Assembly (NCBI RefSeq): GCF_004944975.1
Contig: NZ_SPQG01000002.1
Coordinates: 344,212-408,211, forward strand
Length of the DNA stretch: 64,000 nt
Direction of reading: 5' to 3'
DNA from: Halorhabdus amylolytica
GTDB lineage: Archaea; Halobacteriota; Halobacteria; Halobacteriales; Haloarculaceae
Shown: one piece after another, positions 1 to 64,000 of the stretch
Position numbering within the stretch: position 1 is the first letter of the stretch
How the letters are laid out: each line of letters starts with the position of its first letter
Translations under genes and position numbers: made by a program
The notes under the pieces: model-generated
What the model was told of the DNA's origin: nothing
What the model saw: the letters and a program-made list of their open reading frames with translations, nothing else
Databases searched by the model: none

Positions 1-312
1 GGTCGAGAGGCCCTTATCGTGCATCATGTTCGTCGTTGGAGCGCCGACGCGGGACTTCTGGTCTTTCTCCTTGGCGTCGAAGGCACGCCACTCCGGACCG
101 GGATCGATCTCGTCTTCCTCGACGACCAGGCCACACTCGCTACAGACCGTCTCGCCGCGTTCCTCGTCCGTCGAAAGTTTGCCGCCACACTCCGGGCATT
201 GCTCGTGCTCGTCGTGCTCGACTTCCTCGACGCCTTCGGCACGCTCACGTTCATCTTTCGATGTCTCGCTCGTTCCTTCTCGGGTGTACAGGGGTGTCGT
301 CGTTTCACTCAT
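1..312 (-). CDS. tfb: Transcription initiation factor B (TFIIB homologue), N-terminal part
   Basis: Archaeal TFB recruits RNA polymerase to TBP-bound promoters. The visible 104 residues start with [10 protein letters not shown] and hold an N-terminal zinc ribbon with Cys39-Cys42 and Cys57-Cys60 (CPEC...CSEC). The B-reader/B-finger region follows (PGPEWRAFD, then [17 protein letters not shown]). The gene runs off the left edge, so the two cyclin-like repeats are missing from the window. The ATG at 310-312 is chosen because a good TATA box lies about 33 bases upstream and the family begins this way. Haloarchaea carry several tfb paralogues; which one this is cannot be told. Confidence 0.93.
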
Positions 313-340
313 GATGGGGGGACATGGGCACCCGACGGAG

Positions 341-350
341 AAAATATTAA
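341..350 (-). promoter_or_regulatory. TATA box of the tfb gene
   Basis: On the minus strand the sequence reads TTAATATTTT, centred about 33 bases before the tfb ATG. This is the spacing expected of an archaeal TATA element giving a very short 5' leader. Confidence 0.6.
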
Positions 351-487
351 TACCGTCGAGTTACCCTTGCTGACGTATTGTAAGTGTCTCAAGTACTTAA
401 ACCTTCGCCCAACCCTTATGCTTTCACGGCTGTTATTTCATGAGTTAAATTCTCTAGCGTGGTATCGTCAGCGTGGCGATGTCCTGA

Positions 488-772
488 TCAGACGGTAAAG
501 AGGTGACCGTCCTCGGGGACGGCAAAGAGGCCGATCCGGGCGCCGGCGTCCAGCCAGGCGTGACCGTAGGAGAAAGCGGCCAGCGCGTTGACGGGGTCCT
601 CCTCGGCACGGAAGTGACGACCATCTTCGAGATAGGAACGGGCCATCTCCCTGCACTCTTCGGCTGCTTCCCCAAGCGGGGTTCCGTCGGGCGGTTTGAC
701 GGTCGAGACTTCGAGAGCCTCCTCGAGCAGTCGCTCGTAACGGTCGGTCTTCTCTTCGAGTTCGGCAGCCAT
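488..772 (-). CDS. DUF357 family protein
   Basis: Small protein of 94 residues starting MAAELEEKTDRYERLLEEAL. It matches the archaeal DUF357 family: an all-helical, HEPN/TPR-like fold of unknown role. The helical segments end with NALAAFSYGHAWLDAGARIG, the conserved tail of the family. An open frame extends 29 codons upstream, but that extension is Arg/Ser-rich and would run into the neighbouring gene, so the ATG at 770-772 is preferred. It lies 25 bases behind the AMMECR1 gene and probably shares its transcript. Confidence 0.85.
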   Translation of the reverse strand: MAAELEEKTDRYERLLEEALEVSTVKPPDGTPLGEAAEECREMARSYLEDGRHFRAEEDPVNALAAFSYGHAWLDAGARIGLFAVPEDGHLFTV

Positions 773-797
773 GGCTCGAAGTTCTCGGCGTCGACCC

Positions 798-1433
798 TCA
801 GTCTGTCGACTGTCCGTTCGGGGACTTCCGAGTGTAGTCCTCGAGGGGCACGGGGCCACCGGGGAACTCCTCGGCGAAGACCTGCGCGGAGAAGCGCTTG
901 ACTGTCATCTCCTCGTCCCGCCAGGCGTCCGGTGGTAGCCCGGCTTTCCGGACTGCGCCCCGGAGGAACTCCGCGGCCGTCCAGCCCCGATCGACGGCTA
1001 CCTGCGGGAGCAAGAGACCGCTCCGTCGGCCTTTCGAGACGATCAATCCGTCGCGACCGACCTCGATCGCGTCAGGGTTGACGTCGGGGAGGGGTTCTGG
1101 CGGCGTCAACACGCTCACAGCGACAGTCACGTTGCCGATCTCGTCGAGCGAGAGGGGTGGAAAGCGGGGATCCGACGTCGCCGCGCCGGTCGCCGCCGCC
1201 TCGAGTGCCTCCGCAAGCGTCCCGTCGGGCTGAGGGCGCCCGATGCAGCCCCGCAACTCCCCGTCCTGTTTCAGGGTGACGAACACGCCGCGGTCCTCCG
1301 CCAGTACCGGTAACTCCGGCGGATCGGGTGGCGAGTCGTCGCGGGCGGCGGCCCCGACAATCGCCCGAGCGTGTTCGACCAGCCGTTCCCCCGTTTGGCG
1401 GTCGAGCCGTACGGTTTCCTCGCCGGTGGACAT
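798..1433 (-). CDS. AMMECR1 domain protein
   Basis: Protein of 211 residues covering a whole AMMECR1 domain, including the signature LRGCIG near residue 60 and the later GRDGLIVSKGRRSGLLLPQVAV block. The family is found in archaea, bacteria and eukaryotes. Its biochemical role is not settled; it often neighbours MEMO-like and radical-SAM genes elsewhere, but not here. It precedes the DUF357 gene on the same strand, likely as a two-gene unit. The start is the first in-frame ATG, followed by an acidic N terminus typical of haloarchaea. Confidence 0.88.
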   Translation of the reverse strand: MSTGEETVRLDRQTGERLVEHARAIVGAAARDDSPPDPPELPVLAEDRGVFVTLKQDGELRGCIGRPQPDGTLAEALEAAATGAATSDPRFPPLSLDEIGNVTVAVSVLTPPEPLPDVNPDAIEVGRDGLIVSKGRRSGLLLPQVAVDRGWTAAEFLRGAVRKAGLPPDAWRDEEMTVKRFSAQVFAEEFPGGPVPLEDYTRKSPNGQSTD

Positions 1434-1519
1434 CGAGTACGGCTAGGGGCTCGACACCCGTACCCACCGACCCCCAACATCCTGGGCCTTTAGGCGGCGA
1501 TCGACTGCTCCGGCCACGC

Positions 1520-3274
1520 CTAGCCCGACCACTCGGCGTCCGAGAGCGTCCGCTGGACTGCCCGCTCGCCGACGGCCCCCGCGAGCGTCCTGAACCCGGC
1601 GCGTTCTTCCCGATCGTCGGCGTCGGCGACCAGTCGCGAGACGATGAATTCCGGCGTCGAACGCCCGACCGTCCCGAACCGTGGCTGGTAGTCGACCTCG
1701 AGTTCGAGGTCGGTCGTCAGTCCCTCGGCGAAGATGCCGTCGGTCCGGGCTGTGGGGGGCAACGGCTCTAAGTCATCGGCGAGGTGAGTGACGAACACGC
1801 CCAGGGCAGTCCGGTCGACGGTCAGCGTCACGAGACCGTGGAGCAGGTCGGCCGCGCTGCCGGGTTCGGTGATCGCCTCGAACTCGTCGACGAGCATCAG
1901 CGTCCGACCCTCGTCGGTCAGCGGCGGGACGACCGATCGTAGCGTCGACTCCAGGACACCGGCGTTGAAACTCGCGTGGCGCCGATGGAAGACGACGGTG
2001 TCGACGACGCCGACCTCCGCTGCGGTCGCCGGGACGGGAAGCCCCATCTGTGCGAGCAACTGGATCTGACAGAGCGTCTCCAGCAGTGTCGTCTTCCCAC
2101 CGCTGTTCGCGCCGGTCAGGACGGCCACGCGATCGCCAGCCGGCGGGGCGGTCGCCTCCGGCACTGACAGTGTGTGTTCGCCCACAGCGTAGGTGATCGG
2201 CTGGACATCCTCACTGACGGCCGCGAGCGCCAGGTTCCTGGCCCCTGCGACTGCCAGGACGTCCCGATCCGTGACGTAGGTCGGGGCCTCCAGGTCGTAC
2301 TCGATCGCGAACCGGGCCAGTGAGACGTACAGTGCGATCTCGTCGACCGTTTCGACCGCACGGTCGATCTCCTCGCGGGTCGCCGAAAGCGTCGACTCGA
2401 ACTGGTCACGGACCTCGATCTCGCGCTCGCGTTCGGTCTCGCGTCGATCGTCGGCGAGTTCGCGCAACGCCGCCGCGACGAAGTCCGTCGCGTCGGCCGC
2501 GTCGGTCGGTGTCGTTTCCCGAACGGCCTCGACGTCGACGTCAGCTTCCTCGACGACGTAACGGACGAACGTCTCCCGGAACGCGTCGCCGCCCAGGACG
2601 CCCTCGTCCCGGACGGCTGCGATCACGGATTCGGGATCGGCAGCCATGTCTTCGACGGCCCCGCGCTGGGCGCGCAATGCGTCGAGCCGTTCGTCGGCCC
2701 CTTCGGCGACGCCCTCGCCAGCCAGTGCCTCTAGGGCCTCTGCACCGACTTCGAGACGATCACTGTCGAGGTCCGCGAGCGGAGCGAACACCCCGTCGGT
2801 CACGTCCGCGTCTTTCAGTGCCAGCGCCGCTCGAACGCCTGCCAGGTCTCCTCCCTCGACGCTGTCGTACGCTTCGAAGGCGTCGAGGACCGTCTCGCGG
2901 GTGTCTCTATCGAGTCCTTCCCAGGCGGTCGTCGCGTCCACGACGGTTTCGAGGTGGTCTTCCATCTCCGACCGCGTGGCCTTCGGCGTGAGCAGTCTGA
3001 TGCTGTCGGCGGCGTGTTGGGTGACGGCGAACGCACTTGCCAGGTCTAGCACCGACTTGTAGACGTCGCGTGCGTCCCGTGTCGCCAGCACGTCCATCGC
3101 GCCGCCCTGTGCTCGCCTGAGGATGCGGGTTGCCCGACCCCGGGACAGACCAGCGGCAGTCAGCGTCCGCAGATCGCCCGATTCGATCGCCGTCACGGCC
3201 GCCTCGACGCCCAGCGAGTCGGCCAGCAGGTCGCGGGTCTTCGGTCCGACGCCCCAGTAGTCCGAGAGATCCAT
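1520..3274 (-). CDS. MutS-related ATPase (archaeal MutS5/MutS2-like, no mismatch-reading domain)
   Basis: 584-residue DNA-repair-type ATPase. The N terminus carries a helix-hairpin-helix motif (YWGVGPKTRDLL), followed by a long helical lever/clamp region with coiled-coil character. A MutS-type ATPase domain ends the protein: Walker A GANSGGKTT at about 388-396 and Walker B LMLVDEFEA near 459-467. There is no N-terminal mismatch-binding MutS I domain and no Smr nuclease tail. The ATG at 3272-3274 (MDLSDYWG) is chosen; the open frame continues 37 codons upstream but that stretch is not family-like. Function in archaea is not established; recombination or structure-specific DNA binding is plausible. 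Confidence 0.85.
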   Translation of the reverse strand: MDLSDYWGVGPKTRDLLADSLGVEAAVTAIESGDLRTLTAAGLSRGRATRILRRAQGGAMDVLATRDARDVYKSVLDLASAFAVTQHAADSIRLLTPKATRSEMEDHLETVVDATTAWEGLDRDTRETVLDAFEAYDSVEGGDLAGVRAALALKDADVTDGVFAPLADLDSDRLEVGAEALEALAGEGVAEGADERLDALRAQRGAVEDMAADPESVIAAVRDEGVLGGDAFRETFVRYVVEEADVDVEAVRETTPTDAADATDFVAAALRELADDRRETEREREIEVRDQFESTLSATREEIDRAVETVDEIALYVSLARFAIEYDLEAPTYVTDRDVLAVAGARNLALAAVSEDVQPITYAVGEHTLSVPEATAPPAGDRVAVLTGANSGGKTTLLETLCQIQLLAQMGLPVPATAAEVGVVDTVVFHRRHASFNAGVLESTLRSVVPPLTDEGRTLMLVDEFEAITEPGSAADLLHGLVTLTVDRTALGVFVTHLADDLEPLPPTARTDGIFAEGLTTDLELEVDYQPRFGTVGRSTPEFIVSRLVADADDREERAGFRTLAGAVGERAVQRTLSDAEWSG

Positions 3275-3417
3275 GCCTGGACGTGTCCCGGGGGCCGTTA
3301 AGAGCTTATCCCTGCCGGGAGCGAGTCGAGCGGTCCTGTACGCACGGTCGTCCATGGCACTGGGGGACGACGCGCCCGCGGGCAAGCGTCAAATACCTCC
3401 GCCGAGAAGCGGGTCCG

Positions 3418-4038
3418 ATGGCCGACGCGAACGACGTGACCTGTCCCGAGTGCGGGGCGCGCTTGGCGGGCGCCCGTGTCTGTCCGGAGTGCGGGCTCCG
3501 GATCCGGACGGGGGACGACGAGTTGACAGACGACGCTATCAGTGCGGTCGTCGACGACGCCCTGGCCGACGCTGACGGCGTTCGACCGCCGACCGGTCAC
3601 GCCGTCCCGTATTCCCTCCGGCTGGGGATCGCACTGGCGATCTCGATCCCGTTCGCCCCGCTGTCGGCGTTCGTGCTGGCGAGCGTCGTGGCCGCCCACC
3701 CGATCGCCGTCGTGCTCGTCGCCGTCCTCGGCTGGATGGCGCCCGCCACGATCCTGGCACGGGCGACAGTCCCCTCGTTGATCGTCGGTCGCGGACTCCT
3801 CGTCCTCGGGATCGTCGTGGCCGCGTCACCGCTGGTGGTCGCCGGGGGACGCTGGCTGGCTGGCGAAGCGGCGGTCACCGAGCCACTCATCCACGGGTCA
3901 GGGACGCTGATCGGCTCGTTCCTGCTGTTCGGAGTGGTCGTCTTCACCCTGGGGATCGTCGTCACCCGGGTCGCGGTGCGGAAACGCGAGAACTGGCGCG
4001 AGACTGACGCCACGAGCGGACCGATCGATCGCCGGTGA
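3418..4038 (+). CDS. Zinc-ribbon membrane protein, function unknown
   Basis: 206 residues starting MADANDVTCPECGARLAG. A small zinc ribbon (two CPECG knuckles at about residues 9-13 and 23-27) is followed by an acidic linker and about four to five hydrophobic transmembrane segments (residues ~65-195). It ends in a short basic/hydrophilic tail. The open frame begins much earlier, but the ATG at 3418 starts exactly before the zinc ribbon. It is divergent from the MutS-like gene. No specific family function is recognised. Confidence 0.72.
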   Translation: MADANDVTCPECGARLAGARVCPECGLRIRTGDDELTDDAISAVVDDALADADGVRPPTGHAVPYSLRLGIALAISIPFAPLSAFVLASVVAAHPIAVVLVAVLGWMAPATILARATVPSLIVGRGLLVLGIVVAASPLVVAGGRWLAGEAAVTEPLIHGSGTLIGSFLLFGVVVFTLGIVVTRVAVRKRENWRETDATSGPIDRR

Positions 4039-4066
4039 CGGGGCGATGTGGGCCGGCCCGGCAGTG

Positions 4067-6898
4067 TTACTCCCAGAACGAACGTGTTCGGGCGTACTCC
4101 CGTTCTCGTTCGAGGATGTCCCGGTAGAAGTCGGCCTCGTTTTCCCGGAGTTTGTTGATGATCCGGGCGGCGTTGGTCGGGCCGACGCCGCGGGCCGCCA
4201 GCGCGATCACCGCCTGCTTGCCGTGGCTCTGGACCAGGTCGGCCGCCTGATGGGCGCGCTCGGTCCGGCGCCGTTGCTCGTCGTCTTTCTCGGTCGCCCG
4301 GACCGCTTTGACTGTCTCCTCGTCCCACGGGTTCAGCGCGGCGATCCGCGTCGAGTCACACTCGGGACAGTGAGGCTGCTCGCGCACCCGTTTGACGGGT
4401 TTCGTTCGCTCGTAGGATTCACAGTGGACACAGAAGAGGATCACGCGGTCCTCCTGGATTCGATCCTTCAGCGTCTGGATCACGCTCGCGTCGGCGTTCT
4501 CAGGGGCGAGCAACTCCTTGCTGCCCGAGCGACCGCCGCGACCGATCGCCGTTCGGCCGCCGACGGTCTCGATCGTGACTTCGCCCGACTGGATCTCCCC
4601 GAGCAGGTCGGCCGTCACCCCGATCGCGAGTTTTTCGTGGAGTAACTCTCGAAGAGCCTCGTCGTAGATCGGCGTGCCTTCCAGGGCCTCCAGCAAGCGG
4701 TCACGGCCGAATCGTCGGCTTCCACGGCCCCGCCAGCGCTTGAGCGCCCCGAACTTCGTCGCAACCTGTGCGAGTCGGAACTTCAGGGCGTCTGCGTTCT
4801 TCAGGCTCAATTCGATGAGTCCCTCGACGTGGGCCGGCTCGGTCGTCTCCAGCACTTCGACGGCGTCGCCCGCGGTCACTGTCCGGGGGACCTCCAGGGA
4901 GATCCGATAGGGATCGACTTCGAGACCGACTGACGATCCCGTTCGCTGCCCCAAAAGCGACGACAGCAGTCGGCCGAGCGTCTCGTTGATCTTGTGGCCG
5001 AACGCGGCGTTGACGACCACGTCTCGGCCCTCGAACTCGACGACGATCCGGTCGGGGCCGGGAACCGGTCCCTCGTGGTACTCGATCTGTTCGAGTGCCG
5101 ACTCGAGAGTCTCGCAGTCGGCGTCGTAGCGCCCGCCGAGATGACGGGCGACGGATTCGCGATCGCCCCCGGCGCGCATCTGTTCGGCGGCGACCTGGCG
5201 GATTTCCGCGACCTCCTGTGCGACGTCGAATGGGACCGGGATCTCCTGGCCGGTCCAGGAAGGTACCTCGCCGGCGGGGTCCTCGATTGGCGTCACGTGG
5301 ACTGTCTCGTCGTCTTCGTCGATCTCGGTGATCCGCCACATGTCCCCGCGCTGGATGAACACCTCCCCCGGCGCGGCGAAGTTGACGACGAAGCGCTCGT
5401 CGAGTGTCCCGACCTGCCGGCCGCTGGCGCCGTCTTTCACATCATAAGTCGCCTCGTCAGGGATCATCGAGAGGTTGTGATAGAAGTACTGCCAGGTCCC
5501 CCGACGCTTCTCGATGGCGTCCTCGTCCTCCTCGAGCCAGATCACTCGGTTGTCGGTGAGTTCGTGGACGATATCCCGGAAAGCACTCTCCGAAATGTCT
5601 CCGAAGGGGTAGGCACGCGTGACGATCTCGTAGGCTCGACGGGCGTCGATCTCGCCGAAATCCATGACGATCCCCGCGATCTGGTTGGCGACGGTGTCGC
5701 GGCTGCCGTGGTGGATCTCGGCAGGTTCGACCTCACCTGCTTGTGCCTGGCGGGCGATCGAAAGCGCCTCGAACGTCTCGTCGGGGCTCGTGGTGACGAT
5801 GGTCCCCCGGGAGGTCAGATCGCGACGGTGGCCCGCACGCCCGACGCGCTGGAGCAGTCGGGCGACCTGCCTGGGGCTGTTGTACTGGATCACGTGATCG
5901 ACCCGTCCGACGTCGATCCCGAGTTCCATCGAGGAAGTACAGAGTAGCGCGTCCAGTTCGCCGGCCTTGAACGCGTCCTCGACGTCGACCCGCGAGTCGG
6001 CCGCGAGCGAGCCGTGGTGGATGCCCACGTCGGTCCCGTACTCCTTCAGTCGGGAGCCAAGTGCCTCGGCAGTTTGGCGAGTGTTGACGAACACCAGCGT
6101 CGACTCGTACTCGTCGATCAGTTCGTCGATCTTTCGGACGTGGCTGGCGACCGCAGCGTCGGTAACGAGCTGTCCGGCGATCTCCTCGTCTCCGTCCCGG
6201 ATTGACGGGCGGACAACGTCGACCTCGAGGGAACTCCCGGCGTCGATCTCGACGATCGAACACCCGCGGTCGCCGGTGAGGAACTTCCCGACCTCACCGG
6301 GATCGCCGACGGTCGCCGAGAGCCCGATCCGCTGGAACGGACCCGCGACTTCCCTGAGGCGTTCGAGGCCGACGGTCAACTGGGCGCCCCGCTTGGCTGC
6401 GGCGAGTTCGTGTACTTCGTCGACGACGACGTGTTCGACGCTCTCGAGTGCTTTCCGGAGCTTCTCGCCGGTGAGGATCGCCTGTAGTGTCTCGGGTGTC
6501 GTGACGAGTACGTCCGGTGGATTCTCGGCCTGCTGCTGGCGACGATAATCGGAAGTGTCGCCGTGGCGGACGTCGACATCGAGATCCAGCGTCTCGCCCC
6601 ACCACTCCAGACGGTCGCGCATATCTCGATTCAGGGCGCGCAGGGGCGTGACGTACAGCGCTCCGAACCCTTCGGGAGGAGCCGCTGTGAGTGCGTCGAA
6701 CACTGGCAGCATGGCGGTCTCGGTCTTGCCGCTGCCCGTGGGAGCGATCACGAGGGCGTCCTCGCCGTCGGCGAGCGGTGGGATCGCACGGCGCTGTGGC
6801 TCCGTCGGCGTGGAAAAACCACGTTCGGATAGGGCCGCACGGACGGCCTTCCCGAGGTGAGTGAAGACGGCGTCGCCGTCGCGTCTCGCCTCGCTCAT
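4067..6898 (-). CDS. lhr: Lhr-family ATP-dependent DNA helicase
   Basis: Superfamily 2 helicase of 943 residues. Visible motifs include Walker A TGSGKT (54-59), the DEVH box (160-163), LSATVGDP, and motif VI QRVGRAGHR. Downstream lie a winged-helix and Lhr core/beta-barrel region (residues ~450-750). A C-terminal zinc ribbon (CVHC...CPEC) precedes a helix-hairpin-helix-like tail (AARGVGPTNAARIINKL). Lhr enzymes move 3'-5' on single-stranded DNA and are tied to repair. The start is placed at MSEARRDGDAVFTHLG; the extra 31 upstream codons are basic and atypical. Ends 29 bases from a convergent gene. Confidence 0.93.
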   Translation of the reverse strand: MSEARRDGDAVFTHLGKAVRAALSERGFSTPTEPQRRAIPPLADGEDALVIAPTGSGKTETAMLPVFDALTAAPPEGFGALYVTPLRALNRDMRDRLEWWGETLDLDVDVRHGDTSDYRRQQQAENPPDVLVTTPETLQAILTGEKLRKALESVEHVVVDEVHELAAAKRGAQLTVGLERLREVAGPFQRIGLSATVGDPGEVGKFLTGDRGCSIVEIDAGSSLEVDVVRPSIRDGDEEIAGQLVTDAAVASHVRKIDELIDEYESTLVFVNTRQTAEALGSRLKEYGTDVGIHHGSLAADSRVDVEDAFKAGELDALLCTSSMELGIDVGRVDHVIQYNSPRQVARLLQRVGRAGHRRDLTSRGTIVTTSPDETFEALSIARQAQAGEVEPAEIHHGSRDTVANQIAGIVMDFGEIDARRAYEIVTRAYPFGDISESAFRDIVHELTDNRVIWLEEDEDAIEKRRGTWQYFYHNLSMIPDEATYDVKDGASGRQVGTLDERFVVNFAAPGEVFIQRGDMWRITEIDEDDETVHVTPIEDPAGEVPSWTGQEIPVPFDVAQEVAEIRQVAAEQMRAGGDRESVARHLGGRYDADCETLESALEQIEYHEGPVPGPDRIVVEFEGRDVVVNAAFGHKINETLGRLLSSLLGQRTGSSVGLEVDPYRISLEVPRTVTAGDAVEVLETTEPAHVEGLIELSLKNADALKFRLAQVATKFGALKRWRGRGSRRFGRDRLLEALEGTPIYDEALRELLHEKLAIGVTADLLGEIQSGEVTIETVGGRTAIGRGGRSGSKELLAPENADASVIQTLKDRIQEDRVILFCVHCESYERTKPVKRVREQPHCPECDSTRIAALNPWDEETVKAVRATEKDDEQRRRTERAHQAADLVQSHGKQAVIALAARGVGPTNAARIINKLRENEADFYRDILEREREYARTRSFWE

Positions 6899-7083
6899 CG
6901 AAGACGAATACGGGACTCGGCCGATTAAACGCGTCGGGGGTCGTGTCCACGGATACCATGCCCGTCGGCGATGGTCCTCCACGAATGCCACGGTGGTCGA
7001 CGAGGAAGTGATTCGTCCAGCGATGACGCACCTGATCGTCGGCGTGGAACACGTTCATAGGTGCGGCTCTCCCAGACGGATCC

Positions 7084-7854
7084 ATGTACCTGCCAAACGA
7101 AGCCTGGCCCGACCTGCAGTCGTACTTCGAGGAGGAGTCGCTCGCGCTGGTTCCGCTCGGTTCGACCGAGCAACACGGTCCACACCTGCCGGAGGGAACC
7201 GACCATCTGATCGCGGAGGGTTTTGCTCGCGAAGTGGCCGAGCGGACGGGATATCTCTGTACGCCGACGATCACAATCGGTGTCTCCGACCACCACCTGC
7301 AGTTTCCCGGAACAGCGTCGGCCGATCCGGCCGCGTTCCGGGACTACGTCGAGAGTATCACCCGGAGTCTGACGACCCACGGGATCGATCGCGTAATCTA
7401 CGTCAACGCCCACGGCGGGAACGTAACTCATCTTCGGGAGGTCGGTCGACGTCTCCGCAACGACGAGACCGCCTTCGCTGTCGAGTGGATGTGGGACGAG
7501 TCCATTCCGGAGCGGATCGACGAGACCTTCGAGCACAACGGCCCTCACGGCGGGCCCAAGGAAACGGCGCTCATCCAGCACCTTCATCCGGACCTCGTCC
7601 ACGAGGATCGGCTCGAAGAGGCACGCGACGACGGGCTCGTGGAGGTCGACGAGGGGATCGGTCGAACGCACGGCTCACGGACGTTCTACGACTCGATCGA
7701 CAACAGCGAGAACGGTGTCTTCGGCGACCAGACCGACGCCAGCGCCGAGATCGGGGCAGAGCTGTTCGGGGCCGCAAGCGACGAACTCGAGGCGCTGGCG
7801 ATGTGGCTGGCCGACCAGGAGTTCAGCGACCTCATGCCGAAAGAACACGTTTGA
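7084..7854 (+). CDS. Creatininase-family amidohydrolase (ArfB-like deformylase candidate)
   Basis: 256 residues with the creatininase-fold metal motifs: LVPLGSTEQHGPHLPEGTD (Glu, His and Asp ligands), VNAHGGNV and a late acidic ligand region. In archaea, members of this family include ArfB, which deformylates the FAPy intermediate in riboflavin and F420 synthesis. The next enzyme of that pathway, ArfC, is encoded at 13.6 kb, so ArfB is a reasonable but unproven assignment. Other family members act on creatinine or unknown amides. Divergent from lhr; starts at the only good ATG. Confidence 0.85.
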   Translation: MYLPNEAWPDLQSYFEEESLALVPLGSTEQHGPHLPEGTDHLIAEGFAREVAERTGYLCTPTITIGVSDHHLQFPGTASADPAAFRDYVESITRSLTTHGIDRVIYVNAHGGNVTHLREVGRRLRNDETAFAVEWMWDESIPERIDETFEHNGPHGGPKETALIQHLHPDLVHEDRLEEARDDGLVEVDEGIGRTHGSRTFYDSIDNSENGVFGDQTDASAEIGAELFGAASDELEALAMWLADQEFSDLMPKEHV

Positions 7855-7898
7855 ACTCGTCGTCGGTGTACGTTTGAACGCCTGGATCGTCGGTTCGT

Positions 7899-8318
7899 CT
7901 ATCGGACGACCGTGACCGAAACGGGCGACCGCCGAACCACTTTCTCGGCGACGCTCCCGAGCAGGATCCGGGAGACTCCCTCGCGGCCGTGACTGCCGAT
8001 GAGTATCCGCTCGATGTCGTCGTGGTTCCCGGCGTATGCGACGATCTCCCTGGCCGGATTGCCGACGACTGTCTCGACCTCGTAGTTGCCGTCCGTCGCT
8101 TCGAGGGTCGCAAGGACCTCATCGGCGATATCCTCGGCCAGTTCCTCGGGGTCGTCGTCGAAACTCTCCTGGATGAGGCCCAGGCCCGCCCCGAGCGAAC
8201 CGCCAGCGACTTCGATCACCCGCAGCAGGACGATCGTCTCGTCGCCGTATTCGGTGACCGCTTCTTCGAGTGCTTTTCGGGCCGGCCGCGAACCGTCGTA
8301 TGGGACCAGTACTGCCAT
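7899..8318 (-). CDS. Universal stress protein (UspA family)
   Basis: 139-residue single Usp domain. It begins with MAVLVPYDGSRPARKALEEA and carries the nucleotide-binding loop GSHGREGVSRILLGSVAEKVVRRSPVSV near the C terminus (G-x2-G-x9-G-S type), which suggests ATP binding. Haloarchaea have many such stress-responsive paralogues; three other Usp domains lie in this window. It is convergent with the creatininase-family gene. A TATA box sits about 27 bases upstream of the ATG, suggesting a leaderless mRNA. Confidence 0.9.
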   Translation of the reverse strand: MAVLVPYDGSRPARKALEEAVTEYGDETIVLLRVIEVAGGSLGAGLGLIQESFDDDPEELAEDIADEVLATLEATDGNYEVETVVGNPAREIVAYAGNHDDIERILIGSHGREGVSRILLGSVAEKVVRRSPVSVTVVR

Positions 8319-8340
8319 ACGACCGCTCGGAGCGCAGCGG

Positions 8341-8349
8341 CAATAAAAC
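8341..8349 (-). promoter_or_regulatory. TATA box of the universal stress gene
   Basis: Reads GTTTTATTG on the minus strand, centred about 27 bases before the ATG at 8318; the position fits leaderless transcription. Confidence 0.5.
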
Positions 8350-8414
8350 TCGACCTCCAGAGCGGGAGATCCGCGTGGGATATCTTAACAAGTGTTCCCC
8401 GAGACGTCTAGACG

Positions 8415-9668
8415 ATGGTCGATCCGACGACTGCCCCGCTGTTCGAGGTGTTCGTTCACCTCGCGCTCGCGTTCGGCCTCGGCGCACTGGTCGGACTGGA
8501 ACGCGAACAGAGCGAGTCCGGCGGGACCTTCGCCGGGAGTCGGACGTTCCCGTTGATCGCACTCTATGGGGCGCTCGTCGAGGCATTTTTCCCCAGTGTA
8601 CTTTTCCTCGCTATCGGTGCGCTCGTCGTTCCACTCACCGTCGCCTACGTCGGGAAAGTCGTCTTCGAGGGCGACATCGGGTTGACGACGCTGCTGGCCG
8701 CGCTGGTGACCGTCCTGTTGGGCGCGATGACGACGCACTCCGATCGAGGTGCGATCGTCGCGATCGTCGTCGGCGGTGCCGTCACGGTACTACTCTCGAT
8801 CAAGGACCCGGTCCACGAGTTCGTCGACCGGATCGAAGAGGGCGAACGACGCGCGTCCGCGAAGTTCATCCTCGTCGCTCTCGTCGTGTTGCCGGCACTT
8901 CCGGACCGCTCTCTGGACGCTCTCTACGGACTCAATCCCCGGTTCGTCTGGCTGATGGTCGTCTTCGTCACCGGCCTCGGGTTCGTCGCTTACGTGCTCG
9001 GCCGGATCGTCGGGCTGGAGCGGGGAATCGCCCTCACGGGGATCGTCGGCGGGTTCGTCTCCTCGACGGCGACGACCGTCTCGATGGCGGAGAAGACGAT
9101 CGCAAACGAAGAACTCTCTCACGTCTGTGGGTTCGCGGTCGTCACGGCCTCGATCGTCATGTTCCCGCGGGCACTCGTCGAGGTCGCTGTCGTCAACCCC
9201 GCCCTGGTCGGAAGCGTCGCGCTCCCGCTCGGCGGGATGACGGTCGTCGGGGCGGTCGCCGCCGCCGTTCTCTACTGGCGGACGACGGCCGAGGAGGCCG
9301 TCGAGCCCGACCGCCTCAGGAACCCCTTCCGTCTCAGACCCGCGTTGCTGTTCGGGGCCGTCTTCGCCGTCGTGTTGCTGGTCTCGGAGCACGCCACCGA
9401 GTGGTTCGGCTCCTCGGGCCTGTACGCGACGGCGTTCTTCTCGGGACTCGCCGACGTCGACGCGATGACGATCACGGTGAGTCAACTCGCCTCCCAGGGG
9501 GCGGTCTCGACGCCCGTCGCGACGACGGCGATCGTCATCGCGGCGATCGCGAACACATTGGTCAAGGTCGCCCTGGTGTGGATCCTCGGCACGCGTCACC
9601 TCGGCACCCTCGTCTCGACCGTTCTGGGCGTCGTTATCGCGAGCGGAATCGTCTTTCTCGCACTTTGA
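8415..9668 (+). CDS. MgtC/SapB family membrane protein with DUF4010 domain
   Basis: 417 residues, almost entirely hydrophobic, with about twelve predicted membrane spans. The N-terminal MgtC-like part has the signature LALAFGLGALVGLEREQ followed by FAGSRTFPLIALYGA. The C-terminal half is the DUF4010 type (GFVSSTATTVSMAEKT, then FFSGLADVDAMTITVSQLA). Such proteins are linked to magnesium homeostasis or general membrane stress, but the transported species is not known. It stands alone on the plus strand. Its stop codon lies within the first copy of a short tandem repeat. Confidence 0.85.
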   Translation: MVDPTTAPLFEVFVHLALAFGLGALVGLEREQSESGGTFAGSRTFPLIALYGALVEAFFPSVLFLAIGALVVPLTVAYVGKVVFEGDIGLTTLLAALVTVLLGAMTTHSDRGAIVAIVVGGAVTVLLSIKDPVHEFVDRIEEGERRASAKFILVALVVLPALPDRSLDALYGLNPRFVWLMVVFVTGLGFVAYVLGRIVGLERGIALTGIVGGFVSSTATTVSMAEKTIANEELSHVCGFAVVTASIVMFPRALVEVAVVNPALVGSVALPLGGMTVVGAVAAAVLYWRTTAEEAVEPDRLRNPFRLRPALLFGAVFAVVLLVSEHATEWFGSSGLYATAFFSGLADVDAMTITVSQLASQGAVSTPVATTAIVIAAIANTLVKVALVWILGTRHLGTLVSTVLGVVIASGIVFLAL

Positions 9669-9719
9669 GTCAGTCTTTTCCCGTGGCCATTATCGTCCTT
9701 TGAGTCAGTCTTTTCCCGT
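9663..9719. repeat. Two copies of a 22-bp repeat in 35-bp period at the MgtC stop codon
   Basis: The same 22 bases (beginning CTTTGAGTCAGTC and ending TTTTCCCGT) occur at 9663-9684 and 9698-9719. The first copy contains the TGA stop of the MgtC-like gene. Each copy carries a CTTTTCCC pyrimidine run, so the pair could act as a doubled transcription stop. It may also be a simple tandem duplication. Confidence 0.75.
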
Positions 9720-9727
9720 CGCCCCCT

Positions 9728-10480
9728 TCAAACTCGGTCGTAGGGACCGAGGCGCGTCCCATCGAGGAGATAGGCACTCCCTTCTTCGAGGGTGTCAGGC
9801 AGAAACGGCGAGAGGAAGGTCTGTCCCTCGACGTTGACCCACGTCCCGCCGGAGAGGTCGTTGAACGCCGGACAGACGACCAGTTCGCCGTCGATCTCCG
9901 GACAGTCTTCGTAGTACTCCTCGAACGGCGCCGGATCGATCGATCCCCGCAGCCACACCCGCTCCTTGCGGCCGCCGCCTACTTCGTCCTCCAGTCGAAC
10001 GACGGGATGCTCGTGGCCGACGCACACGGTTTTCGCGCCGAGGACGTCCCGAGAGGGCCAGGTGTGGCCGTGTGCCAGGCCGAGTTCGCCGAGTCGAGTC
10101 CCCTCGCCGCCGGTGATCGTCACCCGCTCGCGATCAGCCAGTAACGATTCGATCTCACCGTCGTGATTACCTTTCACTATCGTCAGCGGAACACGCTCGG
10201 TGACCGTCGCGACCAGCGTCTCCACCTCCTCACGCTCTTTGCGTCCTGGGCTCCCGATCGCGTGTCCGAGGTCGCCCAGGACGACCAGGCGATCGGCACC
10301 GCTTCTCGCGAGCAGGTTCAGGATCGCTTCGCGGCGCCGCTCGGCACCCGAAGCGAGTTCGACCCCCTCACGGCGGAGGCCGGCCTCGATGCCGGCGTGG
10401 ACGTCAGCGAGCAACAGTCCGCGTCCGTCCGGGAGATCGACCAGTGCCGCAGGGGAATCGGGGACCGGTTCGACAGTCAT
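9728..10480 (-). CDS. rpe: RPA-associated metallophosphoesterase (Rpe)
   Basis: 250-residue calcineurin-type phosphoesterase (COG1407-like). Metal-binding motifs are LLADVHAG (DxH), VVLGDLGHAIG (GD), VKGNHDGE (GNHD) and LAHGHTWP / CVGHEHP. In Haloferax volcanii a homologous gene is third in the rpa1 operon, and the same order is seen here: its ATG overlaps the rpap1 stop by one base (TGATG), so the proteins are likely made together. Its substrate is not known; a nucleic-acid or nucleotide phosphate linked to replication or repair is inferred from context. Confidence 0.88.
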   Translation of the reverse strand: MTVEPVPDSPAALVDLPDGRGLLLADVHAGIEAGLRREGVELASGAERRREAILNLLARSGADRLVVLGDLGHAIGSPGRKEREEVETLVATVTERVPLTIVKGNHDGEIESLLADRERVTITGGEGTRLGELGLAHGHTWPSRDVLGAKTVCVGHEHPVVRLEDEVGGGRKERVWLRGSIDPAPFEEYYEDCPEIDGELVVCPAFNDLSGGTWVNVEGQTFLSPFLPDTLEEGSAYLLDGTRLGPYDRV

Positions 10481-12186
10481 CAGATCGGCTTTAGCGTCCC
10501 TTCACCCGGTTCGTAACACCGACCGTTCATCAGTGCTTCCTGAATGGCTTCCTCGACCTCGTCGGCCGTCACGCCGTGTTCGTCGCTCACGCGATCGAGC
10601 ACTGCCGATCGATCGGCGCCGTCGCCCTCATCGAGGGCCGTCATGGCGTCCATCACTACGTCTTCGAGGTCGACAGTTGTTTCTTCGTCGTCTTTTCCCG
10701 TTTCATCCTGTTCGACGGAAGTCTCGGACCGCACGTCGGATTCGCCTGCCGTTTCCGCGTCGTCTTCGGCCCCGGACGTCTCCTCGTCGGCAGCCTCGGA
10801 CTCCGGTTCGGGCGTGTCGATGCCGGCCTCTCCGGGCTCTTCGACCTCCGTCCCGGACGTGAACTCGGTACCGAACTCCGATTTGATCTCCTCGCGCTCC
10901 TCGTCGTCGAGTTCGAACTCGCCGTCGAACTCGCCGAGTTCGGCCGATCCGTCGTCAGCCTGTGTCCCTTCCGGCGCCCCTTCGTCCGCCGTCTCGACGG
11001 GGGCCGATTCGTCGGCTTCGCGGCCTGCTCTTGTCGACGCTTTGTCGGCACTGTCGTCGGATTCGGCAACGTCTCCATCACCGCTTCCGGCCGCTGTCGT
11101 GGGGCTGGCCTCCGTGGCAGTATCCGTTTCGGCTACCCCGGATTCACGCGTGCCTTCGGTTTTCGTTCCCGTCTCGGTCGTTCCGCTCTCCGCCTCCGAC
11201 GCCGTCTCGGTCGTTCCGCTCTCCGCTTGCTGCGTCGACTCGGCGGTCCCACTTTCCGCTGCCGACGGAGCGTCCCCGTCTTCGCTTCCGACTTTCGCCC
11301 CGGTTTCGGTTCCCGTCGCAGACTCGACTTCCGTCGTTGCGTCCGACTCCACGGCGGTTCCGTCGGGTGTCGTCCCCGCCGCGTCGTCCGGCGCTGAGGC
11401 GGCCGCGGTAGGTTCCGGGGTCGCTTCGGTCGGCTTCCCGAGCGTGGCCGTCGCCGCCAGCGCGTTCAGATCGGCGTCACCACCCTGGTCGGGGGAAAGC
11501 GCCGGGGGCTCGACCGCCTCGCGCTCACCGGCGACGAGTTCGGCCGTCGACACCGCTAGTTCCCGCACTGCGGCGAGGTACCCGGGCGTCGTCCCGTAAT
11601 GGTCCAGCGCGAGCGGGATTCCCGCCGCAAGCCCCTCGGGAACGCCACGATCACGCAGCGCCGCGGTCAACTCCTCGCCCGTCGCCCCGCCCTCCATCGC
11701 CGTCGCCATCGTCCCGACCCGTTCGAGCGTCTGTCGAGCGGCCCCGACCGCCCAGCGATCCCGGGTGCCTTCATCGACCTCGTTGAGGCTCTCCGGCCGG
11801 ATCGAGGTGTAGACGACGTCACTGTCTTCCGGCTGGAAGGTCCGCGCTTTGCCGGTGACGGCGACGTAGGCCGGCGGCTCGGCGCGTTCGAGGAACGTCT
11901 GGGCGTCGGGCTGATACTGGCCCGCGTAGACGACGAACGTGCCCGTCGGATCGGCGATCCGTGCCCGGAGGACCTCCTCGCCAGCGGGCTGGACTTCGGT
12001 GAGGACACCCACCGCGAAGACGCGATTGACGCGGGCACCCGTCGGTGTGATGACGTAGTTCGGCGCCCGCTCCTCGTCGCTCTCGGAATAGGCGTAGTCG
12101 GCGTCGTCGAATTCGGCGGCGAACAGCCGATAGGCAACTTCGCGGCGGCCCGGAGTGCTCCCTTCGTCGTCTTCGGTCGCGCTCAT
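10480..12186 (-). CDS. rpap1: RPA-associated protein RPAP1 (COG3390)
   Basis: 568 residues starting MSATEDDEGSTPGRREVAYR. The N-terminal ~130 residues form an OB-fold-like domain (NRVFAVGVLTEVQPAGEEVLRARIADPTG...); a helical part follows. Residues ~230-500 are a very long, acidic, Thr/Ser/Glu-rich linker with near repeats of AESGTTET. The last ~55 residues form a winged-helix-like domain (MDAMTALDEGDGADRSAVLDRV). Its ATG overlaps the rpa1 stop by 4 bases (ATGA). RPAP1 forms a complex with RPA1 in haloarchaea. The linker is unusually long and is probably disordered. Confidence 0.9.
   Translation of the reverse strand: MSATEDDEGSTPGRREVAYRLFAAEFDDADYAYSESDEERAPNYVITPTGARVNRVFAVGVLTEVQPAGEEVLRARIADPTGTFVVYAGQYQPDAQTFLERAEPPAYVAVTGKARTFQPEDSDVVYTSIRPESLNEVDEGTRDRWAVGAARQTLERVGTMATAMEGGATGEELTAALRDRGVPEGLAAGIPLALDHYGTTPGYLAAVRELAVSTAELVAGEREAVEPPALSPDQGGDADLNALAATATLGKPTEATPEPTAAASAPDDAAGTTPDGTAVESDATTEVESATGTETGAKVGSEDGDAPSAAESGTAESTQQAESGTTETASEAESGTTETGTKTEGTRESGVAETDTATEASPTTAAGSGDGDVAESDDSADKASTRAGREADESAPVETADEGAPEGTQADDGSAELGEFDGEFELDDEEREEIKSEFGTEFTSGTEVEEPGEAGIDTPEPESEAADEETSGAEDDAETAGESDVRSETSVEQDETGKDDEETTVDLEDVVMDAMTALDEGDGADRSAVLDRVSDEHGVTADEVEEAIQEALMNGRCYEPGEGTLKPI
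11170..11226. repeat. In-frame 33-bp period repeat inside the rpap1 linker
   Basis: A 24-bp sequence at 11170-11193 recurs at 11203-11226. In protein it gives two successive 11-residue units AESGTTETASE and AESGTTETGTK. This is an in-frame expansion of the low-complexity acidic linker. Confidence 0.75.
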
Positions 12187-13454
12187 CGGCCCACCTCCGC
12201 GAGCAACTCGTGGGCCCGATCCGCCGGATCGTCCTCGCATGCGTCGAAGGCGGTGGCATTCAGCGTCGCGCCGAAGTCGTCGACGCTCAGCGATCCCCGG
12301 ACCCGGAACTCCCGGCCGACGATCGCCTCGCGGATCGCGTCGGTCACGACGTCACGGTCCATCGCGTCGCGGGCGTGTTCTCGGGCGTCTTCGAGACCGC
12401 CGCCGTAGACGTCGGCAGTCAGTGCTTCGTCGAGGACGGCCGTCACCGTGGCCGTGCCGTCGTCGACGATCACCTTCGTCCGGAGGTCGTCTTCGCCTTC
12501 GACGGCTCCGTGGCTGCGACACTGGCCGTTCTGGACGACCCGGCCACACTCCGGACAACGCTCGATGAGTCCCGACCTGTCACGGACGGCGATCGCCGAC
12601 CCGACCACTTCGACGTCGAAGAGCCCGCCGCTCTCGACGGCATCGCGGATCGACATTCGCGGCGCCTCCTCGGTCACGTCGACTGCCCGATCCAGCGTCC
12701 GCACCGTCGAGAACTCCGAGACGTTTATCGATGGGGCGCCACGGAACTCCCGGACGAAGGCGTCCTCGATCCGGATTGAGGCACCTTCTTCGATCTCGTC
12801 GTGTGGTTCCCAGTCGGTGAACGGCAGCCGGGTGGACTCGTCGCCGAACACGCCACTGAGGATCTCGGTCTCGCCGTCACGGCCATCGATGATCTTGTGT
12901 TCCCGTTCGAGGACCCGGACTTCGACGTTGACCCCCCGGTCGCCCGGTGCGAGTTCGGTCAGCGGCCGGTCACCGCCGATCTCGTAGGGCACGTCGACGT
13001 CTTCGTCGACCGCGATCGTCGTCCGTTCGCCCAGATTGAGTTCCGGGTTACCTTCCCACTCGCGGACGCCGGCGTTTTCGATCCGGACGGCGTCGCCCGG
13101 TTCGATCCCGAAATCCTCCCAGGCAGTGTAGGAAATCTTGCCAGTCTCGTCGGCGAATTCGCCCTCGAAGATCACCTGTTCGGTACCCTGGTACTGGATC
13201 GACCGTTTGCCGACAGTCAGGACGACGCCGCTGACGGTGACGCCATCGTCCTCGGTCGTGATCTCGGTGACGTCCCGCTCGGGCGGTGCTGTCCCTCCGC
13301 CGTCGTCGCTATCGCCGTACTTGCGTCGCAGGCTCCCGACTGCCTCCTCCAGCGGAACGCTGTAGGAGACGAGATTCTCCAGATCGTCTTTGACCTCCTC
13401 TTTGTCGACGCCGAGGTCGGAGGCGAGTTCCTCGGCTCTGTCTTCGACGTTCAT
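12183..13454 (-). CDS. rpa1: Replication protein A, large subunit (RPA1, single-strand DNA-binding)
   Basis: 423 residues. A short N-terminal helical region (MNVEDRAEELASDLGVDKEEV) is followed by three OB folds at about 70-165, 170-265 and 275-400. A zinc-finger-like motif (CPECG...CRSHG) lies near residues 300-320, within the third OB domain. The protein coats single-stranded DNA in replication, repair and recombination. It is the first gene of the rpa1-rpap1-rpe operon with overlapping stops and starts. A TATA box about 26 bases upstream implies a leaderless operon mRNA. Confidence 0.93.
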   Translation of the reverse strand: MNVEDRAEELASDLGVDKEEVKDDLENLVSYSVPLEEAVGSLRRKYGDSDDGGGTAPPERDVTEITTEDDGVTVSGVVLTVGKRSIQYQGTEQVIFEGEFADETGKISYTAWEDFGIEPGDAVRIENAGVREWEGNPELNLGERTTIAVDEDVDVPYEIGGDRPLTELAPGDRGVNVEVRVLEREHKIIDGRDGETEILSGVFGDESTRLPFTDWEPHDEIEEGASIRIEDAFVREFRGAPSINVSEFSTVRTLDRAVDVTEEAPRMSIRDAVESGGLFDVEVVGSAIAVRDRSGLIERCPECGRVVQNGQCRSHGAVEGEDDLRTKVIVDDGTATVTAVLDEALTADVYGGGLEDAREHARDAMDRDVVTDAIREAIVGREFRVRGSLSVDDFGATLNATAFDACEDDPADRAHELLAEVGR

Positions 13455-13475
13455 GCTCCTCGGTTCGTCCGGAGC

Positions 13476-13486
13476 GAATAAAAAGG
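13476..13486 (-). promoter_or_regulatory. TATA box of the rpa1-rpap1-rpe operon
   Basis: Minus-strand CCTTTTTATTC centred about 26 bases before the rpa1 ATG; the only AT-rich element in this short gap. Confidence 0.6.
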
Positions 13487-13570
13487 CGGTCCCCGGTCGC
13501 CTCGTAGACAGGCGAAGACACTCGACTGGCGCCGAAAGTGGTTTTCGCCTTCCGTCCCGACATGCGGACG

Positions 13571-14230
13571 ATGCACGTCGTCGTCAACGCCGCGATCAGC
13601 GCCGACGGGAAGCTCTCGACCCACGAGCGCGAGCAGATCGCCATCAGCGGACCGGGCGACTTCGACCGTGTCGACCAACTTCGAGCCGAGAACGACGCTG
13701 TGATGGTCGGCGTCGGGACGGTGCTGGCCGACGATCCGTCCCTGACGGTCGACGACGAGGAACGCGTCTCCGCCCGGCGGGACCGTGGCGACGCTCCACA
13801 GCCGGCCCGCGTCGTGGCCGACTCGCGGGGGCGTACCCCTGCTGGTGCCCGGGTGTTGAACGACGACGCCGAATCGTACGTCCTCGTGAGTGAGTCGGCC
13901 ACCGAAGACGAACGCGAGCGACTGGCCAGCGACGCGACTGTGATCGTGGCCGGCGAGGAGCGGGTCGACCTAGAGCGGGCCCTGGACGCGCTCGAATCGA
14001 GCGGCGTCGATCGACTCATGGTCGAAGGCGGGGGCGAACTGATCTTCTCGCTGTTCGCGGCCGACCTCGTCGACGAACTGTCTGTCTTCGTCGGTCCGCT
14101 GGTCATCGGCGGCCGGGACGCTCCCACGCTGGCCAACGGCGAGGGGTTCCTCGATGACTTTCCTGAACTCGATCTGCAGGACGTCGAGCGCCTCGACGAC
14201 GGCGTCCTGATGCGGTGGAGGGTTCGATGA
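13571..14230 (+). CDS. arfC: 2,5-diamino-6-ribosylamino-4(3H)-pyrimidinone 5'-phosphate reductase (ArfC)
   Basis: 219 residues of the RibD C-terminal (dihydrofolate-reductase-like) family. Motifs include MHVVVNAAISADGK, the NADPH-binding VGVGTVLADDPSLTV, and VEGGGELIFSLFAADLVDEL. In archaea this enzyme reduces the ribosylaminopyrimidine intermediate on the way to riboflavin and the F420 chromophore. The ATG at 13571 matches the usual family N terminus; an ATG three codons earlier (13562) is a possible alternative. Its stop overlaps the ATG of the next gene (ATGA). Confidence 0.9.
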   Translation: MHVVVNAAISADGKLSTHEREQIAISGPGDFDRVDQLRAENDAVMVGVGTVLADDPSLTVDDEERVSARRDRGDAPQPARVVADSRGRTPAGARVLNDDAESYVLVSESATEDERERLASDATVIVAGEERVDLERALDALESSGVDRLMVEGGGELIFSLFAADLVDELSVFVGPLVIGGRDAPTLANGEGFLDDFPELDLQDVERLDDGVLMRWRVR

Positions 14231-15768
14231 GACGCCTGCCGGTGGGTAATTTCCGACCCCGGGCGGACGTTCGACGATGCTCCCTGGGTCTGGTTGTCTT
14301 GACTGTGTTCGGGATTCTCACCGTCGGTGCTTTGCCGATGGTGGGGGCTGGGCAGGTGGACAACGCCACTGCCCTGGCGGAACCCGACAGCGACGTACTC
14401 GGGTGGGAGAACGGCTACTGGCACAACGAATCTATCGACGTCGATGGGTCTGATGGCCTCTCGGCGGCCGAACGCGAGCGAGTTCTGGCCCGGACGATGG
14501 CACGCGTCGAATACCTTCGCGGATTGGAGTTCGAGGAGACGCCCCGGATCGAGTTCGTCTCCCGCGACGGCGTCGAAACCTACGTCGACCGCAACGTCAC
14601 GCAATTGCCCGGGGGGAATCAAACATGGGAAGCGCTGTTCGTCTTCGGTGAAGACACTGATGCACGGGAAGCGATACGGGAGACGATCCTCGCCAGCGTC
14701 GGTGGCATGGCCGCCGAGGAAGGGGTCGATCACGTCGTCCTGGTGACCGAGGATCCCGAACGGCCACAGATCTCGGGGTACGTCCTCGCCCACGAACTCG
14801 TTCACGTTCTCCAGGACCAATACTTCGATCTCTCGGCCCCCCGGTACCGGCGCTCGACGCTCGATGGGGAACTCGGAAAGGACAGCATCGTCGAAGGGGA
14901 GGCCTCGCTCGTCGATGGTCGCTACCGGCGCCAGTGCGCGAGCGGCGCATGGTCGTGTCTCTCCGGCGGGATGGCCCCGCCATCGGGATCAGTCACTCCG
15001 GCAGTCGCCACCCTGATGAGTGTTCCCTATCGGGATGGGGCGATCTATGCCGCCACCCTCCGAGAGCGAGGTGGCTGGCAGGCCGTCTCCAGCGTTCAGG
15101 AGTCCCCGCCCGCGACCGTCGAACCGGTCTTGCACCCGGATCGTGTCGTCGAACCGCCGGAGCCGATCGAGTACGCGGATCGTTCCGGGCCGGACTGGTC
15201 CCGGACTGACGATATCCAGCGGATCGGCGAGGCAGGAGTCCGGACGCTGTTCGCCCGGCAGAACGGGAGTCGGAACGTAGCGTTGCCACGCCCGAACGGG
15301 ACAGTCAGTCTTCGCCAGGCCGTCACAGCGCCGGCTGAGGGCTGGGGCAACGATACGCTATACACCTACACGAACGGCAGTCACGGTGGATACGTCTGGG
15401 TGACCGAATGGGACTCGCGGGCGGACGCCGCGGAGTTCGCGGACGCCTACAGGGCCGTCCTGCAGAGTTACGATCCGCTCGTGTTCGGCGAATCGACGTA
15501 TGTCATCGACGACGGACCCTTCGCGGACGCGTTTCACGTCCGGCACAACGGGACGCGCGTGATGATCGCCAACGCTCCCGATCGATCGGCGCTGAACGCG
15601 CTGTCTGATCGGCTTGACGTCGCTTCTACGGAGTCGCGACATCACGAGGGCCGGACCGTTATCACATCGACGGCTGGCCCCGGATTCGGAGTCGCGTCGA
15701 TACTCCTCGCGCTGGTCGTCATGGCAGTGATCCTTCTATTGATTGAGGGGGACCGTCATTACCGGTGA
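14227..15768 (+). CDS. Hvo_1808 family surface protein (putative metalloprotease)
   Basis: 513 residues. An N-terminal signal/membrane segment (residues ~15-40, SLGLVVLTVFGILTVGAL) precedes a large extracellular domain and a C-terminal membrane anchor (VASILLALVVMAVILLLI). The motif HELVHVLQDQYFDL has the HExxH form of a zinc metallopeptidase, and EGEAS about 40 residues later could supply the third ligand. The protein is probably surface-exposed and anchored at the C terminus. Its start overlaps the arfC stop, so the two are co-transcribed although functionally unrelated. Substrate unknown. Confidence 0.82.
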   Translation: MRRLPVGNFRPRADVRRCSLGLVVLTVFGILTVGALPMVGAGQVDNATALAEPDSDVLGWENGYWHNESIDVDGSDGLSAAERERVLARTMARVEYLRGLEFEETPRIEFVSRDGVETYVDRNVTQLPGGNQTWEALFVFGEDTDAREAIRETILASVGGMAAEEGVDHVVLVTEDPERPQISGYVLAHELVHVLQDQYFDLSAPRYRRSTLDGELGKDSIVEGEASLVDGRYRRQCASGAWSCLSGGMAPPSGSVTPAVATLMSVPYRDGAIYAATLRERGGWQAVSSVQESPPATVEPVLHPDRVVEPPEPIEYADRSGPDWSRTDDIQRIGEAGVRTLFARQNGSRNVALPRPNGTVSLRQAVTAPAEGWGNDTLYTYTNGSHGGYVWVTEWDSRADAAEFADAYRAVLQSYDPLVFGESTYVIDDGPFADAFHVRHNGTRVMIANAPDRSALNALSDRLDVASTESRHHEGRTVITSTAGPGFGVASILLALVVMAVILLLIEGDRHYR

Positions 15769-15786
15769 CTGCTGGGCCTTGCGCCG

Positions 15787-16092
15787 TCAGTGACTGTGAT
15801 CGAGCAAGTCCTCGAAGCTCGAATCGAACCGTTTCTGGAATTCGGCGTCCGTTGCCGCCTCGATGTCTTCGATGTCGGCGTCGAGGCCTGCGCTCGGGTC
15901 GCCATCGCTGTGGTGGACCGCCGTGTGGACCCGCTGGGCCAGCCCGAACATGGCGATGTCGGCGACGACAGTCGGGATCTCCTCGTCGCCTTCGGTCAGC
16001 AGGTCGATCAAAGCGACCGGGATTTCGAGCGTGTCGCTCGCGTTGTCCGTCTCAAGCGTCACCGTCGTCGTTTCGAGGTCGTCAGCTGACAT
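15787..16092 (-). CDS. Conserved haloarchaeal small acidic protein, function unknown
   Basis: 101 residues starting MSADDLETTTVTLETDNASDTLEIPVALIDLL. No membrane segment and no catalytic motif is seen. It seems to be one small alpha/beta domain, with a C-terminal acidic helical part (EDIEAATDAEFQKRFDSSFEDLLDH). The ATG at 16090-16092 was chosen because the upstream extension is basic and unlike haloarchaeal proteins. It converges on the surface-protein gene and is divergent from the ferredoxin. Confidence 0.65.
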   Translation of the reverse strand: MSADDLETTTVTLETDNASDTLEIPVALIDLLTEGDEEIPTVVADIAMFGLAQRVHTAVHHSDGDPSAGLDADIEDIEAATDAEFQKRFDSSFEDLLDHSH

Positions 16093-16198
16093 ACCTCCCC
16101 GTTTGGGAACCGGACGTATCCCTCTTTGGAAGGAGTGCGGTCCGGAAGTGCTTCCGGAGAGACGCGGTCGGTGAGCGAGCGGACGAACGCCAGCCAAC

Positions 16199-16206
16199 GA
16201 ATATTT
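16199..16206 (+). promoter_or_regulatory. TATA box of the ferredoxin gene
   Basis: GAATATTT lies about 50 bases before the GTG at 16254, so transcription should start near 16228, downstream of the in-frame ATG at 16224. This supports the GTG as the true start. Confidence 0.45.
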
Positions 16207-16214
16207 CCCTGTGA

Positions 16215-16580
<366 letters not shown>

Positions 16581-16687
16581 CTCAGATGTCGATCGTCGTG
16601 TCGCTCGCGTGAATCCGGAAATCTCGGGGGGTATTCGTCACTAAATAACGTGAAGAATGCGTGCATCGCATAGGGAGTACACCGACT

Positions 16688-17119
16688 ATGTGTCGTACCT
16701 ATCACATCCGCGTTGCGGCACTCGCCGAACGGGCTCGGCGTGCGCGAAGCAGTTTCCTTCCGCCCGAGGAATCGCCGGATCACGATCGGGCTCTGGAGTA
16801 CCTTCGGGACGGCGTCGGCCCAGCCGTGGCGCTCTACCGCGAAGCCGCCATCGCGGGGGCCGAGGAGGCGCTCTCGCCCGCCGAATCGAGACGCCTCGAT
16901 CGTGCACTTTCCGACTGGCTCGAACTTTACGCGGCGTGTTACGGGGTTCACCTCGACGTCGAGGCCTCCGCGGCGACGGCGGCGACACTGCTCGGGAACG
17001 GGCTGACGTTACGGGAGACGGCCAGGCGACTCACGGGCGTACCGTCCGGAACTGGTGACGGTGGACGGACGCGTTCGAACGATGGCATCGTAGCGAGGAC
17101 CACCTCGGAACACAGCTGA
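16688..17119 (+). CDS. Conserved haloarchaeal helical protein, function unknown
   Basis: 143 residues from ATG 16688 (MCRTYHIRVAALAERARRAR). Largely alpha-helical, with blocks EYLRDGVGPAVALYREAA and SRRLDRALSDWLELYAACYGVHLD, and a polar tail after residue 120. An in-frame ATG nine codons earlier is possible. No membrane segment or known catalytic motif is visible. It converges with the GNAT gene. Codon use and acidic-residue balance fit a real haloarchaeal gene. Confidence 0.65.
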   Translation: MCRTYHIRVAALAERARRARSSFLPPEESPDHDRALEYLRDGVGPAVALYREAAIAGAEEALSPAESRRLDRALSDWLELYAACYGVHLDVEASAATAATLLGNGLTLRETARRLTGVPSGTGDGGRTRSNDGIVARTTSEHS

Positions 17120-17128
17120 GACGCCCTA

Positions 17129-17653
17129 TCACGCCCAGGACTGCCCGTCGCTGCCCTCGTCGTCGAACGACAGACTCATCTCGAGTTCGGTCTCGCCGGA
17201 CCCGACCGCCTCGAACCCGACGGAGCGATACAGCGAGATCGCGATCGCGTTGCTCGGTCTGACGCACAGCCAGACGTTCTCGGCGCCATCCCGACGACCG
17301 GCACCTAGCAGCGCCCGGATCAGTCGCGATCCGATCCCCGCTAGCTGATAGTCCTGATGGACGAAGATCATCAACTCGTGATCGTCCTCGCCTGCGAGTA
17401 ACGCGGCGTGACCCACTGCCTGATCGTCGTGCCACGCTACCACGTGAATACCTTCCTCGATCGTCTCCAACCACTTCTCGATCCGCTCTCGACCCACTGG
17501 CGGAAGTCCCTGGGCCCGGTCTTCCGGAGCGAAGTCCTCGTACATCGTGACCAGTGCGTCCCGGTCCCCCTCGCTCCGTTCGATCCGTATCGTCCGACCT
17601 TCCTCGTCGACGAACGCCACCGGCGGTGGCTCCAGTGCGGGACGATCGCTCAT
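17129..17653 (-). CDS. GNAT family N-acetyltransferase
   Basis: 174-residue GCN5-related acetyltransferase. The acetyl-CoA loop is seen as VHQDYQLAGIGSRLIRALL (R/Q-x2-G-x-G/A variant), followed by VWLCVRPSNAIAISLYRSVGFEAVG. The acceptor cannot be predicted; protein N-termini, polyamines or small molecules are all possible. The ATG overlaps the stop of the universal stress gene by 4 bases, so the two are translationally coupled, suggesting a stress-related protein-modification unit. Confidence 0.88.
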   Translation of the reverse strand: MSDRPALEPPPVAFVDEEGRTIRIERSEGDRDALVTMYEDFAPEDRAQGLPPVGRERIEKWLETIEEGIHVVAWHDDQAVGHAALLAGEDDHELMIFVHQDYQLAGIGSRLIRALLGAGRRDGAENVWLCVRPSNAIAISLYRSVGFEAVGSGETELEMSLSFDDEGSDGQSWA

Positions 17654-18018
17654 CGAACCAGTTTGACGGTGACGTGGGAGTTAAAGAGGACGAATTGTGC
17701 GATGCTGTCAAGCTGGATCTTCCCCATCGGCGTTCGCGTCCCGTTCCCAATGATGAGCTGATCGAACCCGCCGTCCTCGGCGACCTGTACGAGCTGTGAC
17801 CCAGGGTCGCCGTCGATCTCCTTCGTGGAGAGGTTGACGTCCGTTTCCGCGACGATCCGCTGTACGCGCTCGCGAACCTGCCCCCGACTCAGGCTCGCCG
17901 ACGGGTCGTCGAAGATCACAACGGTCAGCTCGTCGTCGGCCTGTTCGGCCCGCTCTATCGCACCCTCGAGGGCTGCGAAGGACCGCTCCGTGCCGCCGAC
18001 CCCCACCAGGACCTTCAT
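17650..18018 (-). CDS. Universal stress protein-like domain protein
   Basis: 122 residues of Usp fold starting MKVLVGVGGTERSFAALEGA. The usual ATP-loop region is degenerate: it reads IIGNGTRTPMGKIQLDSIAQFVLFNSHVTV, so this may be a non-nucleotide-binding variant. It is the first gene of a two-gene unit with the GNAT acetyltransferase through an ATGA overlap. Role beyond a general stress response is unknown. Confidence 0.85.
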   Translation of the reverse strand: MKVLVGVGGTERSFAALEGAIERAEQADDELTVVIFDDPSASLSRGQVRERVQRIVAETDVNLSTKEIDGDPGSQLVQVAEDGGFDQLIIGNGTRTPMGKIQLDSIAQFVLFNSHVTVKLVR

Positions 18019-18134
18019 AATCTATCGTCCGCATCGCTGGCTCAAAGGTTTTTGCCCCCACGGCATACGGAGTGGCCGGCTCGACTCGGGTCTGTAGGAC
18101 CTCTCGTACCCAATCGTCGATGATCGCGGATCCG

Positions 18135-18488
18135 TCACGGTCGGCCGATATCGACCCACTCGTCGGCCCAGGACTCCAGTTCCGAAAAGACCGGACACAG
18201 TGCCTTTCCTTTCTCGGTCAGCGAGTAATACGTCGCGATCGGTCGATCCTCGACGCGACGGTCGACCAGTCCGACGTCTTCGAGGTCGTCGAGAACGCGC
18301 GAGAGCGTCCGCGAACTCGCGCCGGTCGAACGCTTGAGTTCGTTGAACCGGCGTTCGCCGTCGGTCAGGTCCTGGAGGACGATCAATCGCCACTCCGAGC
18401 CGATCTGTTCGACCGCCTCGACGACCGGACACGCCTCGGCGTTCCGTTCTTCGACGGTTTCCCCATCGGTAGTTGCTGCAGGTGACAT
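18135..18488 (-). CDS. HxlR-family winged-helix transcriptional regulator
   Basis: 117 residues. The HxlR pattern is clear: CPVVEAVEQIGSEWRLIVLQDLTDGERRFNELKRSTGASSRTLSRVLDDLEDVGLVDRR, followed by YYSLTEKGKAL. Cys20 before the helix-turn-helix is the position used as a redox or electrophile sensor in HypR/QorR-type members (inference). It is divergent from DoxX with a perfect inverted repeat in the gap, so it probably regulates itself and that gene. Confidence 0.9.
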   Translation of the reverse strand: MSPAATTDGETVEERNAEACPVVEAVEQIGSEWRLIVLQDLTDGERRFNELKRSTGASSRTLSRVLDDLEDVGLVDRRVEDRPIATYYSLTEKGKALCPVFSELESWADEWVDIGRP

Positions 18489-18530
18489 GGGTGTTATCTG
18501 GTCACGATCTTATCGCCGAGAGCATAAGTA

Positions 18531-18546
18531 GGTTCGGAAACGAACC
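18531..18546. promoter_or_regulatory. Inverted-repeat operator candidate between hxlR-type gene and doxX
   Basis: GGTTCG-GAAA-CGAACC is a perfect 6-4-6 palindrome in the 68-bp gap between the divergent starts. It abuts TATA-like sequences for both directions (AGCATAAGTA on either strand). Dimeric HxlR proteins bind sites of this build. Confidence 0.5.
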
Positions 18547-18556
18547 AACTAACGCA

Positions 18557-18628
18557 ATGATACCAGAAATGCGACTCCTGCGGGTACTGGTTGCGATCGA
18601 GACGACGACACTGGAGGTGTTCGCCTGA
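18557..18628 (+). CDS. 23-residue peptide ORF coupled to doxX
   Basis: A short frame beginning MIPEMRLLRVLVAIE ends in a TGA that overlaps the DoxX ATG (TGATG) in another reading frame. A TATA-like element at 18521-18530 lies about 30 bases upstream, so the mRNA would begin almost at this ATG. It may be a leader peptide that feeds ribosomes into doxX, or a small membrane-active peptide. Too short for sequence-family evidence. Confidence 0.35.
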   Translation: MIPEMRLLRVLVAIETTTLEVFA

Positions 18629-19044
18629 TGGCGATCACTGGCACCGAGGGGGCGATTCTCCTCGTCGGCCGCGTGCTGTTCGGGGCGGTCCTGGCGTTCA
18701 TGGGCCTGAATCACTTCCAGCAGCGCGAGACGATGACTGGCTACGCCGAGCACAAGGGGCTGCCCGCACCCGGCTTCTCGGTAATCGCGTCCGGTGTCGT
18801 CCTCGTCGCGGGCGGGCTCAGTATCGTCACCGGGATCTATCCGGTCGTCGGTGCTGTGGCGCTCGCCGGGTTCCTGCTCGTCGCAGCGGTCACGATGCAC
18901 GATTTCTGGGCGGTCCCCGAGGACCAGCACCAAGACGAGCTGACGCAGTTCCTGAAGAACGTCGTGATGGCCGGCGGGGCACTGATCGTCGCGGCAGTCG
19001 CCAGCCAGTCGTGGGCCTACAGCGTCGGTATCAGCGTCTTCTGA
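18628..19044 (+). CDS. DoxX family membrane protein
   Basis: 138 residues with four membrane spans. The DoxX pattern is seen in LLVGRVLFGAVLAFMGLNHF at the N terminus and FLKNVVMAGGALIVAA near the end. DoxX proteins are associated with quinone, thiosulfate or thiol-redox metabolism, but the exact reaction varies. The divergent HxlR regulator and the ring-cleaving dioxygenase about 1 kb away suggest a quinone or electrophile stress role here. Confidence 0.88.
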   Translation: MAITGTEGAILLVGRVLFGAVLAFMGLNHFQQRETMTGYAEHKGLPAPGFSVIASGVVLVAGGLSIVTGIYPVVGAVALAGFLLVAAVTMHDFWAVPEDQHQDELTQFLKNVVMAGGALIVAAVASQSWAYSVGISVF

Positions 19045-19075
19045 GTCGGATCGTGGCCGATTGGGACAGTTGCGA

Positions 19076-19543
19076 TCAATCCGATAGCACAGAATAGACG
19101 ATCCCGAGGACGATGCCATAGGCGGCGTGGCCGACGACGCTCTCGAGGGCTACGTTGGGAACGTTCGTCGTACCACCGCCGGACACCCAGATCGGCATCA
19201 CGACGGCCGCCAGCACCACCCAGACGACGAGCCCGTAGACGAGTCCGGCCACGCCGTTCTCCAGGTTGGTCGATAGCGTGTCGTCCAGTCCACCGAGTTC
19301 GATCACGGTGACGAAGGCGACGCCGAGGATGGCGGCGTGACTCATGTGGAGAGTCCAGCCGATCACGCCGCTCTCCGAGAATCCGTACAACCCGGGGATC
19401 GTCGACTCGAGGACGCCTGGCATCTCGATCGATAGCAACACACCGAAGACGAGCCCGCCCAGTAGGCCGCCGATCTCGCCACCCTGCCACGGTTGTAGTC
19501 CTGCACGTAACGTGTCCGTTCTGTTCCCTTCGGTCGTACTCAT
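19076..19543 (-). CDS. Conserved haloarchaeal four-span membrane protein
   Basis: 155 residues. A short polar N terminus (MSTTEGNRTDTLRAGLQPW) is followed by four hydrophobic segments (GGLLGGLVFGVLLSI; AAILGVAFVTVIEL; AGLVYGLVVWVVLAAVVMPIW; GHAAYGIVLGIVYSVL). His residues in or near the membrane segments (TLHMSHAAI, VVGHAAYG) could bind metal or haem, but this is speculation. It converges with DoxX, 31 bases from its stop. No function assigned. Confidence 0.72.
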   Translation of the reverse strand: MSTTEGNRTDTLRAGLQPWQGGEIGGLLGGLVFGVLLSIEMPGVLESTIPGLYGFSESGVIGWTLHMSHAAILGVAFVTVIELGGLDDTLSTNLENGVAGLVYGLVVWVVLAAVVMPIWVSGGGTTNVPNVALESVVGHAAYGIVLGIVYSVLSD

Positions 19544-19666
19544 ACGACCCGATTTTCAGCCAAGGATGATAATAATTCACCCTGATAGTATGCTCGACGT
19601 ACAAATACGCGGGCGCTATAGTGGATTCGGTCCCATACCCGTCCCAATCGGCGGTTCAGGGACGCT

Positions 19667-20596
19667 TCAACTGTCAGTTGACAGCGGCGGCAATCCGTCT
19701 TCGATCTCTTCTCGACGACCCTCCAGCCACTCGGGGAGGACCAGCCGTTCCCCGAGCGTTTCGAGATCCTCGTCGACTGTGTAACCCGGACCTTCAGTGG
19801 CATACTCGAAGAGGACGCCCCCCGGCGTCCGGGTGTAGACTGATTCAAACCACTTTCGGTCGATGATCTCTGTCGGACGCAATCCGAAGCGCTGGAGTTC
19901 CTCACGCCAGTCAGCTTGATCCTCGCTCGTGACGCGGAAGGCGACGTGATGGATCGTGCCTGCGCCCGGTCGCCCGTCGGCCACGTCAGGACCGTCGAGC
20001 AACTCGACAACGTATCCCAGGTCACCGTCGGCCTCGTAGCGGAGTCGAGTCCCTTCGGTTCCCGTCCGTTCGTAGCCCATCGTCTCCAGCAGGCGTTCGG
20101 TCGCGGCTGTGTCCCCAAGGGCGAGTGTCACGCCGTAGAAGCCGCGGATCGCATACTCTGGGGGTACCGGTCCGTCCGGCGGATCGCCCGCCGGGGCCTC
20201 GGCGACGCCGACCAGTTCCAGCGGGAGGCCGTCGGGATCCTCGAACGGGAGGACCGTCTCGCCGAAGCGCTCGCGCGGTTCGTCGGCGTCGACGCCCGCC
20301 TCGGCCAGGCGATCAATCCAGTAATCGACGGCGTCGGCAGGGATCAGGAACTGCGTCGTGCTGACCTGGCCGGTCCCAACTCGCCCCTGCCGTGCCCCGG
20401 GGTACGGGAAGAAGGTCATGCTGGTCCCGGGCGATCCCGAGCGGTCGCCATAGAAGAGGTGATAGACCGAGGCGTCGTCCTGGTTGACGCTGCGCTTGAC
20501 CACCCGCAGGCCGAGTGTCTCTGTGTAGAACTGCAGGTTCTCGCCGGGATCGCTCCCGATAGCGGTCACGTGATGAATTCCGGGGATATCGCGCAT
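19667..20596 (-). CDS. VOC-family ring-cleaving dioxygenase (MhqO/MhqA-like)
   Basis: 309 residues made of two vicinal-oxygen-chelate modules, starting MRDIPGIHHVTAIGSDPGENLQFYTETLGLRVVKRSVNQDD. Metal ligands fit H9 and a later His in GTIHHVAFRV, with a Glu in GGVLFEYATEGPG. Homologues open hydroquinone-type aromatic rings and protect against quinones. Its proximity to HxlR and DoxX supports that role. It ends with a long low-structure tail (LPEWLEGRREEIEDGLPPL). Divergent from the HtrA gene. Confidence 0.88.
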   Translation of the reverse strand: MRDIPGIHHVTAIGSDPGENLQFYTETLGLRVVKRSVNQDDASVYHLFYGDRSGSPGTSMTFFPYPGARQGRVGTGQVSTTQFLIPADAVDYWIDRLAEAGVDADEPRERFGETVLPFEDPDGLPLELVGVAEAPAGDPPDGPVPPEYAIRGFYGVTLALGDTAATERLLETMGYERTGTEGTRLRYEADGDLGYVVELLDGPDVADGRPGAGTIHHVAFRVTSEDQADWREELQRFGLRPTEIIDRKWFESVYTRTPGGVLFEYATEGPGYTVDEDLETLGERLVLPEWLEGRREEIEDGLPPLSTDS

Positions 20597-20767
20597 GATT
20601 GTCTTTGGTCGGGTAACGGGATAGCCGTTCTGGCAGGGGAAATTTTCCGTCTGCGGGATCCCGTGTTGGTTCGAAACACTCTCGAATGTGACACCAGATC
20701 ACGTCGAATTGCGCCCCACGTACAACCACAAAACACAGACCGGTCCCGACGGTAGTGATCGACGACG

Positions 20768-21895
20768 ATGTCCGAGGAGACAACCACTCGCCGTCGGTTT
20801 CTCCACCTCGGGGGTATCGCTCTCTCAGCCGGACTCGCTGGCTGTGACACCGCCCTGTCAGCCCCGGATTCTAACGCCTCTCGAACGTCGTCCGCGTCAG
20901 ATTCGAGTGCCGGGACGGGCAGATCGTCGTCGACAGATGCCCGGTCTCAGGCCGACGGGAGCGTCTACACGCGAGTGTATCGGGACACCATCCCGTCGGT
21001 GGTGCTGGTCCGAACGGATCGGGGTCAGGGAACCGGCTTTCTGTACGACGACACGCACGTCGTGACGAACGCCCACGTCGTCAGCGATACGTCGTCCGTG
21101 CAACTCCGCTTTCAGGAGGGTACGTGGCGCGAAGGCGCCGTAAGGGGCACGGACGTCCACGCCGACCTCGCGGTCGTCGTCGCCGACAGCGTTCCCGGGT
21201 CGGCCGAGCCACTCCCGCTCGTCCGGGAGGCCCCCGTCATCGGGCAGGAAGTCGTCGCCATCGGCAACCCGTACAACCTCGACGGGTCGCTCACTTCCGG
21301 AATCATCAGTGGCCTCGACCGCCTGATCCCGTCGCCATCGGGCTACCGGATCCCGGACGCCATCCAGACCGACGCTGCGGTGAACCCGGGCAACAGCGGC
21401 GGGCCGCTGATGTCGCTTTCCGGCCAGGTCGTCGGCGTCGTCAACTCCAAACAGGGCGACAACATCGCGTTCGGAATCTCGGCTGCCCTCGCCGAACGCG
21501 TCGTCCCGGAGTTGATCGAATCCGGGGAGTACGAACACGCGTACATGGGCGTCACACTGGAGAACGTGACGCCCGCGATCGCCAGGGCGAACGACATGAG
21601 CGACCCGCGCGGCCTTTTGATCGTCCGGGCTGTCCGTGGCGGGCCCGCCGATGGGGTCCTCCAGCCGAGTGACATCGAGTTCGTCAACGGTTCGCGTCTA
21701 CCCGTCGGTGGCGACGTCATCCTCTCGGTCGACGGGGTCGAGATGACCTCCTTCGAGGACCTGGCGAGTTACCTCGCGCTGCAGACCCGGCCCGGCGACA
21801 CGATCCAGGTACGGATCCTCCGGGACGGCTCGGAACAGACCGTCGAGATGAAACTGATCGCCCGGCCCGAACGCTCCCGATCGCCGCTGCAGTGA
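20768..21895 (+). CDS. HtrA/DegP-type serine protease, Tat-exported lipoprotein
   Basis: 375 residues. The N terminus TTTRRRFLHLGGIALSAGLAGC is a twin-arginine signal with lipobox (Cys26). A Ser/Thr/Asp-rich spacer follows, then the trypsin-like domain with triad His103 (VVTNAHVV), Asp133 (HADLAVV) and Ser210 (NPGNSGGPL). A single PDZ domain occupies residues ~256-365. It is likely anchored outside the membrane and degrades or refolds damaged surface proteins. Stand-alone plus-strand gene. Confidence 0.93.
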   Translation: MSEETTTRRRFLHLGGIALSAGLAGCDTALSAPDSNASRTSSASDSSAGTGRSSSTDARSQADGSVYTRVYRDTIPSVVLVRTDRGQGTGFLYDDTHVVTNAHVVSDTSSVQLRFQEGTWREGAVRGTDVHADLAVVVADSVPGSAEPLPLVREAPVIGQEVVAIGNPYNLDGSLTSGIISGLDRLIPSPSGYRIPDAIQTDAAVNPGNSGGPLMSLSGQVVGVVNSKQGDNIAFGISAALAERVVPELIESGEYEHAYMGVTLENVTPAIARANDMSDPRGLLIVRAVRGGPADGVLQPSDIEFVNGSRLPVGGDVILSVDGVEMTSFEDLASYLALQTRPGDTIQVRILRDGSEQTVEMKLIARPERSRSPLQ

Positions 21896-21985
21896 CCGCT
21901 CGGGTGCCGTCGTTCACAGCCACTGGATCCGGGCGACGTCACCGCGGCAATAGAACTTTTGATACCCCTCTTCGAACGTCGTGAC

Positions 21986-22339
21986 ATGACCGACGACGTA
22001 GACGTCGAACTAGAGGTCGAACTGGAGGTCGAGGTGAACGGGGAGGAACTAGAGATTGAACTCATCCAGCCCGACGAGGCACGAGCGACGCTCGAAACCG
22101 GCGACCTCGACATCGAAGTGGAGATCGAAGCCGACGTGAGCATCGATCGCCGATCCGGCACCGAGTCAGACGACGGGACGGACGATTCAGAAGACGAGGG
22201 TGTAGACGAGAACGAGTCGGAAGACGAGGAGGCGGAAACAGGGCTCTCGGAGACGGACGAGACGGACTCGAATCTCTCCAGGACGGCGGCCACCGAATCG
22301 AAGGAAACGGAGACGGACGAGTCCGACGACGGGGCGTAG
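21986..22339 (+). CDS. Highly acidic small protein, function unknown
   Basis: 117 residues from ATG 21986. The first ~50 residues alternate acidic and aliphatic residues (DVELEVELEVEVNGEELEIELIQ), which would form amphipathic beta strands. The rest is a Glu/Asp/Ser/Thr-rich tail, probably disordered. An AT-rich TATA-like stretch about 27 bases upstream supports this start over an ATG nine codons earlier. No family is recognised. The Ser-rich frame on the opposite strand is an antisense shadow of this composition. Confidence 0.55.
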   Translation: MTDDVDVELEVELEVEVNGEELEIELIQPDEARATLETGDLDIEVEIEADVSIDRRSGTESDDGTDDSEDEGVDENESEDEEAETGLSETDETDSNLSRTAATESKETETDESDDGA

Positions 22340-22426
22340 AGGGACGGGACGGAAGCGAGAGGCCGACGGTTTCGGGAGTCGCGCCGCGAAGAGTAGACGA
22401 CGGACCGACGATGTCCGAGAGGCGGG

Positions 22427-22888
22427 TCAGGTCGAGGACTCCTCGTCCATCAGTCGCTCCATCTCGCGTTCGAACTCCGCGTCGCTCAACTCGCCGTCGA
22501 CGTACTGTTCCTTGAGTCGCTGCTTCCGATCTTCGGTAGTCGGTTCGACCTTCTCGGAGACGTCGAACTGTCCCAACACGGGGTATTCGCGTTCGAGTCG
22601 CTCGACGAGTGCGACTAGTCGGTCGTCGCGGTGCAGCGACGTGTTCCGCAGGACCGAGACGACGGTCGCGACGAGGAACAGGCAGGCCAGGGTACCGAGA
22701 ACTACCGCGGCGACGACCCACTCGGCGGCCGCCCCGAGCATGGCCAGCAGCACGAACTCCTCGCCGTAGACGACGGCGTCGGCCGAGAGAGCGGACAGCG
22801 CGTCGAGCACTCCTACGAGGACGACCGCGAGCAACGCCACTCCGGTCAGTACGAACCCCCCGAAGTACAGCCAGTGTCGGGATGCCAT
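22427..22888 (-). CDS. SHOCT-domain membrane protein
   Basis: 153 residues with two membrane spans (GFVLTGVALLAVVLVGVL and VAAVVLGTLACLFLVATVVSVL). A cytoplasmic region ends in a SHOCT motif (RKQRLKEQYVDGELSDAEFEREMERLMDEE). SHOCT is a short helical tail found on many membrane proteins and thought to mediate oligomerisation. Function of this member is unknown. It precedes the FAH-family gene region but is separated by about 100 bases. Confidence 0.8.
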   Translation of the reverse strand: MASRHWLYFGGFVLTGVALLAVVLVGVLDALSALSADAVVYGEEFVLLAMLGAAAEWVVAAVVLGTLACLFLVATVVSVLRNTSLHRDDRLVALVERLEREYPVLGQFDVSEKVEPTTEDRKQRLKEQYVDGELSDAEFEREMERLMDEESST

Positions 22889-22986
22889 GTGCGGTGATGA
22901 GCAGGTCGATCAAAAAATAGACACGGAAATCGACCGTCCTCGCTGTCGGTACATCGCGAACGCTTTGTCTCCACTGTGAAACCCAG

Positions 22987-23760
22987 TCAGGGAATGTGGA
23001 TGCCGTGTTCCAGTGTCCCGATCCCTTCGATCTCTATCTCGACGCGATCCCCGTCCGCGAGCGGACCGACGCCCTCGGGTGTCCCGGTCGCGATCACGTC
23101 GCCCGGTTCCAAGGTCATGTATGCAGTGATCTCCTCGATCAGTTCGGGCACGGAAAAGACCATGTCCTCGCGATTGCCCGACTGTCGCGTCTCGCCGTTG
23201 ACGCGACATTCGATGGTCGCGTCCGTCGGAACCTCTTCGGGAGTAGCGAGGACGGGCCCCATCGGCGCGGCGTTGTCGAAGGCCTTCCCGCGGACCCAGT
23301 TGGTCTCGACGCGCTGGTCGTCGCGGTTGGAGATGTCGTTGAAGCAGGTGTAGCCTGCGATGACCTCCTCGGCGTCGTCGCCGTCGACGTTGTGACACGT
23401 TTCGCCGATTATCACTGCGAGTTCGGCCTCGTAGTCCAGCCGTTCTTTGTCCGGCAACAGCGAGACCGTCGAGCCGTGGCTGGCGACTGTGTTGGGCGGT
23501 TTGAGGAACAGTAGCGGGCGATCGGGAACGTCCGCGTCCTGTTCGTCGGCGTGATCGGCGTAGTTGCGGCCGATCGCGACGATCTTCGTCGGTTCGGCTG
23601 GTGGGAGTACGTCGACCGACTCTGCTGGATAGGTGTGTTCGTCCGTCGCGACCGTCTCCGGTTCCCCCAGTGCCGTCGTCACGTATTCCTGGCCGTCCTC
23701 GACGAGCCAGCGACCGCCACGGATCGTGCCCGTCGGGTCGCGAAAGCGGACGCGTTTCAT
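22987..23760 (-). CDS. Fumarylacetoacetate hydrolase family protein
   Basis: 257 residues from MKRVRFRDPTGTIRGGRW. The FAH core is clear: KIVAIGRNYADHADE, FLKPPNTVASHG, YEAELAVIIGETCHNV (acidic metal ligands Glu/Glu), and DVIATGTPEGVGPLADGDRVEIEIEGIG. Members hydrolyse or decarboxylate 2-oxo acids from aromatic degradation. The nearby ring-cleaving dioxygenase makes an aromatic pathway possible but not proven. The start is moved 52 codons inside the longer open frame, to the ATG that fits the family. Confidence 0.9.
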   Translation of the reverse strand: MKRVRFRDPTGTIRGGRWLVEDGQEYVTTALGEPETVATDEHTYPAESVDVLPPAEPTKIVAIGRNYADHADEQDADVPDRPLLFLKPPNTVASHGSTVSLLPDKERLDYEAELAVIIGETCHNVDGDDAEEVIAGYTCFNDISNRDDQRVETNWVRGKAFDNAAPMGPVLATPEEVPTDATIECRVNGETRQSGNREDMVFSVPELIEEITAYMTLEPGDVIATGTPEGVGPLADGDRVEIEIEGIGTLEHGIHIP

Positions 23761-23863
23761 GTCCCCCGCTATCGTGCCGGGCCTGTTAGCGTTTTCGACC
23801 CGGACCGACGCCGCTGGCCCTGGAGACGAACGGCTTTTGGCCAACCCAACGGTACGCTGGGAT

Positions 23864-24628
23864 ATGGACCTACTCGTCGTCGGTGCGGGGGAGATGGGAC
23901 GGTGGTTCGCCCGCACGCTCGACGATCACCTTGAGGATCGGCTTGCCGTCGCCTTCACCGACGTGGATCCCGCTGTCGCCCGCGCCGCAGCCGAAGCATT
24001 CGACAGTCGAGCGGTCGCTCCCGACACCGACGAGAGCTTCGACCTCGTCTGTGTGGCCGTCCCGATCCCGGCGACCGCCGACATGATCGAGACCCACGCA
24101 CCGAAAGCCAGGAAGGGGATCTGTGACCTCGCGGGCGTCATGGCCGATCCCGTCGCGGCGATGGCCGAGCACGCCCCCGACCGCGAGTGCGTGAGCTTCC
24201 ATCCGCTCTTTGCGCCGGCGAACGCGCCCGGGAACGTTCCGCTGGTCGCCGACGAATCGGGGCCAGTCACCGACCGCGTCCGCGCGGCGCTTTCGGCGGC
24301 CGGCAACGACCTCTTCGAGACGACATCGGCCGAACACGACGCGGCGATGGAGACCGTCCAGGCCCGTGTTCACGCCGCGATCCTTGCGTTCGGACTGGCC
24401 GCCGAGCCGGTCCCCGAGCGATTCCAGACGCCGATCTCTGCCACTCTCTTCGACCTCCTGGAGAGCGTGACCGGCGGGGAGGCCCGCGTTTACGCCGACA
24501 TCCAGGCCGCCTTCGAGGGTGCCGACGACGTGGCCGCGGCCGCCAAGCGACTGGCTGCAGCCGACGACGAGACGTTCGAGACACTGTACGAACAGGCCAC
24601 GCGCCGGAGTCACCCCGACGATGAGTGA
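23864..24628 (+). CDS. tyrA: Prephenate dehydrogenase (TyrA type)
   Basis: 254 residues. The Rossmann start MDLLVVGAGEMGRWFARTL (GxGxMG) binds NAD(P). Further family motifs are FHPLFAPANAPG and the helical dimer region with AEHDAAMETVQARVHAA. The enzyme oxidises prephenate to 4-hydroxyphenylpyruvate in tyrosine synthesis. Start ATG 23864 lies exactly before the Rossmann strand. It overlaps the next gene by 8 bases, an operon with the Rsm22-like methyltransferase. Confidence 0.88.
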   Translation: MDLLVVGAGEMGRWFARTLDDHLEDRLAVAFTDVDPAVARAAAEAFDSRAVAPDTDESFDLVCVAVPIPATADMIETHAPKARKGICDLAGVMADPVAAMAEHAPDRECVSFHPLFAPANAPGNVPLVADESGPVTDRVRAALSAAGNDLFETTSAEHDAAMETVQARVHAAILAFGLAAEPVPERFQTPISATLFDLLESVTGGEARVYADIQAAFEGADDVAAAAKRLAAADDETFETLYEQATRRSHPDDE

Positions 24629-26036
24629 CCAGCGACAGGCGATCGTGGATACGGCGAAGTACCTCCGGAACGTCCGGCCGGTCGATCCCGAGGAGATCCA
24701 GGAATACGTCGAGGGACAGCCCCACCCGGGCGTGATCAAGCGGACGTTACGGGAGGAAGCATTCGACCTGGGACTGCGCGAACGCGAGGACGGGACGTTC
24801 GTTCCCGCGCCGGAGGGCCCGCTCGATGCGTCGGTCGATCACGTCGAAGCGTTTCCCGAACGCTACGTTCGCGTTCTCGAGAACCTGCTCGTCGCCGAGT
24901 TCGGTGCCGGTTGGCCAGAGGGTGGGCCGGGCGATCGACTCCGCGCGCGGATCCGCGAGGTCAAGGCCGCCTACCTCGACGACGCGACCGTCGAGTACGA
25001 CTGTCTCACCGCCCTGGCCTACGCCGTCTATCATCTACCGGACTACTACGCCGTCGGGCAGTACGCCCTCGCTCCCTTGCTGGAAGACGATCGGGTCCCG
25101 TCCCAGCTTCGTGTTCTGGACGTTGGCGCAGGGGTCGGTGGCCCCGCGCTCGGACTGCTCGATATCGTCACCGGTGCCGGCGGAATCGTGGAGTATCACG
25201 CCGTCGAGCCCGGCGACGGCGCCGCGACGATCTTCGAAGAGATGCTCGTGCAGACGGGACCGAACGCCCACACGACGATCCACAGAGATCGCGCCGAAAC
25301 CTTCGAACCCGAGGGGGAGTTCGACCTGATCGTCTTCGCGAACGTCCTCGACGAACTGGATGACCCGGCGAGCGTCCTCAGCCGCTACGCGGACGCGCTT
25401 GCGGAGGACGGGTCGATCCTGGCTCTCTCTCCGGCGGATAGACGGACGGCGACCGGTCTCCGGGAAGTCGAACGCGCTGTCGAGGGCACCTACACGGTCT
25501 ATGCACCGACAGTCCGCCTCTGGTCAGAGGAGACGCCGTCCGGCGAGTGCTGGTCGTTCACCCGCAAGACCGACTTCGGCGTCCCACCCTTCCAGGGGCG
25601 TCTCGACGAAGCTTGCGACGATCCCGATCACGAACCCGGCGAGTTCGTCAACGTCGACGTCCAGTACGCCTACTCGATCCTCCGGAAAGACGACGAGCAA
25701 GCGATAGAATACGTACCTGATCAGTCTCGCATCGCCAGGATGGCCGACGCGGAGGGATACGTCACAGACAGGATCAACGTCGTGGGGATCAAGCTCAGCC
25801 CGGACCTGCGCGACGATCCCGACGCCAATCCGGTCTTTCTCGTCGGCGACGGCAGCGAGCGGATCGACCACTTCGCCGTGTTAACCCGCGAGTCCGTTCT
25901 CAACGAGGATCTTGCGGCGAGCGAGTACGGCGACCTTCTGTCCTTCGAGAACGTCCTGGCACTGTGGAACGACGACGAGGGCGCTTACAACCTGGTCGTC
26001 GAGGCCGAGACGGTCGTCGAGCGGATTCCAGTGTGA
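24621..26036 (+). CDS. Rsm22-type small-ribosome-associated SAM methyltransferase
   Basis: 471 residues from MSDQRQAIVDTAKYLRNVRP. The N-terminal helical region is followed by a class I methyltransferase domain with motif I LDVGAGVGGPAL and an acidic LIVFANVLDEL loop. The later CWSFTRKTDFGVPPF...FVNVDVQYAYSILRKD stretch resembles the Rsm22/METTL17 family, linked to small ribosomal subunit assembly. The metal-binding cysteines of mitochondrial members are mostly absent here. Translationally overlaps tyrA. Confidence 0.78.
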   Translation: MSDQRQAIVDTAKYLRNVRPVDPEEIQEYVEGQPHPGVIKRTLREEAFDLGLREREDGTFVPAPEGPLDASVDHVEAFPERYVRVLENLLVAEFGAGWPEGGPGDRLRARIREVKAAYLDDATVEYDCLTALAYAVYHLPDYYAVGQYALAPLLEDDRVPSQLRVLDVGAGVGGPALGLLDIVTGAGGIVEYHAVEPGDGAATIFEEMLVQTGPNAHTTIHRDRAETFEPEGEFDLIVFANVLDELDDPASVLSRYADALAEDGSILALSPADRRTATGLREVERAVEGTYTVYAPTVRLWSEETPSGECWSFTRKTDFGVPPFQGRLDEACDDPDHEPGEFVNVDVQYAYSILRKDDEQAIEYVPDQSRIARMADAEGYVTDRINVVGIKLSPDLRDDPDANPVFLVGDGSERIDHFAVLTRESVLNEDLAASEYGDLLSFENVLALWNDDEGAYNLVVEAETVVERIPV

Positions 26037-26117
26037 GGCCGGCTCGGACGCTGTATGGTCACTCGGCTCACGATCGAGCGAGGACAGCCTTTTGCCCGCC
26101 AGGACCGGAGACCGTCC

Positions 26118-26915
26118 ATGGACGAGGAGCCGACGATCCTACTGACCAACGACGACGGGATCGACAGCGTCGGCCTGGGCGCACTCTACGAGACACTTTC
26201 GACTATCGGCAACGTGACAGCTGTCGCGCCGGCCGACGACCGGAGTGCCGTCGGTCGATCGATCTCTTCGAACGTCGGGGTGAGCGAACACGAACTGGGC
26301 TACGCGATCGACGGGACGCCGGCAGACTGCGTCGTCGCCGGGCTGGAGGTTCTCGTTCCCGAAACGGACGTCGTCGTGGCCGGGTGCAACGACGGTGCCA
26401 ACCTCGGCGCGTACGTCCTCGGTCGGTCTGGCACGGTTAGCGCGGCCGTCGAAGCCACGTTCTTCGACGTCCCTGCCGTCGCTGTCTCGATGTACGTCCC
26501 CGTGCGGGACGACGAGAAGTGGGAGCCACTGACCGAGGAGCCAGCCTCCTACGCCAACGCGACCCGTGTGGCCCGCTATCTGGTCGAGCGCGCACCTGAA
26601 GCCGGTGTCTTCGAGCAAGCCGACTACCTCAACGTCAACGCGCCGCTCGCCGAGAACGGCGAGGCGACTGCGCCCATGGAGATCACGGAACCGTCCCACG
26701 TCTACGAGATGGGTGCGACCAGGGACGACGGGGAGATCGAACTCCACGACCGGATCTGGGAGTGGATGGCCGACGGGACCATCCCCGATCCCGATGGGAC
26801 CGATCGCCGAGCTGTCGTCGAGGGGCGAGTCAGCGTCTCGCCGCTGACTGCACCGCACACGACCGAACATCACGAAACGCTCGACTCGCTCGCGGACGGA
26901 TACGAAACCGAGTAA
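26118..26915 (+). CDS. surE: 5'/3'-nucleotidase SurE
   Basis: 265 residues. The SurE signature ILLTNDDGIDSVGLGAL holds the paired Asp metal ligands; the downstream loops APADDRSAVGRSI and VAGCNDGANLG complete the active site. The enzyme removes phosphate from nucleoside monophosphates in a metal-dependent reaction. ATG 26118 follows the upstream gene by 81 bases, and the protein starts five residues before the conserved strand. Confidence 0.92.
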   Translation: MDEEPTILLTNDDGIDSVGLGALYETLSTIGNVTAVAPADDRSAVGRSISSNVGVSEHELGYAIDGTPADCVVAGLEVLVPETDVVVAGCNDGANLGAYVLGRSGTVSAAVEATFFDVPAVAVSMYVPVRDDEKWEPLTEEPASYANATRVARYLVERAPEAGVFEQADYLNVNAPLAENGEATAPMEITEPSHVYEMGATRDDGEIELHDRIWEWMADGTIPDPDGTDRRAVVEGRVSVSPLTAPHTTEHHETLDSLADGYETE

Positions 26916-26963
26916 AGAAAGAAGAGTCCTCCGAGTAGAGAACGGAGAGAGCTCTCGGCCGCG

Positions 26964-27137
26964 TCAGTCCTTCATGTCCTGGAGTTTGTCCAGGAGTTCA
27001 TCCTGGGAAGCGTTGGCCTCGAAGCTGACCTCGCCGTCGTGGTCGGTCGCGTCGACGTCGACGCTCTCGCTGTCGTCGATGTCTGCCCCGCTGGCCTGGT
27101 TCTCCTGTTCGGATTCATCGTAGCTACCAAAGCCCAT
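26964..27137 (-). CDS. DUF5786 family small acidic protein
   Basis: 57 residues, MGFGSYDESEQENQAS at the N terminus and ASQDELLDKLQDMKD at the C terminus. It matches a small conserved haloarchaeal family with an MGFGSYDESEQ start, a variable acidic middle and a C-terminal amphipathic helix. Function is unknown. Well-formed ATG and TGA; located between surE and the HD-domain gene. Confidence 0.82.
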   Translation of the reverse strand: MGFGSYDESEQENQASGADIDDSESVDVDATDHDGEVSFEANASQDELLDKLQDMKD

Positions 27138-27202
27138 AACAATGGAATAGAGAACCCGGACGCCCTAAAACCGTCCGGTGTCCGATCCGGGAGCTGACCG
27201 CC

Positions 27203-28042
27203 TCACAACTCGATCCGCTCGACGATCCGATCCGCGTCCTCGCGGGTGTTTATCGCGACGATCCGGAGGAACTCTTCCAGTCCCGAATCCTGCAGTTTGG
27301 CCTTCAGGAGGTTGTCAACCTGATAGACGCCGGCTGCGTTGGTCATCTCGATCTCGACCAGGACGGGCGTTCCGTCGCCGGTCCGGAGGTTGACCGCTTC
27401 GATCGCCTGACTGGAAACGGTGTTGATCCCACGTCCGCCGTGTTCGTACGGGATACGCGAGCGGCCACTCTCCATGTCGAGGGCGTCGGCTACCCGAACG
27501 ACACCGGCTTCGAGCGTCAGCGGCTCTTCCTCGGTGTGATGACAGAGGATCGCGTGGAGGACCTCGCTCTTGACGCGGACCGCCTCGGCCACGTCGTAGA
27601 AGGGCAACTCCGGGAGGATCCGATCGAGCAGATCCGCGGCCAGCGGGATCGAGTAATAGGGGTGGTCGTCACGGTGGACGACGTGTCCGATGTCGTGTAA
27701 CGTCGCCGCTAACGCGACGATGACGGGTTCATCAACCTCATCGAGACCCTGTTCGCGTGCCCCGTTGAACGTGACGCCACCCTGTTTCAACAAGTCGTAG
27801 AGACATAGCGCCCGGTTGCGGACGATCTCGACGTGTTTCTCGCCGTGGTCGTTGTACTGTTTGCGCGCTACTGGGTTGACGTTCTGGGCGGCCAGATATG
27901 CCTGGATCTCGCGATCTTCGGTCACGTACTTCAGGACCTCGTTGAGTCGCTCGTCCGGGAACGTGTGTTCGGCTTCGGGGTCGTAGATCCGCCCCTCGGA
28001 CTCGCCGTCCTCACCCGTGCCCGTGTCTGTCGCGTCGCTCAT
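27203..28042 (-). CDS. HD-domain phosphohydrolase
   Basis: 279 residues. The HD superfamily metal motif appears as H-x-EKHVEIV near residue 70, HDIGHVVHRDDH around 120, and the helix with ILCHHTEEE near 165. The tail VADALDMESGRSRIPYEHGG fits the archaeal HD proteins that act on nucleotides or phosphoesters. The exact substrate is unknown. Start is ATG 28042; the 25 codons before it are not family-like. Confidence 0.85.
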   Translation of the reverse strand: MSDATDTGTGEDGESEGRIYDPEAEHTFPDERLNEVLKYVTEDREIQAYLAAQNVNPVARKQYNDHGEKHVEIVRNRALCLYDLLKQGGVTFNGAREQGLDEVDEPVIVALAATLHDIGHVVHRDDHPYYSIPLAADLLDRILPELPFYDVAEAVRVKSEVLHAILCHHTEEEPLTLEAGVVRVADALDMESGRSRIPYEHGGRGINTVSSQAIEAVNLRTGDGTPVLVEIEMTNAAGVYQVDNLLKAKLQDSGLEEFLRIVAINTREDADRIVERIEL

Positions 28043-28091
28043 ACGGGTGAAAGCGGCCGGATCGAGAAAAGTCGGTCGGGTTCCGCGCCGA

Positions 28092-28568
28092 TCAGGCTGC
28101 GTCGGCTGCGGCCTCAAGTACCTCGTCGTAGTCCGGTTCGACGCCCGGATCGTCGCTGACCCACGCGTAGGTGATCTCGCCGTCCCCGTCGACGATGAAC
28201 ACCGAGCGCTTGGCGACGTCGTAGACGCCGAGTTCGTCGAAGTCCATTGTGAGGTCGTAGTCCTCGACGATCTCCTTCTCGGCGTCGCTGATCAGGTCGA
28301 AGGGCAGTTCGAGTTTGTCGCGGAACTCGTTGAGTGCGAACGGCGAGTCGACGCTGATGCCGTACAGCGTCGCGCCGGCATCCTCGACCTCCTCGATACG
28401 GTCGCGGAACGCGGCCATCTCGTGGCTGCAGACGCTGGTGAACGCGCCCGGGAAGAACGCCAGGACGAGTGGGGCGTCGTCGAGATTCTCCGAGAGCGTG
28501 AACGAGTCGACATCGCCGTTCGCGAGCGGTGCGGTGAAGTCGGGGGCTGTGTCGCCTTCGGTAACCAT
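28092..28568 (-). CDS. 1-Cys peroxiredoxin (AhpC/Bcp/AhpE type)
   Basis: 158 residues. The peroxidatic Cys47 sits in FFPGAFTSVCSHE, the F-x3-T-x2-C pattern of peroxiredoxins. No other cysteine is present, so reduction must use an external thiol rather than an internal resolving Cys. The protein reduces hydrogen peroxide or organic peroxides. ATG 28568 (MVTEGDTAPDF) is chosen over a much longer open frame. It is divergent from tatA. Confidence 0.9.
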   Translation of the reverse strand: MVTEGDTAPDFTAPLANGDVDSFTLSENLDDAPLVLAFFPGAFTSVCSHEMAAFRDRIEEVEDAGATLYGISVDSPFALNEFRDKLELPFDLISDAEKEIVEDYDLTMDFDELGVYDVAKRSVFIVDGDGEITYAWVSDDPGVEPDYDEVLEAAADAA

Positions 28569-28680
28569 TGCACCCCCGAGTAGGAGTGACGACCCAAAAG
28601 ATGTACCGCTCGCGACAATAGGTGTAACGGCCGTCCCGAACCGTCGGTGGACTCCGTTGGGGTTAAGCGGAGCAAAAAGA

Positions 28681-28689
28681 CTATAATAG
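28681..28689 (+). promoter_or_regulatory. TATA box of tatA
   Basis: CTATAATAG centred about 29 bases before the tatA ATG, suggesting a short or absent leader. Confidence 0.6.
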
Positions 28690-28713
28690 ACAGTAGGTAA
28701 GTCCCAGGTAGCG

Positions 28714-29034
28714 ATGATCGATGGATTGATCTTACAACTCGGTGGCATCCCGGGCGGGCCCGAAGTACTGTTGATCCTGCTGTTGGCAGTGCTCCTGTTC
28801 GGCGCGAACAAGATCCCCAAACTCGCCCGGTCGACGGGTCAGGCCATGGGCGAGTTCCAGAAGGGCCGCCAGCAGGTCGAGGAGGAACTCGAAGAGATGA
28901 AAGAGGGAGAAGGTCCCACGGCGGAGTCCAGCCCTGCGAGCGAGGGGACGCCGAGTACGGAGACGGCCAGGACGAGTACGGAGACGGCGGACGCCGGTAC
29001 CGACGCCACTGAAACGGACACGACCTCCAAATAG
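28714..29034 (+). CDS. tatA: Sec-independent translocase subunit TatA/E
   Basis: 106 residues: one membrane helix (EVLLILLLAVLLFGANKIP, with the FG-x2-K/R-x-P hinge), an amphipathic helix (KLARSTGQAMGEFQKGRQQVEEELEEM) and a Glu/Ser/Thr-rich acidic tail. TatA forms the pore for folded proteins bearing twin-arginine signals. Haloarchaea use Tat for most exported proteins; three Tat lipoproteins are encoded in this window. Confidence 0.92.
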   Translation: MIDGLILQLGGIPGGPEVLLILLLAVLLFGANKIPKLARSTGQAMGEFQKGRQQVEEELEEMKEGEGPTAESSPASEGTPSTETARTSTETADAGTDATETDTTSK

Positions 29035-29095
29035 GTCCCCGCGTTTTGAGGGCGGATCACAACGGTTTTTCTCCAGCCAGGTGTACCACGCGACA

Positions 29096-29168
29096 GGACG
29101 CGTGGCCTAGGGGACAGGGCGAGGGGTTCCTAACCCCTCGATCGCGGGTTCGAATCCCGCCGCGTCCG
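29096..29168 (+). tRNA. tRNA-Arg (anticodon CCT)
   Basis: 73 nt fold into a full cloverleaf. The 7-bp acceptor pairs GGACGCG with CGCGTCC, with discriminator G. The D stem is GCCT/GGGC, the anticodon stem AGGGG/CCCCT with loop TTCCTAA (anticodon CCT at 29129-29131), and the T arm CGGGTTCGAATCCCG. No intron and no encoded CCA. It reads AGG codons. Confidence 0.93.
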
Positions 29169-29347
29169 TAGCGACGACCGCAGGGAGGAGCGGAGGACCA
29201 AGAGATTCGAAACACGCGAGACGAGCGGGGCGAGACGGGACTGGAAGGAGCGTCTCGTAAGGCGAGCGGTGAAGCCGCGAGCGCAGCGAGTCTCGCCATC
29301 GGGTTCGAATCCCGCCGCGTCCGTAGCGACGACCGCAGGGAGGAGCG
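29145..29347. repeat. 48-bp direct repeat of the tRNA 3' end (att-like)
   Basis: Positions 29145-29192 (T arm and acceptor of tRNA-Arg plus 24 downstream bases) recur without mismatch at 29300-29347. Duplication of a tRNA 3' end is the mark of integrase-mediated insertion at that tRNA. The 107-bp spacer holds no gene, so any element has been lost. Confidence 0.8.
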
Positions 29348-29651
29348 AAGCGGCCGCGGCGTAGATCGCAAACGCTTCGCGTTTGCTCACTCCCGCCGCG
29401 TCCGTCGCGGTTCCTCGCGTCCGCTCGTCACACACGACGAACGCGGCGACCTTCCCGAACGCTCCGCGTTCGCTCAGTCCCGATAGACTCGCTTCGCTCG
29501 TCTATCGACGTTCGCCTCGCGATGTTTGACGAACTCCCGCCGCGTCCGTTCTCCGGCGAACGACAGTGGGTCCGGGCTGACCCGACCGAAACATGCCTTT
29601 ACACACCATCAGTACGAACAGAGCGTCCATGCTCTTCAGGAGGTCGGCCCT
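29169..29651. other. Non-coding tRNA-flanking region with repeat debris
   Basis: No convincing gene. Besides the 48-bp repeat, two further truncated copies of the acceptor sequence (TCCCGCCGCGTCCG) lie near 29391 and 29535. Two hairpins are present: GCAAACG-CTTCG-CGTTTGC near 29368-29386 and GAACGC-TCC-GCGTTC near 29458. This resembles decayed integration sites. The photolyase start follows. Confidence 0.6.
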
Positions 29652-31184
29652 GTGACCGTCTGGGTGCTTGGCGATCAACTCACCCGCGAACACGGCCCCG
29701 TTGCCAAACGGCCGGACGAACCGGTCTTGCTGATCGAGGCCTACGCCTTCGCTGAACGCCTCCCCTACCATCCCCACAAGCTCACGCTCGTGTTCAGCGC
29801 GATGCGACACTTCCGGGACGAACTCCGGGACGAAGGTCGAGATGTCCACTACTATCAGGTCGAGACGTTCGGCGACGGTCTTGAGGCACATTTCGTTGAT
29901 TATTCCGAAGACGACCTAACCATAATGCGCCCGGCAGGTGGCAGGACCGACCGGCTCCGGGAACTCGTCGAGAAGCGTGGTGGGTCGCTGGATGTCGTAG
30001 CGAATCCGCTGTTTTGCTGTTCGTCCGAGCAGTTCGACGACTGGGTAGACGGCCGGAACGTCGACACCTACCGCCACGAAGATTTTTACCGGCACATGCG
30101 CCGGGAAACTGGCATTCTGATGGACGACGGCGACCCGGTCGGCGGCGAGTGGAACTACGACGAGGACAACCGCGAGACGCCGCCCGACGACTGGGAGCCA
30201 CCCGACCCGCCCGCGTTCGAACCGGACGAGACAACTCGGGAGGTGGACGAATGGGTGGCCGACCGGTTCGACGGCGACTACGACGAACCACCCTATGGCG
30301 GATCATGGGCCGACCCGGATCCGTTTCGATGGCCGGTGACGCGTGAGCAGGCACTCGAAGTGCTCGCGGACTTCTGTCGGAATCGCTTCACGGCGTTCGG
30401 GCCGTACCAGGACGCCATGCGGCGAGAGTCGTGGGCGATGAGCCACTCGTTGCTTTCGACCAGCCTGAACCTCGGACTACTTCACCCCGCAGAGGTGATC
30501 GATCGGGCGATCGACACCTACGAGAACGGTAATGCGCCGCTCAACAGCGTCGAGGGATTCGTCCGGCAAGTGCTGGGTTGGCGGGAGTTCATGCGTCACG
30601 TCTACCGTCGTGAGCGCGACACGTTCGCCGAGGCGAACCAACTGGCGGCGACCGAACCGCTCCCCGAATTCTTCTGGACGGGCGAGACGGACATGGCCTG
30701 CCTCGGCGACGTCATCGACGGCGTCCGTCGTCGAGGATATGCCCACCACATCGAGCGCCTGATGGTGCTTTCGAACTTCGCGACGACGTTCGGCGTCGAT
30801 CCACGTGCGCTCAACCAGTGGTTTCACGTCGCCTTCATCGATGCCTACCACTGGGTGACGACGCCCAACGTCGTCGGGATGGGCACGTTCGCCAGCGACG
30901 TGCTCTCGACGAAACCCTACGTGGCATCCAGCAATTACGTCGATCGAATGAGCGACTACTGTGGCAGTTGTCCCTATCACAAAACCAAGACGATCGGTGA
31001 GAACGCCTGCCCGTTCAACGCGCTGTATTGGGACTTTCTGGGCCGAAACGAGGCGCACCTCCGGTCGAATCATCGGATGGGGCTGATCTACAGTCACTGG
31101 GACGACAAAGACGAGACGGAGCGGGAGGCAATCGATGAGCGAGCGGCGGCCATCCGGAAGGCCGCCCGTCGCGGCGACCTTTGA
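29652..31184 (+). CDS. Iron-sulfur photolyase/cryptochrome family protein (FeS-BCP, PhrB-like)
   Basis: 510 residues from GTG 29652, with an excellent GGAGGT site seven bases upstream; the family N terminus MTVWVLGDQLT fits this start. Four cysteines at 350, 437, 440 and 453 (MACLG; CGSC...ENACPFN) match the [4Fe-4S] ligands of bacterial PhrB. The FAD domain includes NPLNSVEGFVRQVLGWREFM-like and NQWFHVAFIDAYHWVTTPNV segments. It probably repairs UV (6-4) lesions. The long frame upstream of GTG lies in tRNA-flank debris and is not coding. Confidence 0.92.
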   Translation: MTVWVLGDQLTREHGPVAKRPDEPVLLIEAYAFAERLPYHPHKLTLVFSAMRHFRDELRDEGRDVHYYQVETFGDGLEAHFVDYSEDDLTIMRPAGGRTDRLRELVEKRGGSLDVVANPLFCCSSEQFDDWVDGRNVDTYRHEDFYRHMRRETGILMDDGDPVGGEWNYDEDNRETPPDDWEPPDPPAFEPDETTREVDEWVADRFDGDYDEPPYGGSWADPDPFRWPVTREQALEVLADFCRNRFTAFGPYQDAMRRESWAMSHSLLSTSLNLGLLHPAEVIDRAIDTYENGNAPLNSVEGFVRQVLGWREFMRHVYRRERDTFAEANQLAATEPLPEFFWTGETDMACLGDVIDGVRRRGYAHHIERLMVLSNFATTFGVDPRALNQWFHVAFIDAYHWVTTPNVVGMGTFASDVLSTKPYVASSNYVDRMSDYCGSCPYHKTKTIGENACPFNALYWDFLGRNEAHLRSNHRMGLIYSHWDDKDETEREAIDERAAAIRKAARRGDL

Positions 31185-31196
31185 GGGGGTGGTCCC

Positions 31197-32234
31197 TCAA
31201 TCCGCCGGGGAGACGTCAGCCGTTCTCGTGTCTTCTCGGATTGCTTTCAGGGCGCTGTAGATGACGGCACTCCCGACAGCGAGGGCCGAGAGCATAATCA
31301 GGGCAAAGCTGACGAGCTTGAGTTCGCCGATTCCATACGCGTTACCGAGTTGCCGAAGTGCGACTGCCACTGATCCCCCGAGCAACATCAGTCCGAAGTA
31401 GATCTTGATTTCGCTTTCCTCGACCAGGCTCGTGGCTGTCGAACCGATCCGGGCACCGAGGGCGCTCCCGGCGAGTAAGGGCACGACGATCGAGAGATCA
31501 ACGGCACCTTCCAGTCCGTAGAGGAACGAGCCGAGCCCGCCGGAGAAAACGATCTCGAAGAGGTCGGTCCCGACGGCGATCGGAACGGGCACGCCGATCA
31601 GGTAGAACATCGCCGGCATGCGGATGAATCCGCCGCCGACCCCGAGAAACCCGGAGAGCAATCCCGTCGCGAAGGCGACGCCGAGCACCATCCACAGTGA
31701 GACCTTGATGCCGCCCCCGATCGTCATCATCGGCGGAATGGTGTAGGACTGGATTGTCTTCGCGATGTCCGGGATCGCGTCCGGATCGATCTCCCCATTG
31801 GGGTCGTGTTGCTCTTCGATCGATTCTTCCTCGTCGTTACGGAGAGCGTTACGCGTAACGAACAGGCCGACGCCACCCAGCAGAACCACGTACGTGACGC
31901 CGACTATCAGTCCTGCCAGTCCCCGGTCCTGCAGGAAGTAGAGCCCGATCCGTCCGACTTCGATACCCGCTGTCGTCCCGACGATCATCAGCCCGCCGAG
32001 TTTGTAATCGACCTGGCCGAGGTCGCGATGCTTGAGGGTCGCGATGACGGCCGTCCCGAAGACGAAGGCCATCCCGCTGCCGACGGCCGTGGTCGTCTCG
32101 AAGCCCATGATCATCAACGCGGGCGTCACGAGGAACGACCCGCCCATCCCGAAGAACCCAAAGAGCACGCCGACCATGAAACCGAAGCCGACGAACAGTG
32201 CGATCATGCTCGCGGCGAGTCCGAACAGTTCCAT
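31197..32234 (-). CDS. TauE/SafE-family anion (sulfite/organosulfonate) exporter
   Basis: 345 residues with about eight membrane spans and the two internal repeats of the family: GFFGMGGSFLVTPALMIMG near the N terminus and GFLGVGGGFIRMPAMFYLIGVPVPIAVGTDLFEIVFSG in the second half. A long acidic loop separates the halves (residues ~135-165). TauE/SafE proteins move sulfite, sulfoacetate or related anions. It follows the small DUF7512-type gene by 3 bases, and the upstream region shares a motif with the other sulfur genes nearby. Confidence 0.9.
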   Translation of the reverse strand: MELFGLAASMIALFVGFGFMVGVLFGFFGMGGSFLVTPALMIMGFETTTAVGSGMAFVFGTAVIATLKHRDLGQVDYKLGGLMIVGTTAGIEVGRIGLYFLQDRGLAGLIVGVTYVVLLGGVGLFVTRNALRNDEEESIEEQHDPNGEIDPDAIPDIAKTIQSYTIPPMMTIGGGIKVSLWMVLGVAFATGLLSGFLGVGGGFIRMPAMFYLIGVPVPIAVGTDLFEIVFSGGLGSFLYGLEGAVDLSIVVPLLAGSALGARIGSTATSLVEESEIKIYFGLMLLGGSVAVALRQLGNAYGIGELKLVSFALIMLSALAVGSAVIYSALKAIREDTRTADVSPAD

Positions 32235-32237
32235 GGG

Positions 32238-32387
32238 TTAGAGAGTGCGAATGCGTTCGACGAGTGGTTTCGCGACGATACTCGATAATGCGCCGTACCC
32301 CAGATAGAGGACGCCCGCCTCGAGCAACACTGCGCCCACGAGCGTGGCTGCCTCCAACATCTGGGCTCCCGATCCAAGTCCGATCAT
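32238..32387 (-). CDS. Small single-span membrane protein preceding TauE/SafE (DUF7512-like)
   Basis: 49 residues: a short N terminus (MIGLGSGAQML), one hydrophobic helix (EAATLVGAVLLEAGVLYLGYGAL) and a basic C-terminal tail (KPLVERIRTL). Its stop is 3 bases before the TauE/SafE ATG. Haloarchaeal TauE/SafE genes commonly have such a tiny partner directly upstream, which suggests an accessory subunit; the family name is given from memory. Confidence 0.7.
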   Translation of the reverse strand: MIGLGSGAQMLEAATLVGAVLLEAGVLYLGYGALSSIVAKPLVERIRTL

Positions 32388-32771
32388 GCGTTTCCCCTCG
32401 TCAGTGACAGCAGTTGTGTGCGAATCATGGTTGGCTCTTCAATACTCCTTATTCCACGGGTGCGTAAAACGCTTTTGAACATATTGCACAATATTACAAA
32501 CACGTATCCGCCACGTAACCGACGAGAATATTCTCTTAAGTTATCTGGATATAGTTATCGGGGGGTCGGGACCGTCCGATAGTGTCTATCAGAAAACGGC
32601 GATAAGAGATATTTGCCGGCTATTTGGCCCGATCCACAATTCGTCAGTCGGTATGTCATCAGTATTCACGCCGAAGTGTGCGCACTGGCTCCCGATAGTA
32701 GGCCCGTCTGATGTACGAAGTAGTATTGAACAATCGAAGCAATATTATAGGGTCGGGGCCAAGTACGCCAT
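32388..32771. other. AT-rich regulatory region between TauE operon and tandem Usp gene
   Basis: 384 bp with no convincing gene and markedly more A/T than its surroundings. It must hold the promoters of both divergent units. A TATA box AATATTATA at 32741-32749 is 27 bases before the Usp ATG. Palindromic or half-palindromic ATTG...CAAT elements lie at 32481-32494 and 32725-32734. Confidence 0.6.
32481..32494. promoter_or_regulatory. 14-bp inverted repeat ATATTG-CA-CAATAT upstream of the TauE unit
   Basis: Perfect 6-2-6 palindrome about 95-105 bases before the small membrane protein start. The half ATATTGTG recurs upstream of the rhodanese operon (38281-38292 and, weaker, 38434-38442). It is a candidate binding site for a sulfur or redox regulator. 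Confidence 0.45.
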
Positions 32772-33611
32772 ATGAAGGCCGTCTACGCGACAGATCTCTC
32801 AGAAGCGAGCGAAGCCACGGTCGCCAACGAGACGTGTCTGGAGTGTTTAGACCGGATCGGTGTCGAGGAGTTTCACCTCGTGACGGTCGTCCCCTCGAAC
32901 GTCCACTCCGGGATGCCAGGGATGAACTTCGAGAAGCGTCGCCGGGCGGCGTTAGACCGCTATCGGGAGAGTTTCGAAGATGCGGGATTCGCGGTCGAGA
33001 CGCACGTCGTACGCGGGACGCCCCATCGCCGTATCAACGGGATCGCGGAGTCCGTCGGCGCGACCCTCACGATCGTCGGGTCGCGGGGTTCGAGTCCCTT
33101 GGAGAACCGCTTTATCGGCTCGACGGTCCGGAACCTCGCACGGACGTCAGTGACACCCCTGCTCGTCAACCGGATCCAGCGAGCGACCGACGATCCCGAC
33201 GTGCTCGAGGAACATCTCTTCCAGCGAATGCTATACGCGACTGACTTTTCAGAAAACGCACGAGAAGCCTTCGAGGCGTTTTCGTACCTCCGGCACGCGA
33301 CCCAGGAAGCGACGCTGGTCCACGTCCAGACGCCCGCCGATCCTGATCCGGAGGACGACCCTCGGGATCGGCTCGACGAACTAGCCGGCCAACTTCAGGA
33401 GTGGGACATCGACACGCGTCTGGACGTCCGGCAGGGTGATCCCGTCGAGGAGATCCTCGCCGCCGAAGACGAGGACGATCCGAGTACGACGCTGGTCGGC
33501 TCGCGGGGCCACAGCCGGTTACGGCGACTGTTACTCGGTAGCGTCTCTGAGGATGTCGTTGCGAAAGCGGACGGCAACGTGATGCTGATTCCGCCCAAAC
33601 GCGTCGCGTGA
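32772..33611 (+). CDS. Tandem universal stress protein (two Usp domains)
   Basis: 279 residues. Domain 1 (MKAVYATDLSEASEATVANE ... VGSRGSSPLENRFIGSTVRNLARTSVTPLLV) and domain 2 (RMLYATDFSENAREAFEAFSYL ... VGSRGHSRLRRLLLGSVSEDVVAKADGNVMLI) both keep the G-x2-G-x9-G-S/T nucleotide loop, so both may bind ATP. Tandem Usp proteins often work with anion transporters. The gene is divergent from the TauE unit and has a good leaderless-type TATA box. Confidence 0.9.
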   Translation: MKAVYATDLSEASEATVANETCLECLDRIGVEEFHLVTVVPSNVHSGMPGMNFEKRRRAALDRYRESFEDAGFAVETHVVRGTPHRRINGIAESVGATLTIVGSRGSSPLENRFIGSTVRNLARTSVTPLLVNRIQRATDDPDVLEEHLFQRMLYATDFSENAREAFEAFSYLRHATQEATLVHVQTPADPDPEDDPRDRLDELAGQLQEWDIDTRLDVRQGDPVEEILAAEDEDDPSTTLVGSRGHSRLRRLLLGSVSEDVVAKADGNVMLIPPKRVA

Positions 33612-33853
33612 TACTACCGCGACGCGATGTATCTGTACAGCACAAATGTAGACGGATCCCGTCCCGTCACAGAATGGTCTCCGTTGACTGTCGAGTGGTA
33701 AGCGACCAACGCGGAAGGCATTCTTCTGGACACTGCCATGGCCATCCTGCATACAGCGATTACGTTCAGCAAACGAGCGACCGGTTCAGGTGGCCGCTAT
33801 CTTCCAAGCCGGGCTCTCCTCACGGGCAAGGGCCGATGAGGGATCGAATCCAA

Positions 33854-34231
33854 TCACTGGAGTCTCAGAACCGCTGGTAGCAGTGCTTGAAAACGAACCT
33901 CGATCGATCCAAGAGACAGCTGTTGAGACAGGGTCCCGGGCGCGGCGTCCGTGCCAGCGATCGCAATCACTGCGCTCCCGACCCGTATCTCGGCGGTCTG
34001 TCCAGTCTCGGAGAGCAGCCGCAAGAGCCCCGGTAGCCGCTCCTGTTCACTCCGTAGCAGACGGAATCCGGCCCACACCGAGGGAACCTGGACGCGAATA
34101 CGATCTCCTACGGTACCGATTGCGAGGTCAATGTCATTGACGGTGACCGAAAGATTGGCCGTGACATCGAGATCAGGACGACGACGAGCGAGATCCCCAA
34201 CAGTTGTGAGTGGATCATCGCTCGCTACCAC
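33854..34231 (-). CDS. Unknown protein, second gene of a two-gene unit
   Basis: 125 residues beginning at a GTG 2 bases after the upstream stop (33854 is the last base of its stop). Text: DDPLTTVGDLARRRPDLDVTANLSVTVNDIDLAIGTVGDRIRVQVPSVWAGFRLLRS, then a helical C-terminal half ending in FQALLPAVLRLQ. It looks like a small beta-rich domain plus a tail, not obviously membrane-bound. The acidic share is lower than in typical neighbours. No family recognised. Confidence 0.5.
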   Translation of the reverse strand: MVASDDPLTTVGDLARRRPDLDVTANLSVTVNDIDLAIGTVGDRIRVQVPSVWAGFRLLRSEQERLPGLLRLLSETGQTAEIRVGSAVIAIAGTDAAPGTLSQQLSLGSIEVRFQALLPAVLRLQ

Positions 34232-34233
34232 GC

Positions 34234-34458
34234 TCAGTCACTCTCGTTGGTCGTCACGCGAACCGTTCCGTCAACCTGCCAGTGAGCGTGATCAGCGTCC
34301 TCGCCAACCTTGCTTGGAACTGCCACATTCATATCTTCAAACTCGTACACGATTTCGGCACCCCGACCGGTCAGTCTATCGTAGAGGCCGACCGCGAGCT
34401 CGGGCCAGCTGGTCGTTTCCTCGATACGCTTTTCGGATTCTGTTTCAGTTTCACTCAT
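34234..34458 (-). CDS. Unknown 74-residue protein, first gene of a two-gene unit
   Basis: 74 residues: ELAVGLYDRLTGRGAEIVYEFEDMNVAVPSKVGEDADHAHWQVDGTVRVTTNESD. A helix is followed by beta strands; the NVAVPS and VDGTVRV blocks resemble the strand pattern of its partner gene. A TATA box (CTATAAGTG on the minus strand, 34482-34491) lies about 28 bases upstream of the ATG, giving a leaderless mRNA for the pair. No function can be given. Confidence 0.6.
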   Translation of the reverse strand: MSETETESEKRIEETTSWPELAVGLYDRLTGRGAEIVYEFEDMNVAVPSKVGEDADHAHWQVDGTVRVTTNESD

Positions 34459-34842
34459 GATTTACCAGTAGGGTTAGTTGCACTTATAGCTATGCCACAA
34501 ATCGAAAAGACAAACTGCCAATCGTCCCCCGTTGCACTATCGAGAATCGGACGGAGACAGATCGATCATCAGTCAGTCCGGTATTCAGGGCTTCGTTTCC
34601 TGCTGGGTTGGCACTGACGACAGACTCGGTAGACGGCACTGTCTCCACCGCCGAATTCATCTCTGTCAATACTGGCGAGACCGATACAGAGGGTGAATAC
34701 AGTGCTCGGCCACCGTTTCCCTCACGTTGTTCCCAAGAACCAACTGCTCAGTGGGGATATCCCCACTGAATGGAGCATCACACGGTACACGAACGTCTTC
34801 TCTGAAGTGGTTCGGTGGGATCACCCGGAATAGCCGACGGTA
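34459..34842. other. Intergenic region upstream of the unknown gene pair
   Basis: 384 bp, lower GC than the surroundings. It contains the promoter of the unknown gene pair and a perfect 22-bp palindrome (34748-34769). A plus-strand stretch around 34590-34760 has gene-like codons but no start and no recognisable family; it may be debris. Confidence 0.5.
34748..34769. repeat. Perfect 22-bp palindrome (TCAGTGGGGAT / ATCCCCACTGA)
   Basis: Eleven bases followed directly by their exact reverse complement, with no spacer, 74 bp beyond the stop of the PiT gene. As RNA it would form a strong stem but lacks a T-run, so it may be a protein-binding site, a processing site or a terminator element. Confidence 0.75.
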
Positions 34843-36015
34843 TCACGCGATTCCAAACACGAGTACTGTCCCATAGCCCAGTCCCAACGATAGCGTGAGC
34901 GAACCGATCCACGCGAGGACGGTCACCCCCAGCTTTCGGCGGCTAACGTCGGCCCCGCCGACGGCCAGGCCGCTGCCGACGATGCCGCTGACGATGATTT
35001 CGTTGAACGAGACCGGTACACCCAGGAGGACAGCGAGCTGGGCGATCAGAAACGAGGGAACCAGTGTCGCGATCGAGCGGCGCGGCCCCAGCGAGGCGTA
35101 CTCCTGGGAGAGGGCGGTGATCATCCGCGGCGCCCCGGTCCAGGAACCGACGAGCATGCCGAGCCCGCCACCCAGCAGGATGGCGAACGTGGGCACGATC
35201 GACTGGCCGTCGAAGAGTGGGAGCAACGGGCCGACGGCCAGGCCGACCTGACTCGCGCCCGCGGAGAACGCCACGAGCGAGCCGAGCGCCAGGAGAAAGC
35301 GCCGGAGCCCACCGTTCAAGTCACGGCGCAGGTCCCAGCGGACGACGAACGCGCTCGCGACCCCTGCCAGCGCCGTGACCAGCGGGACGGCAAGCGCATC
35401 GGGGACAGGCAACAGGCGCCCCCCGGCAGCGGCGACGGTCCCACCTATACTTCCGAGGAACGCGAACTCCAAGTTCACGACCACGGCACTGACGAGCGCG
35501 GCGAGAATGGGGACGCTCAGGTCTTCGGGAACGTCCGGACGTGGGAGCGTCCGTGCGATGGCAAATGCGACAGCACCGCCACCGATCGGCGTCAGGACCC
35601 ACAGCGCGCCGACTTCGCGGTACTTCGCCCAGGCCGGGTCGCCGCCCAGCGCCAGCCCGACGCCGATCACCGCGCCAGTCACGGTGAACGCGGTCGCGAT
35701 CGGATAGCCCGTCTTGATCCCGATCGTCATCAGTCCCGCACCGATCAACAGGACGGCGATGACGCCCGTCGGCGGAAGCGTGACGCCATCGACGAGTCCG
35801 CTCCCGACGGCTTCCGAGACGTTTCCGCCCTGGGTCACCGCGCCGAGAAATCCGAGGATGCCGACGACCAGTGCCGCCCGGAGCGTCGAGATGGCGTTGG
35901 CACCCACGGCGGGGGCAAAGGGAGTCGCGCCGCTGGAGCCAGCGCCGATGACCCACGCCATGAACAGGCTCGCGAGGCTCGCGACGGCGAACAGTCCGAT
36001 CGTGGCTGGATCCAT
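34843..36015 (-). CDS. PiT-family permease (CysP-like sulfate/phosphate transporter)
   Basis: 390 residues with about eleven membrane spans. PiT signatures are seen in both halves: GAGSSGATPFAPAVGANAIST near the N terminus and VGGADVSRRKLGVTVLAW near the C terminus. The family moves phosphate, but the CysP branch moves sulfate or thiosulfate. The four-gene context (rhodanese-MBL fusion, two YeeE/YedE genes) argues for a sulfur anion. Last gene of the minus-strand operon, 24 bases behind YeeE-B. Confidence 0.88.
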   Translation of the reverse strand: MDPATIGLFAVASLASLFMAWVIGAGSSGATPFAPAVGANAISTLRAALVVGILGFLGAVTQGGNVSEAVGSGLVDGVTLPPTGVIAVLLIGAGLMTIGIKTGYPIATAFTVTGAVIGVGLALGGDPAWAKYREVGALWVLTPIGGGAVAFAIARTLPRPDVPEDLSVPILAALVSAVVVNLEFAFLGSIGGTVAAAGGRLLPVPDALAVPLVTALAGVASAFVVRWDLRRDLNGGLRRFLLALGSLVAFSAGASQVGLAVGPLLPLFDGQSIVPTFAILLGGGLGMLVGSWTGAPRMITALSQEYASLGPRRSIATLVPSFLIAQLAVLLGVPVSFNEIIVSGIVGSGLAVGGADVSRRKLGVTVLAWIGSLTLSLGLGYGTVLVFGIA

Positions 36016-36039
36016 ACGTGAGAGAGAATCGGAACGCGA

Positions 36040-36501
36040 TCAGTTCGTTCGTGATCGCCAGACGCCCTGGAGATACGCGCCGACGAACATCCCGCCGATG
36101 GCGATCAGGATCGGCCAGTTGCCGATCCCGAGGCTGGCGTACCCGGAGCCCGGACAGACACCGGAGATTCCCCAGCCCAGGCCGAAGATAACCCCCCCGA
36201 CCAGGACGTTCCGGTCGAAGGACTTCAGTCGACGGCCGTAGATGTCGCCGGTCAGCGGCGCACGCTCGCGGAGTTGCGGAACGAGAGCGAACGCGAGCCC
36301 CGAGACGATCGCCGCGCCGAACATCACGAACAGCAGACCCAGATCGACCAGTTGCAGGAAGTCCAGAACCACCTCAGGGCGAGCCATGTGACTCGCGGCA
36401 AGCCCGAACCCGAACAACAGGCCGCCGAGGAGGATCACCGGCATGAACAGCGGATGCCGGCCACTTTGCTGAGGGTCCTGCCGTGGCGTTTCGTCACTCA
36501 T
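36040..36501 (-). CDS. YeeE/YedE half-transporter B (thiosulfate-type)
   Basis: 153 residues, four membrane spans. The YeeE/YedE motif GWGISGVCPGSGYASLG carries the conserved Cys. The N terminus is polar (MSDETPRQDPQQSGRH). Its ATG overlaps the stop of half A by one base (TGATG). YeeE-type proteins import thiosulfate; archaea and some bacteria split them into two half-size genes as here. The longer upstream open frame is a shadow of half A. Confidence 0.88.
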   Translation of the reverse strand: MSDETPRQDPQQSGRHPLFMPVILLGGLLFGFGLAASHMARPEVVLDFLQLVDLGLLFVMFGAAIVSGLAFALVPQLRERAPLTGDIYGRRLKSFDRNVLVGGVIFGLGWGISGVCPGSGYASLGIGNWPILIAIGGMFVGAYLQGVWRSRTN

Positions 36502-37019
36502 CAGGGCCGCACCCCCAGGGCCATGACGACCTGGGCCGTCGCGATCGCGACAGCCAGGAAGGTGATCACGCCGACCAGTGACGTCTTCGAGCGCGAGCCG
36601 ATCCCGCAGACGCCGTGCCCGGAGGTACAGCCCTTGCCGATCCGCGTCCCGACGCCGACGAGGACCCCCCCGGCCAGCAGTCGCCACCACTGGACGTCGG
36701 TCGTCCAGACCTCGCCCTGCCAGATGACGGCGTAGACGGCCGCCCCGAGGACGATCCCGACGGTGAAGACGAGCCGCCAGTCACGCGAGGCGCGGTACTG
36801 CTGAAAGCGCGAGCGATCCGAGACGTAGGTCAGCGTCGATTCGAGGAAGGAACTCGCGCCGGGAGCGATGGCCGTGGCGGCGTAGATGACGGCCGTCCCG
36901 AGGCCGACGAACAGCCCGCCAACGGCGTAGCGGGTAATTCCTTCGGGGAACAGCGTCTCGAACAGCGAGAGGACGATCAGGTCCGGGAACGGCGATAGAG
37001 CGGTCGGGTCGAGGAACAT
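36501..37019 (-). CDS. YeeE/YedE half-transporter A (thiosulfate-type)
   Basis: 172 residues, about four to five membrane spans. The motif VGVGTRIGKGCTSGHGVCGIGSRSKTSLVGV contains the cysteines thought to pass thiosulfate or persulfide through the pore. Second gene of the operon, 9 bases after the rhodanese-MBL fusion and fused in translation to half B. Both halves together would make one full-length YeeE. Confidence 0.9.
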   Translation of the reverse strand: MFLDPTALSPFPDLIVLSLFETLFPEGITRYAVGGLFVGLGTAVIYAATAIAPGASSFLESTLTYVSDRSRFQQYRASRDWRLVFTVGIVLGAAVYAVIWQGEVWTTDVQWWRLLAGGVLVGVGTRIGKGCTSGHGVCGIGSRSKTSLVGVITFLAVAIATAQVVMALGVRP

Positions 37020-37028
37020 GCGCGTCGA

Positions 37029-38222
37029 TCAGTCTCCGGCGAGTGAATCCTGGCTGGCCGCGCAGTTGTTCGGGCCGAGTTCGAGGCGAAAGGCCTCCTC
37101 GTCGTCGATCTGATTCTGCCCCAGATTCGTCGCGATGATGTCCTCGTAGTTTGCCGGGCGGGGCGGCATGTCCGCGAGGATCAACTCGACGAAGTCCTCG
37201 ACGTCCATCGAGAGGGCGTCCATCTCGTCCCGGAGGTCGCCAAGCGGCGCGGTGTAGGTACCGTCGGCGGCGGGTTCGGCGGCGTCGCTGGTGTGGCCGC
37301 CGGCGATCAGCACGTCGTCGGAAAGCGTCAGGATGCGCTCCTGGAGCGTCTCGTAGAGCTGCCGGGCGGCGTCTTCGGCCCCTTCGTCACCGGCTTCCAG
37401 GTCCGGGCGGGCGACACTTTCGACGAACAGCCCGTCGCCGGTCGCGAGGAGGCTGTCACCCACGAGGTAGGAGGTCATTCCGGTCGTATGACCGGGAGTG
37501 TGGATCGCCTCGATCTCGACGTCACCGACGGTGAAGACGTCGCCGTCTTCGGCGGCGGTCAAAACGTCTGTGTCTTCGACGCCCCGGTCGATCGCCGCGG
37601 CTGGTAGGACGGCTTCGACGCCCTCTGCAGCGAGTGGGCGGATGCCAGAGACGTGGTCGGCGTGGACGTGCGTGTCCAGCGCGTAGACGAGGTCGGCGTC
37701 GTGTTCCGCGGCGTCTTCGAGATATCGGTCGGTGAACGCCCGAAGGGGGTCGATCACTGCGGCCTCACCGTCGTCGACAGCGAGGTATCCCAGACAGCCA
37801 CTGGAGGGCCGTTGATACTGGAAGACGGTCCCCTGGCCATCGTAGTTCGTGACTTCAACGGCCTCGTAGATCTCCGCCCAGCCGTTCATGCCCTCGGCAA
37901 CGTTGACTGCGTCGTAGCCTTCTCCCTTCAACAGACCCGCGATGTAATCGCTGGCCTCTCCCTTCGCACAGACGACGACGATCTCCTCGTCGTCCGGGAG
38001 CGATTCGAAGATGTCCTCGCCGATGTCGTCGTCGAGGAATTCGTAATACGGGACGTTGATCGCCTCGACCGACTCGCCCTCGATGTGCCACTCCTCGTAC
38101 TCGCTGCCCATCCGAACGTCGAGGATCGTGATCGCTTCCCCCTCTTCGATCCGAGACCTGAGCGTCGTCGGTTCGATCGCCGTTGCCGTTTCCTCCGGTG
38201 TCGGGAAATCCACGTCAGCCAT
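37029..38222 (-). CDS. Rhodanese - metallo-beta-lactamase fusion (persulfide/thiosulfate metabolism)
   Basis: 397 residues. The N-terminal rhodanese domain (residues ~20-120) has active-site Cys85 in VVVCAKGEAS. The MBL domain (~130-345) has HVHADH at 185-190, the GHTTG His and GDGLF Asp, like persulfide dioxygenase ETHE1. A C-terminal tail (~345-397) contains NNCAASQDS. Such fusions turn over sulfane sulfur. First gene of the operon with the two YeeE/YedE halves and PiT. A TATA-like CGCTTATGTG lies about 30 bases upstream of the ATG. Confidence 0.92.
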   Translation of the reverse strand: MADVDFPTPEETATAIEPTTLRSRIEEGEAITILDVRMGSEYEEWHIEGESVEAINVPYYEFLDDDIGEDIFESLPDDEEIVVVCAKGEASDYIAGLLKGEGYDAVNVAEGMNGWAEIYEAVEVTNYDGQGTVFQYQRPSSGCLGYLAVDDGEAAVIDPLRAFTDRYLEDAAEHDADLVYALDTHVHADHVSGIRPLAAEGVEAVLPAAAIDRGVEDTDVLTAAEDGDVFTVGDVEIEAIHTPGHTTGMTSYLVGDSLLATGDGLFVESVARPDLEAGDEGAEDAARQLYETLQERILTLSDDVLIAGGHTSDAAEPAADGTYTAPLGDLRDEMDALSMDVEDFVELILADMPPRPANYEDIIATNLGQNQIDDEEAFRLELGPNNCAASQDSLAGD

Positions 38223-38280
38223 GGTGTCGCTCGTTCGTACCGTCCGCTCGCACATAAGCGTTCTCATAGTCTTGGAAAAA

Positions 38281-38442
38281 GCACACAATATTCTCCGGGA
38301 CTGCCCACCGGCATAAATCGTCGGAGGTCTCCGACAGAGGCGACCGTTATTTGAACAACCCCCTATATTCGGGACCTTGAAGTGATTGCCATAGCGCAAC
38401 GGTATTCAGTTAGTGATTAGTAGTTCGAATAACGCACAATAC
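38281..38442 (-). promoter_or_regulatory. Two copies of a GCACAATA-type element upstream of the rhodanese operon
   Basis: GCACACAATATT at 38281-38292 and GCACAATAC at 38434-38442; on the minus strand these read AATATTGTGTGC and GTATTGTGC. They resemble the palindrome ahead of the TauE/SafE unit. The whole 38223-38511 gap (289 bp) otherwise holds no gene. Confidence 0.4.
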
Positions 38443-38511
38443 TGCTGGGATCGATAGGATCGACGCGAACGACTGTCGCGGTCGGGGTGTGCGTAACTCG
38501 TGACTCGTCGT

Positions 38512-39105
38512 TCAGTCCTCGACGCCCGCGGCCAGTTCCTCGTAGCGGTCGACGAACTTCGACTGACAGGATTGACAGCAGAAGTGATAGACGTCGCCGT
38601 CCAGTGTCGCGGTCTCTCCCTCGGTCGTCACGGTGTTCCCGCACTCCGCACACTCCGGTGCGAGTTCGCCCGTCCCGAGCTGTGGCGTCCACTCGCTGTC
38701 GGCCAGCAATCGAACGTCGATCTCTTCGATTGTCGCCAGGTCGGCATGCTCGGCCAAGAACTCCCTCACGTTACGCTGATCGACGTGGGCGATCACGAGG
38801 ACGGTGCCCTCGGCCGTCCGGAAGACGTGTTCGACTGCTTCCGCCTCGTCGATCCCGTCCGCGACGGCTCCCGTGTCGGGTCGCGTCCGGAGTTCGATCA
38901 GTACTGGGACGCCCTCTCTGAGCATCGACCGATCGAGGTCGAGCGTGAACCCTTCGATCAACCCGATCTCTCCGAGTCGTTCGACCCGATCCGAGACCGC
39001 CGGGGCCGAGAGGTCGACCGCGTCGGCGATGTCACTGTAGGGCCGCCGGGCGTCTTCGAGTAACAGGCGAAGAATGTCCCGATCCGTGTCGTCGAGTCCG
39101 CGCAT
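38512..39105 (-). CDS. Lrp/AsnC-type regulator with C-terminal TRASH metal-binding domain
   Basis: 197 residues. The N-terminal winged helix-turn-helix is LDDTDRDILRLLLEDARRPYSDIADAVDLSAPAVSDRVERL. A RAM-like sensor region occupies residues ~65-140. The C-terminal TRASH domain reads CAECGNTV...YHFCCQSCQSKF, the set of cysteines that bind copper or other soft metals. Related haloarchaeal proteins control copper responses. Here it lies directly upstream of the sulfur operon on the same strand, so it may sense metals or sulfur species and control those genes. Start ATG 39105. Confidence 0.9.
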   Translation of the reverse strand: MRGLDDTDRDILRLLLEDARRPYSDIADAVDLSAPAVSDRVERLGEIGLIEGFTLDLDRSMLREGVPVLIELRTRPDTGAVADGIDEAEAVEHVFRTAEGTVLVIAHVDQRNVREFLAEHADLATIEEIDVRLLADSEWTPQLGTGELAPECAECGNTVTTEGETATLDGDVYHFCCQSCQSKFVDRYEELAAGVED

Positions 39106-39232
39106 ATTTCGACCCTCGATGGCCTGGTGTTTACCTCTTTGGTCGATCTGGGCCCGTTCCGGAGCGATCGGGACATCCCGGCGTTCTGCCGGCTGGCCAA
39201 CCGTTAACCGGATTGACAGCCAGGGACGTGAT

Positions 39233-40600
39233 ATGCGTTCCCGACTGACGCGACGCGAGCTCCTCGCATCGGGAGCCACGGCGCTCGGCGTGGGGATAGC
39301 GGGATGTACTGATCGCTCGGAGACGACCACCGATCGGACGACAGCGACGATCACGGCGGACGGATCGGGGACGATCCCGCCGGGTGACGGGACGGGACTG
39401 CCCGACAGCGTCGGGGTCGAACTCGTCGCTTCGGGGTTCACCGCCCCGATTGCCCTCGCGTTTCTAGACGAGGAGACGCTTCTGGTCGCCGATCAGGCGG
39501 GAGTCGTTCGCGTCGTCACCGACGGCCGACTCCGCGAGCAACCGCTTCTCGACGTTCGCGACGGCATGGTGTCGCTGTCGGGGTACGAGGAACGTGGGTT
39601 GCTCGGGATCGCTCTCCATCCGGATTACCCGGACGACCCGAGACTGTTCGTCCGTTACAGTGCATCGCCCCGCGACGGGACACCCGATTCTTATTCGCAC
39701 ACGTTCGTTCTCTCGTCGGTCGAAATCGATCCCGACGCCCTCGTGGCCGACCCCGACAGCGAGCGGTCGATCCTCGAAATTCCCGAACCTCAAGGTAATC
39801 ACAATGCCGGTGCGATCGCTTTCGGTCCCGACGATCACCTTTACGTCGGCGTCGGCGACGGCGGCGGTGCCGACGACACGGGCAACGGACACGTCGATGA
39901 CTGGTACGACGACAACGCGGGGGGAAACGGTCAAGACGTGACCGAGAACTTGCTGGGGAGTATCCTGCGGATCGACGTCACGGATACCGGCGACGAAGCG
40001 TACGCTGTCCCCGATGACAATCCGCTCGTCGGCAGCGAGGGATTGGACGAACACTTCGCCTGGGGCTTTCGCAACCCCTGGGGGATGTCCTTCCACGAGG
40101 GCGAACTCTACGTGGCGGACGTCGGTCAGAACCGCTTCGAGGAGATCGATCACGTCCGGGCGGGCGGCAACTACGGGTGGAACGTCCGGGAGGGTGACCA
40201 CTGCTTCAGCACTGACTCGCCGAGTTCTCCGCCCGAGTCGTGCCCGACCGAGACCGCCGACGGTGACCCGCTGATCGAGCCCGTCATCGCGTATCCCCAC
40301 AGCGGCCAGCCGATCAGCGGGGTCGCGGTCATTGGCGGGTACGTCTACGCCGGAGAGGCGATCCCCGGGCTGGCAGGCCGGTACGTCTTCGCCGACTGGC
40401 AGGCCGACGGGAATCTCTTCGTGGGGACCCCTACCGACGAGAAGCCCTGGCAGATCGACGTGCTCCCGGTGGACGGCGAGTTCGGATCGTTCGTGCTTGG
40501 ATTCGGCCGCGACCCGGTGGGAGAGAACTACGTCTGTACGACCGAACAGGCCCAGGTGGCCGGATCGACCGGGGCAGTGTATCGGCTTACGACGGCTTGA
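39233..40600 (+). CDS. PQQ-dependent aldose sugar dehydrogenase-like protein, Tat lipoprotein
   Basis: 455 residues. The signal RSRLTRRELLASGATALGVGIAGC is a twin-arginine lipoprotein signal (Cys25). The six-bladed beta-propeller shows the family motifs GNHNAGAIAFGPDDHLYVGVGDGG, GFRNPWGMSFHEGELYVADVGQN and GGNYGWNVREG. Homologues oxidise aldoses with PQQ, though PQQ binding in archaea is unproven. The enzyme is outside the membrane. Divergent from the Lrp-TRASH gene. Confidence 0.88.
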   Translation: MRSRLTRRELLASGATALGVGIAGCTDRSETTTDRTTATITADGSGTIPPGDGTGLPDSVGVELVASGFTAPIALAFLDEETLLVADQAGVVRVVTDGRLREQPLLDVRDGMVSLSGYEERGLLGIALHPDYPDDPRLFVRYSASPRDGTPDSYSHTFVLSSVEIDPDALVADPDSERSILEIPEPQGNHNAGAIAFGPDDHLYVGVGDGGGADDTGNGHVDDWYDDNAGGNGQDVTENLLGSILRIDVTDTGDEAYAVPDDNPLVGSEGLDEHFAWGFRNPWGMSFHEGELYVADVGQNRFEEIDHVRAGGNYGWNVREGDHCFSTDSPSSPPESCPTETADGDPLIEPVIAYPHSGQPISGVAVIGGYVYAGEAIPGLAGRYVFADWQADGNLFVGTPTDEKPWQIDVLPVDGEFGSFVLGFGRDPVGENYVCTTEQAQVAGSTGAVYRLTTA

Positions 40601-40663
40601 GGAGGGGGACTCCGCGCTACCGCATCAGTTGAAAACCCGGCCGGGGAACCCCCGTCCTCGCTC

Positions 40664-40745
40664 ATACGGATTATTGTCGTGATGTACCGGTATCCGTCGA
40701 CCCCCGGGTCGGCGTCATCCGGGAATAATCGACAATAATCCGTAT
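40664..40745. repeat. 82-bp element with 16-bp perfect terminal inverted repeats
   Basis: ATACGGATTATTGTCG at 40664-40679 and its exact complement at 40730-40745 bound a GC-rich core with a GACCC-CC-GGGTC hairpin at 40699-40710. The right end touches the stop codon of the DJ-1 family gene. It could be a MITE-like relic or a bidirectional terminator stem between convergent genes. Confidence 0.75.
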
Positions 40746-41338
40746 CAGTCGTCCGCCGCCGCGACCGCGCCGTGTTCGATGTCCGTCCCCAGCAGATCGA
40801 GGAACTCCGCGAGCCACTCGGGATGATCGGGCCAGGCCTGGCCGGTCACTAAGTTGCGATCGCGGGTGACTCCGTCGACCCACGAACAGCCGGCGGCCTC
40901 GACCTCCGCCTGTACCGCGGGGTAGGCGGTCATCTCGTACCCATCGAGGACACCGGCCGCAGCGAGGATCTGCGGTCCGTGACAGATCGACGCCACCGGC
41001 TTTTCGGCCTCGAAGAAATGCTGTACTGCGTCGATGACCTCGTCGTACCCCCGGAGATACTCCGGCGCACGCCCGCCCGGGACGACGAGGCCGTCGTAGT
41101 CGGCTGGATCGACCTCGCTCATCGTCGCCGTCAACTCGAAGTTGTGTCCACGCTCCTCCAGATAGGTCTGGTCGCCACGGAAGTCGTGGATCGCGGTCTT
41201 GATCGTCTCCCCTGCCTCCTTCTCGGGACAGACCGCATCCACCTCGTGGCCGGCCATCTGTAGGGCCTGGAACGGTACCATGATCTCGTAGTCCTCGCCG
41301 AAGTCGCCGACGATCATCAGGAGTCGTTTCCCATCCAT
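40745..41338 (-). CDS. DJ-1/PfpI family protein (glyoxalase/deglycase or protease-like)
   Basis: 197 residues. The nucleophile Cys119 lies in ASICHGPQILAAAG, with His120 and a Glu near residue 15-18 (GEDYE) completing the site. PfpI-family proteins protect against glyoxals or act as stress chaperones or proteases. It converges with the sugar dehydrogenase; the stop codon overlaps the inverted-repeat element. A TATA-like CATTATAGAAG lies about 31 bases upstream of its ATG. Confidence 0.9.
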   Translation of the reverse strand: MDGKRLLMIVGDFGEDYEIMVPFQALQMAGHEVDAVCPEKEAGETIKTAIHDFRGDQTYLEERGHNFELTATMSEVDPADYDGLVVPGGRAPEYLRGYDEVIDAVQHFFEAEKPVASICHGPQILAAAGVLDGYEMTAYPAVQAEVEAAGCSWVDGVTRDRNLVTGQAWPDHPEWLAEFLDLLGTDIEHGAVAAADD

Positions 41339-41510
41339 TGTAAATCACGCGCTGGTGCGCAACTTCTATAATGGTCGTTCGTTAGATAAATGTTCGCCGT
41401 GAGCGACCTCTTCCAGGCCGGGACGCTCCGGAGTCTCCGACACCGCAATCCCATCGTTCCGTGTGGCCCCATTCGGTGCCAGTGATTTGGGTCGTAGCTA
41501 CTGGGTATTG

Positions 41511-41520
41511 AGTTATATTC
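41511..41520 (+). promoter_or_regulatory. TATA box of the four-span membrane protein gene
   Basis: AGTTATATTC, about 37 bases before ATG 41553, giving a leader of about 10 bases. It supports that start over the longer open frame. Confidence 0.5.
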
Positions 41521-41552
41521 TCCCCTCGCGAAGTGATTGTCGAGAGAATCCG

Positions 41553-41993
41553 ATGATACCCACACAGTTCCTTCTGGCGGCATCTTCCCGATCGATCCGA
41601 CTGTCCGTCTTCCTCTATCCACTGGGCGTCTGGGTACTCATGGCCGTGCTCGCAGTACTGAACGGCGGCATCCGTGAGGTCGTATTGATCCCGCGCATCG
41701 GCGAGTACGCCGGCCACGTCCTCAGCACGGTCTTGCTTGTCGGTGCGATCCTCGTCGTCTCCTTCGGGTACTTCCGCTGGACGACGATCGAGTACGCCTG
41801 GATCGAATTGCTACTCGTGGGCGTCCTCTGGACGGTTCTCACCGTCGGCTTCGAGTTCCTGGTCGGCTACGCGGAAGGGACACCCGCCTCGGTCACGCTT
41901 GGACAGTACAACGTCCTGGCGGGCCAGGTCTGGATCGCCGTTCCGTTGACGCTGTTGGCGGCGCCGCTGTTGTTCGGCTGGTATCTCTCCTGA
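41553..41993 (+). CDS. Four-span membrane protein, function unknown
   Basis: 146 residues with four membrane segments: LYPLGVWVLMAVLAVL; HVLSTVLLVGAILVVSFGYF; IELLLVGVLWTVLTVGFEFLVGY; and VWIAVPLTLLAAPLLFGWYL. Charged loops between spans (RWTTIEYAW, YAEGTPASVTL) are short. No catalytic motif is visible and the family is not recognised with confidence. Starts at ATG 41553 behind a TATA box; converges with the ABC exporter. Confidence 0.68.
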   Translation: MIPTQFLLAASSRSIRLSVFLYPLGVWVLMAVLAVLNGGIREVVLIPRIGEYAGHVLSTVLLVGAILVVSFGYFRWTTIEYAWIELLLVGVLWTVLTVGFEFLVGYAEGTPASVTLGQYNVLAGQVWIAVPLTLLAAPLLFGWYLS

Positions 41994-42026
41994 TCTACCC
42001 GGAGAGCCGTTGCTGATTACACTGAC

Positions 42027-43400
42027 TCACCGCCGTCGTCGCTCCCACCGCGGCCCTGCCCGCTCCAGAAGCACGATGCCGGCGAGCGCGGCGATCGTGG
42101 CAATCCCGACCGCGAGAACGGGTGCGATCGTGGTGTATCGCCCCGCCACGAGCGCGAGAACGACCAGGGGCACTGCCACGAGTGTGATCGCCGCCCCGAA
42201 GACGGCAAAGCGGGCCACGTCGAACAGCAGCGCGGTCGGCGAGAGGCCGGCCACCGTCGCCGAGATGCCGAAGACGTAGATCGCGACTGCCGGGAAGATC
42301 GCGACGCCGATCAGCAACGAAGCCGGCGAAAACCAGACGGCAGCGACCGCGAGAACGAGGAGGCCGCCAGGGATCGCGAGCGCGAGAAAGGCGAGCAACT
42401 TTCCGCGGAACAGTCGGCGCGGGGCGAGTGGGTATCGATCGAACTCCGCCGGATCGTCGAACTGCGTCACCCAGGCGTAAGTCGTGAACGTCCCGAGTCC
42501 GAGGAGTGTCCCGAACGCGATCCCGGCCGCGAGTTCCAGGCCCGCAGCGTCGGCGACTGCCACGAGCAGCCACCCCGTGATCGCGCCGAACAGCGACAGC
42601 GAGAAAAGCACCTTCCAGACTGACCCGCTCGACCGTGCCACCTCCCGCAGTGTCCGCCCGGCGACGCCGAAGCCGACCGGCAGCGGCGGCACGCGAGAGG
42701 CTCCCTCCTCCGTCTCGATCGGCTCGAAGAGGACCAGTGCGATCGCCCCGCTGACGACGATCGGGCCGGCGACTCTCAGCACGCTCACGATGGACGGATC
42801 CCCGTAGAGGCCCGCCGGCGTGAACGCGATCGGATCGACGTTTCCGGCGACGACGAGCGCGGCGAGCGCGGCCACGATGGCCGGGAGAGCGATCGCGGAT
42901 CGCGTGGCGACCGCGATCATGGCCAGACTCACGGTCACGCCCATCGCGAACGCGAAGACGAGCGTCACCCATAACAGACCAACATCGAGGAGGCTTTCCC
43001 CCCGAAAGAGCGCCCGGGCGGCGTCGGCCAGCGCCAGCGGCCCGAGGATCAGTCCGGCGTAGTACAGCAGGTCTTTGAGGAGGAACGTTGCGAGCACCCG
43101 CCGCCAGGAGACAGGCAACGATCGGGAACTTCCGACGAGCAGCGACACGTCCCCAAGTACGTTTCGCATCGCGTCACGGCCGACCAGTCCGATCGTGCCG
43201 ACTTGCAGGCCCAGAAACGCGACGACGGCATGCAACCCGCCGACGACAGTCCCGCGAGCGACGCCAAGTTCGGCGAGCAGTGTCAGGCCAGCGGCCCCGA
43301 TGGCGAAGACGACCGCCGGGAAGGCCGCGAACCGTCGCCCGCCGAACAACTGGGCGTGCAGCCGCCACTCCTCACGGAGCATCGCGCCGAGCAGGTTCAC
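42027..43400 (-). CDS. ABC-2-like exporter permease
   Basis: 457 residues with about eleven to twelve hydrophobic spans and a polar N terminus (MNLLGAMLREEWRLHAQLFGG). The layout fits a haloarchaeal ABC exporter membrane subunit of the ABC-2 type. The substrate is unknown. Its ATG overlaps the stop of the ATPase gene by 4 bases, so the two form one transporter. Confidence 0.85.
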   Translation of the reverse strand: MNLLGAMLREEWRLHAQLFGGRRFAAFPAVVFAIGAAGLTLLAELGVARGTVVGGLHAVVAFLGLQVGTIGLVGRDAMRNVLGDVSLLVGSSRSLPVSWRRVLATFLLKDLLYYAGLILGPLALADAARALFRGESLLDVGLLWVTLVFAFAMGVTVSLAMIAVATRSAIALPAIVAALAALVVAGNVDPIAFTPAGLYGDPSIVSVLRVAGPIVVSGAIALVLFEPIETEEGASRVPPLPVGFGVAGRTLREVARSSGSVWKVLFSLSLFGAITGWLLVAVADAAGLELAAGIAFGTLLGLGTFTTYAWVTQFDDPAEFDRYPLAPRRLFRGKLLAFLALAIPGGLLVLAVAAVWFSPASLLIGVAIFPAVAIYVFGISATVAGLSPTALLFDVARFAVFGAAITLVAVPLVVLALVAGRYTTIAPVLAVGIATIAALAGIVLLERAGPRWERRRR

Positions 43401-44197
43401 GGATCAGGTGCCCCCTCGCCGGCATCGGTCGTCTCGCTGACCCCTGTCTGGAGTGAGTCGGATCGCCGGTCCGTGGTCGCGACGTCACCGCCCTCGACAG
43501 TCTCCATGAAGTACGACAGCAGATCGTCGGCCCCGAACCCGTCCGTCTCCCGGGTCCCTCGCAAGTGCCCGCCGTCGAGGATCCCGACACGATCACAGAG
43601 GTCGGCGGCCACGTCGACGAAGTGCGTCGAGAGGAACAGCGTGTTCCCGGCGTCGCAGTACGCTCGAAGTTCCTGTTTGACCCGTTCCTGAAGGATGGGG
43701 TCGAGGTTCACCAGCGGTTCGTCGATGAACACGAGGTCGGGATCGTGGACGAACGCCTGTCCGAGCATCACGCGCTGGCGTTGCCCCTCCGAGAGGTCCG
43801 CGCTGACGGTGTCCAGCGTCTCGGCGAACTCCAGGCGATCGGCCCACCGTTCGATCCGCTCGTCGACGTCGTCGAGTTCCCGCACTTCGCCGACGAATCG
43901 GAGGTACTCACGCGGCGTGAGGAAACTCGGAGGGTCCTCCCGTTCCGGCAGGATACCCACCGCTGAACGTACTTCGCGTGGGTTCGCGACGGGATCGATG
44001 TCGAGGACGCTGGCGGTGCCGGCGTCGGGCCGGCGCTGACCCGTCAAGACCGAGATGGTCGTGGTCTTGCCCGACCCGTTCGGTCCGAGCAGCCCGAAGA
44101 GGGTACCCGATTCGACGGAAAGCGAAAGGTCCGCCAGCGCGGTGAGATCGTCGTACCGTTTTGTGAGTCCGTCAGTCTCGACCGCCGGCACAGTCAC
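43397..44197 (-). CDS. ABC exporter ATP-binding protein
   Basis: 266 residues. Walker A GPNGSGKTTT, signature LSEGQRQRVMLG, Walker B LVFIDEPL and switch His in STHF are all present. The signature Gln variant (SEGQ) is within the normal range. A Ser/Thr/Asp tail of ~35 residues ends the protein. The GTG start at 44195-44197 is used; a second GTG two codons in is possible. Co-transcribed with the permease. Confidence 0.9.
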   Translation of the reverse strand: MTVPAVETDGLTKRYDDLTALADLSLSVESGTLFGLLGPNGSGKTTTISVLTGQRRPDAGTASVLDIDPVANPREVRSAVGILPEREDPPSFLTPREYLRFVGEVRELDDVDERIERWADRLEFAETLDTVSADLSEGQRQRVMLGQAFVHDPDLVFIDEPLVNLDPILQERVKQELRAYCDAGNTLFLSTHFVDVAADLCDRVGILDGGHLRGTRETDGFGADDLLSYFMETVEGGDVATTDRRSDSLQTGVSETTDAGEGAPDP

Positions 44198-44360
44198 CGT
44201 GCCCCCTGTGACGCGTTCCAGGTGCAGTCACTCGCGGTAGCGATCCGGTCCCCGGCGACAGGTTCGCGCATACCGACCGTGGGACTGCGAACTCCCTTAG
44301 CTGTTTGGCCGAGAAGGGTAGAACCGAACCGTTTTCCCACTCCCCGGTGCAGATACGGAT

Positions 44361-45989
44361 ATGAGTCGTCGACGGCGTGCATACTATTATCTCGCAGCCT
44401 TTGCCGCCGTGACGATCCTCTACACGATGGCCTACGCGGTCGGGATGGCGATATTCGAGGACGCCTCCCGAACGGTAACTGAATCCCTGTTGGTCGTAGT
44501 CCAGTCGTTCACGACGACGGGATACGGCGAGGACGCCGCCGCATGGACGACCCCACAGATGCGGCTGTTGGCGATCGGGATGCAGGCGACTGGCGTCTTC
44601 TTCGTGTTCATGGCCCTCCCGCTGTTTGTTGCGCCCTGGATCGAGGATCGGCTGACCACGACCGTTCCTTCCTCGATCGAGGATGCCGACGATCACGTCG
44701 TCATCTGTGGGTACACCCCTCGGACGGAGATGCTGATCGACGAGTTACGGATGCTCGAAGAATCCTACGTCGTGATCGAACCGGACAGGGACGCGGCAAC
44801 CGACTACTACGAGGATGGCGTAGCAGTCGTCCACGGCGACCCGGAATCGACCGAGATGCTTTCCGATGCCGGGATCGAGAACGCGCGGGCGCTCGTCGCC
44901 GACGTCGACGACGAGGGCAACGCCTCCATCGCGCTCGCGGTCGAACAGCTCGCCCCCGAAGTCGACGTATTCACGTTCGTCGAGGATGCGACACTCGCCG
45001 ATTACCACCGATACGCGGGGGCCGATCAGGTCTTCACGCCACGGCACCTGATCGGCGAGAGTCTGGCTCAGAAAGCGACGACGACTGTCACCGAGGACGT
45101 CTCTGACGCCGTCGAGATCGGCGACGAACTGGAGATCGTCGAGATTCCGATCGAAGCTGGCAGTGACCTCGTCGGGACGACTATCGGCGAGAGCAATATT
45201 CGCGAGCGGACGGGTGCGAACGTCATCGGCGCGTGGTTCCGTGGCACGTTCGTGAGTTCGCCCTCGCCCGACGATCGCATCGACGCCCGGACTGTTCTGC
45301 TGGTGGCCGGTCGCGAGTCTCAGCTCCAGCGCTTCCAGGAACTCGCCAGAGCGGAGGCCCGCCGGCAGCGTCGCGGTCCAGTCCTCGTCTGTGGCTACGG
45401 TGAAGTTGGTTCGACGGTCAAACAGCGGGTCGTCCAAGCCGGACTGTCGGTGACCGTCGTCGACCTCGTCGAGAAGCCGGGCGTCGACATCGTCGGCGAT
45501 GCGACCGATCCCGAGACGTTACAGCAGGCGAACATCGACGAGGCGAGTTCAGTCGTCCTGGCGCTGCCCGACGACACCACGGCGGTGTTCGCCTCGCTGG
45601 TCGTCCGCCATCTCCAGCCAGACGTCGAGGTAATTGTCCGGGCCAACGAGACCGGAAACGTCCAGAAACTCTACCGCGCCGGTGCCGATTACGTCCTCGC
45701 GCTGGCGACCGTCAGCGGCCGGATGCTCGCCTCGACGATCTTCGGAGAGGACGTCATCACGTTCGATCAAGGTGTCGAAGTGGTCCGGCTGCCGGTCGGG
45801 ACTCTCGCCGGCCAGTCGCTCGCGGCGGCAGACGTCAGGGCAAAGACCGGCTGTACGGTGATCGCGATCCAGCGCAACGGCGAGTTGATCGCCGACTTCG
45901 ATCCGACCTTTACCTTCCGGGACGAAGACGAAGTGATCGTGACCGGTCCGGACGAACGCGTCAACGCGTTCAGCGCAGTATTCCAGTGA
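44361..45989 (+). CDS. Two-RCK (TrkA-type) potassium channel
   Basis: 542 residues. One pore module has two membrane helices around the selectivity filter TTTGYGED (51-58), the classic K+ filter. Two RCK units follow: RCK1 TrkA-N VVICGYTPRTEMLIDEL at ~111-127 with its TrkA-C, and RCK2 VLVCGYGEVGSTVKQRV at ~342-360 with TrkA-C. RCK1 lacks the full GxGxxG; RCK2 has it, so only the second may bind nucleotide. It controls K+ flux, vital in salt-in halophiles. Confidence 0.92.
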   Translation: MSRRRRAYYYLAAFAAVTILYTMAYAVGMAIFEDASRTVTESLLVVVQSFTTTGYGEDAAAWTTPQMRLLAIGMQATGVFFVFMALPLFVAPWIEDRLTTTVPSSIEDADDHVVICGYTPRTEMLIDELRMLEESYVVIEPDRDAATDYYEDGVAVVHGDPESTEMLSDAGIENARALVADVDDEGNASIALAVEQLAPEVDVFTFVEDATLADYHRYAGADQVFTPRHLIGESLAQKATTTVTEDVSDAVEIGDELEIVEIPIEAGSDLVGTTIGESNIRERTGANVIGAWFRGTFVSSPSPDDRIDARTVLLVAGRESQLQRFQELARAEARRQRRGPVLVCGYGEVGSTVKQRVVQAGLSVTVVDLVEKPGVDIVGDATDPETLQQANIDEASSVVLALPDDTTAVFASLVVRHLQPDVEVIVRANETGNVQKLYRAGADYVLALATVSGRMLASTIFGEDVITFDQGVEVVRLPVGTLAGQSLAAADVRAKTGCTVIAIQRNGELIADFDPTFTFRDEDEVIVTGPDERVNAFSAVFQ

Positions 45990-45995
45990 GGCCGG

Positions 45996-47471
45996 TCAGG
46001 TGGTCACACTGCGTTCCGTTCCCGCCGAATTTCGCTGTCCGATCGCTTCCTGGAGGCGGTCTGCGACGATTTCCCGTAGCCAATCCGCCTGGTCGGCGTC
46101 GATGTCTGCCGCGACGGCGTCGTCACCCATCAGACTGCTCGAACCTGCCGTGTCGATGACGACCGAAGCCAGCCGACGACGACGTTGGAATATCGTCCGG
46201 GAGGAGAAGACGGTCTGGACGCGGTAGGTGGGAACGATCGTGATTCGGCGCGACCAGAAGCCGTTTCGCGTGATGACGTAGTCCTCACCGAGGAAGTATC
46301 CCCGATTTCGCCACTTGAGGTGGGCTGCGATCGGTACGATCAGCAGGATCAGCGCCGTCAGGTACCACGGTCCCGAGACGTCCGGGACGAGCGTCATCGC
46401 GTAGGCGCCGGCGATCACCACCAGGGCGACCAGCAGGTACCTGACGGCATAGCGTTCTCTCGCCCGCTTTGGCGGGCGTTCGAAGGTCACGTCGCCGAAC
46501 GGTTCGATCGACCTGGCGAGTGCGGTCACACGGTCGCGTTCGGCGATCGGGATAGCCGACTGTGAGCGCGCCCCGGATCCCTGCCCGGGCGAGTATCCCG
46601 CTGTCTCGATCGACAGGCTGGCGTATCCCAACCAGCGGGCCAGCACGTTCTCCCGGATCGAGACGGTCTGGACCTTCTCGACGGGGATCGACCCGCTATA
46701 CCGCTGGAGGAGTCCGCGCTCGTAGCGGTACTCCTCTCCCAGGGCGTGCAACTGGAAGTCGTAGTATTGCAGCATGGAGATGGCGCCGCTGACGAGTGCC
46801 AGGACGACGATCGTTCCCAGGCCCACGAGCGGGCCGATCAGGAACAGTTGATCGACTTCCGGGAGAACGTTGGCGACGGCCGCCGGGCCGAACACCGACA
46901 GTGCGACCAACACGAGCGGCACGAGTCGCAGATCCATCGAGACAATCCCGAGGATGCCCAACTCCCGGGGCGTGATGGCGAAGAGTGTCGTCGATTCCTG
47001 TTCGTCAGTGGTCTCCTGATCGCGTTCCTCCGCGCGCTTCCGTCGGCCGATCTCACCCTGGAGGCGCTCGGCCTCCTTCCGGGAGACGTATTCGAGTTTG
47101 GCCTCCGTCTGGCCGCCGCCGGCGGTCTCTAATCTGACTTCGGCGATGCCGAGCAGTCGCTGGATCACGTTCTGTCGGACATCGACGTTCTGGATGCGGT
47201 AGTAGGGGATCTCCCGATCACGACGCGAGAAGACCCCTGACTGGATGTCGAACGTATCGTCGGTGAGTTCGTAGCTGAACCGCCGATGGTAGGCGACGTT
47301 CCAGCCGGCGACGAGAGCAACGCCGAAGAGGGCGATCCCGGCGAAGATGGCGATCCCCCCGAGGAAGTCGCCGCCGCTGGCGCCGGCGATCGCGCCGAAG
47401 ACGATCGCCCCCGCGATCTGGGTGGTGTTCTCCGCGATCCGGTAGGGGATCGAGAGTGGATCGAGTCGCAT
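45996..47471 (-). CDS. bPH2 (YdbT-like) membrane protein
   Basis: 491 residues from MRLDPLSIPYRIAENTTQIAG. Membrane-span pairs alternate with bacterial PH (bPH2) units: VFSRRDREIPYYRIQNVDVRQNVIQRLLGIAEVRLETAGG, RGLLQRYSGSIPVEKVQTVSIRENVLARWLGY, and RNGFWSRRITIVPTYRVQTVFSSRTIFQRR. This is the YdbT layout; function unknown, perhaps membrane scaffold or stress. The start is 2 bases after the stop of its YdbS-like partner; the longer open frame through that partner is a shadow. Confidence 0.88.
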   Translation of the reverse strand: MRLDPLSIPYRIAENTTQIAGAIVFGAIAGASGGDFLGGIAIFAGIALFGVALVAGWNVAYHRRFSYELTDDTFDIQSGVFSRRDREIPYYRIQNVDVRQNVIQRLLGIAEVRLETAGGGQTEAKLEYVSRKEAERLQGEIGRRKRAEERDQETTDEQESTTLFAITPRELGILGIVSMDLRLVPLVLVALSVFGPAAVANVLPEVDQLFLIGPLVGLGTIVVLALVSGAISMLQYYDFQLHALGEEYRYERGLLQRYSGSIPVEKVQTVSIRENVLARWLGYASLSIETAGYSPGQGSGARSQSAIPIAERDRVTALARSIEPFGDVTFERPPKRARERYAVRYLLVALVVIAGAYAMTLVPDVSGPWYLTALILLIVPIAAHLKWRNRGYFLGEDYVITRNGFWSRRITIVPTYRVQTVFSSRTIFQRRRRLASVVIDTAGSSSLMGDDAVAADIDADQADWLREIVADRLQEAIGQRNSAGTERSVTT

Positions 47472-47473
47472 GG

Positions 47474-48118
47474 TCAGACGGCGTCGTCTCCGGTCGATTC
47501 CTTCGCGAGCAGCTTCAGCCGCTCCTGGAGATCCTCGGCGTCCTCGGGTGTCAACCCGGGGATCGTCACGTCCGCCCCTCGGGACCCGGCTGTGTAGACC
47601 ACCAGCGACGAGAGGCCGAGGAGTCTGTCGATCGGGCCACGACTCGTGTCGATGTGCTGGACGCGGACGAACGGAACGACCGTTTTGACGTGGGTAATCA
47701 CGCCACGTTCGAGAGAGAGGGCGTCCTTGCGCACCTCGTACTGCCAGGAGCGATACAGCAACAGGACGTGTCCGACGCCCAGAATCGCGACGAGTGCGAC
47801 CGCGCCGACACCCGGCAGCGGTCCCCATTCGAGGACGATCACGCTGATCGCTCCGACGACGATCCCGGCGACGGCCGCCACGAACAGCGCGCCGAGACCC
47901 CACTTCCAGCGGATCGACCCTTCTATCCTGCGGGATCCAGTCAGGAGTTCTTCCTTCGGTATGTTCCGTTCGCCGTCCGATAGCCCGCCCCTTTCTCCGT
48001 TCTCGTCTGTCTCCGTCATCACTTCCTCTCTGACTTCCGTCGACCCCTCGTCCACATCGCCACCCGTTTTACGCGTCTCGGACGCACGCTCACCGGGCGG
48101 CCGATCGTCTTCGGTCAT
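47474..48118 (-). CDS. bPH2 (YdbS-like) membrane protein
   Basis: 214 residues from ATG 48118 (MTEDDRPPGERASETRKTGG). An acidic N terminus of ~75 residues is followed by two membrane spans (GLGALFVAAVAGIVVGAISVIVL; GVGAVALVAILGVGHVLLLY) and one bPH2 domain (SLERGVITHVKTVVPFVRVQHIDTSRGPIDRLLGL). It pairs with the YdbT-like gene directly downstream, a common bacterial and archaeal pairing. Confidence 0.86.
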   Translation of the reverse strand: MTEDDRPPGERASETRKTGGDVDEGSTEVREEVMTETDENGERGGLSDGERNIPKEELLTGSRRIEGSIRWKWGLGALFVAAVAGIVVGAISVIVLEWGPLPGVGAVALVAILGVGHVLLLYRSWQYEVRKDALSLERGVITHVKTVVPFVRVQHIDTSRGPIDRLLGLSSLVVYTAGSRGADVTIPGLTPEDAEDLQERLKLLAKESTGDDAV

Positions 48119-48220
48119 GCTCACACGTTCCGATTTCGAGTGGCTTAACGGTGCTGCCGGACTGCGGACCGCGAAGTCGCCGTATCGTTTTTGTCGGGGC
48201 GGCCGTGGGTGCAATCAGCG

Positions 48221-48395
48221 ATGAAGTTCAGTGTCTCCAGGGCGACATCGTCGCACAGACCGCCGACGTTATAGTCAATGGCGCCGATACGCCCCTTCGG
48301 ACGAGAGCTGACGTGTCGGTGCGCTATGCCGGGACGGTGGCGATGAGAGAAACGAGGTTCCCGTCGAGAAAGGACCAGCCGTCAAGCGGTACGCC
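48221..48395 (+). pseudogene. Macrodomain (ADP-ribose-processing) remnant, two frameshifts, truncated
   Basis: Pieces of one macrodomain appear in three frames in order: MKFSV at 48221; then QGDIVAQTADVIVNGADTPLRTRADVS after a shift near 48235; then VGALCRDGGDERNEVPVEKGPAV after a second shift near 48312. The strings match the macrodomain start QGDI-x5-DxIVNxA and the ALRRAGG...EGP block. The rest of the domain is missing, apparently lost at the junction with the GH38 3' end. Confidence 0.72.
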
Positions 48396-48411
48396 CTCCT
48401 CGACGATCCCG

Positions 48412-51400
48412 CTAGACTTCCTCCAGATCGACCTTGATACTTCGAAGTTCGAACGCGTCTAGACTCAGATCGATCGAATCGTCCGTCACGTCGAGCGATT
48501 CGCGTGTGTCTTCGACGATGGAGACTGATTCGGCATCGGTGATGGACACGTCGAACGATAGCGTCGCGTCAGTTCGCCTCCCGTATGCCTCGTACAGTCG
48601 GACCACCAGTGCATCCCGGTCGTCTTCGGCACGTTTGACAGACTCGACGACGACCCCGGACGTATCCAGGGACGCGAGTGAAGCGTCGATCGAGTTCCGG
48701 ACCGGAACGGTGTCGGGCAACGCGTTCAGTTCGTATCCGGCTTCGACCACATCGCCGCCGATCGGACCGTCTGCGTGTGGGTAGACGGCATAGGTAAACT
48801 CGTGTTCGTGACGATCCGCTTGCGGATCGGGTGACGCCGGTGCGCGCAACAGCGAGAGGCCGATGTCGGTCCCGTCGACGTCGACGCCGTACTTGCAGTC
48901 GTTCAGGACCGCGACGCCGTATCCTTCTTCGGAGACATCGACCCACTGTTGATGGGGGACTTCGAACCGAGCACTGTCCCAGGAAGTGTTCTCGTGGGTC
49001 GCCCGTTCGACGTGCCCGAACTGCACGTCGAACGTCGCCTCGCGGGCCCGGACGTCGACGGGGAACCGGGTTTTCAACAACTGTTCGTCTTCGTGCCAGT
49101 CGACGACGGTTCGATGGTCGATGCGGGCCGACCCACGCGTCAACGAGACGTCCTGGACGAGCGTCGAGTCGCCGAACTCGAACCGTTGTCGGACGGTAGC
49201 CCGCAACGGTCCGGATTCGAGGACCGAAACGTCGTCCGGTGGGGGGAGTTGTTCGGAAACCGCAGCAAAATCCCCCTCCACGTCCCAGGCATCGAAGTCA
49301 TCCGGCTGGTCACGATACCTGACGAGTCTGTTGGCGGTCCCTTCGAAGGGCTCGCGGTCCGCCCGGAGGTCCGTCACTGTGTACGTGCCGTCGTCGTCGA
49401 ACTCGACCCTGAGTCGGTCGTTCTCCAGATGGGACGACGAAGCTGTGAGTGAGGAGTCCACTGTCCGGGCTTTTCCCTCTTCGACGGTGAACGTCTTTGC
49501 GCCGAGTGGCGGGAGATCGGTCGCCTCGAACAGGAACGCTCGATCCTCGCTTCGACCATCGAGTTGTGTCGGAACGGGAGTTCCACTCGCGTCTACAATC
49601 CGCGGTGGGCGATCCTTCTCGACGGACAGCGTCTCGGCATCGACATCGACGATCGGGCTATATGACCACGACAGTGGGTTCGAAACTGCGACCGTCCTCG
49701 CGGTTTTCGGCTCGCCCCCGAGCGCCCTGAGTGCCCGGTCACGCTCGGTTTCGGCGGTCTCGAAGACGGTTTCGTAGTCTCGATCGGCGTCCGCGTACAC
49801 CTCGGTGACCGACGAGCCCGGCAGGATATCGTGAAACTGATTGAACAGCAATACTTTCCAGGCTGACTCCAGATCCGAGTGTGGGTATTCGAACGCGTCG
49901 ACCCGTGCGTGGGCGAGCAACGAGACCAGTTCCGCGTCCCGTAAGGCGTTTTCCCCCTTGCGATTGTTGCGTTTCGTTCGTGCCTGCGTGGTCAGCGTGC
50001 CCCGGTGTTTCTCCAGATACATCTCGCCGTCCCAGGTCGGGAGCTGCTCGGTATAGTCCGCGAGACCGTCGAAGAACTCCCGCAGTGATCCGTGAGATAC
50101 GTCCGGCATCGATCCGATCTCGTCGATCACTTCTCTCCGTTCTATCATCTCACGGGTCGGCCCGCCACCGCCGTCCCCCCAGCCGTAGAGGTAGAGTCCG
50201 CGTTCGGTGACGGCGCTCTCGTCGTCGTTGGTCACCGCTTCTCGCACTTGTTCGACACTCATGTCGCCGTTGTACGTGTCGGCCGGTGGGAAGTGAGCGA
50301 GGACCGAAGAGCCGTCGAGACCGCTCCACGTGAACGACGTGTAGGGAAACTCGTTGGTTTCGTTCCAGCTCATCTTCTGAGTCAGGAAGTACGGACAGTC
50401 GGCGGCACGGGCGATCGTCGGGAGCGTCGCGGTGTACCCGAAGACGTCGGGGAGGAACGTCGTCTGTGGGTCCTCGCCGAACGCGTCCCGGAAGTGCCGC
50501 TTCCCGTAGAGGAACTGCCGAGCGAGTGCCTCCGGACCGGAGATGTTCACGTCGGCTTCCACCCACAGGGCGCCGACTGGATCCCAGCCTCCTTTCTCGA
50601 TCTGCTCGGTAATCCGTTCGTAGACGGCCGGATAACGATCACGTACGAGTTCGTAGAGATGGGGCTGGGACTGTAGAAACCTGAACGACGGGTACGTATC
50701 GAGCAATCCCAGCACGGTCGAGAAACTCCGGGCACCCTTTCGAACCGTCTCCGACCAGGGCCAGAGCCAGGCAAGGTCGATGTGAGCGTGTCCGACAGCC
50801 GTCAACTCGTGACCGGTCAGTTCGGAGGTCACGTCCGTTTTCAGTTCGTCGAGTGTTTCCAGCGCGGAGTCCGCACTGGTTCGGTAGGTCCGTTCGTCCG
50901 CGGCCTGGTAATCGAACGTGTGACTCGCGTTCTGGATCGCGCGCAGGATCTTCTCCCGGTTGATCGAATCGTCCGGCAGTTCCGCTTGCAGGTCGTTCAG
51001 AACGGCCACGTTCCGGTGGAGGTCCCGGACGCGCTCCCGTGTCGCGAGGAGTTCCGCCGTCTCCAGAACGAAACGATCCACGTCGAGTTGCCCCCAGAGA
51101 GTCGTCGTTCCGGCCTCGACCAGTACGTCGAATGACTCCCCACCACTCGCCGACTCGGTCAGGCGAATCTCGGCGTGTCCGTCGTCGAAGGCGCCACATG
51201 GTTCGCCGTTGCGATAACACAGACACTCGACGCGGGGCGTCCCGAGTCCCTCGTCGGGACCGTTCACTGGGGCGGCGACGAACCGCAGATCGACCGGGTG
51301 TCCCGCCATCGAATCGGGGATCGACCCTCGCAGTCGAAACCAGACGTTCTGTCCGACGGCGAGTTCGGTCGGGAGCTTGCTTACCGAGAGCGGATCGATG

Positions 51401-51621
51401 TCGGCCTCCCGTCGATCCGCGGGTGTCGTTTCGCGGTCGCGTTCCCAGACGAACCCGACGTCACAGGGCTCGAATTCGTCGAGTTGTAACTCCTCGGGCG
51501 TCGCGAACGCTGTCGTTTCGAACCGACTGATGTCTTCGATCGCCGCCGTCTCGTACGTCGACAGTGAGTCCAGACGCCGTTCGGCGGCGTTCGCACGCCG
51601 TTCGAGAACCGTCTCGGTCAT
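48412..51621 (-). CDS. GH38 alpha-mannosidase
   Basis: 1069 residues. An N-terminal accessory region (~1-260) precedes the GH38 catalytic domain. Zinc ligands are in GHAHIDLAWLWPW (277-289), the nucleophile is Asp392 in FLPDVFGYTATLP, and a further zinc His597 is in FNQFHDILPGSS. The middle and C-terminal beta domains typical of the family follow (~700-1069). No signal peptide, so it acts in the cytoplasm on imported mannosides. It is divergent from the sulfatase gene. Class II mannosidases in archaea are uncommon and mark glycan use. Confidence 0.94.
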   Translation of the reverse strand: MTETVLERRANAAERRLDSLSTYETAAIEDISRFETTAFATPEELQLDEFEPCDVGFVWERDRETTPADRREADIDPLSVSKLPTELAVGQNVWFRLRGSIPDSMAGHPVDLRFVAAPVNGPDEGLGTPRVECLCYRNGEPCGAFDDGHAEIRLTESASGGESFDVLVEAGTTTLWGQLDVDRFVLETAELLATRERVRDLHRNVAVLNDLQAELPDDSINREKILRAIQNASHTFDYQAADERTYRTSADSALETLDELKTDVTSELTGHELTAVGHAHIDLAWLWPWSETVRKGARSFSTVLGLLDTYPSFRFLQSQPHLYELVRDRYPAVYERITEQIEKGGWDPVGALWVEADVNISGPEALARQFLYGKRHFRDAFGEDPQTTFLPDVFGYTATLPTIARAADCPYFLTQKMSWNETNEFPYTSFTWSGLDGSSVLAHFPPADTYNGDMSVEQVREAVTNDDESAVTERGLYLYGWGDGGGGPTREMIERREVIDEIGSMPDVSHGSLREFFDGLADYTEQLPTWDGEMYLEKHRGTLTTQARTKRNNRKGENALRDAELVSLLAHARVDAFEYPHSDLESAWKVLLFNQFHDILPGSSVTEVYADADRDYETVFETAETERDRALRALGGEPKTARTVAVSNPLSWSYSPIVDVDAETLSVEKDRPPRIVDASGTPVPTQLDGRSEDRAFLFEATDLPPLGAKTFTVEEGKARTVDSSLTASSSHLENDRLRVEFDDDGTYTVTDLRADREPFEGTANRLVRYRDQPDDFDAWDVEGDFAAVSEQLPPPDDVSVLESGPLRATVRQRFEFGDSTLVQDVSLTRGSARIDHRTVVDWHEDEQLLKTRFPVDVRAREATFDVQFGHVERATHENTSWDSARFEVPHQQWVDVSEEGYGVAVLNDCKYGVDVDGTDIGLSLLRAPASPDPQADRHEHEFTYAVYPHADGPIGGDVVEAGYELNALPDTVPVRNSIDASLASLDTSGVVVESVKRAEDDRDALVVRLYEAYGRRTDATLSFDVSITDAESVSIVEDTRESLDVTDDSIDLSLDAFELRSIKVDLEEV

Positions 51622-51693
51622 GGCGCCCTCTTGTATGGCACGGACATGAAGATTTGGGTCCTCCCGCTGTTGCTGTTCGTCCCGCCCACTGGA

Positions 51694-51700
51694 TTTATAA
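51694..51700 (+). promoter_or_regulatory. TATA box of sulfatase 1
   Basis: TTTATAA, centred 26 bases before ATG 51723; leaderless arrangement. Confidence 0.6.
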
Positions 51701-51722
51701 CGTCAAACAATGATGGAAACGC

Positions 51723-53027
51723 ATGACCCGTCCGAACGTTCTCGTCGTCTGTGCGGACGATCTCGGCTACGGTGACCTGGGATGTTATGGTTCGGACATT
51801 CCGACCCCGAACCTGGATCGACTCGCGACCGAGAGCGTTCGCCTCACGGACTGGCACGCGAACGGGCCGATCTGCTCGCCGACGCGTGCCTCGCTGTTGA
51901 CGGGGAAATACCCACAGCGGGCCGGAATGCCGGGTAACGGTCCCGAAGGCCATCCAGCTACGGATCCCGACGACGGGTTGCCGACGGATCAATCGATGCT
52001 TGCCACCCTTCTGGGCGACGCGGGCTATCGAACGGGCGCCTTCGGCAAGTGGCACCTCGGGATGACCGACGACGACGACCCGCTCGCAGCCGGGTTCGAG
52101 GAGTTCTTCGGGATCCGCTCCGGGTGTGTCGATTATTACTCCCATCTACAAGTCTGGCTCCAGAGCCACGGTATCCCCCCGTATCACGATCTGTGGGACG
52201 ACCGGACGGAGATCCGGCGGAACGGGGCCTACCTTCCCCACCTGATCACGGAGCGTGCGAGGGAGTTCATCGACGGCGAGACACCCTTTTTCGCGTACGT
52301 CGCGTACAACACTCCCCATTACCCGCTTCACTTCCCCCCGAGATACGCCGATCGCGTCTCCCATCTGGAGGGCGAGCGCGCCCGTCACGGCGCGATGGTG
52401 TCCGTCCTCGACGAGGGGATCGGTCGTCTTCTCGATGGACTGGAGGACGCGAACGTCGACGAAGAGACGATCGTCGTCTTCACCAGCGATCACGGCCCCT
52501 CTCGCGAGATCCGGAATCATCTGGACGGGAGTACCCGTCCGTATCGCGGTGGGTCAGCGGGACAGTATCGCGGTCACAAGTTCAGTCTCTTCGAAGGCGG
52601 AATCCGGATCCCGGGAATCGTCAGGTACCCCTCCGAGATCGACGGGGGATGGACTTCCGGAGAACTGGGTACCACGATGGATCTGCTACCGACGGTGGCG
52701 GATTACTGCGGGATCGACCTCCCCGAGGACTGCGACGGTCACAGCCTCCGGCCGGTACTCTCCGCGGGAGCGACGACACCCCACGATCGAGTCTACTGGG
52801 AGTTTCGGGATCAGGCCGCTGTCAGGGACGGGGATTGGAAACTCGTCGTCGACGGGATCGAAATTCCCCCGGACGCCGACACGGACGTCTTCGAGAGTGT
52901 CGACGGTCCCCATCTCACGAACCTCTCGGAAGATCCCGGAGAGCGTACCGATCTCACGGACGAGCACCCGAGACGTGCGACTGATCTCGCTTCGGATCTT
53001 CGTGAGTGGCAAACGAGCGTCGGGTGA
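51723..53027 (+). CDS. Sulfatase 1 (type I, CSPTR formylglycine motif)
   Basis: 434 residues of the alkaline-phosphatase-superfamily sulfatase fold. The start NVLVVCADDLGYGDLG supplies the Asp metal ligands. Cys51 in GPICSPTRASLLTG is the residue turned to formylglycine. Later motifs are GKWHLG, FTSDHGPSREI and the C-terminal DWKLVVDG. No signal peptide, so it would act inside the cell on imported sulfated sugars, next to the GH38 enzyme. Its stop abuts the convergent TrmB stop. Confidence 0.93.
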   Translation: MTRPNVLVVCADDLGYGDLGCYGSDIPTPNLDRLATESVRLTDWHANGPICSPTRASLLTGKYPQRAGMPGNGPEGHPATDPDDGLPTDQSMLATLLGDAGYRTGAFGKWHLGMTDDDDPLAAGFEEFFGIRSGCVDYYSHLQVWLQSHGIPPYHDLWDDRTEIRRNGAYLPHLITERAREFIDGETPFFAYVAYNTPHYPLHFPPRYADRVSHLEGERARHGAMVSVLDEGIGRLLDGLEDANVDEETIVVFTSDHGPSREIRNHLDGSTRPYRGGSAGQYRGHKFSLFEGGIRIPGIVRYPSEIDGGWTSGELGTTMDLLPTVADYCGIDLPEDCDGHSLRPVLSAGATTPHDRVYWEFRDQAAVRDGDWKLVVDGIEIPPDADTDVFESVDGPHLTNLSEDPGERTDLTDEHPRRATDLASDLREWQTSVG

Positions 53028-54104
53028 TCAGGCCCGTCTGACGCGGATCCCGTCGGCAGCGACGTCCTCGATCGTCGCCTTCCATCCCCCGATAGTTATC
53101 GTTTCCTCGCCGGTGTCGATCGTCAGTCCGGCGGTGGTGGGGATGACCGCGTCGAAGTTCGCGGAAATCGGTCCTCCCATCTCGTACTCGACAATCTGGC
53201 CGGTCCAGGTGTCCGGACGGCGAGAGTGCGTTTCTCTGCCTTCGACTTCCGCGATCAGCGGTGTCCCGTCGTCGAGTTCTCCCTCGAGATCGACGATGAG
53301 CCGCCACGGGTCGAGATATTTCCGTGGCAGGCCATCGTCGGGTTCGATCTCCTCCGACCCGGTCCAGATCTGCTCGGCGTAGTGCTGGAAGAGCAACACC
53401 AGATTGTGTTCCTGGGTGATGATGTACGGCTGTGATTCAGCCTGGGGATGCTTGCTGTTGAAGATGCCGTACGATCGGTCGGCGAAGGCGAACGTATCGA
53501 TACTCGGTCGGTGACGAACGGCCAGTCCGTCGGGGAACGTCGGTCCGATCACTCCTGGTCTCGGGTCGGCCTCACGGGCCTCCTCACCGTCCACGATCAG
53601 CCTGACACTCACGCCTCGCCGCACGGCGTCGGCCACCTCATCGATGACCTCGTCGTAGAGGTCGACCGGCAGTGCCATCGTCAGCCACCACTCGGCGTCC
53701 TCGATGGCCCGGCGGATGTGCCGGAGCGCCGACTCCCGGAGGTTGACGATGGTGATGAATTCGCCCGAGGATCGTTGGTGTTTGTGAAACTGGTCGAGTG
53801 ACGAGGCGATCGAGTGAACCCGGGTACTGAAGGACTCGATGCGGCGTTCTTTGAATCGTTCGAGGACCGCTTCGGGGGGTGGAGCCTGGACTACCTTGCC
53901 GGTGCTCTGCTCTTGAACCTCGATCAAACCCATCTCCTGGAGCTCGTCGATGACGTCGTAGATGCGGGGCTGGGGCACGTCCGAGGCGTCACACAGTTCG
54001 TTCGGCGTCGCCGTGCCGAGACTCACTGCGGCGATGTAGGCCAGCGACTGGTACTTCGTCAGCCCCACTTCCTGGAGTTCGTCCACCAACTGGTTCTCGT
54101 CCAT
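53028..54104 (-). CDS. TrmB-family sugar-sensing transcriptional regulator
   Basis: 358 residues from MDENQLVDELQEVGLTKYQ. The N-terminal winged helix (residues ~1-75, TPNELCDASDVPQPRIYDVIDELQEMGLIEV) is followed by a coiled linker. A phospholipase-D-like middle domain (FITIVNLRESALRHIRRAIEDAEWWLTMALP) and a C-terminal beta domain, the TrmB effector module, complete it. It likely senses a sugar of this pathway. A second ATG six codons earlier (54122) overlaps the upstream stop. Best candidate to bind the palindrome at 55122-55141. Confidence 0.9.
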   Translation of the reverse strand: MDENQLVDELQEVGLTKYQSLAYIAAVSLGTATPNELCDASDVPQPRIYDVIDELQEMGLIEVQEQSTGKVVQAPPPEAVLERFKERRIESFSTRVHSIASSLDQFHKHQRSSGEFITIVNLRESALRHIRRAIEDAEWWLTMALPVDLYDEVIDEVADAVRRGVSVRLIVDGEEAREADPRPGVIGPTFPDGLAVRHRPSIDTFAFADRSYGIFNSKHPQAESQPYIITQEHNLVLLFQHYAEQIWTGSEEIEPDDGLPRKYLDPWRLIVDLEGELDDGTPLIAEVEGRETHSRRPDTWTGQIVEYEMGGPISANFDAVIPTTAGLTIDTGEETITIGGWKATIEDVAADGIRVRRA

Positions 54105-54114
54105 GGCTCCCGCG

Positions 54115-55083
54115 TTATCCATGCTGATCGCCCGCGTTCACGGTCTGTCCTGTCTCGGGGTCGACGCGTTGCCGGCGGAGTTCGAAACTCCCGTCCTCTC
54201 TGGCCACCTCGGCGAACATCTCCCACCCGTCCTCGGACGAAAGTATATCCACGTATCGACAGGTTTCGAAAGTGTCGACACCGATCCGGGCGTCGCCAGC
54301 GGATGCCTGGTATACAGGACCATCCGGTGTCGTATCGACGAATTCCTCCAGATCAGACGAGACGGCGAGTCCTGTCCGGAGGTTCCACGTGCGCCCTTCG
54401 TCGGTCAGCCCGCTTCCGTCGTAGAAGACGAGCCAGACCGGCGCGTCGGGGGCGGGGATGACACACGAGACACGCGTGTGATGGTCGTGCCAGTACCCAC
54501 GTTCGAGGATCGGATTGTTCGGACTCCGTTGCCACGTCTCGCCGTCGACGCTCGTCGCCAGATGACCCTGCTCGGATCGGGTGTCATTGCCGGAGTAGAA
54601 CATGTAGTAGCGACCCCCGACCGTGAGAACGTACGGATCCTTGACGGTGGCACGGTCGCTCCCCCCGGCCTTCGGGCGGAGAACGTCGTGTGCCGTCGAC
54701 GGATCGAACGCCTCCGGGGAGGGGACGTCACCGAGCTTCTGTATCGTCCACTGGTTGGCACCGTGATCGACTGGCAAGTACAGCTTGAGACGACCCGTGT
54801 CGGGATCGGTCACCAGTGCAGGCCGCTCGATACTCACCACGTCTAGATCCTCGGCGGTGATCGAAGTGACCGGCTCGTACTCGGCCCGCCCCGTTCGACG
54901 ATATATGGTCACTTTTCGTCCCCGTGCGTCCGGCACCCGATCGCGCACTCCCAGGTACGTCTCCCCGCCGTGTCTGTGTACACACGGTGCCCCTGCCCAA
55001 TTCCCCTCTCCAGTCTCCCCGGGTTCGAGTACCGTTTCCGCACTCGATGGGTCGAACCCGGGTGGTGTTGCATATCCCGTCAT
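54115..55083 (-). CDS. Five-bladed beta-propeller glycosidase (GH43/GH130-like)
   Basis: 322 residues from ATG 55083 (MTGYATPPGFDPSSAETVL). The repeated blade pattern YLGVRDRVPDARGRKVTIYRR, KDPYVLTVGGRYYMFYSGND and RTWNLRTGLAVSSDLEEFV is typical of the GH32/43/62/68/117/130 propeller group. An Asp in KDPYV and Glu/Asp in other blades could be catalytic, but the exact family cannot be fixed by eye. No signal peptide. Its TATA box overlaps CTATAC at 55110-55115; the gene precedes TrmB in one unit. Confidence 0.78.
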   Translation of the reverse strand: MTGYATPPGFDPSSAETVLEPGETGEGNWAGAPCVHRHGGETYLGVRDRVPDARGRKVTIYRRTGRAEYEPVTSITAEDLDVVSIERPALVTDPDTGRLKLYLPVDHGANQWTIQKLGDVPSPEAFDPSTAHDVLRPKAGGSDRATVKDPYVLTVGGRYYMFYSGNDTRSEQGHLATSVDGETWQRSPNNPILERGYWHDHHTRVSCVIPAPDAPVWLVFYDGSGLTDEGRTWNLRTGLAVSSDLEEFVDTTPDGPVYQASAGDARIGVDTFETCRYVDILSSEDGWEMFAEVAREDGSFELRRQRVDPETGQTVNAGDQHG

Positions 55084-55121
55084 CACTTGCCGTAACGGCC
55101 CGGGGCCCCGTATAGTTTTCC

Positions 55122-55141
55122 AACAACTCTCAGTAGTTGTT
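55122..55141. promoter_or_regulatory. Operator candidate AACAACT-N6-AGTTGTT
   Basis: Perfect 7-6-7 inverted repeat in the divergent promoter between the propeller-glycosidase/TrmB unit and the ABC importer. It lies just upstream of both TATA boxes (minus CTATAC at 55110-55115; plus AAGTATTATA at 55154-55163). A dimeric regulator bound here could control both sides; TrmB next door is the natural candidate. Confidence 0.6.
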
Positions 55142-55153
55142 CTCCCCAAACCT

Positions 55154-55163
55154 TAAGTATTAT
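55154..55163 (+). promoter_or_regulatory. TATA box of the ABC importer operon
   Basis: AAGTATTATA, about 23-27 bases before the ATG at 55181, giving a leaderless operon mRNA. Confidence 0.6.
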
Positions 55164-55180
55164 ACAGGCAAGAAACAGTC

Positions 55181-57037
55181 ATGCCGCGAGACAACAAACG
55201 GCATGAATTTCCGGAAATCGAACGGCGCGAGTTGCTTCGCAACCTCGGTTTCGGTGCGACTGCCGTGGTAACGGCCGGGCTTGCGGGGTGTGGGAGTGGA
55301 GACACGACGGAGTCACAGCCAGCCGACGACGAGGGTGGGGGAACAGGGACAACTGATGGGGAAAGTCAGGGCACCACTGCACAGCAAGGGGGAACATTCC
55401 TCGACGACACCTGGAACGTTCCCACGGATCGGGTCCCGGAGAACGTTCACTGGAACGACTACAACGCGACGAACGTCGCCGGAGCGACGCGGAACTGGGT
55501 CCAGGAGTACATGATCGGGTATCGGCAGGCCGACGCGACGTACGTGCCCTCTCCGGTCTTCGAAGACCTGACTGTCGACGGGACGACGATGACCATCACC
55601 GTCGACGACAGCGTCACCTGGCACGACGGCGATCCGCTCACTGCCGAGGACGTGACAACCCAGGTCAAGATGGACATCTACATGCAACAACCCCCGGCCG
55701 ACGTCATCGAGAGCGTCGAGACGGTGAGCGATACGGAGACCGAGATCACGCTCTCGACCCAGAACCGTGAGATCGCTCTCGGCGCCTACGCCGGGCGGCG
55801 ATTCCACACGAAAGCCGATGTTTTCGGTGAGTTCGTCCAGCGCTTCGAGGAAGCCGGTTCCGACAGCGCCCGGGACGACGTCAGAGCCGACGTCGCCGAG
55901 TTCGAGGACGAGGCGACCGGGTTGGGTCCGTTCCGGATCACCGAAGCCACGACACGGCACTTCTACGGGGAGGCCCACGACGGTCATCCGGCATACGACG
56001 CGATCGAGGGACTCTCCCTCGAAGTGACACAGACGACCGGCAATCAAGGCATTCTCCAGATGGGGATTACCGGGAACATCGACTACATCGGGCCGGTCGT
56101 GCTCTCGGAGAGTGCCTTAGAGCAGTTGCCCGAGCAGTATCAGATCAATCCGATCGGCAATCTCAACGGCCACGGACTGTTCTGGAACCACGAGAACAAA
56201 CACATCCAGCGGCCGGCTTTCAGGAAGGCGATCGCGTACGTCGCAGATCGGAGACGGATCGCCCAGAACGCAGCCAGTCTCAACTTCAAGGCGCCGGTCG
56301 GAAAGCCGACCGGCATCCCAGGCATCAACCAGGATGTCCCACAGAGTTGGTTGGGTGACAACTACGAGGCCTTCACCGCCTACGAGACGAACACCGACAT
56401 GGCCACGCAGGTCCTCGAGAACGCGGGCTACTCGAAGAGCGGTGGGACCTGGCAGGGACCGGACGGCGAGACGGTGTCCCTCGAACTGGTTTACCCCGGT
56501 GGCTGGACCGACTGGGTGAACGCGGGACAGACACTCAATTCCCAGCTACAGAACTTCGGATTCGAGACGGAACTTCGTACGGTCGACGCGCCGACCTGGA
56601 ACGGCCAGACGCGACCCAACGGAGAGTTCGACATCACGCCACAGTGGTGGGGTGGCGCCCGTCCGCACCCGTTTTTCGGGTTCCGTGCCCTCACACAGAG
56701 TTCCCAGGCTGGCGACGCGAGCGTCCCGGACTCATTCGAGGTGCCGATGCCAGTCGGGGACCCGGAAGGATCGATGGAGGAGATCAACATCACGGAGCGA
56801 ACGAAGGAACTCCCACAGTTATCGGGCGAGGAAGCCACACAGACGGTCGTCGAGATCGCCTGGGCGGTCAACCAGGCTCTCCCGGTCCTCCCCATCATGG
56901 AGAAGATCGGTGCCGTGTGGTACGCCACGAACGACTGGAATGTCCCCTCCGCCGACGACGACTGGATGACGGTCAACCCGCCGACGCACCTCGCCTGGCC
57001 GTTCCACGAGGGACAGATCACCCCGCAGCGAGAATGA
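55181..57037 (+). CDS. ABC importer substrate-binding lipoprotein (family 5, oligopeptide/oligosaccharide type)
   Basis: 618 residues. The signal ERRELLRNLGFGATAVVTAGLAGC is a twin-arginine lipoprotein signal with Cys37. A Gly/Thr/Asp-rich spacer follows (~38-70), then the family 5 binding fold (TITVDDSVTWHDGDPLTAEDV; LNGHGLFWNHENKHIQRPAFRKAIAYVADR). In archaea such DppA-like proteins often bind oligosaccharides. Given the mannosidase and sulfatases around it, a (sulfated) oligosaccharide is the likely ligand. First gene of the operon. Confidence 0.92.
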   Translation: MPRDNKRHEFPEIERRELLRNLGFGATAVVTAGLAGCGSGDTTESQPADDEGGGTGTTDGESQGTTAQQGGTFLDDTWNVPTDRVPENVHWNDYNATNVAGATRNWVQEYMIGYRQADATYVPSPVFEDLTVDGTTMTITVDDSVTWHDGDPLTAEDVTTQVKMDIYMQQPPADVIESVETVSDTETEITLSTQNREIALGAYAGRRFHTKADVFGEFVQRFEEAGSDSARDDVRADVAEFEDEATGLGPFRITEATTRHFYGEAHDGHPAYDAIEGLSLEVTQTTGNQGILQMGITGNIDYIGPVVLSESALEQLPEQYQINPIGNLNGHGLFWNHENKHIQRPAFRKAIAYVADRRRIAQNAASLNFKAPVGKPTGIPGINQDVPQSWLGDNYEAFTAYETNTDMATQVLENAGYSKSGGTWQGPDGETVSLELVYPGGWTDWVNAGQTLNSQLQNFGFETELRTVDAPTWNGQTRPNGEFDITPQWWGGARPHPFFGFRALTQSSQAGDASVPDSFEVPMPVGDPEGSMEEINITERTKELPQLSGEEATQTVVEIAWAVNQALPVLPIMEKIGAVWYATNDWNVPSADDDWMTVNPPTHLAWPFHEGQITPQRE

Positions 57038-57077
57038 TCTCCCCTAGTTGCCTTCGGGCGGATGACGCCGGCCCCCG

Positions 57078-57182
57078 AACCGAGCATGAGTACACAGTTC
57101 GACGCTGGAGCCGTAGCGCCGGAGCCAGTACCTGAACGCCGCGCTCCCAAACCGAGCATGAGTACACAGTTCGACGCTGGAG
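57078..57182 (+). repeat. 33-bp direct repeat with 72-bp period before the first permease
   Basis: An identical 33-bp block lies at 57078-57110 and 57150-57182. Each holds an ATG (ATGAGTACACAG...) and ends in CTGGAG. In the second copy that end becomes the GGAGGT ribosome site of the permease. It looks like a duplication of a translation-start region. Confidence 0.8.
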
Positions 57183-57190
57183 GTCCGTGA
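57086..57190 (+). CDS. 34-residue peptide ORF made from the direct repeat
   Basis: Reads MSTQFDAGAVAPEPVPE... and ends ...MSTQFDAGGP. The motif MSTQFDAG occurs twice, at residues 1-8 and again near the end, because of the 33-bp repeat. Its TGA overlaps the permease ATG (TGATG). Whether it is translated is unknown; it might couple translation from the binding-protein gene to the permease. No family match. Confidence 0.3.
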   Translation: MSTQFDAGAVAPEPVPERRAPKPSMSTQFDAGGP

Positions 57191-58197
57191 TGCACTGGCT
57201 TATCAACCGACTGGGGAGAGCGATCTTGACCATCGTCGGGACTGTTTCGCTCTCGTTTGTCATGATCCGACTGATTCCGGGTGGGCCACTGGATTACCTC
57301 CGTGGACAGATTCGGAACCAGAATCCGGGGATGTCCAGCGACGCGATCGACGCTCTCGTCGAGGCACAAGCCGCAATAAACCCCGATCAGAGTATCGTCG
57401 AACAGTACGTTTCATACATGAGTTCTGTCTTCCAGGGAGACCTCGGGACGTCGACGTGGTACGGGGACCCAGTGAACCAGATCCTGATCGAGGCACTGCC
57501 CTGGACGCTGTTCGTGATGGCGCTGTCGCTGCTGTTCACGTTCGCGATCGGCATCGGTCTCGGTGCCGTCATGGCCTACAAGGAGGGAAGTCGTTTCGAT
57601 TACACGTTCTCCTCTGTGTCGATCTTCTTCAATTCCATCCCGTACTACGTTCTCGGCGTGCTGTTTCTGTTCGTCCTGAGCTATCAGATGGACCTCTTCC
57701 CGACCGGCGGACGGTCGAGTGACGCCGTCCCTGTCGGGTTTTCGGTCGCGTTCCTCCTCGACGCGCTCTATCACGCGGCCCTGCCCGTCCTGTCGTTTGT
57801 CCTCACGCGCTTTGGCTTCCAGGCGCTGGCGATGCGGGGCAACAGCATCAACGTCCTCGGCGAGAACTACCTCCGAGCCGCGAAAATACGGGGCCTCCCG
57901 GGCAGACGGATCGCGTTCCAGTACGTCGGTCGGAACGCGGTCCTCCCGCTTTACACTACGTTGATGATCTCGATCGGGACGATGTTCGGCGGCGCCGTCA
58001 TCTTGGAGGAGATCTTCGCCTATCCGGGCATCGGGTACTACATGTTCCAGGCGATCGATGCCCGGGACTACCCCCTCATGATGGGGGCGTTCATCATCAT
58101 CACGACGGCCATCGTCGCCGCGATCCTGTTCGCCGATCTCACCTACGGGCTGATCGATCCCCGGGCCAGTGGAGGTGAGACCCGTGAAACGTATTGA
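57190..58197 (+). CDS. ABC importer permease 1 (DppB/OppB type)
   Basis: 335 residues, six membrane spans, starting MHWLINRLGRAILTIVGTVSLSFVMIRLIPGGPLDYL, the DppB N terminus. The permease coupling motif is in NYLRAAKIRGLPGRRIAFQYVGRNAVLP (EAA loop). An ATG at 57190 follows a GGAGGT site by five bases; the GTG one codon earlier is an alternative. Its end overlaps the second permease by 14 bases. Confidence 0.92.
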   Translation: MHWLINRLGRAILTIVGTVSLSFVMIRLIPGGPLDYLRGQIRNQNPGMSSDAIDALVEAQAAINPDQSIVEQYVSYMSSVFQGDLGTSTWYGDPVNQILIEALPWTLFVMALSLLFTFAIGIGLGAVMAYKEGSRFDYTFSSVSIFFNSIPYYVLGVLFLFVLSYQMDLFPTGGRSSDAVPVGFSVAFLLDALYHAALPVLSFVLTRFGFQALAMRGNSINVLGENYLRAAKIRGLPGRRIAFQYVGRNAVLPLYTTLMISIGTMFGGAVILEEIFAYPGIGYYMFQAIDARDYPLMMGAFIIITTAIVAAILFADLTYGLIDPRASGGETRETY

Positions 58198-59245
58198 CGG
58201 CGACGACCACGACGCTGTCCCTCGAGACGATGGTTCCGCGCTGTCAGACGGGGGACAACGAGTGGACGCCGATTCGCCGTTCCGTGCCTACGAGGTAGAA
58301 CGCAGGACACGGAGACAGCGATGGGCCTACAAGTGGGACCTCTACGTCGCCTCGCCACTCCGGGTCGTCTGGAGCGACTGGCGGACGCGCGTCGGCGTCC
58401 TCATCGTCGTCTTCTACCTCCTGATGGGGACGGTTGGCGTCGTCCTCGTCCCCCCTCCCGAGACGAACCAGGGGGCGCTCCACACCCAGCCCTTCCAGAC
58501 GATGGCCCACCCCCTCGGCACCGACGGTCTCGGACAGGACATGATCAGCCTGATTGTCCACGCGACGCCGCCGATGCTGGAGATGATGCTCTCCGGTGGC
58601 GTCTTCGCCACGGGCGTCGCCACCGTTCTGGGGACGCTCGCCGGCTATCGAGCCGGTCGGATCGACAGCGTCCTGACGACTGTCATGGACATGGCCACGG
58701 CCATCCCGGGCCTCCCGCTGGCGATCGTGGTCGCCACAATCCTCCAGCCGGAATCCCCCTGGGTCGTGGGTATCGTGCTGACGATCAATGTATGGGCCGG
58801 ACTCGGGAGGTCGATCCGCTCACAGGTACTGACACTCCGCGAATCCGATTACGTCGAAGCGTCGCGCACGATGCGGATTCGGACGCCCAACATCATCGCC
58901 AGGGACATCGTTCCGAACATCATGCCCTACATCACGATCAACTTCGTCAACGCCGGCCGTATCGTCATCTTCAGCTCCGTGGCGCTGTACTTCCTGGGCG
59001 TTCTGCCGTTCACAAACACCCACTGGGGCGTGACGATGAACCGCGCCTACCGCAATTCCGGCGCGCTGTACTCGCTGGGTGCGTCCTATACGCTCCTCAT
59101 TCCGATGATCGCCATCATCGTCCTTTCACTGGGGCTCGTCCTCCTCTCCCAGGGGGCGGATCGGATCTTCAATCCCCGGGTGCGGGCGCGACGGTCGAAG
59201 ACCATTTCCGACTCCGAAGATCCCGGCACGGGAGGTGCGCGATAG
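58184..59245 (+). CDS. ABC importer permease 2 (DppC/OppC type)
   Basis: 353 residues from GTG 58184 with GGAGGTGA six bases upstream, chosen over an in-frame GTG five codons earlier. A long polar N terminus (~60 residues) precedes six membrane spans. DppC marks include HPLGTDGLGQDMISLIVHATPP and the EAA loop YVEASRTMRIRTPNIIARDIVPNIMPY. Works with permease 1 and the two ATPases as the importer core. Confidence 0.92.
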   Translation: MKRIDGDDHDAVPRDDGSALSDGGQRVDADSPFRAYEVERRTRRQRWAYKWDLYVASPLRVVWSDWRTRVGVLIVVFYLLMGTVGVVLVPPPETNQGALHTQPFQTMAHPLGTDGLGQDMISLIVHATPPMLEMMLSGGVFATGVATVLGTLAGYRAGRIDSVLTTVMDMATAIPGLPLAIVVATILQPESPWVVGIVLTINVWAGLGRSIRSQVLTLRESDYVEASRTMRIRTPNIIARDIVPNIMPYITINFVNAGRIVIFSSVALYFLGVLPFTNTHWGVTMNRAYRNSGALYSLGASYTLLIPMIAIIVLSLGLVLLSQGADRIFNPRVRARRSKTISDSEDPGTGGAR

Positions 59246-60331
59246 ATGTCCCCAGGGAAAGACGTGGTCCTCGACGTCGAAGGCGCACGCGTCCAGTTCG
59301 AGATGGATCGCGGCGTGGCACGCGTCCTCGACGACGTCGATCTCTCGGTCTCTCGCGAGGAGATATTCGGGATCGTCGGCGAGTCGGGCTCGGGCAAGTC
59401 GATGCTCGCCGCATCGATGCTGGACGCTGTCGAGGATCCGGGGGTCCTCTCGGGGTCGATCACGTACTATCCTTCCCCGGACGAACCCGTAGACATACTC
59501 GAACTCTCCGCGGAAGAACTCCGCCAACTCCGCTGGGAGGAGATCGCGATGGTGTTCCAGGGGGCACTGGACTCGTTCAACCCCACGTTGCGGATCGGCC
59601 AGCACTTCCAGGAGACCCTGTCGGCCCACAACGTCGACCGCCAGTCAGGGATGGAACGCGCACGCGAGTTGCTCTCGGACCTGTATCTCGAACCTGAGCA
59701 GGTGCTCGCGAGCCATCCCCACGAACTCAGCGGCGGCATGCGACAGCGTGCCCTCATCGCACTCGCGCTCCTGTTGGAACCGGAAGTCCTCGTCATGGAC
59801 GAACCGACGGGCGCACTCGACTTGCTCATGCAGCGTTCGATCCTCAGCCTGATAAAGAAACTCCAGCGGAAGTACAATCTCACCATCGTGTTCATCTCCC
59901 ACGACCTGCCGCTGGTCGCCAACCTCGCCGATCGCATCGGCGTGATGTACGCGTTCGACCTCGTCGAAGTCGGCACGGCAGAGGATGTCGTCGAAGGAGC
60001 CAGACATCCCTACACCCGAGCGTTACTCAAGGCCGTCCCCAATCTGGAGACGCCCTACGCGGAGATGCAACCGATCGCAGGGAGGGCCCCCGATCCGGTC
60101 AGCGTCCCGAAGGGGTGTTCCTACGCCGAACGGTGTCCGCTCGCGGACGACCAGTGTTTAGACGTCCATCCACCGTACGACGATCTGACCGACGAACATC
60201 GCGTCGCGTGTTATTATCCCGAGGAGGCGCCGGCGGCCATCCCGCTCCCGTTCGAGGATCAGTCGGTGGAGAGGCCCGACGATCCGCCCGAGGCTGCCGG
60301 GGCTGCCCCCGGCAAGGAGGGATCCCGATGA
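59246..60331 (+). CDS. ABC importer ATPase 1 (DppD/OppD type)
   Basis: 361 residues. Walker A GESGSGKS, signature LSGGMRQRALIA, Walker B LVMDEPTGALD and the C-terminal oligopeptide-ABC extension with cysteines (KGCSYAERCPLADDQCLDVHPP) that may bind an iron-sulfur cluster. ATG follows the permease stop directly (TAG-ATG), with GGAGGTG upstream. Provides energy for import with ATPase 2. Confidence 0.93.
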   Translation: MSPGKDVVLDVEGARVQFEMDRGVARVLDDVDLSVSREEIFGIVGESGSGKSMLAASMLDAVEDPGVLSGSITYYPSPDEPVDILELSAEELRQLRWEEIAMVFQGALDSFNPTLRIGQHFQETLSAHNVDRQSGMERARELLSDLYLEPEQVLASHPHELSGGMRQRALIALALLLEPEVLVMDEPTGALDLLMQRSILSLIKKLQRKYNLTIVFISHDLPLVANLADRIGVMYAFDLVEVGTAEDVVEGARHPYTRALLKAVPNLETPYAEMQPIAGRAPDPVSVPKGCSYAERCPLADDQCLDVHPPYDDLTDEHRVACYYPEEAPAAIPLPFEDQSVERPDDPPEAAGAAPGKEGSR

Positions 60332-61428
60332 GTGGCAACGACAGTGTGGTCTCCCTGCGGGACGTCGACGTTCATTTCGAGAACCGTCGCGGGATGCTCG
60401 ATCTCTTCGGCGAACCCGAGACTGTCCATGCCGTCGACGACATCACGCTCGACATTCCAGAGAACGATGTCGTCGCGGTGATCGGGGAATCGGGCTGCGG
60501 GAAGACGACGCTCGGGAAGACGGCCCTCGGGCTGCAACGGCCGACGAACGGGACCGTTTCCTTCCGTGGCCAGGACGTCTGGGAGGCCAGAGACGGGGCG
60601 GACGACGTCGATATCCCGTACGACGACATCCGTCGGGCACTCCAGATCATCCACCAGGATCCAGGCAGTTCGCTGAATCCCAACCAGACGGTGATGGCGA
60701 CGCTCCTCCAGCCGCTGAAACGCTGGAAACCGGATCTCTCCCGTCAGGAGAAGGAGGCCCGCATCCTCGGGATGCTCCAGGAGGTCGGGATGACACCCGC
60801 AGAGGACTACGCCTACCGGTTCCCTCATCAGCTCTCGGGAGGCGAACAGCAGCGGACCGCTCTCGTCCGCGCCCTCCTCATGGAACCGGACCTCATCCTG
60901 GCCGACGAAGCGGTCTCGGCGCTTGACGTCTCGCTGCGCGTCGAGATGATGGACCTCATGCTGGAACTCCAGGAGCAGTTCGACACCTCGTTCCTTTTCA
61001 TCTCCCACAACCTCTCAAACGCCAGATACCTGGCCGGACAGGCGGACGGACGACTCGCTATCATGTACCTGGGCGAGATCGTCGAAATAGGCCCCTGCGA
61101 GGAGGTCCTTGCGGATCCACACCATCCCTACACGAAAGTGCTGAAGTGGGCCACCCCCGACCTCGAAGTCAAACACGGCGACATCGAGGATCCGCCGGTT
61201 CGCGGCGTCGACATTCCCGATCCGACGAATCCACCCTCGGGCTGTCGGTTCCACACGCGATGTCCGGAAGCACGTGACCACTGTGTTCGGACGTCGGTCC
61301 CGTCCATCGACGTGGGTGAGGATCGGAACGTCGCGTGTTTCCGTGCCGACGAGGACAGCGAGTACTGGGACACTCACCCACTCCCCGATGAGACCGCAGG
61401 CGATACCGGGGGTGAAGAGACCACATGA
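60328..61428 (+). CDS. ABC importer ATPase 2 (DppF/OppF type)
   Basis: 366 residues from MSGNDSVVSLRDVDVHFENRRGMLDLFGEPETVHAVDDITLDIP. Walker A GESGCGKTT, signature LSGGEQQRTALV, Walker B LILADEAVSALD, switch His in ISHN. The C-terminal Cys extension CRFHTRCPEARDHC pairs with that of ATPase 1. ATG overlaps the previous stop (ATGA), with an AAGGAGGGA site upstream. The much longer open frame before it is a shadow. Last importer gene. Confidence 0.93.
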   Translation: MSGNDSVVSLRDVDVHFENRRGMLDLFGEPETVHAVDDITLDIPENDVVAVIGESGCGKTTLGKTALGLQRPTNGTVSFRGQDVWEARDGADDVDIPYDDIRRALQIIHQDPGSSLNPNQTVMATLLQPLKRWKPDLSRQEKEARILGMLQEVGMTPAEDYAYRFPHQLSGGEQQRTALVRALLMEPDLILADEAVSALDVSLRVEMMDLMLELQEQFDTSFLFISHNLSNARYLAGQADGRLAIMYLGEIVEIGPCEEVLADPHHPYTKVLKWATPDLEVKHGDIEDPPVRGVDIPDPTNPPSGCRFHTRCPEARDHCVRTSVPSIDVGEDRNVACFRADEDSEYWDTHPLPDETAGDTGGEETT

Positions 61429-61472
61429 ACGTCCCCGATACCGCTTCGAAACTCCGTCGAGTAAGCCGACGC

Positions 61473-61715
61473 TCAGGTTTCGTCCTGGAATCGATTGCAC
61501 ACGTGGAGTACGGAACCGGAGCCGACAAGTACGATCCCGCTGATGACGGCGTCGATCAGGGCGATGACGTTCGACGCTTCGGAGATGTCTGCGAAGGCGA
61601 AGATGAGCAGCGAGACAACGAACAGCGCGCCGGAAAAGACGAAAACGATCGTGACGGTCGGACGCCGTTCGCAGACCCGCTCCAGCAACCGTTCTCGAAA
61701 GCCTTGCTCCTCCAT
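61473..61715 (-). CDS. Small two-span membrane protein, function unknown
   Basis: 80 residues: a basic/acidic N terminus (MEEQGFRERLLERVCERRP) and two hydrophobic helices (VTIVFVFSGALFVVSLLIFAFA and VIALIDAVISGIVLVGSGSVLHV). Codon use is typical of haloarchaeal coding, whereas the plus-strand frame across the same bases is atypical. It runs against the direction of the surrounding operon. No known family. Confidence 0.6.
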   Translation of the reverse strand: MEEQGFRERLLERVCERRPTVTIVFVFSGALFVVSLLIFAFADISEASNVIALIDAVISGIVLVGSGSVLHVCNRFQDET

Positions 61716-62114
61716 CGGTCGTTCCGTCGGTGTGTCGCGCGGGGGGATAAAGTTCCCGACGGTAGACTGAGCGTTGCCGAACGACGCGTCGATGGTGAAC
61801 TGAACGGTGACGGACGAGGAGGCGACGGTGGACTGAACGGTGACGAGCGACGAGAGACGTCCGGGTCAAAGACTGCTGGAGAGGCGGCCGACGGTCGCGA
61901 GTCGGGGCCGACGGTCGTCGAGTACTGTGTGAACAACGTCACCCCGGACGTGCGTGAACGGCTCGCGACGGCGTCCGTCGATTCGCGCGGGCTTCCGTGT
62001 CTCGAACGTTGCGGGGTCTGTCGGACGGATGCGTTTCTCGTCGTCGACGGCGAGCTCTGCAGGGCTGATGGTCACGGGGCACTCCTCGCCGCGTTGCCGG
62101 GGGTGTCGCCGTGA
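61716..62114 (+). CDS. DUF1450 protein, 5' end unresolved
   Basis: The last ~65 residues (about 61908-62111) match DUF1450 (YuzB-like): VEYCVNNVTPDVRERL ... PCLERCGVCRTDAFLVVDGEL, with the conserved Cys of VEYCVNN and a C-x2-C pair (CLERCGVC). DUF1450 proteins are small and possibly thiol- or metal-linked, role unknown. The in-frame region upstream has no ATG or GTG until 61425, where ATG overlaps the ATPase 2 stop. A frameshift or an unusual start is likely, so the start given is only a bound. The TGA overlaps the GTG of sulfatase 2. Confidence 0.6.
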   Translation, partial: RSFRRCVARGDKVPDGRLSVAERRVDGELNGDGRGGDGGLNGDERRETSGSKTAGEAADGRESGPTVVEYCVNNVTPDVRERLATASVDSRGLPCLERCGVCRTDAFLVVDGELCRADGHGALLAALPGVSP

Positions 62115-63643
62115 ACGTTCTCTTCGTCTCGATCGACAGTCTCCGTCGGGACATGCTCGGCGCCTATGCGGACCGACCGCGCGGGTTCGACTACGAGGTC
62201 GCGACGCCGAACCTGGATCGATTCGCCGAGCGAGCGACGGTGTTCGACAGCCACTATGCCGGGAGCATGTTCTGTATGCCGACCCGGCGAGAGTGGCTCG
62301 CCGGCGTCCAGGAGTTCCCCTGGCGTGGCTGGGGACCGATCGAACCGTCCGACAAAACGATCCCGCAGGCGGCCCGGGAGACCGGGACGTTCACGCAACT
62401 GGTCACGGATCACTATCACTACTTCCAGCACGGTGCCGGTGGGTACTACGAGGACTTCAACGCCTTCGAGTTCGTCCGTGGCCACGAGTTCGACGCCTGG
62501 CAGGCCACCCCCCGACGACCGGACGAGCAACTCCTCGCACAGGCCGGGGCCGAGGATCCCGGAAGCGTCGAGTACGTCCAGCGGGCACAGTACGCCAGGA
62601 ACGTCGCCGGCCTCGACGAGAGCGACGAACGCGACTTCTTCGCCCCGAAAGTGTTCTCGAAGGCGGCGACCTTCCTCGACGGCGTCGAGTGGGACGAGTG
62701 GTTCTGTTACGTCGATAGTTTCGACGTCCACCAGCCGTTTCACTGCCCGGAACCGTACGCCTCGATGTACACCGACGAGGATCCCAGGGATCCCGACCTC
62801 TCGTTTTGGCCACACTGGGGGACTGTCGACGGGGGCCAGGGATCTATCGACGAACGGAATCTCGAATTCGCGAGGGCGCAGTTCGCCGGCAAAGTGACGA
62901 TGGTCGACGAGTGGTTCGGACGGCTCCTCGACGTCCTGGACGAGCGTGACCTCTGGGAGGAAACGGCCGTGATCGTGACGTCGGATCACGGCTACTCGCT
63001 GGGCGATCACGGCTACGTCGGCAAGATCCACATGCCGATGTACGACGTGTTGGCTCGGACGCCCCTGTTCGTCCACCACCCCGACGCCGATTCCAGGCGG
63101 ATCGAGCAACTCACGGCGGCGATCGATCTCCACCCGACGATGCTCTCGTACCTGAACGCGACTGACGCCGGCGATCATCCACACGGCCGTAGTCTGGTGG
63201 ATCTGGTCTCCGGTGAGGCGAGCGGGACCCATCGTGATTGGGCGATCTATGGCGAGTGGGGCTCCGGCGTCTCCGTGACCGACGGGCGGTACACGTATCA
63301 CCGTCCCTGTGATACGGGTCAGCCGGCCTACTGTCATTCCACGTCGATGATCAACGCGCGTGGCGTCTTCTTGCCGCCCGAACCGAAATCGGACGTGACG
63401 GCCGGCGATTATCTGCCGTATACGGACGTCCCGGTCTGGCGGTTCGAGGCCGAACCGGTGCGTCGGATCGACGCGCCGATGGTCTTCGACACGGGGACTG
63501 ATCCGGACCAGCGAGAGAATCTCTTCGGAACCGATACGGTGGCTAGCGAGCGTCTCGACGATCTCCTCGGGCAAGCTTTCGATACGCTGTCCGTCCCGTC
63601 GTCGTTCGCTCGACGCGTGGGGGTGACCGACGATGCGGACTGA
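62111..63643 (+). CDS. Sulfatase 2 (type I, CMPTR formylglycine motif)
   Basis: 510 residues from a GTG that overlaps the upstream TGA (GTGA). The sulfatase core is MNVLFVSIDSLRRDMLGAY (metal Asp) with Cys55 in GSMFCMPTRREWLAG, the C-x-P-x-R motif. Later features are VIVTSDHGYSLGDHGYVGK and FVHHPDADSRRIEQLTAAIDLHPTML. Metal ligands are typical. The gap to sulfatase 1 in sequence is large, so it should act on a different sulfate position. Probably cytoplasmic. Confidence 0.93.
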   Translation: MNVLFVSIDSLRRDMLGAYADRPRGFDYEVATPNLDRFAERATVFDSHYAGSMFCMPTRREWLAGVQEFPWRGWGPIEPSDKTIPQAARETGTFTQLVTDHYHYFQHGAGGYYEDFNAFEFVRGHEFDAWQATPRRPDEQLLAQAGAEDPGSVEYVQRAQYARNVAGLDESDERDFFAPKVFSKAATFLDGVEWDEWFCYVDSFDVHQPFHCPEPYASMYTDEDPRDPDLSFWPHWGTVDGGQGSIDERNLEFARAQFAGKVTMVDEWFGRLLDVLDERDLWEETAVIVTSDHGYSLGDHGYVGKIHMPMYDVLARTPLFVHHPDADSRRIEQLTAAIDLHPTMLSYLNATDAGDHPHGRSLVDLVSGEASGTHRDWAIYGEWGSGVSVTDGRYTYHRPCDTGQPAYCHSTSMINARGVFLPPEPKSDVTAGDYLPYTDVPVWRFEAEPVRRIDAPMVFDTGTDPDQRENLFGTDTVASERLDDLLGQAFDTLSVPSSFARRVGVTDDAD

Positions 63644-63687
63644 CCCGCGACGGCTGTCGTCGTCCGCACAGTATCCGGAGGTGGCCC

Positions 63688-64000
63688 ATGACTCGTGACG
63701 TCCTCGTCGACGGCTACACGCTGCTGGTCGGCACTCCGGATCGTGCCGGGATAGCGCCCGACGGCGACGGGGGGCTTTACTTCCGGGATACGCGTCACCT
63801 CTCGACACTCGCCGTGACGCTCGACGGCGTCGATGTCGATACCCTCGGCCGTGATCTGACCGGCCCGAACCGGCGTGTTCTGGTCGCGACCGACGATAAC
63901 ACGGCGATCAACCGGGTCGATGAATCCACCGAAAAGCGTAGCGATCTCGTTCTCGAAACGCGACAGACCGTGACCGGGAGCGCCAGCCTCTCTCAGGAGG
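63688..64000 (+). CDS. Glycogen-debranching-type glucosidase, N-terminal domain (partial)
   Basis: Starts MTRDVLVDGYTLLVGTPDRAG after a GGAGGT-like site and continues past the window edge; 104 codons are visible. The segment GGLYFRDTRHLSTLAVTLDGVDVDTL is the hallmark of the N-terminal domain of bacterial/archaeal amylo-alpha-1,6-glucosidases (GDE_N_bis). The catalytic (alpha/alpha)6 domain would be outside the window. It likely belongs to the same sugar locus, 44 bases behind sulfatase 2. Confidence 0.85.
   Translation, partial: MTRDVLVDGYTLLVGTPDRAGIAPDGDGGLYFRDTRHLSTLAVTLDGVDVDTLGRDLTGPNRRVLVATDDNTAINRVDESTEKRSDLVLETRQTVTGSASLSQE

Follow-up and report, generated by a model that had tools for sequence, protein, structure and literature searches.

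A haloarchaeal sulfur operon, its promoter dyad and a TrmB-type candidate regulator

Based on gene order, domains, promoter elements and gene neighbourhoods, we present a view of a sulfur gene cluster in the window, that is the whole 64-kb stretch of DNA analysed here. On the whole, we hold it probable, at about 60%, that the cluster belongs to an archaeal counterpart of the bacterial BigR and cst systems, in which sulfur would be imported, persulfide oxidised to sulfite and sulfite exported under control of a TrmB-type protein with a CX5C cysteine pair (CX5C TrmB), the adjacent Lrp-TRASH regulator gene (REG) being a leftover of a copA locus. The parts of the operon are of known kinds, and the gene set, which is widespread, probably serves, by its predicted proteins, to take up reactive sulfur and dispose of it by oxidation. 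In the literature searched, with subscription journals mostly outside the search, we found neither the regulon nor its candidate regulator.

Operon structure and predicted sulfur chemistry

All five genes lie on the minus strand, as the initial annotation had it for the regulator and the sulfur genes: REG (38512..39105), a rhodanese and ETHE1-type MBL fusion of 397 aa (RhoMBL, 37029..38222), two YeeE/YedE halves of 172 aa (YeeE1, 36501..37019) and 153 aa (YeeE2, 36040..36501), and a PiT-fold anion permease of 390 aa (PiT, 34843..36015). The likely start of RhoMBL is the ATG at 38222 (MADVDF...), rather than the TTG at 38399. RhoMBL and YeeE1 are separated by 9 bp, YeeE1 and YeeE2 share one base (TGATG), and YeeE2 and PiT are 24 bp apart, so that the four sulfur genes look like a single operon. 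The description of the whole set as overlapping or near-touching therefore stands for these four, but not for REG, which is 289 bp from RhoMBL across a spacer holding a promoter block conserved in all 7 aligned genus members. The operon itself is present in all 7 genus members compared, the window genome included. Among 60 RhoMBL-centred loci of other family members, RhoMBL, YeeE1 and YeeE2 are consecutive in 45 and PiT comes next after YeeE2 in 30, which shows that the arrangement is not due to chance. In addition, the cluster runs past the region initially annotated, to a tandem universal stress protein gene on the plus strand (Usp, 32772..33611), a probable regulon member, and on the minus strand to a 49-aa ORF (sORF, 32238..32387) directly before a gene for a TauE/SafE-family exporter (TauE, 31197..32234), whose predicted substrate is probably sulfite. 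By a script filter, the sORF precedes TauE in 5 of 6 aligned genus loci.

In RhoMBL, the profile search detects PF00581 (rhodanese) and PF00753 (MBL), and the motifs include the rhodanese loop CAKGEAS and the MBL motifs THVHADH, PGHTTG and TGDG, of which HxHxDH, PGHT and TGD are aligned with solved chains. The protein thus carries ETHE1-type metal motifs and the rhodanese active cysteine in one chain, the combination by which enzymes of the Blh/CstB/PRF kind are recognised, and by these motifs it is probably a persulfide dioxygenase/sulfurtransferase; against the Blh equivalog NF040641 it scores 41.6 bits with a cut-off of 625. The family contains RhoMBL matches in 145 of 146 genomes, mostly full length among the matches listed. 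Unlike RhoMBL, the structure 3r2u, which we take to be that of CstB, has the MBL part first and the rhodanese part last. The rhodanese-first order had been described initially as the reverse of many ETHE1-type fusions. It is not special: full-length rhodanese-first matches are common in the family among the matches listed, and Blh of the bigR operon is also sulfurtransferase-first according to the accessible part of PMC5823870.

YeeE1 matches the C-terminal part of the PF04143 profile and YeeE2 is a DUF6691 protein (PF20398); their cysteines lie in GKGCTSGHGVCG and SGVCPGSG, respectively. Two adjacent half-size YeeE proteins with such cysteines point to a split transporter of the YedE1E2/PmpAB type, a known form in which, as the text available of PMC10812762 describes it, two small adjacent YeeE proteins likewise stand beside a persulfide dioxygenase and YedE1E2 is reported as a zero-valent sulfur importer. 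The likeness to YedE1E2 is at the Pfam level, and a search of solved structures gave no match for the halves with E-value limits of 1 and 5. The handling of sulfane sulfur or thiosulfate by RhoMBL and the YeeE halves, suggested at the outset, is thus backed by the predicted domains and the gene company. As to the mechanism, zero-valent sulfur or thiosulfate would enter through YeeE1 and YeeE2, the rhodanese domain would put sulfane sulfur on a low-molecular-weight thiol, the ETHE1-type domain would convert the persulfide of this thiol to sulfite, and TauE would export the sulfite; here we infer both the substrates and the direction of transport.

PiT phosphate permeases have a GANDVAN-type signature in both repeats, and it is present in TmPiT. 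The PiT protein here (PF01384) reads GAGSSGATPFAPAVGANA and GASQVGLAVGPL in its repeats, lacks this signature and differs from the motif of the solved phosphate transporter. In the same genome, two PiT proteins that are more distant keep S-N-(I/V)-A-N-A-V-A-P in repeat 2 and are without the signature in repeat 1; since these also deviate in the first repeat, the deviation is weak evidence against phosphate, and the rejection of phosphate-PiT membership is to be read with the same reserve. The paralogue alignment includes two of the three close paralogues, the one at L004 having been missed by the gene caller. Membership in CysP (NF053884) was also rejected, its 64.5 bits being far under the 400-bit cut-off. 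As this is the only NCBIfam match of PiT, and as E. coli YeeE imports thiosulfate (PMC9774590, in the part available), one may ask whether the operon serves assimilation of thiosulfate or sulfate into cysteine instead of sulfane-sulfur detoxification, PiT then being a sulfate permease of the CysP kind. We regard this as improbable, given the low CysP score, the lack of a recognised cysteine-synthesis gene among the genes read beside the operon, and a promoter element common to Usp, thioredoxin and TusA-DsrE. In the detoxification reading, PiT would carry a related oxyanion.

A promoter dyad and its distribution

Just upstream of the presumed BRE/TATA of the sulfur operon (about 38251-38264, read by eye) is a putative operator dyad, TAGTATTG-N11-CAATACTA, here TAGTCTTG-N11-CAATATTC (38267..38293), which would be bound by a protein setting transcription. 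Related elements are found in the promoters of Usp, with a putative operator dyad TAGTATTG-N11-CAATATTA (32721..32747) containing a perfect 10-letter core (32724-32744), and of the sORF-TauE transcript, with a compact dyad TATTGCACAATA (32482..32493). The operon genes, Usp and sORF-TauE would then make up the portion at this locus of a haloarchaeal regulon for reactive sulfur. In relatives, the dyad recurs before TusA-DsrE, Usp, thioredoxin and the TrmB-type regulator with a CX5C pair. In the window, a dyad with no more than one mismatch is present at three places, each of them a sulfur-cluster promoter; the reversed pattern has one such place. Exact cores number 25 in the 7 genus genomes versus 0 reversed, and 294 versus 46 in 142 family genomes (269 versus 46 with the genus excluded).

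We then report the matrix scans, for which the matrix was trained on RhoMBL arms only: 14 of 68 RhoMBL upstream regions were unfit for the fixed-spacing expression, and 6 of the 54 fitting ones were dropped as misaligned, leaving 48 arms. The first scan, with all spacers from 0 to 13 and a higher threshold, gave lower counts than the later one, which took the three observed spacers, a 99% shuffle threshold and 150 bp upstream, with 80 named loci added. In the later scan the dyad is found before TusA in 73/78, Usp in 60/80, thioredoxin in 47/68, RhoMBL of at least 60% in 57/87 (partly the training set) and the CX5C TrmB gene in 45/135, compared with 136/1922 for other genes, 1/31 for REG and 0/42 for copA; YeeE2 has 0/96 and PiT 1/58. 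The first scan gave TusA 48/57, Usp 31/37, RhoMBL of at least 60% 34/69, TrmB 8/50 and genus thioredoxin 4/7, next to REG 3/30, copA 0/30, TauE 0/53 and other genes 80/1074. For TauE the later count rises from 1/101 at 150 bp to 72/101 at 400 bp, where the Usp site next door may be counted in, and for SQR from 0/5 to 4/5. The exact compact dyad at TauE is not kept across the genus, and the compact pattern TATTGYNCAATA is rare, with two occurrences in this genome, a single match on one strand in G073 and no match in the five remaining members of the genus, the control matching once, in G071. Some dyads also stand before genes without an apparent role in sulfur metabolism, in the genus at L207/L211, L209, L214 and L215, and several of those in a family sample (28 loci, L302-L329, of the 294 sites) are followed by an unrelated gene or by no called gene. 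DsrE had no match in 7 of 7 genus genomes, in a search without positive control and hence weak.

The Lrp-TRASH neighbour and the CX5C TrmB candidate

REG consists of an AsnC-type HTH and PF24273 (TRASH_HVO_1752_C, 80.5 bits with a cut-off of 27), the make-up of Lrp-TRASH copper regulators, and its TRASH cysteine pattern is intact, as it is in all 28 relatives above 50% identity. For one haloarchaeal Lrp-TRASH protein, copper activation of a P1B ATPase is described in the accessible text of PMC3600143. In domain make-up and in the copA neighbourhood of its relatives, REG resembles the copper activators Halobacterium VNG1179C and HVO_1752; unlike that lineage, it has no copA beside it. In the tree REG groups with copA-adjacent proteins, and its relatives adjoin copA in 26 of 29 other tree rows. 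Of the 7 genus members, the window genome and G068 have REG without adjacent copA, two sister genomes keep the order regulator-copA-operon, and the remaining three have the operon with no REG alongside. The proposal that the operon is under the TRASH regulator therefore finds no support: REG falls in the copA lineage, it appears in none of the 60 RhoMBL-centred loci of other family members, and the same RhoMBL promoter block, dyad included, occurs in the three sisters that do not have it beside the operon. Lrp-TRASH control as the main reading was rejected on these grounds. REG is probably not the regulator of the sulfur operon, and by parsimony we infer that copA was probably lost here, leaving its regulator stranded by the operon. 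No convincing copA remnant was found in the gap between REG and the operon, the sole tblastn match covering 9 residues with an E-value of 4.4. In several other genomes (L074, L094-L097, L101 and L102), copA is found no more than a few kb from sulfur genes.

Alternatively, REG may have been recruited after copA was gone and now control the sulfur operon, coupling Cu(I) or persulfide sensing through its intact TRASH cysteines to the handling of sulfur. REG is adjacent to the operon and on the same strand in the window and G068, copA is near sulfur genes in several other genomes, and REG without adjacent copA is under purifying selection (dN/dS 0.20), which means that it still does something, possibly at the operon. 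However, the remaining copA genes elsewhere in the genome could be served in trans, and in 20 loci centred on REG and selected solely by its position, RhoMBL or YeeE is present in only 2. The copA-promoter element TTTCGAAWCGAAA, read by eye, is also missing from the gap between REG and RhoMBL (best 5 mismatches), though with at most 2 mismatches it fits only 11/42 copA promoters, and 0/121 for RhoMBL. Together with the promoter block unchanged in the sisters, this makes recruitment unlikely. Adjacency alone suggests a tempting, probably wrong tie of copper sensing to sulfur import.

By its recurrence beside regulon genes, CX5C TrmB is the best candidate for the dyad-binding protein. It has one wHTH, which matches PF01978, and N-terminal cysteine(s), features that would place it with the arCOG02242 type, and the CX5C pair is present in 48 of 50 cases. 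The gene occurs in 39 of the 60 RhoMBL-centred loci of other family members; among 78 named loci, TauE is directly upstream in 38 and a listed sulfur gene lies within 6 kb in 58, versus 6 of 78 random positions from other loci. In this genus the gene is unlinked to the operon, and in the present genome (G000:C1:71113-71463, outside the window) it adjoins a thioredoxin gene. No genus TrmB (0/7) has a dyad over threshold within 150 bp of its start; at 400 bp, where the thioredoxin promoter comes into the span, 6/7 have one. We give about even odds that CX5C TrmB is a haloarchaeal persulfide sensor, which would switch upon oxidation or persulfidation of its cysteines and run the regulon via TAGTATTG-N11-CAATACTA or the compact TATTGNNCAATA. 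The regulon proposed for it comprises the rhodanese-PDO, the YeeE halves, TusA-DsrE, Usp and thioredoxin, and probably also TauE, SQR and DUF302/DUF2892 proteins. Some other redox or sulfur regulator may bind the dyad, such as an OxsR-type TrmB paralogue or an ArsR-type protein, with CX5C TrmB a mere regulon member: every genus genome also contains weaker matches of TrmB type, regulons are often governed by a factor encoded elsewhere, and our regulator search covered the labelled neighbours of regulon genes only. We consider this rather doubtful, because CX5C TrmB recurs beside regulon genes, its own promoters contain the dyad at the frequency given above, and the OxsR motif, as reported in the available part of PMC9426492, is CG-rich, unlike the dyad.

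Relation to known systems and significance

The closest parallels are bacterial. As far as the accessible portions of PMC5823870 and PMC10812762 describe it, the bigR operon of Xylella and Agrobacterium (BigR-Blh-TauE) has, as here, a sulfurtransferase-first dioxygenase fusion and a TauE-type exporter, and its wHTH regulator, like the candidate, has a cysteine pair and answers sulfide or polysulfide; Agrobacterium also has YeeE halves near blh, with related yedE1E2-pdo loci. Unlike in bigR, the sulfurtransferase domain here is Pfam Rhodanese and not DUF442, the candidate regulator is TrmB-type and not ArsR-type, and PiT and Usp are added, as is TusA-DsrE in relatives. The cst operon of Staphylococcus aureus (CstR, CstB) is persulfide-responsive through a regulator using a cysteine pair (PMC9774590, partial text), and CstB is a Blh-related enzyme (PMC5823870, likewise); its regulator is CsoR-type, unlike the candidate.

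Among archaeal proteins, the Haloferax regulators OxsR (HVO_2970) and HVO_1360 are arCOG02242 TrmB-type with a single wHTH and N-terminal cysteine(s), like the candidate, whose best solved template, MM_1094 (3r0a), is also that of the OxsR/HVO_1360 type. OxsR has one cysteine, unlike CX5C TrmB, and HVO_1360 has C15 and C21, spaced like the CX5C pair; a possible orthology with HVO_1360 is based on this spacing alone. In the text available of PMC9426492, HVO_1360 is considered as a potential partner of OxsR and nothing more, and no regulon is given for it; a single paper was found to name HVO_1360. In the literature searched, mostly without subscription journals, nothing was found linking TrmB, persulfide and haloarchaea, nor on SQR, rhodanese and a transcriptional regulator in Haloferax volcanii.

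Bacterial persulfide sensing is understood via ArsR- and CsoR-type regulators. Our analysis corrects the probably wrong adjacency-only reading that joins copper sensing and sulfur import, and if the TrmB reading is true, archaea would own a persulfide switch doing the job of BigR, SqrR and CstR with an unrelated regulator family, HVO_1360-type regulators would gain a function, and haloarchaeal genes that are now scattered and uncharacterised would come together in a single regulon open to testing.

Gene content and proposed working of the sulfur operon

The initial annotation described a regulator, a rhodanese-MBL fusion, a split YeeE/YedE and a PiT permease on one strand, and this gene set is confirmed by both Pfam and NCBIfam. 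All on the minus strand, these are the Lrp-TRASH regulator at 39105-38512 (AsnC-HTH and TRASH_HVO_1752_C), rhodanese-MBL at 38222-37029 (Rhodanese and Lactamase_B), the YeeE halves YeeE1 at 37019-36501 (Sulf_transp) and YeeE2 at 36501-36040 (DUF6691), and the PiT-fold permease at 36015-34843 (PHO4). The window is haloarchaeal DNA and spans positions 344212-408211 of contig C12. The near-touching arrangement also claimed holds for the four sulfur genes, which are tightly packed, but not for the regulator, which lies 289 bp apart. Further down on the same strand lies TauE (32234-31197), immediately preceded by a 49-aa ORF (32387-32238) kept across the genus, and a universal stress protein gene (Usp, 32772-33611, plus strand) stands between the sulfur operon and this pair. 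An ORF of roughly comparable length (70 aa) stands before TauE in two other fetched loci (L102 and L164).

YeeE1 and YeeE2 resemble the YedE1E2 pair, reported as a zero-valent sulfur importer that co-occurs with persulfide dioxygenases (PMC10812762), and the rhodanese-MBL protein has both the rhodanese cysteine and the metal motifs of the ETHE1 type. This protein falls outside the Blh equivalog (NCBIfam). Its rhodanese-first order, once read as a reversal of many ETHE1-type fusions, is not special, since Blh of the bigR operon also has the sulfurtransferase domain first (PMC5823870). By analogy, the sulfur gene set probably functions as the bigR operon does, and likewise the cst operon (PMC9774590); TauE would export sulfite. 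The PiT motif differs from TmPiT in both repeats, and the match to CysP is far below cut-off. Two more distant PiT proteins in the same genome likewise differ in repeat 1. The genome also has three close PiT paralogues at other sites (48-58% identity), so the motif is weak evidence against phosphate as the substrate.

Elsewhere in the window, sulfatases are located at 51723-53027 and 62111-63643 (both plus), with a TrmB-type sugar regulator at 53028-54122 (minus) and an ABC transporter set at about 55181-61428 (plus), the last from inspection of called genes alone. The region 51723-63643 may be a sulfated-glycan utilisation cluster.

A conserved dyad at sulfur-gene promoters

When the rhodanese-MBL promoters of the seven genus members are aligned, an inverted repeat is kept just before the presumed BRE/TATA region, whether the regulator is nearby or not. 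The block is also found in other genera, one fixed-spacing expression fitting 54 of 68 upstream regions. The exact core TATTGN11CAATA has 25 matches in the seven genus genomes versus 0 for the backwards pattern, and 294 matches versus 46 in 142 family genomes (116 and 35 genomes with a match, respectively). With at most one mismatch, the core occurs at three sites in the whole 64-kb window, namely the promoters of rhodanese-MBL, Usp and the small ORF-TauE pair, and the reversed core occurs once. The pair is preceded by the compact form TATTGCACAATA; the genome has two matches to TATTGYNCAATA, of which this is one. Among six aligned genus loci (G070 left out), only the first half-site of the compact form and the surrounding block are conserved. 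Perfect dyads also precede DUF302-like genes, named by inspection, in the window's genome (C5:5341-5361, 58 bp upstream; L193, L210) and likewise in the sister genome G069 (L216).

One arm of 48 rhodanese-MBL sites served to train a matrix, which was then scanned across the DNA upstream of every called gene in the fetched loci, with the 99% level of block-shuffled sequence as threshold and spans of 150 bp and 400 bp. Within 150 bp, the dyad is detected for TusA (73/78), Usp (60/80), thioredoxin (47/68), rhodanese-MBL of at least 60% (57/87, training sites in part) and below 60% (7/34), and the CX5C TrmB gene discussed below (45/135, 37 of them with a compact 2-bp spacer). The comparison genes give 136/1922 for other genes, 1/31 for the Lrp-TRASH regulator and 0/42 for the copper-pump gene copA, and the operon-internal genes 0/96 for YeeE2 and 1/58 for PiT. 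The remaining classes are CoADR-like (2/6), DUF302 (2/8), SQR (0/5) and TauE (1/101). Within 400 bp, TauE reaches 72/101 and SQR 4/5, a span that may include a neighbour's site. In an earlier scan that allowed every spacer, counts were lower and the top of the ranking was unchanged. The unlabelled matches of that earlier scan, named by sequence inspection, include a second TusA-like protein, SQR, a CoA-disulfide-reductase-like protein, DUF2892, DUF302 and thioredoxin-type proteins.

A candidate TrmB-family sensor

A small TrmB-family protein (PF01978) is encoded in 39 of 60 rhodanese-MBL-centred loci, mostly adjoining TauE. A CX5C pair lies near its N-terminus in 48 of 50 proteins, with C11 and C17 invariant in seven aligned rows. 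Neighbours were counted in 78 readable loci, among 80 named loci kept of 325 found: 38 have TauE immediately upstream, 19 have thioredoxin as a direct neighbour, and 58 have a listed sulfur gene no more than 6 kb away, versus 6 of 78 random positions, a rough control drawn from regulator-centred and PiT-paralogue loci. In the window's genus the TrmB gene is away from the operon, and all seven genomes have it divergent from thioredoxin; the gap between these two genes carries dyad forms at the thioredoxin promoter, 4/7 above the strict threshold of the earlier scan, and looser forms at the TrmB promoter. The same divergent thioredoxin neighbour is seen in Halapricum hydrolyticum (L225), whose TrmB is 84% identical to that of the window's genome, the highest among the 80 named loci of 325. 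The best solved relative is MM_1094 (3r0a), named as the OxsR template in PMC9426492; HVO_1360, a paralogue discussed in that paper, has C15/C21 with the spacing of the CX5C pair. As the candidate regulator, the CX5C TrmB would bind the dyad and sense persulfide. Some dyads precede genes with no visible sulfur role, which is counted against this reading.

The Lrp-TRASH regulator, copA and a possible copper-sulfur link

In a tree of 31 Lrp-TRASH proteins, the window's protein groups with those of the sister genomes G068, G069 and G070, in a five-row clade with 99/99 support, one member of which (L084) is on a long branch. The sulfur operon adjoins the regulator in G068, and the order in G069 and G070 is regulator, copA, rhodanese-MBL, YeeE1, YeeE2, PiT, with two small genes between regulator and copA in G070 (L090, 7571-8439); the same two genes also separate regulator and copA in L083 and L102. 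G071, G072 and G073 have the operon with no regulator beside it, and none was found in 60 rhodanese-MBL-centred loci of other family members (L119-L178). As for copA and the operon, the regulator has copA within four genes in 26 of the 31 tree rows and neither in three, the remaining two being the window and G068. A haloarchaeal Lrp-TRASH protein (written VNG1197C in PMC3600143) is described as activating a P1B ATPase in a Cu(II)-dependent manner, and Cu(II) is suggested as effector of VNG1179C (PMC4236453).

By parsimony, the simplest account would be that regulator and copA form an ancestral unit, that some members of the genus had this unit ahead of the sulfur operon, and that the window's lineage lost copA. 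A convincing copA remnant was not found in the window's regulator-operon gap. Other copA genes persist in this genome, the best intact copy (71% identical to the G069 copA) adjoining another TRASH regulator on contig C2. A copA-like gene at C20:121447-124250 is matched as three pieces, either because a copA has decayed there or because the assembly is faulty.

Two further observations are counted against the overall reading, in which the sulfur operon would answer to its own promoter dyad and not to the Lrp-TRASH protein. The Lrp-TRASH gene without copA is under purifying selection, with dN/dS of 0.20 versus 0.12 for rhodanese-MBL and 0.11 for PiT. Sulfur and copA-regulator genes are also close together in L074, L094-L097, L101 and L102, and in L103 the copA-regulator genes are near a distant rhodanese-MBL relative. 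In L094-L097, L101 and L102, from several genera, copA and its TRASH regulator lie no more than a few kb from a TusA-DsrE/rhodanese-MBL/YeeE set; these six were fetched for this closeness and yield no rate. Among 20 loci picked by regulator position alone, two (L074 and L103) have a rhodanese-MBL or YeeE gene. A genome-level link between copper and sulfur may be real even without the window's regulator running the operon.
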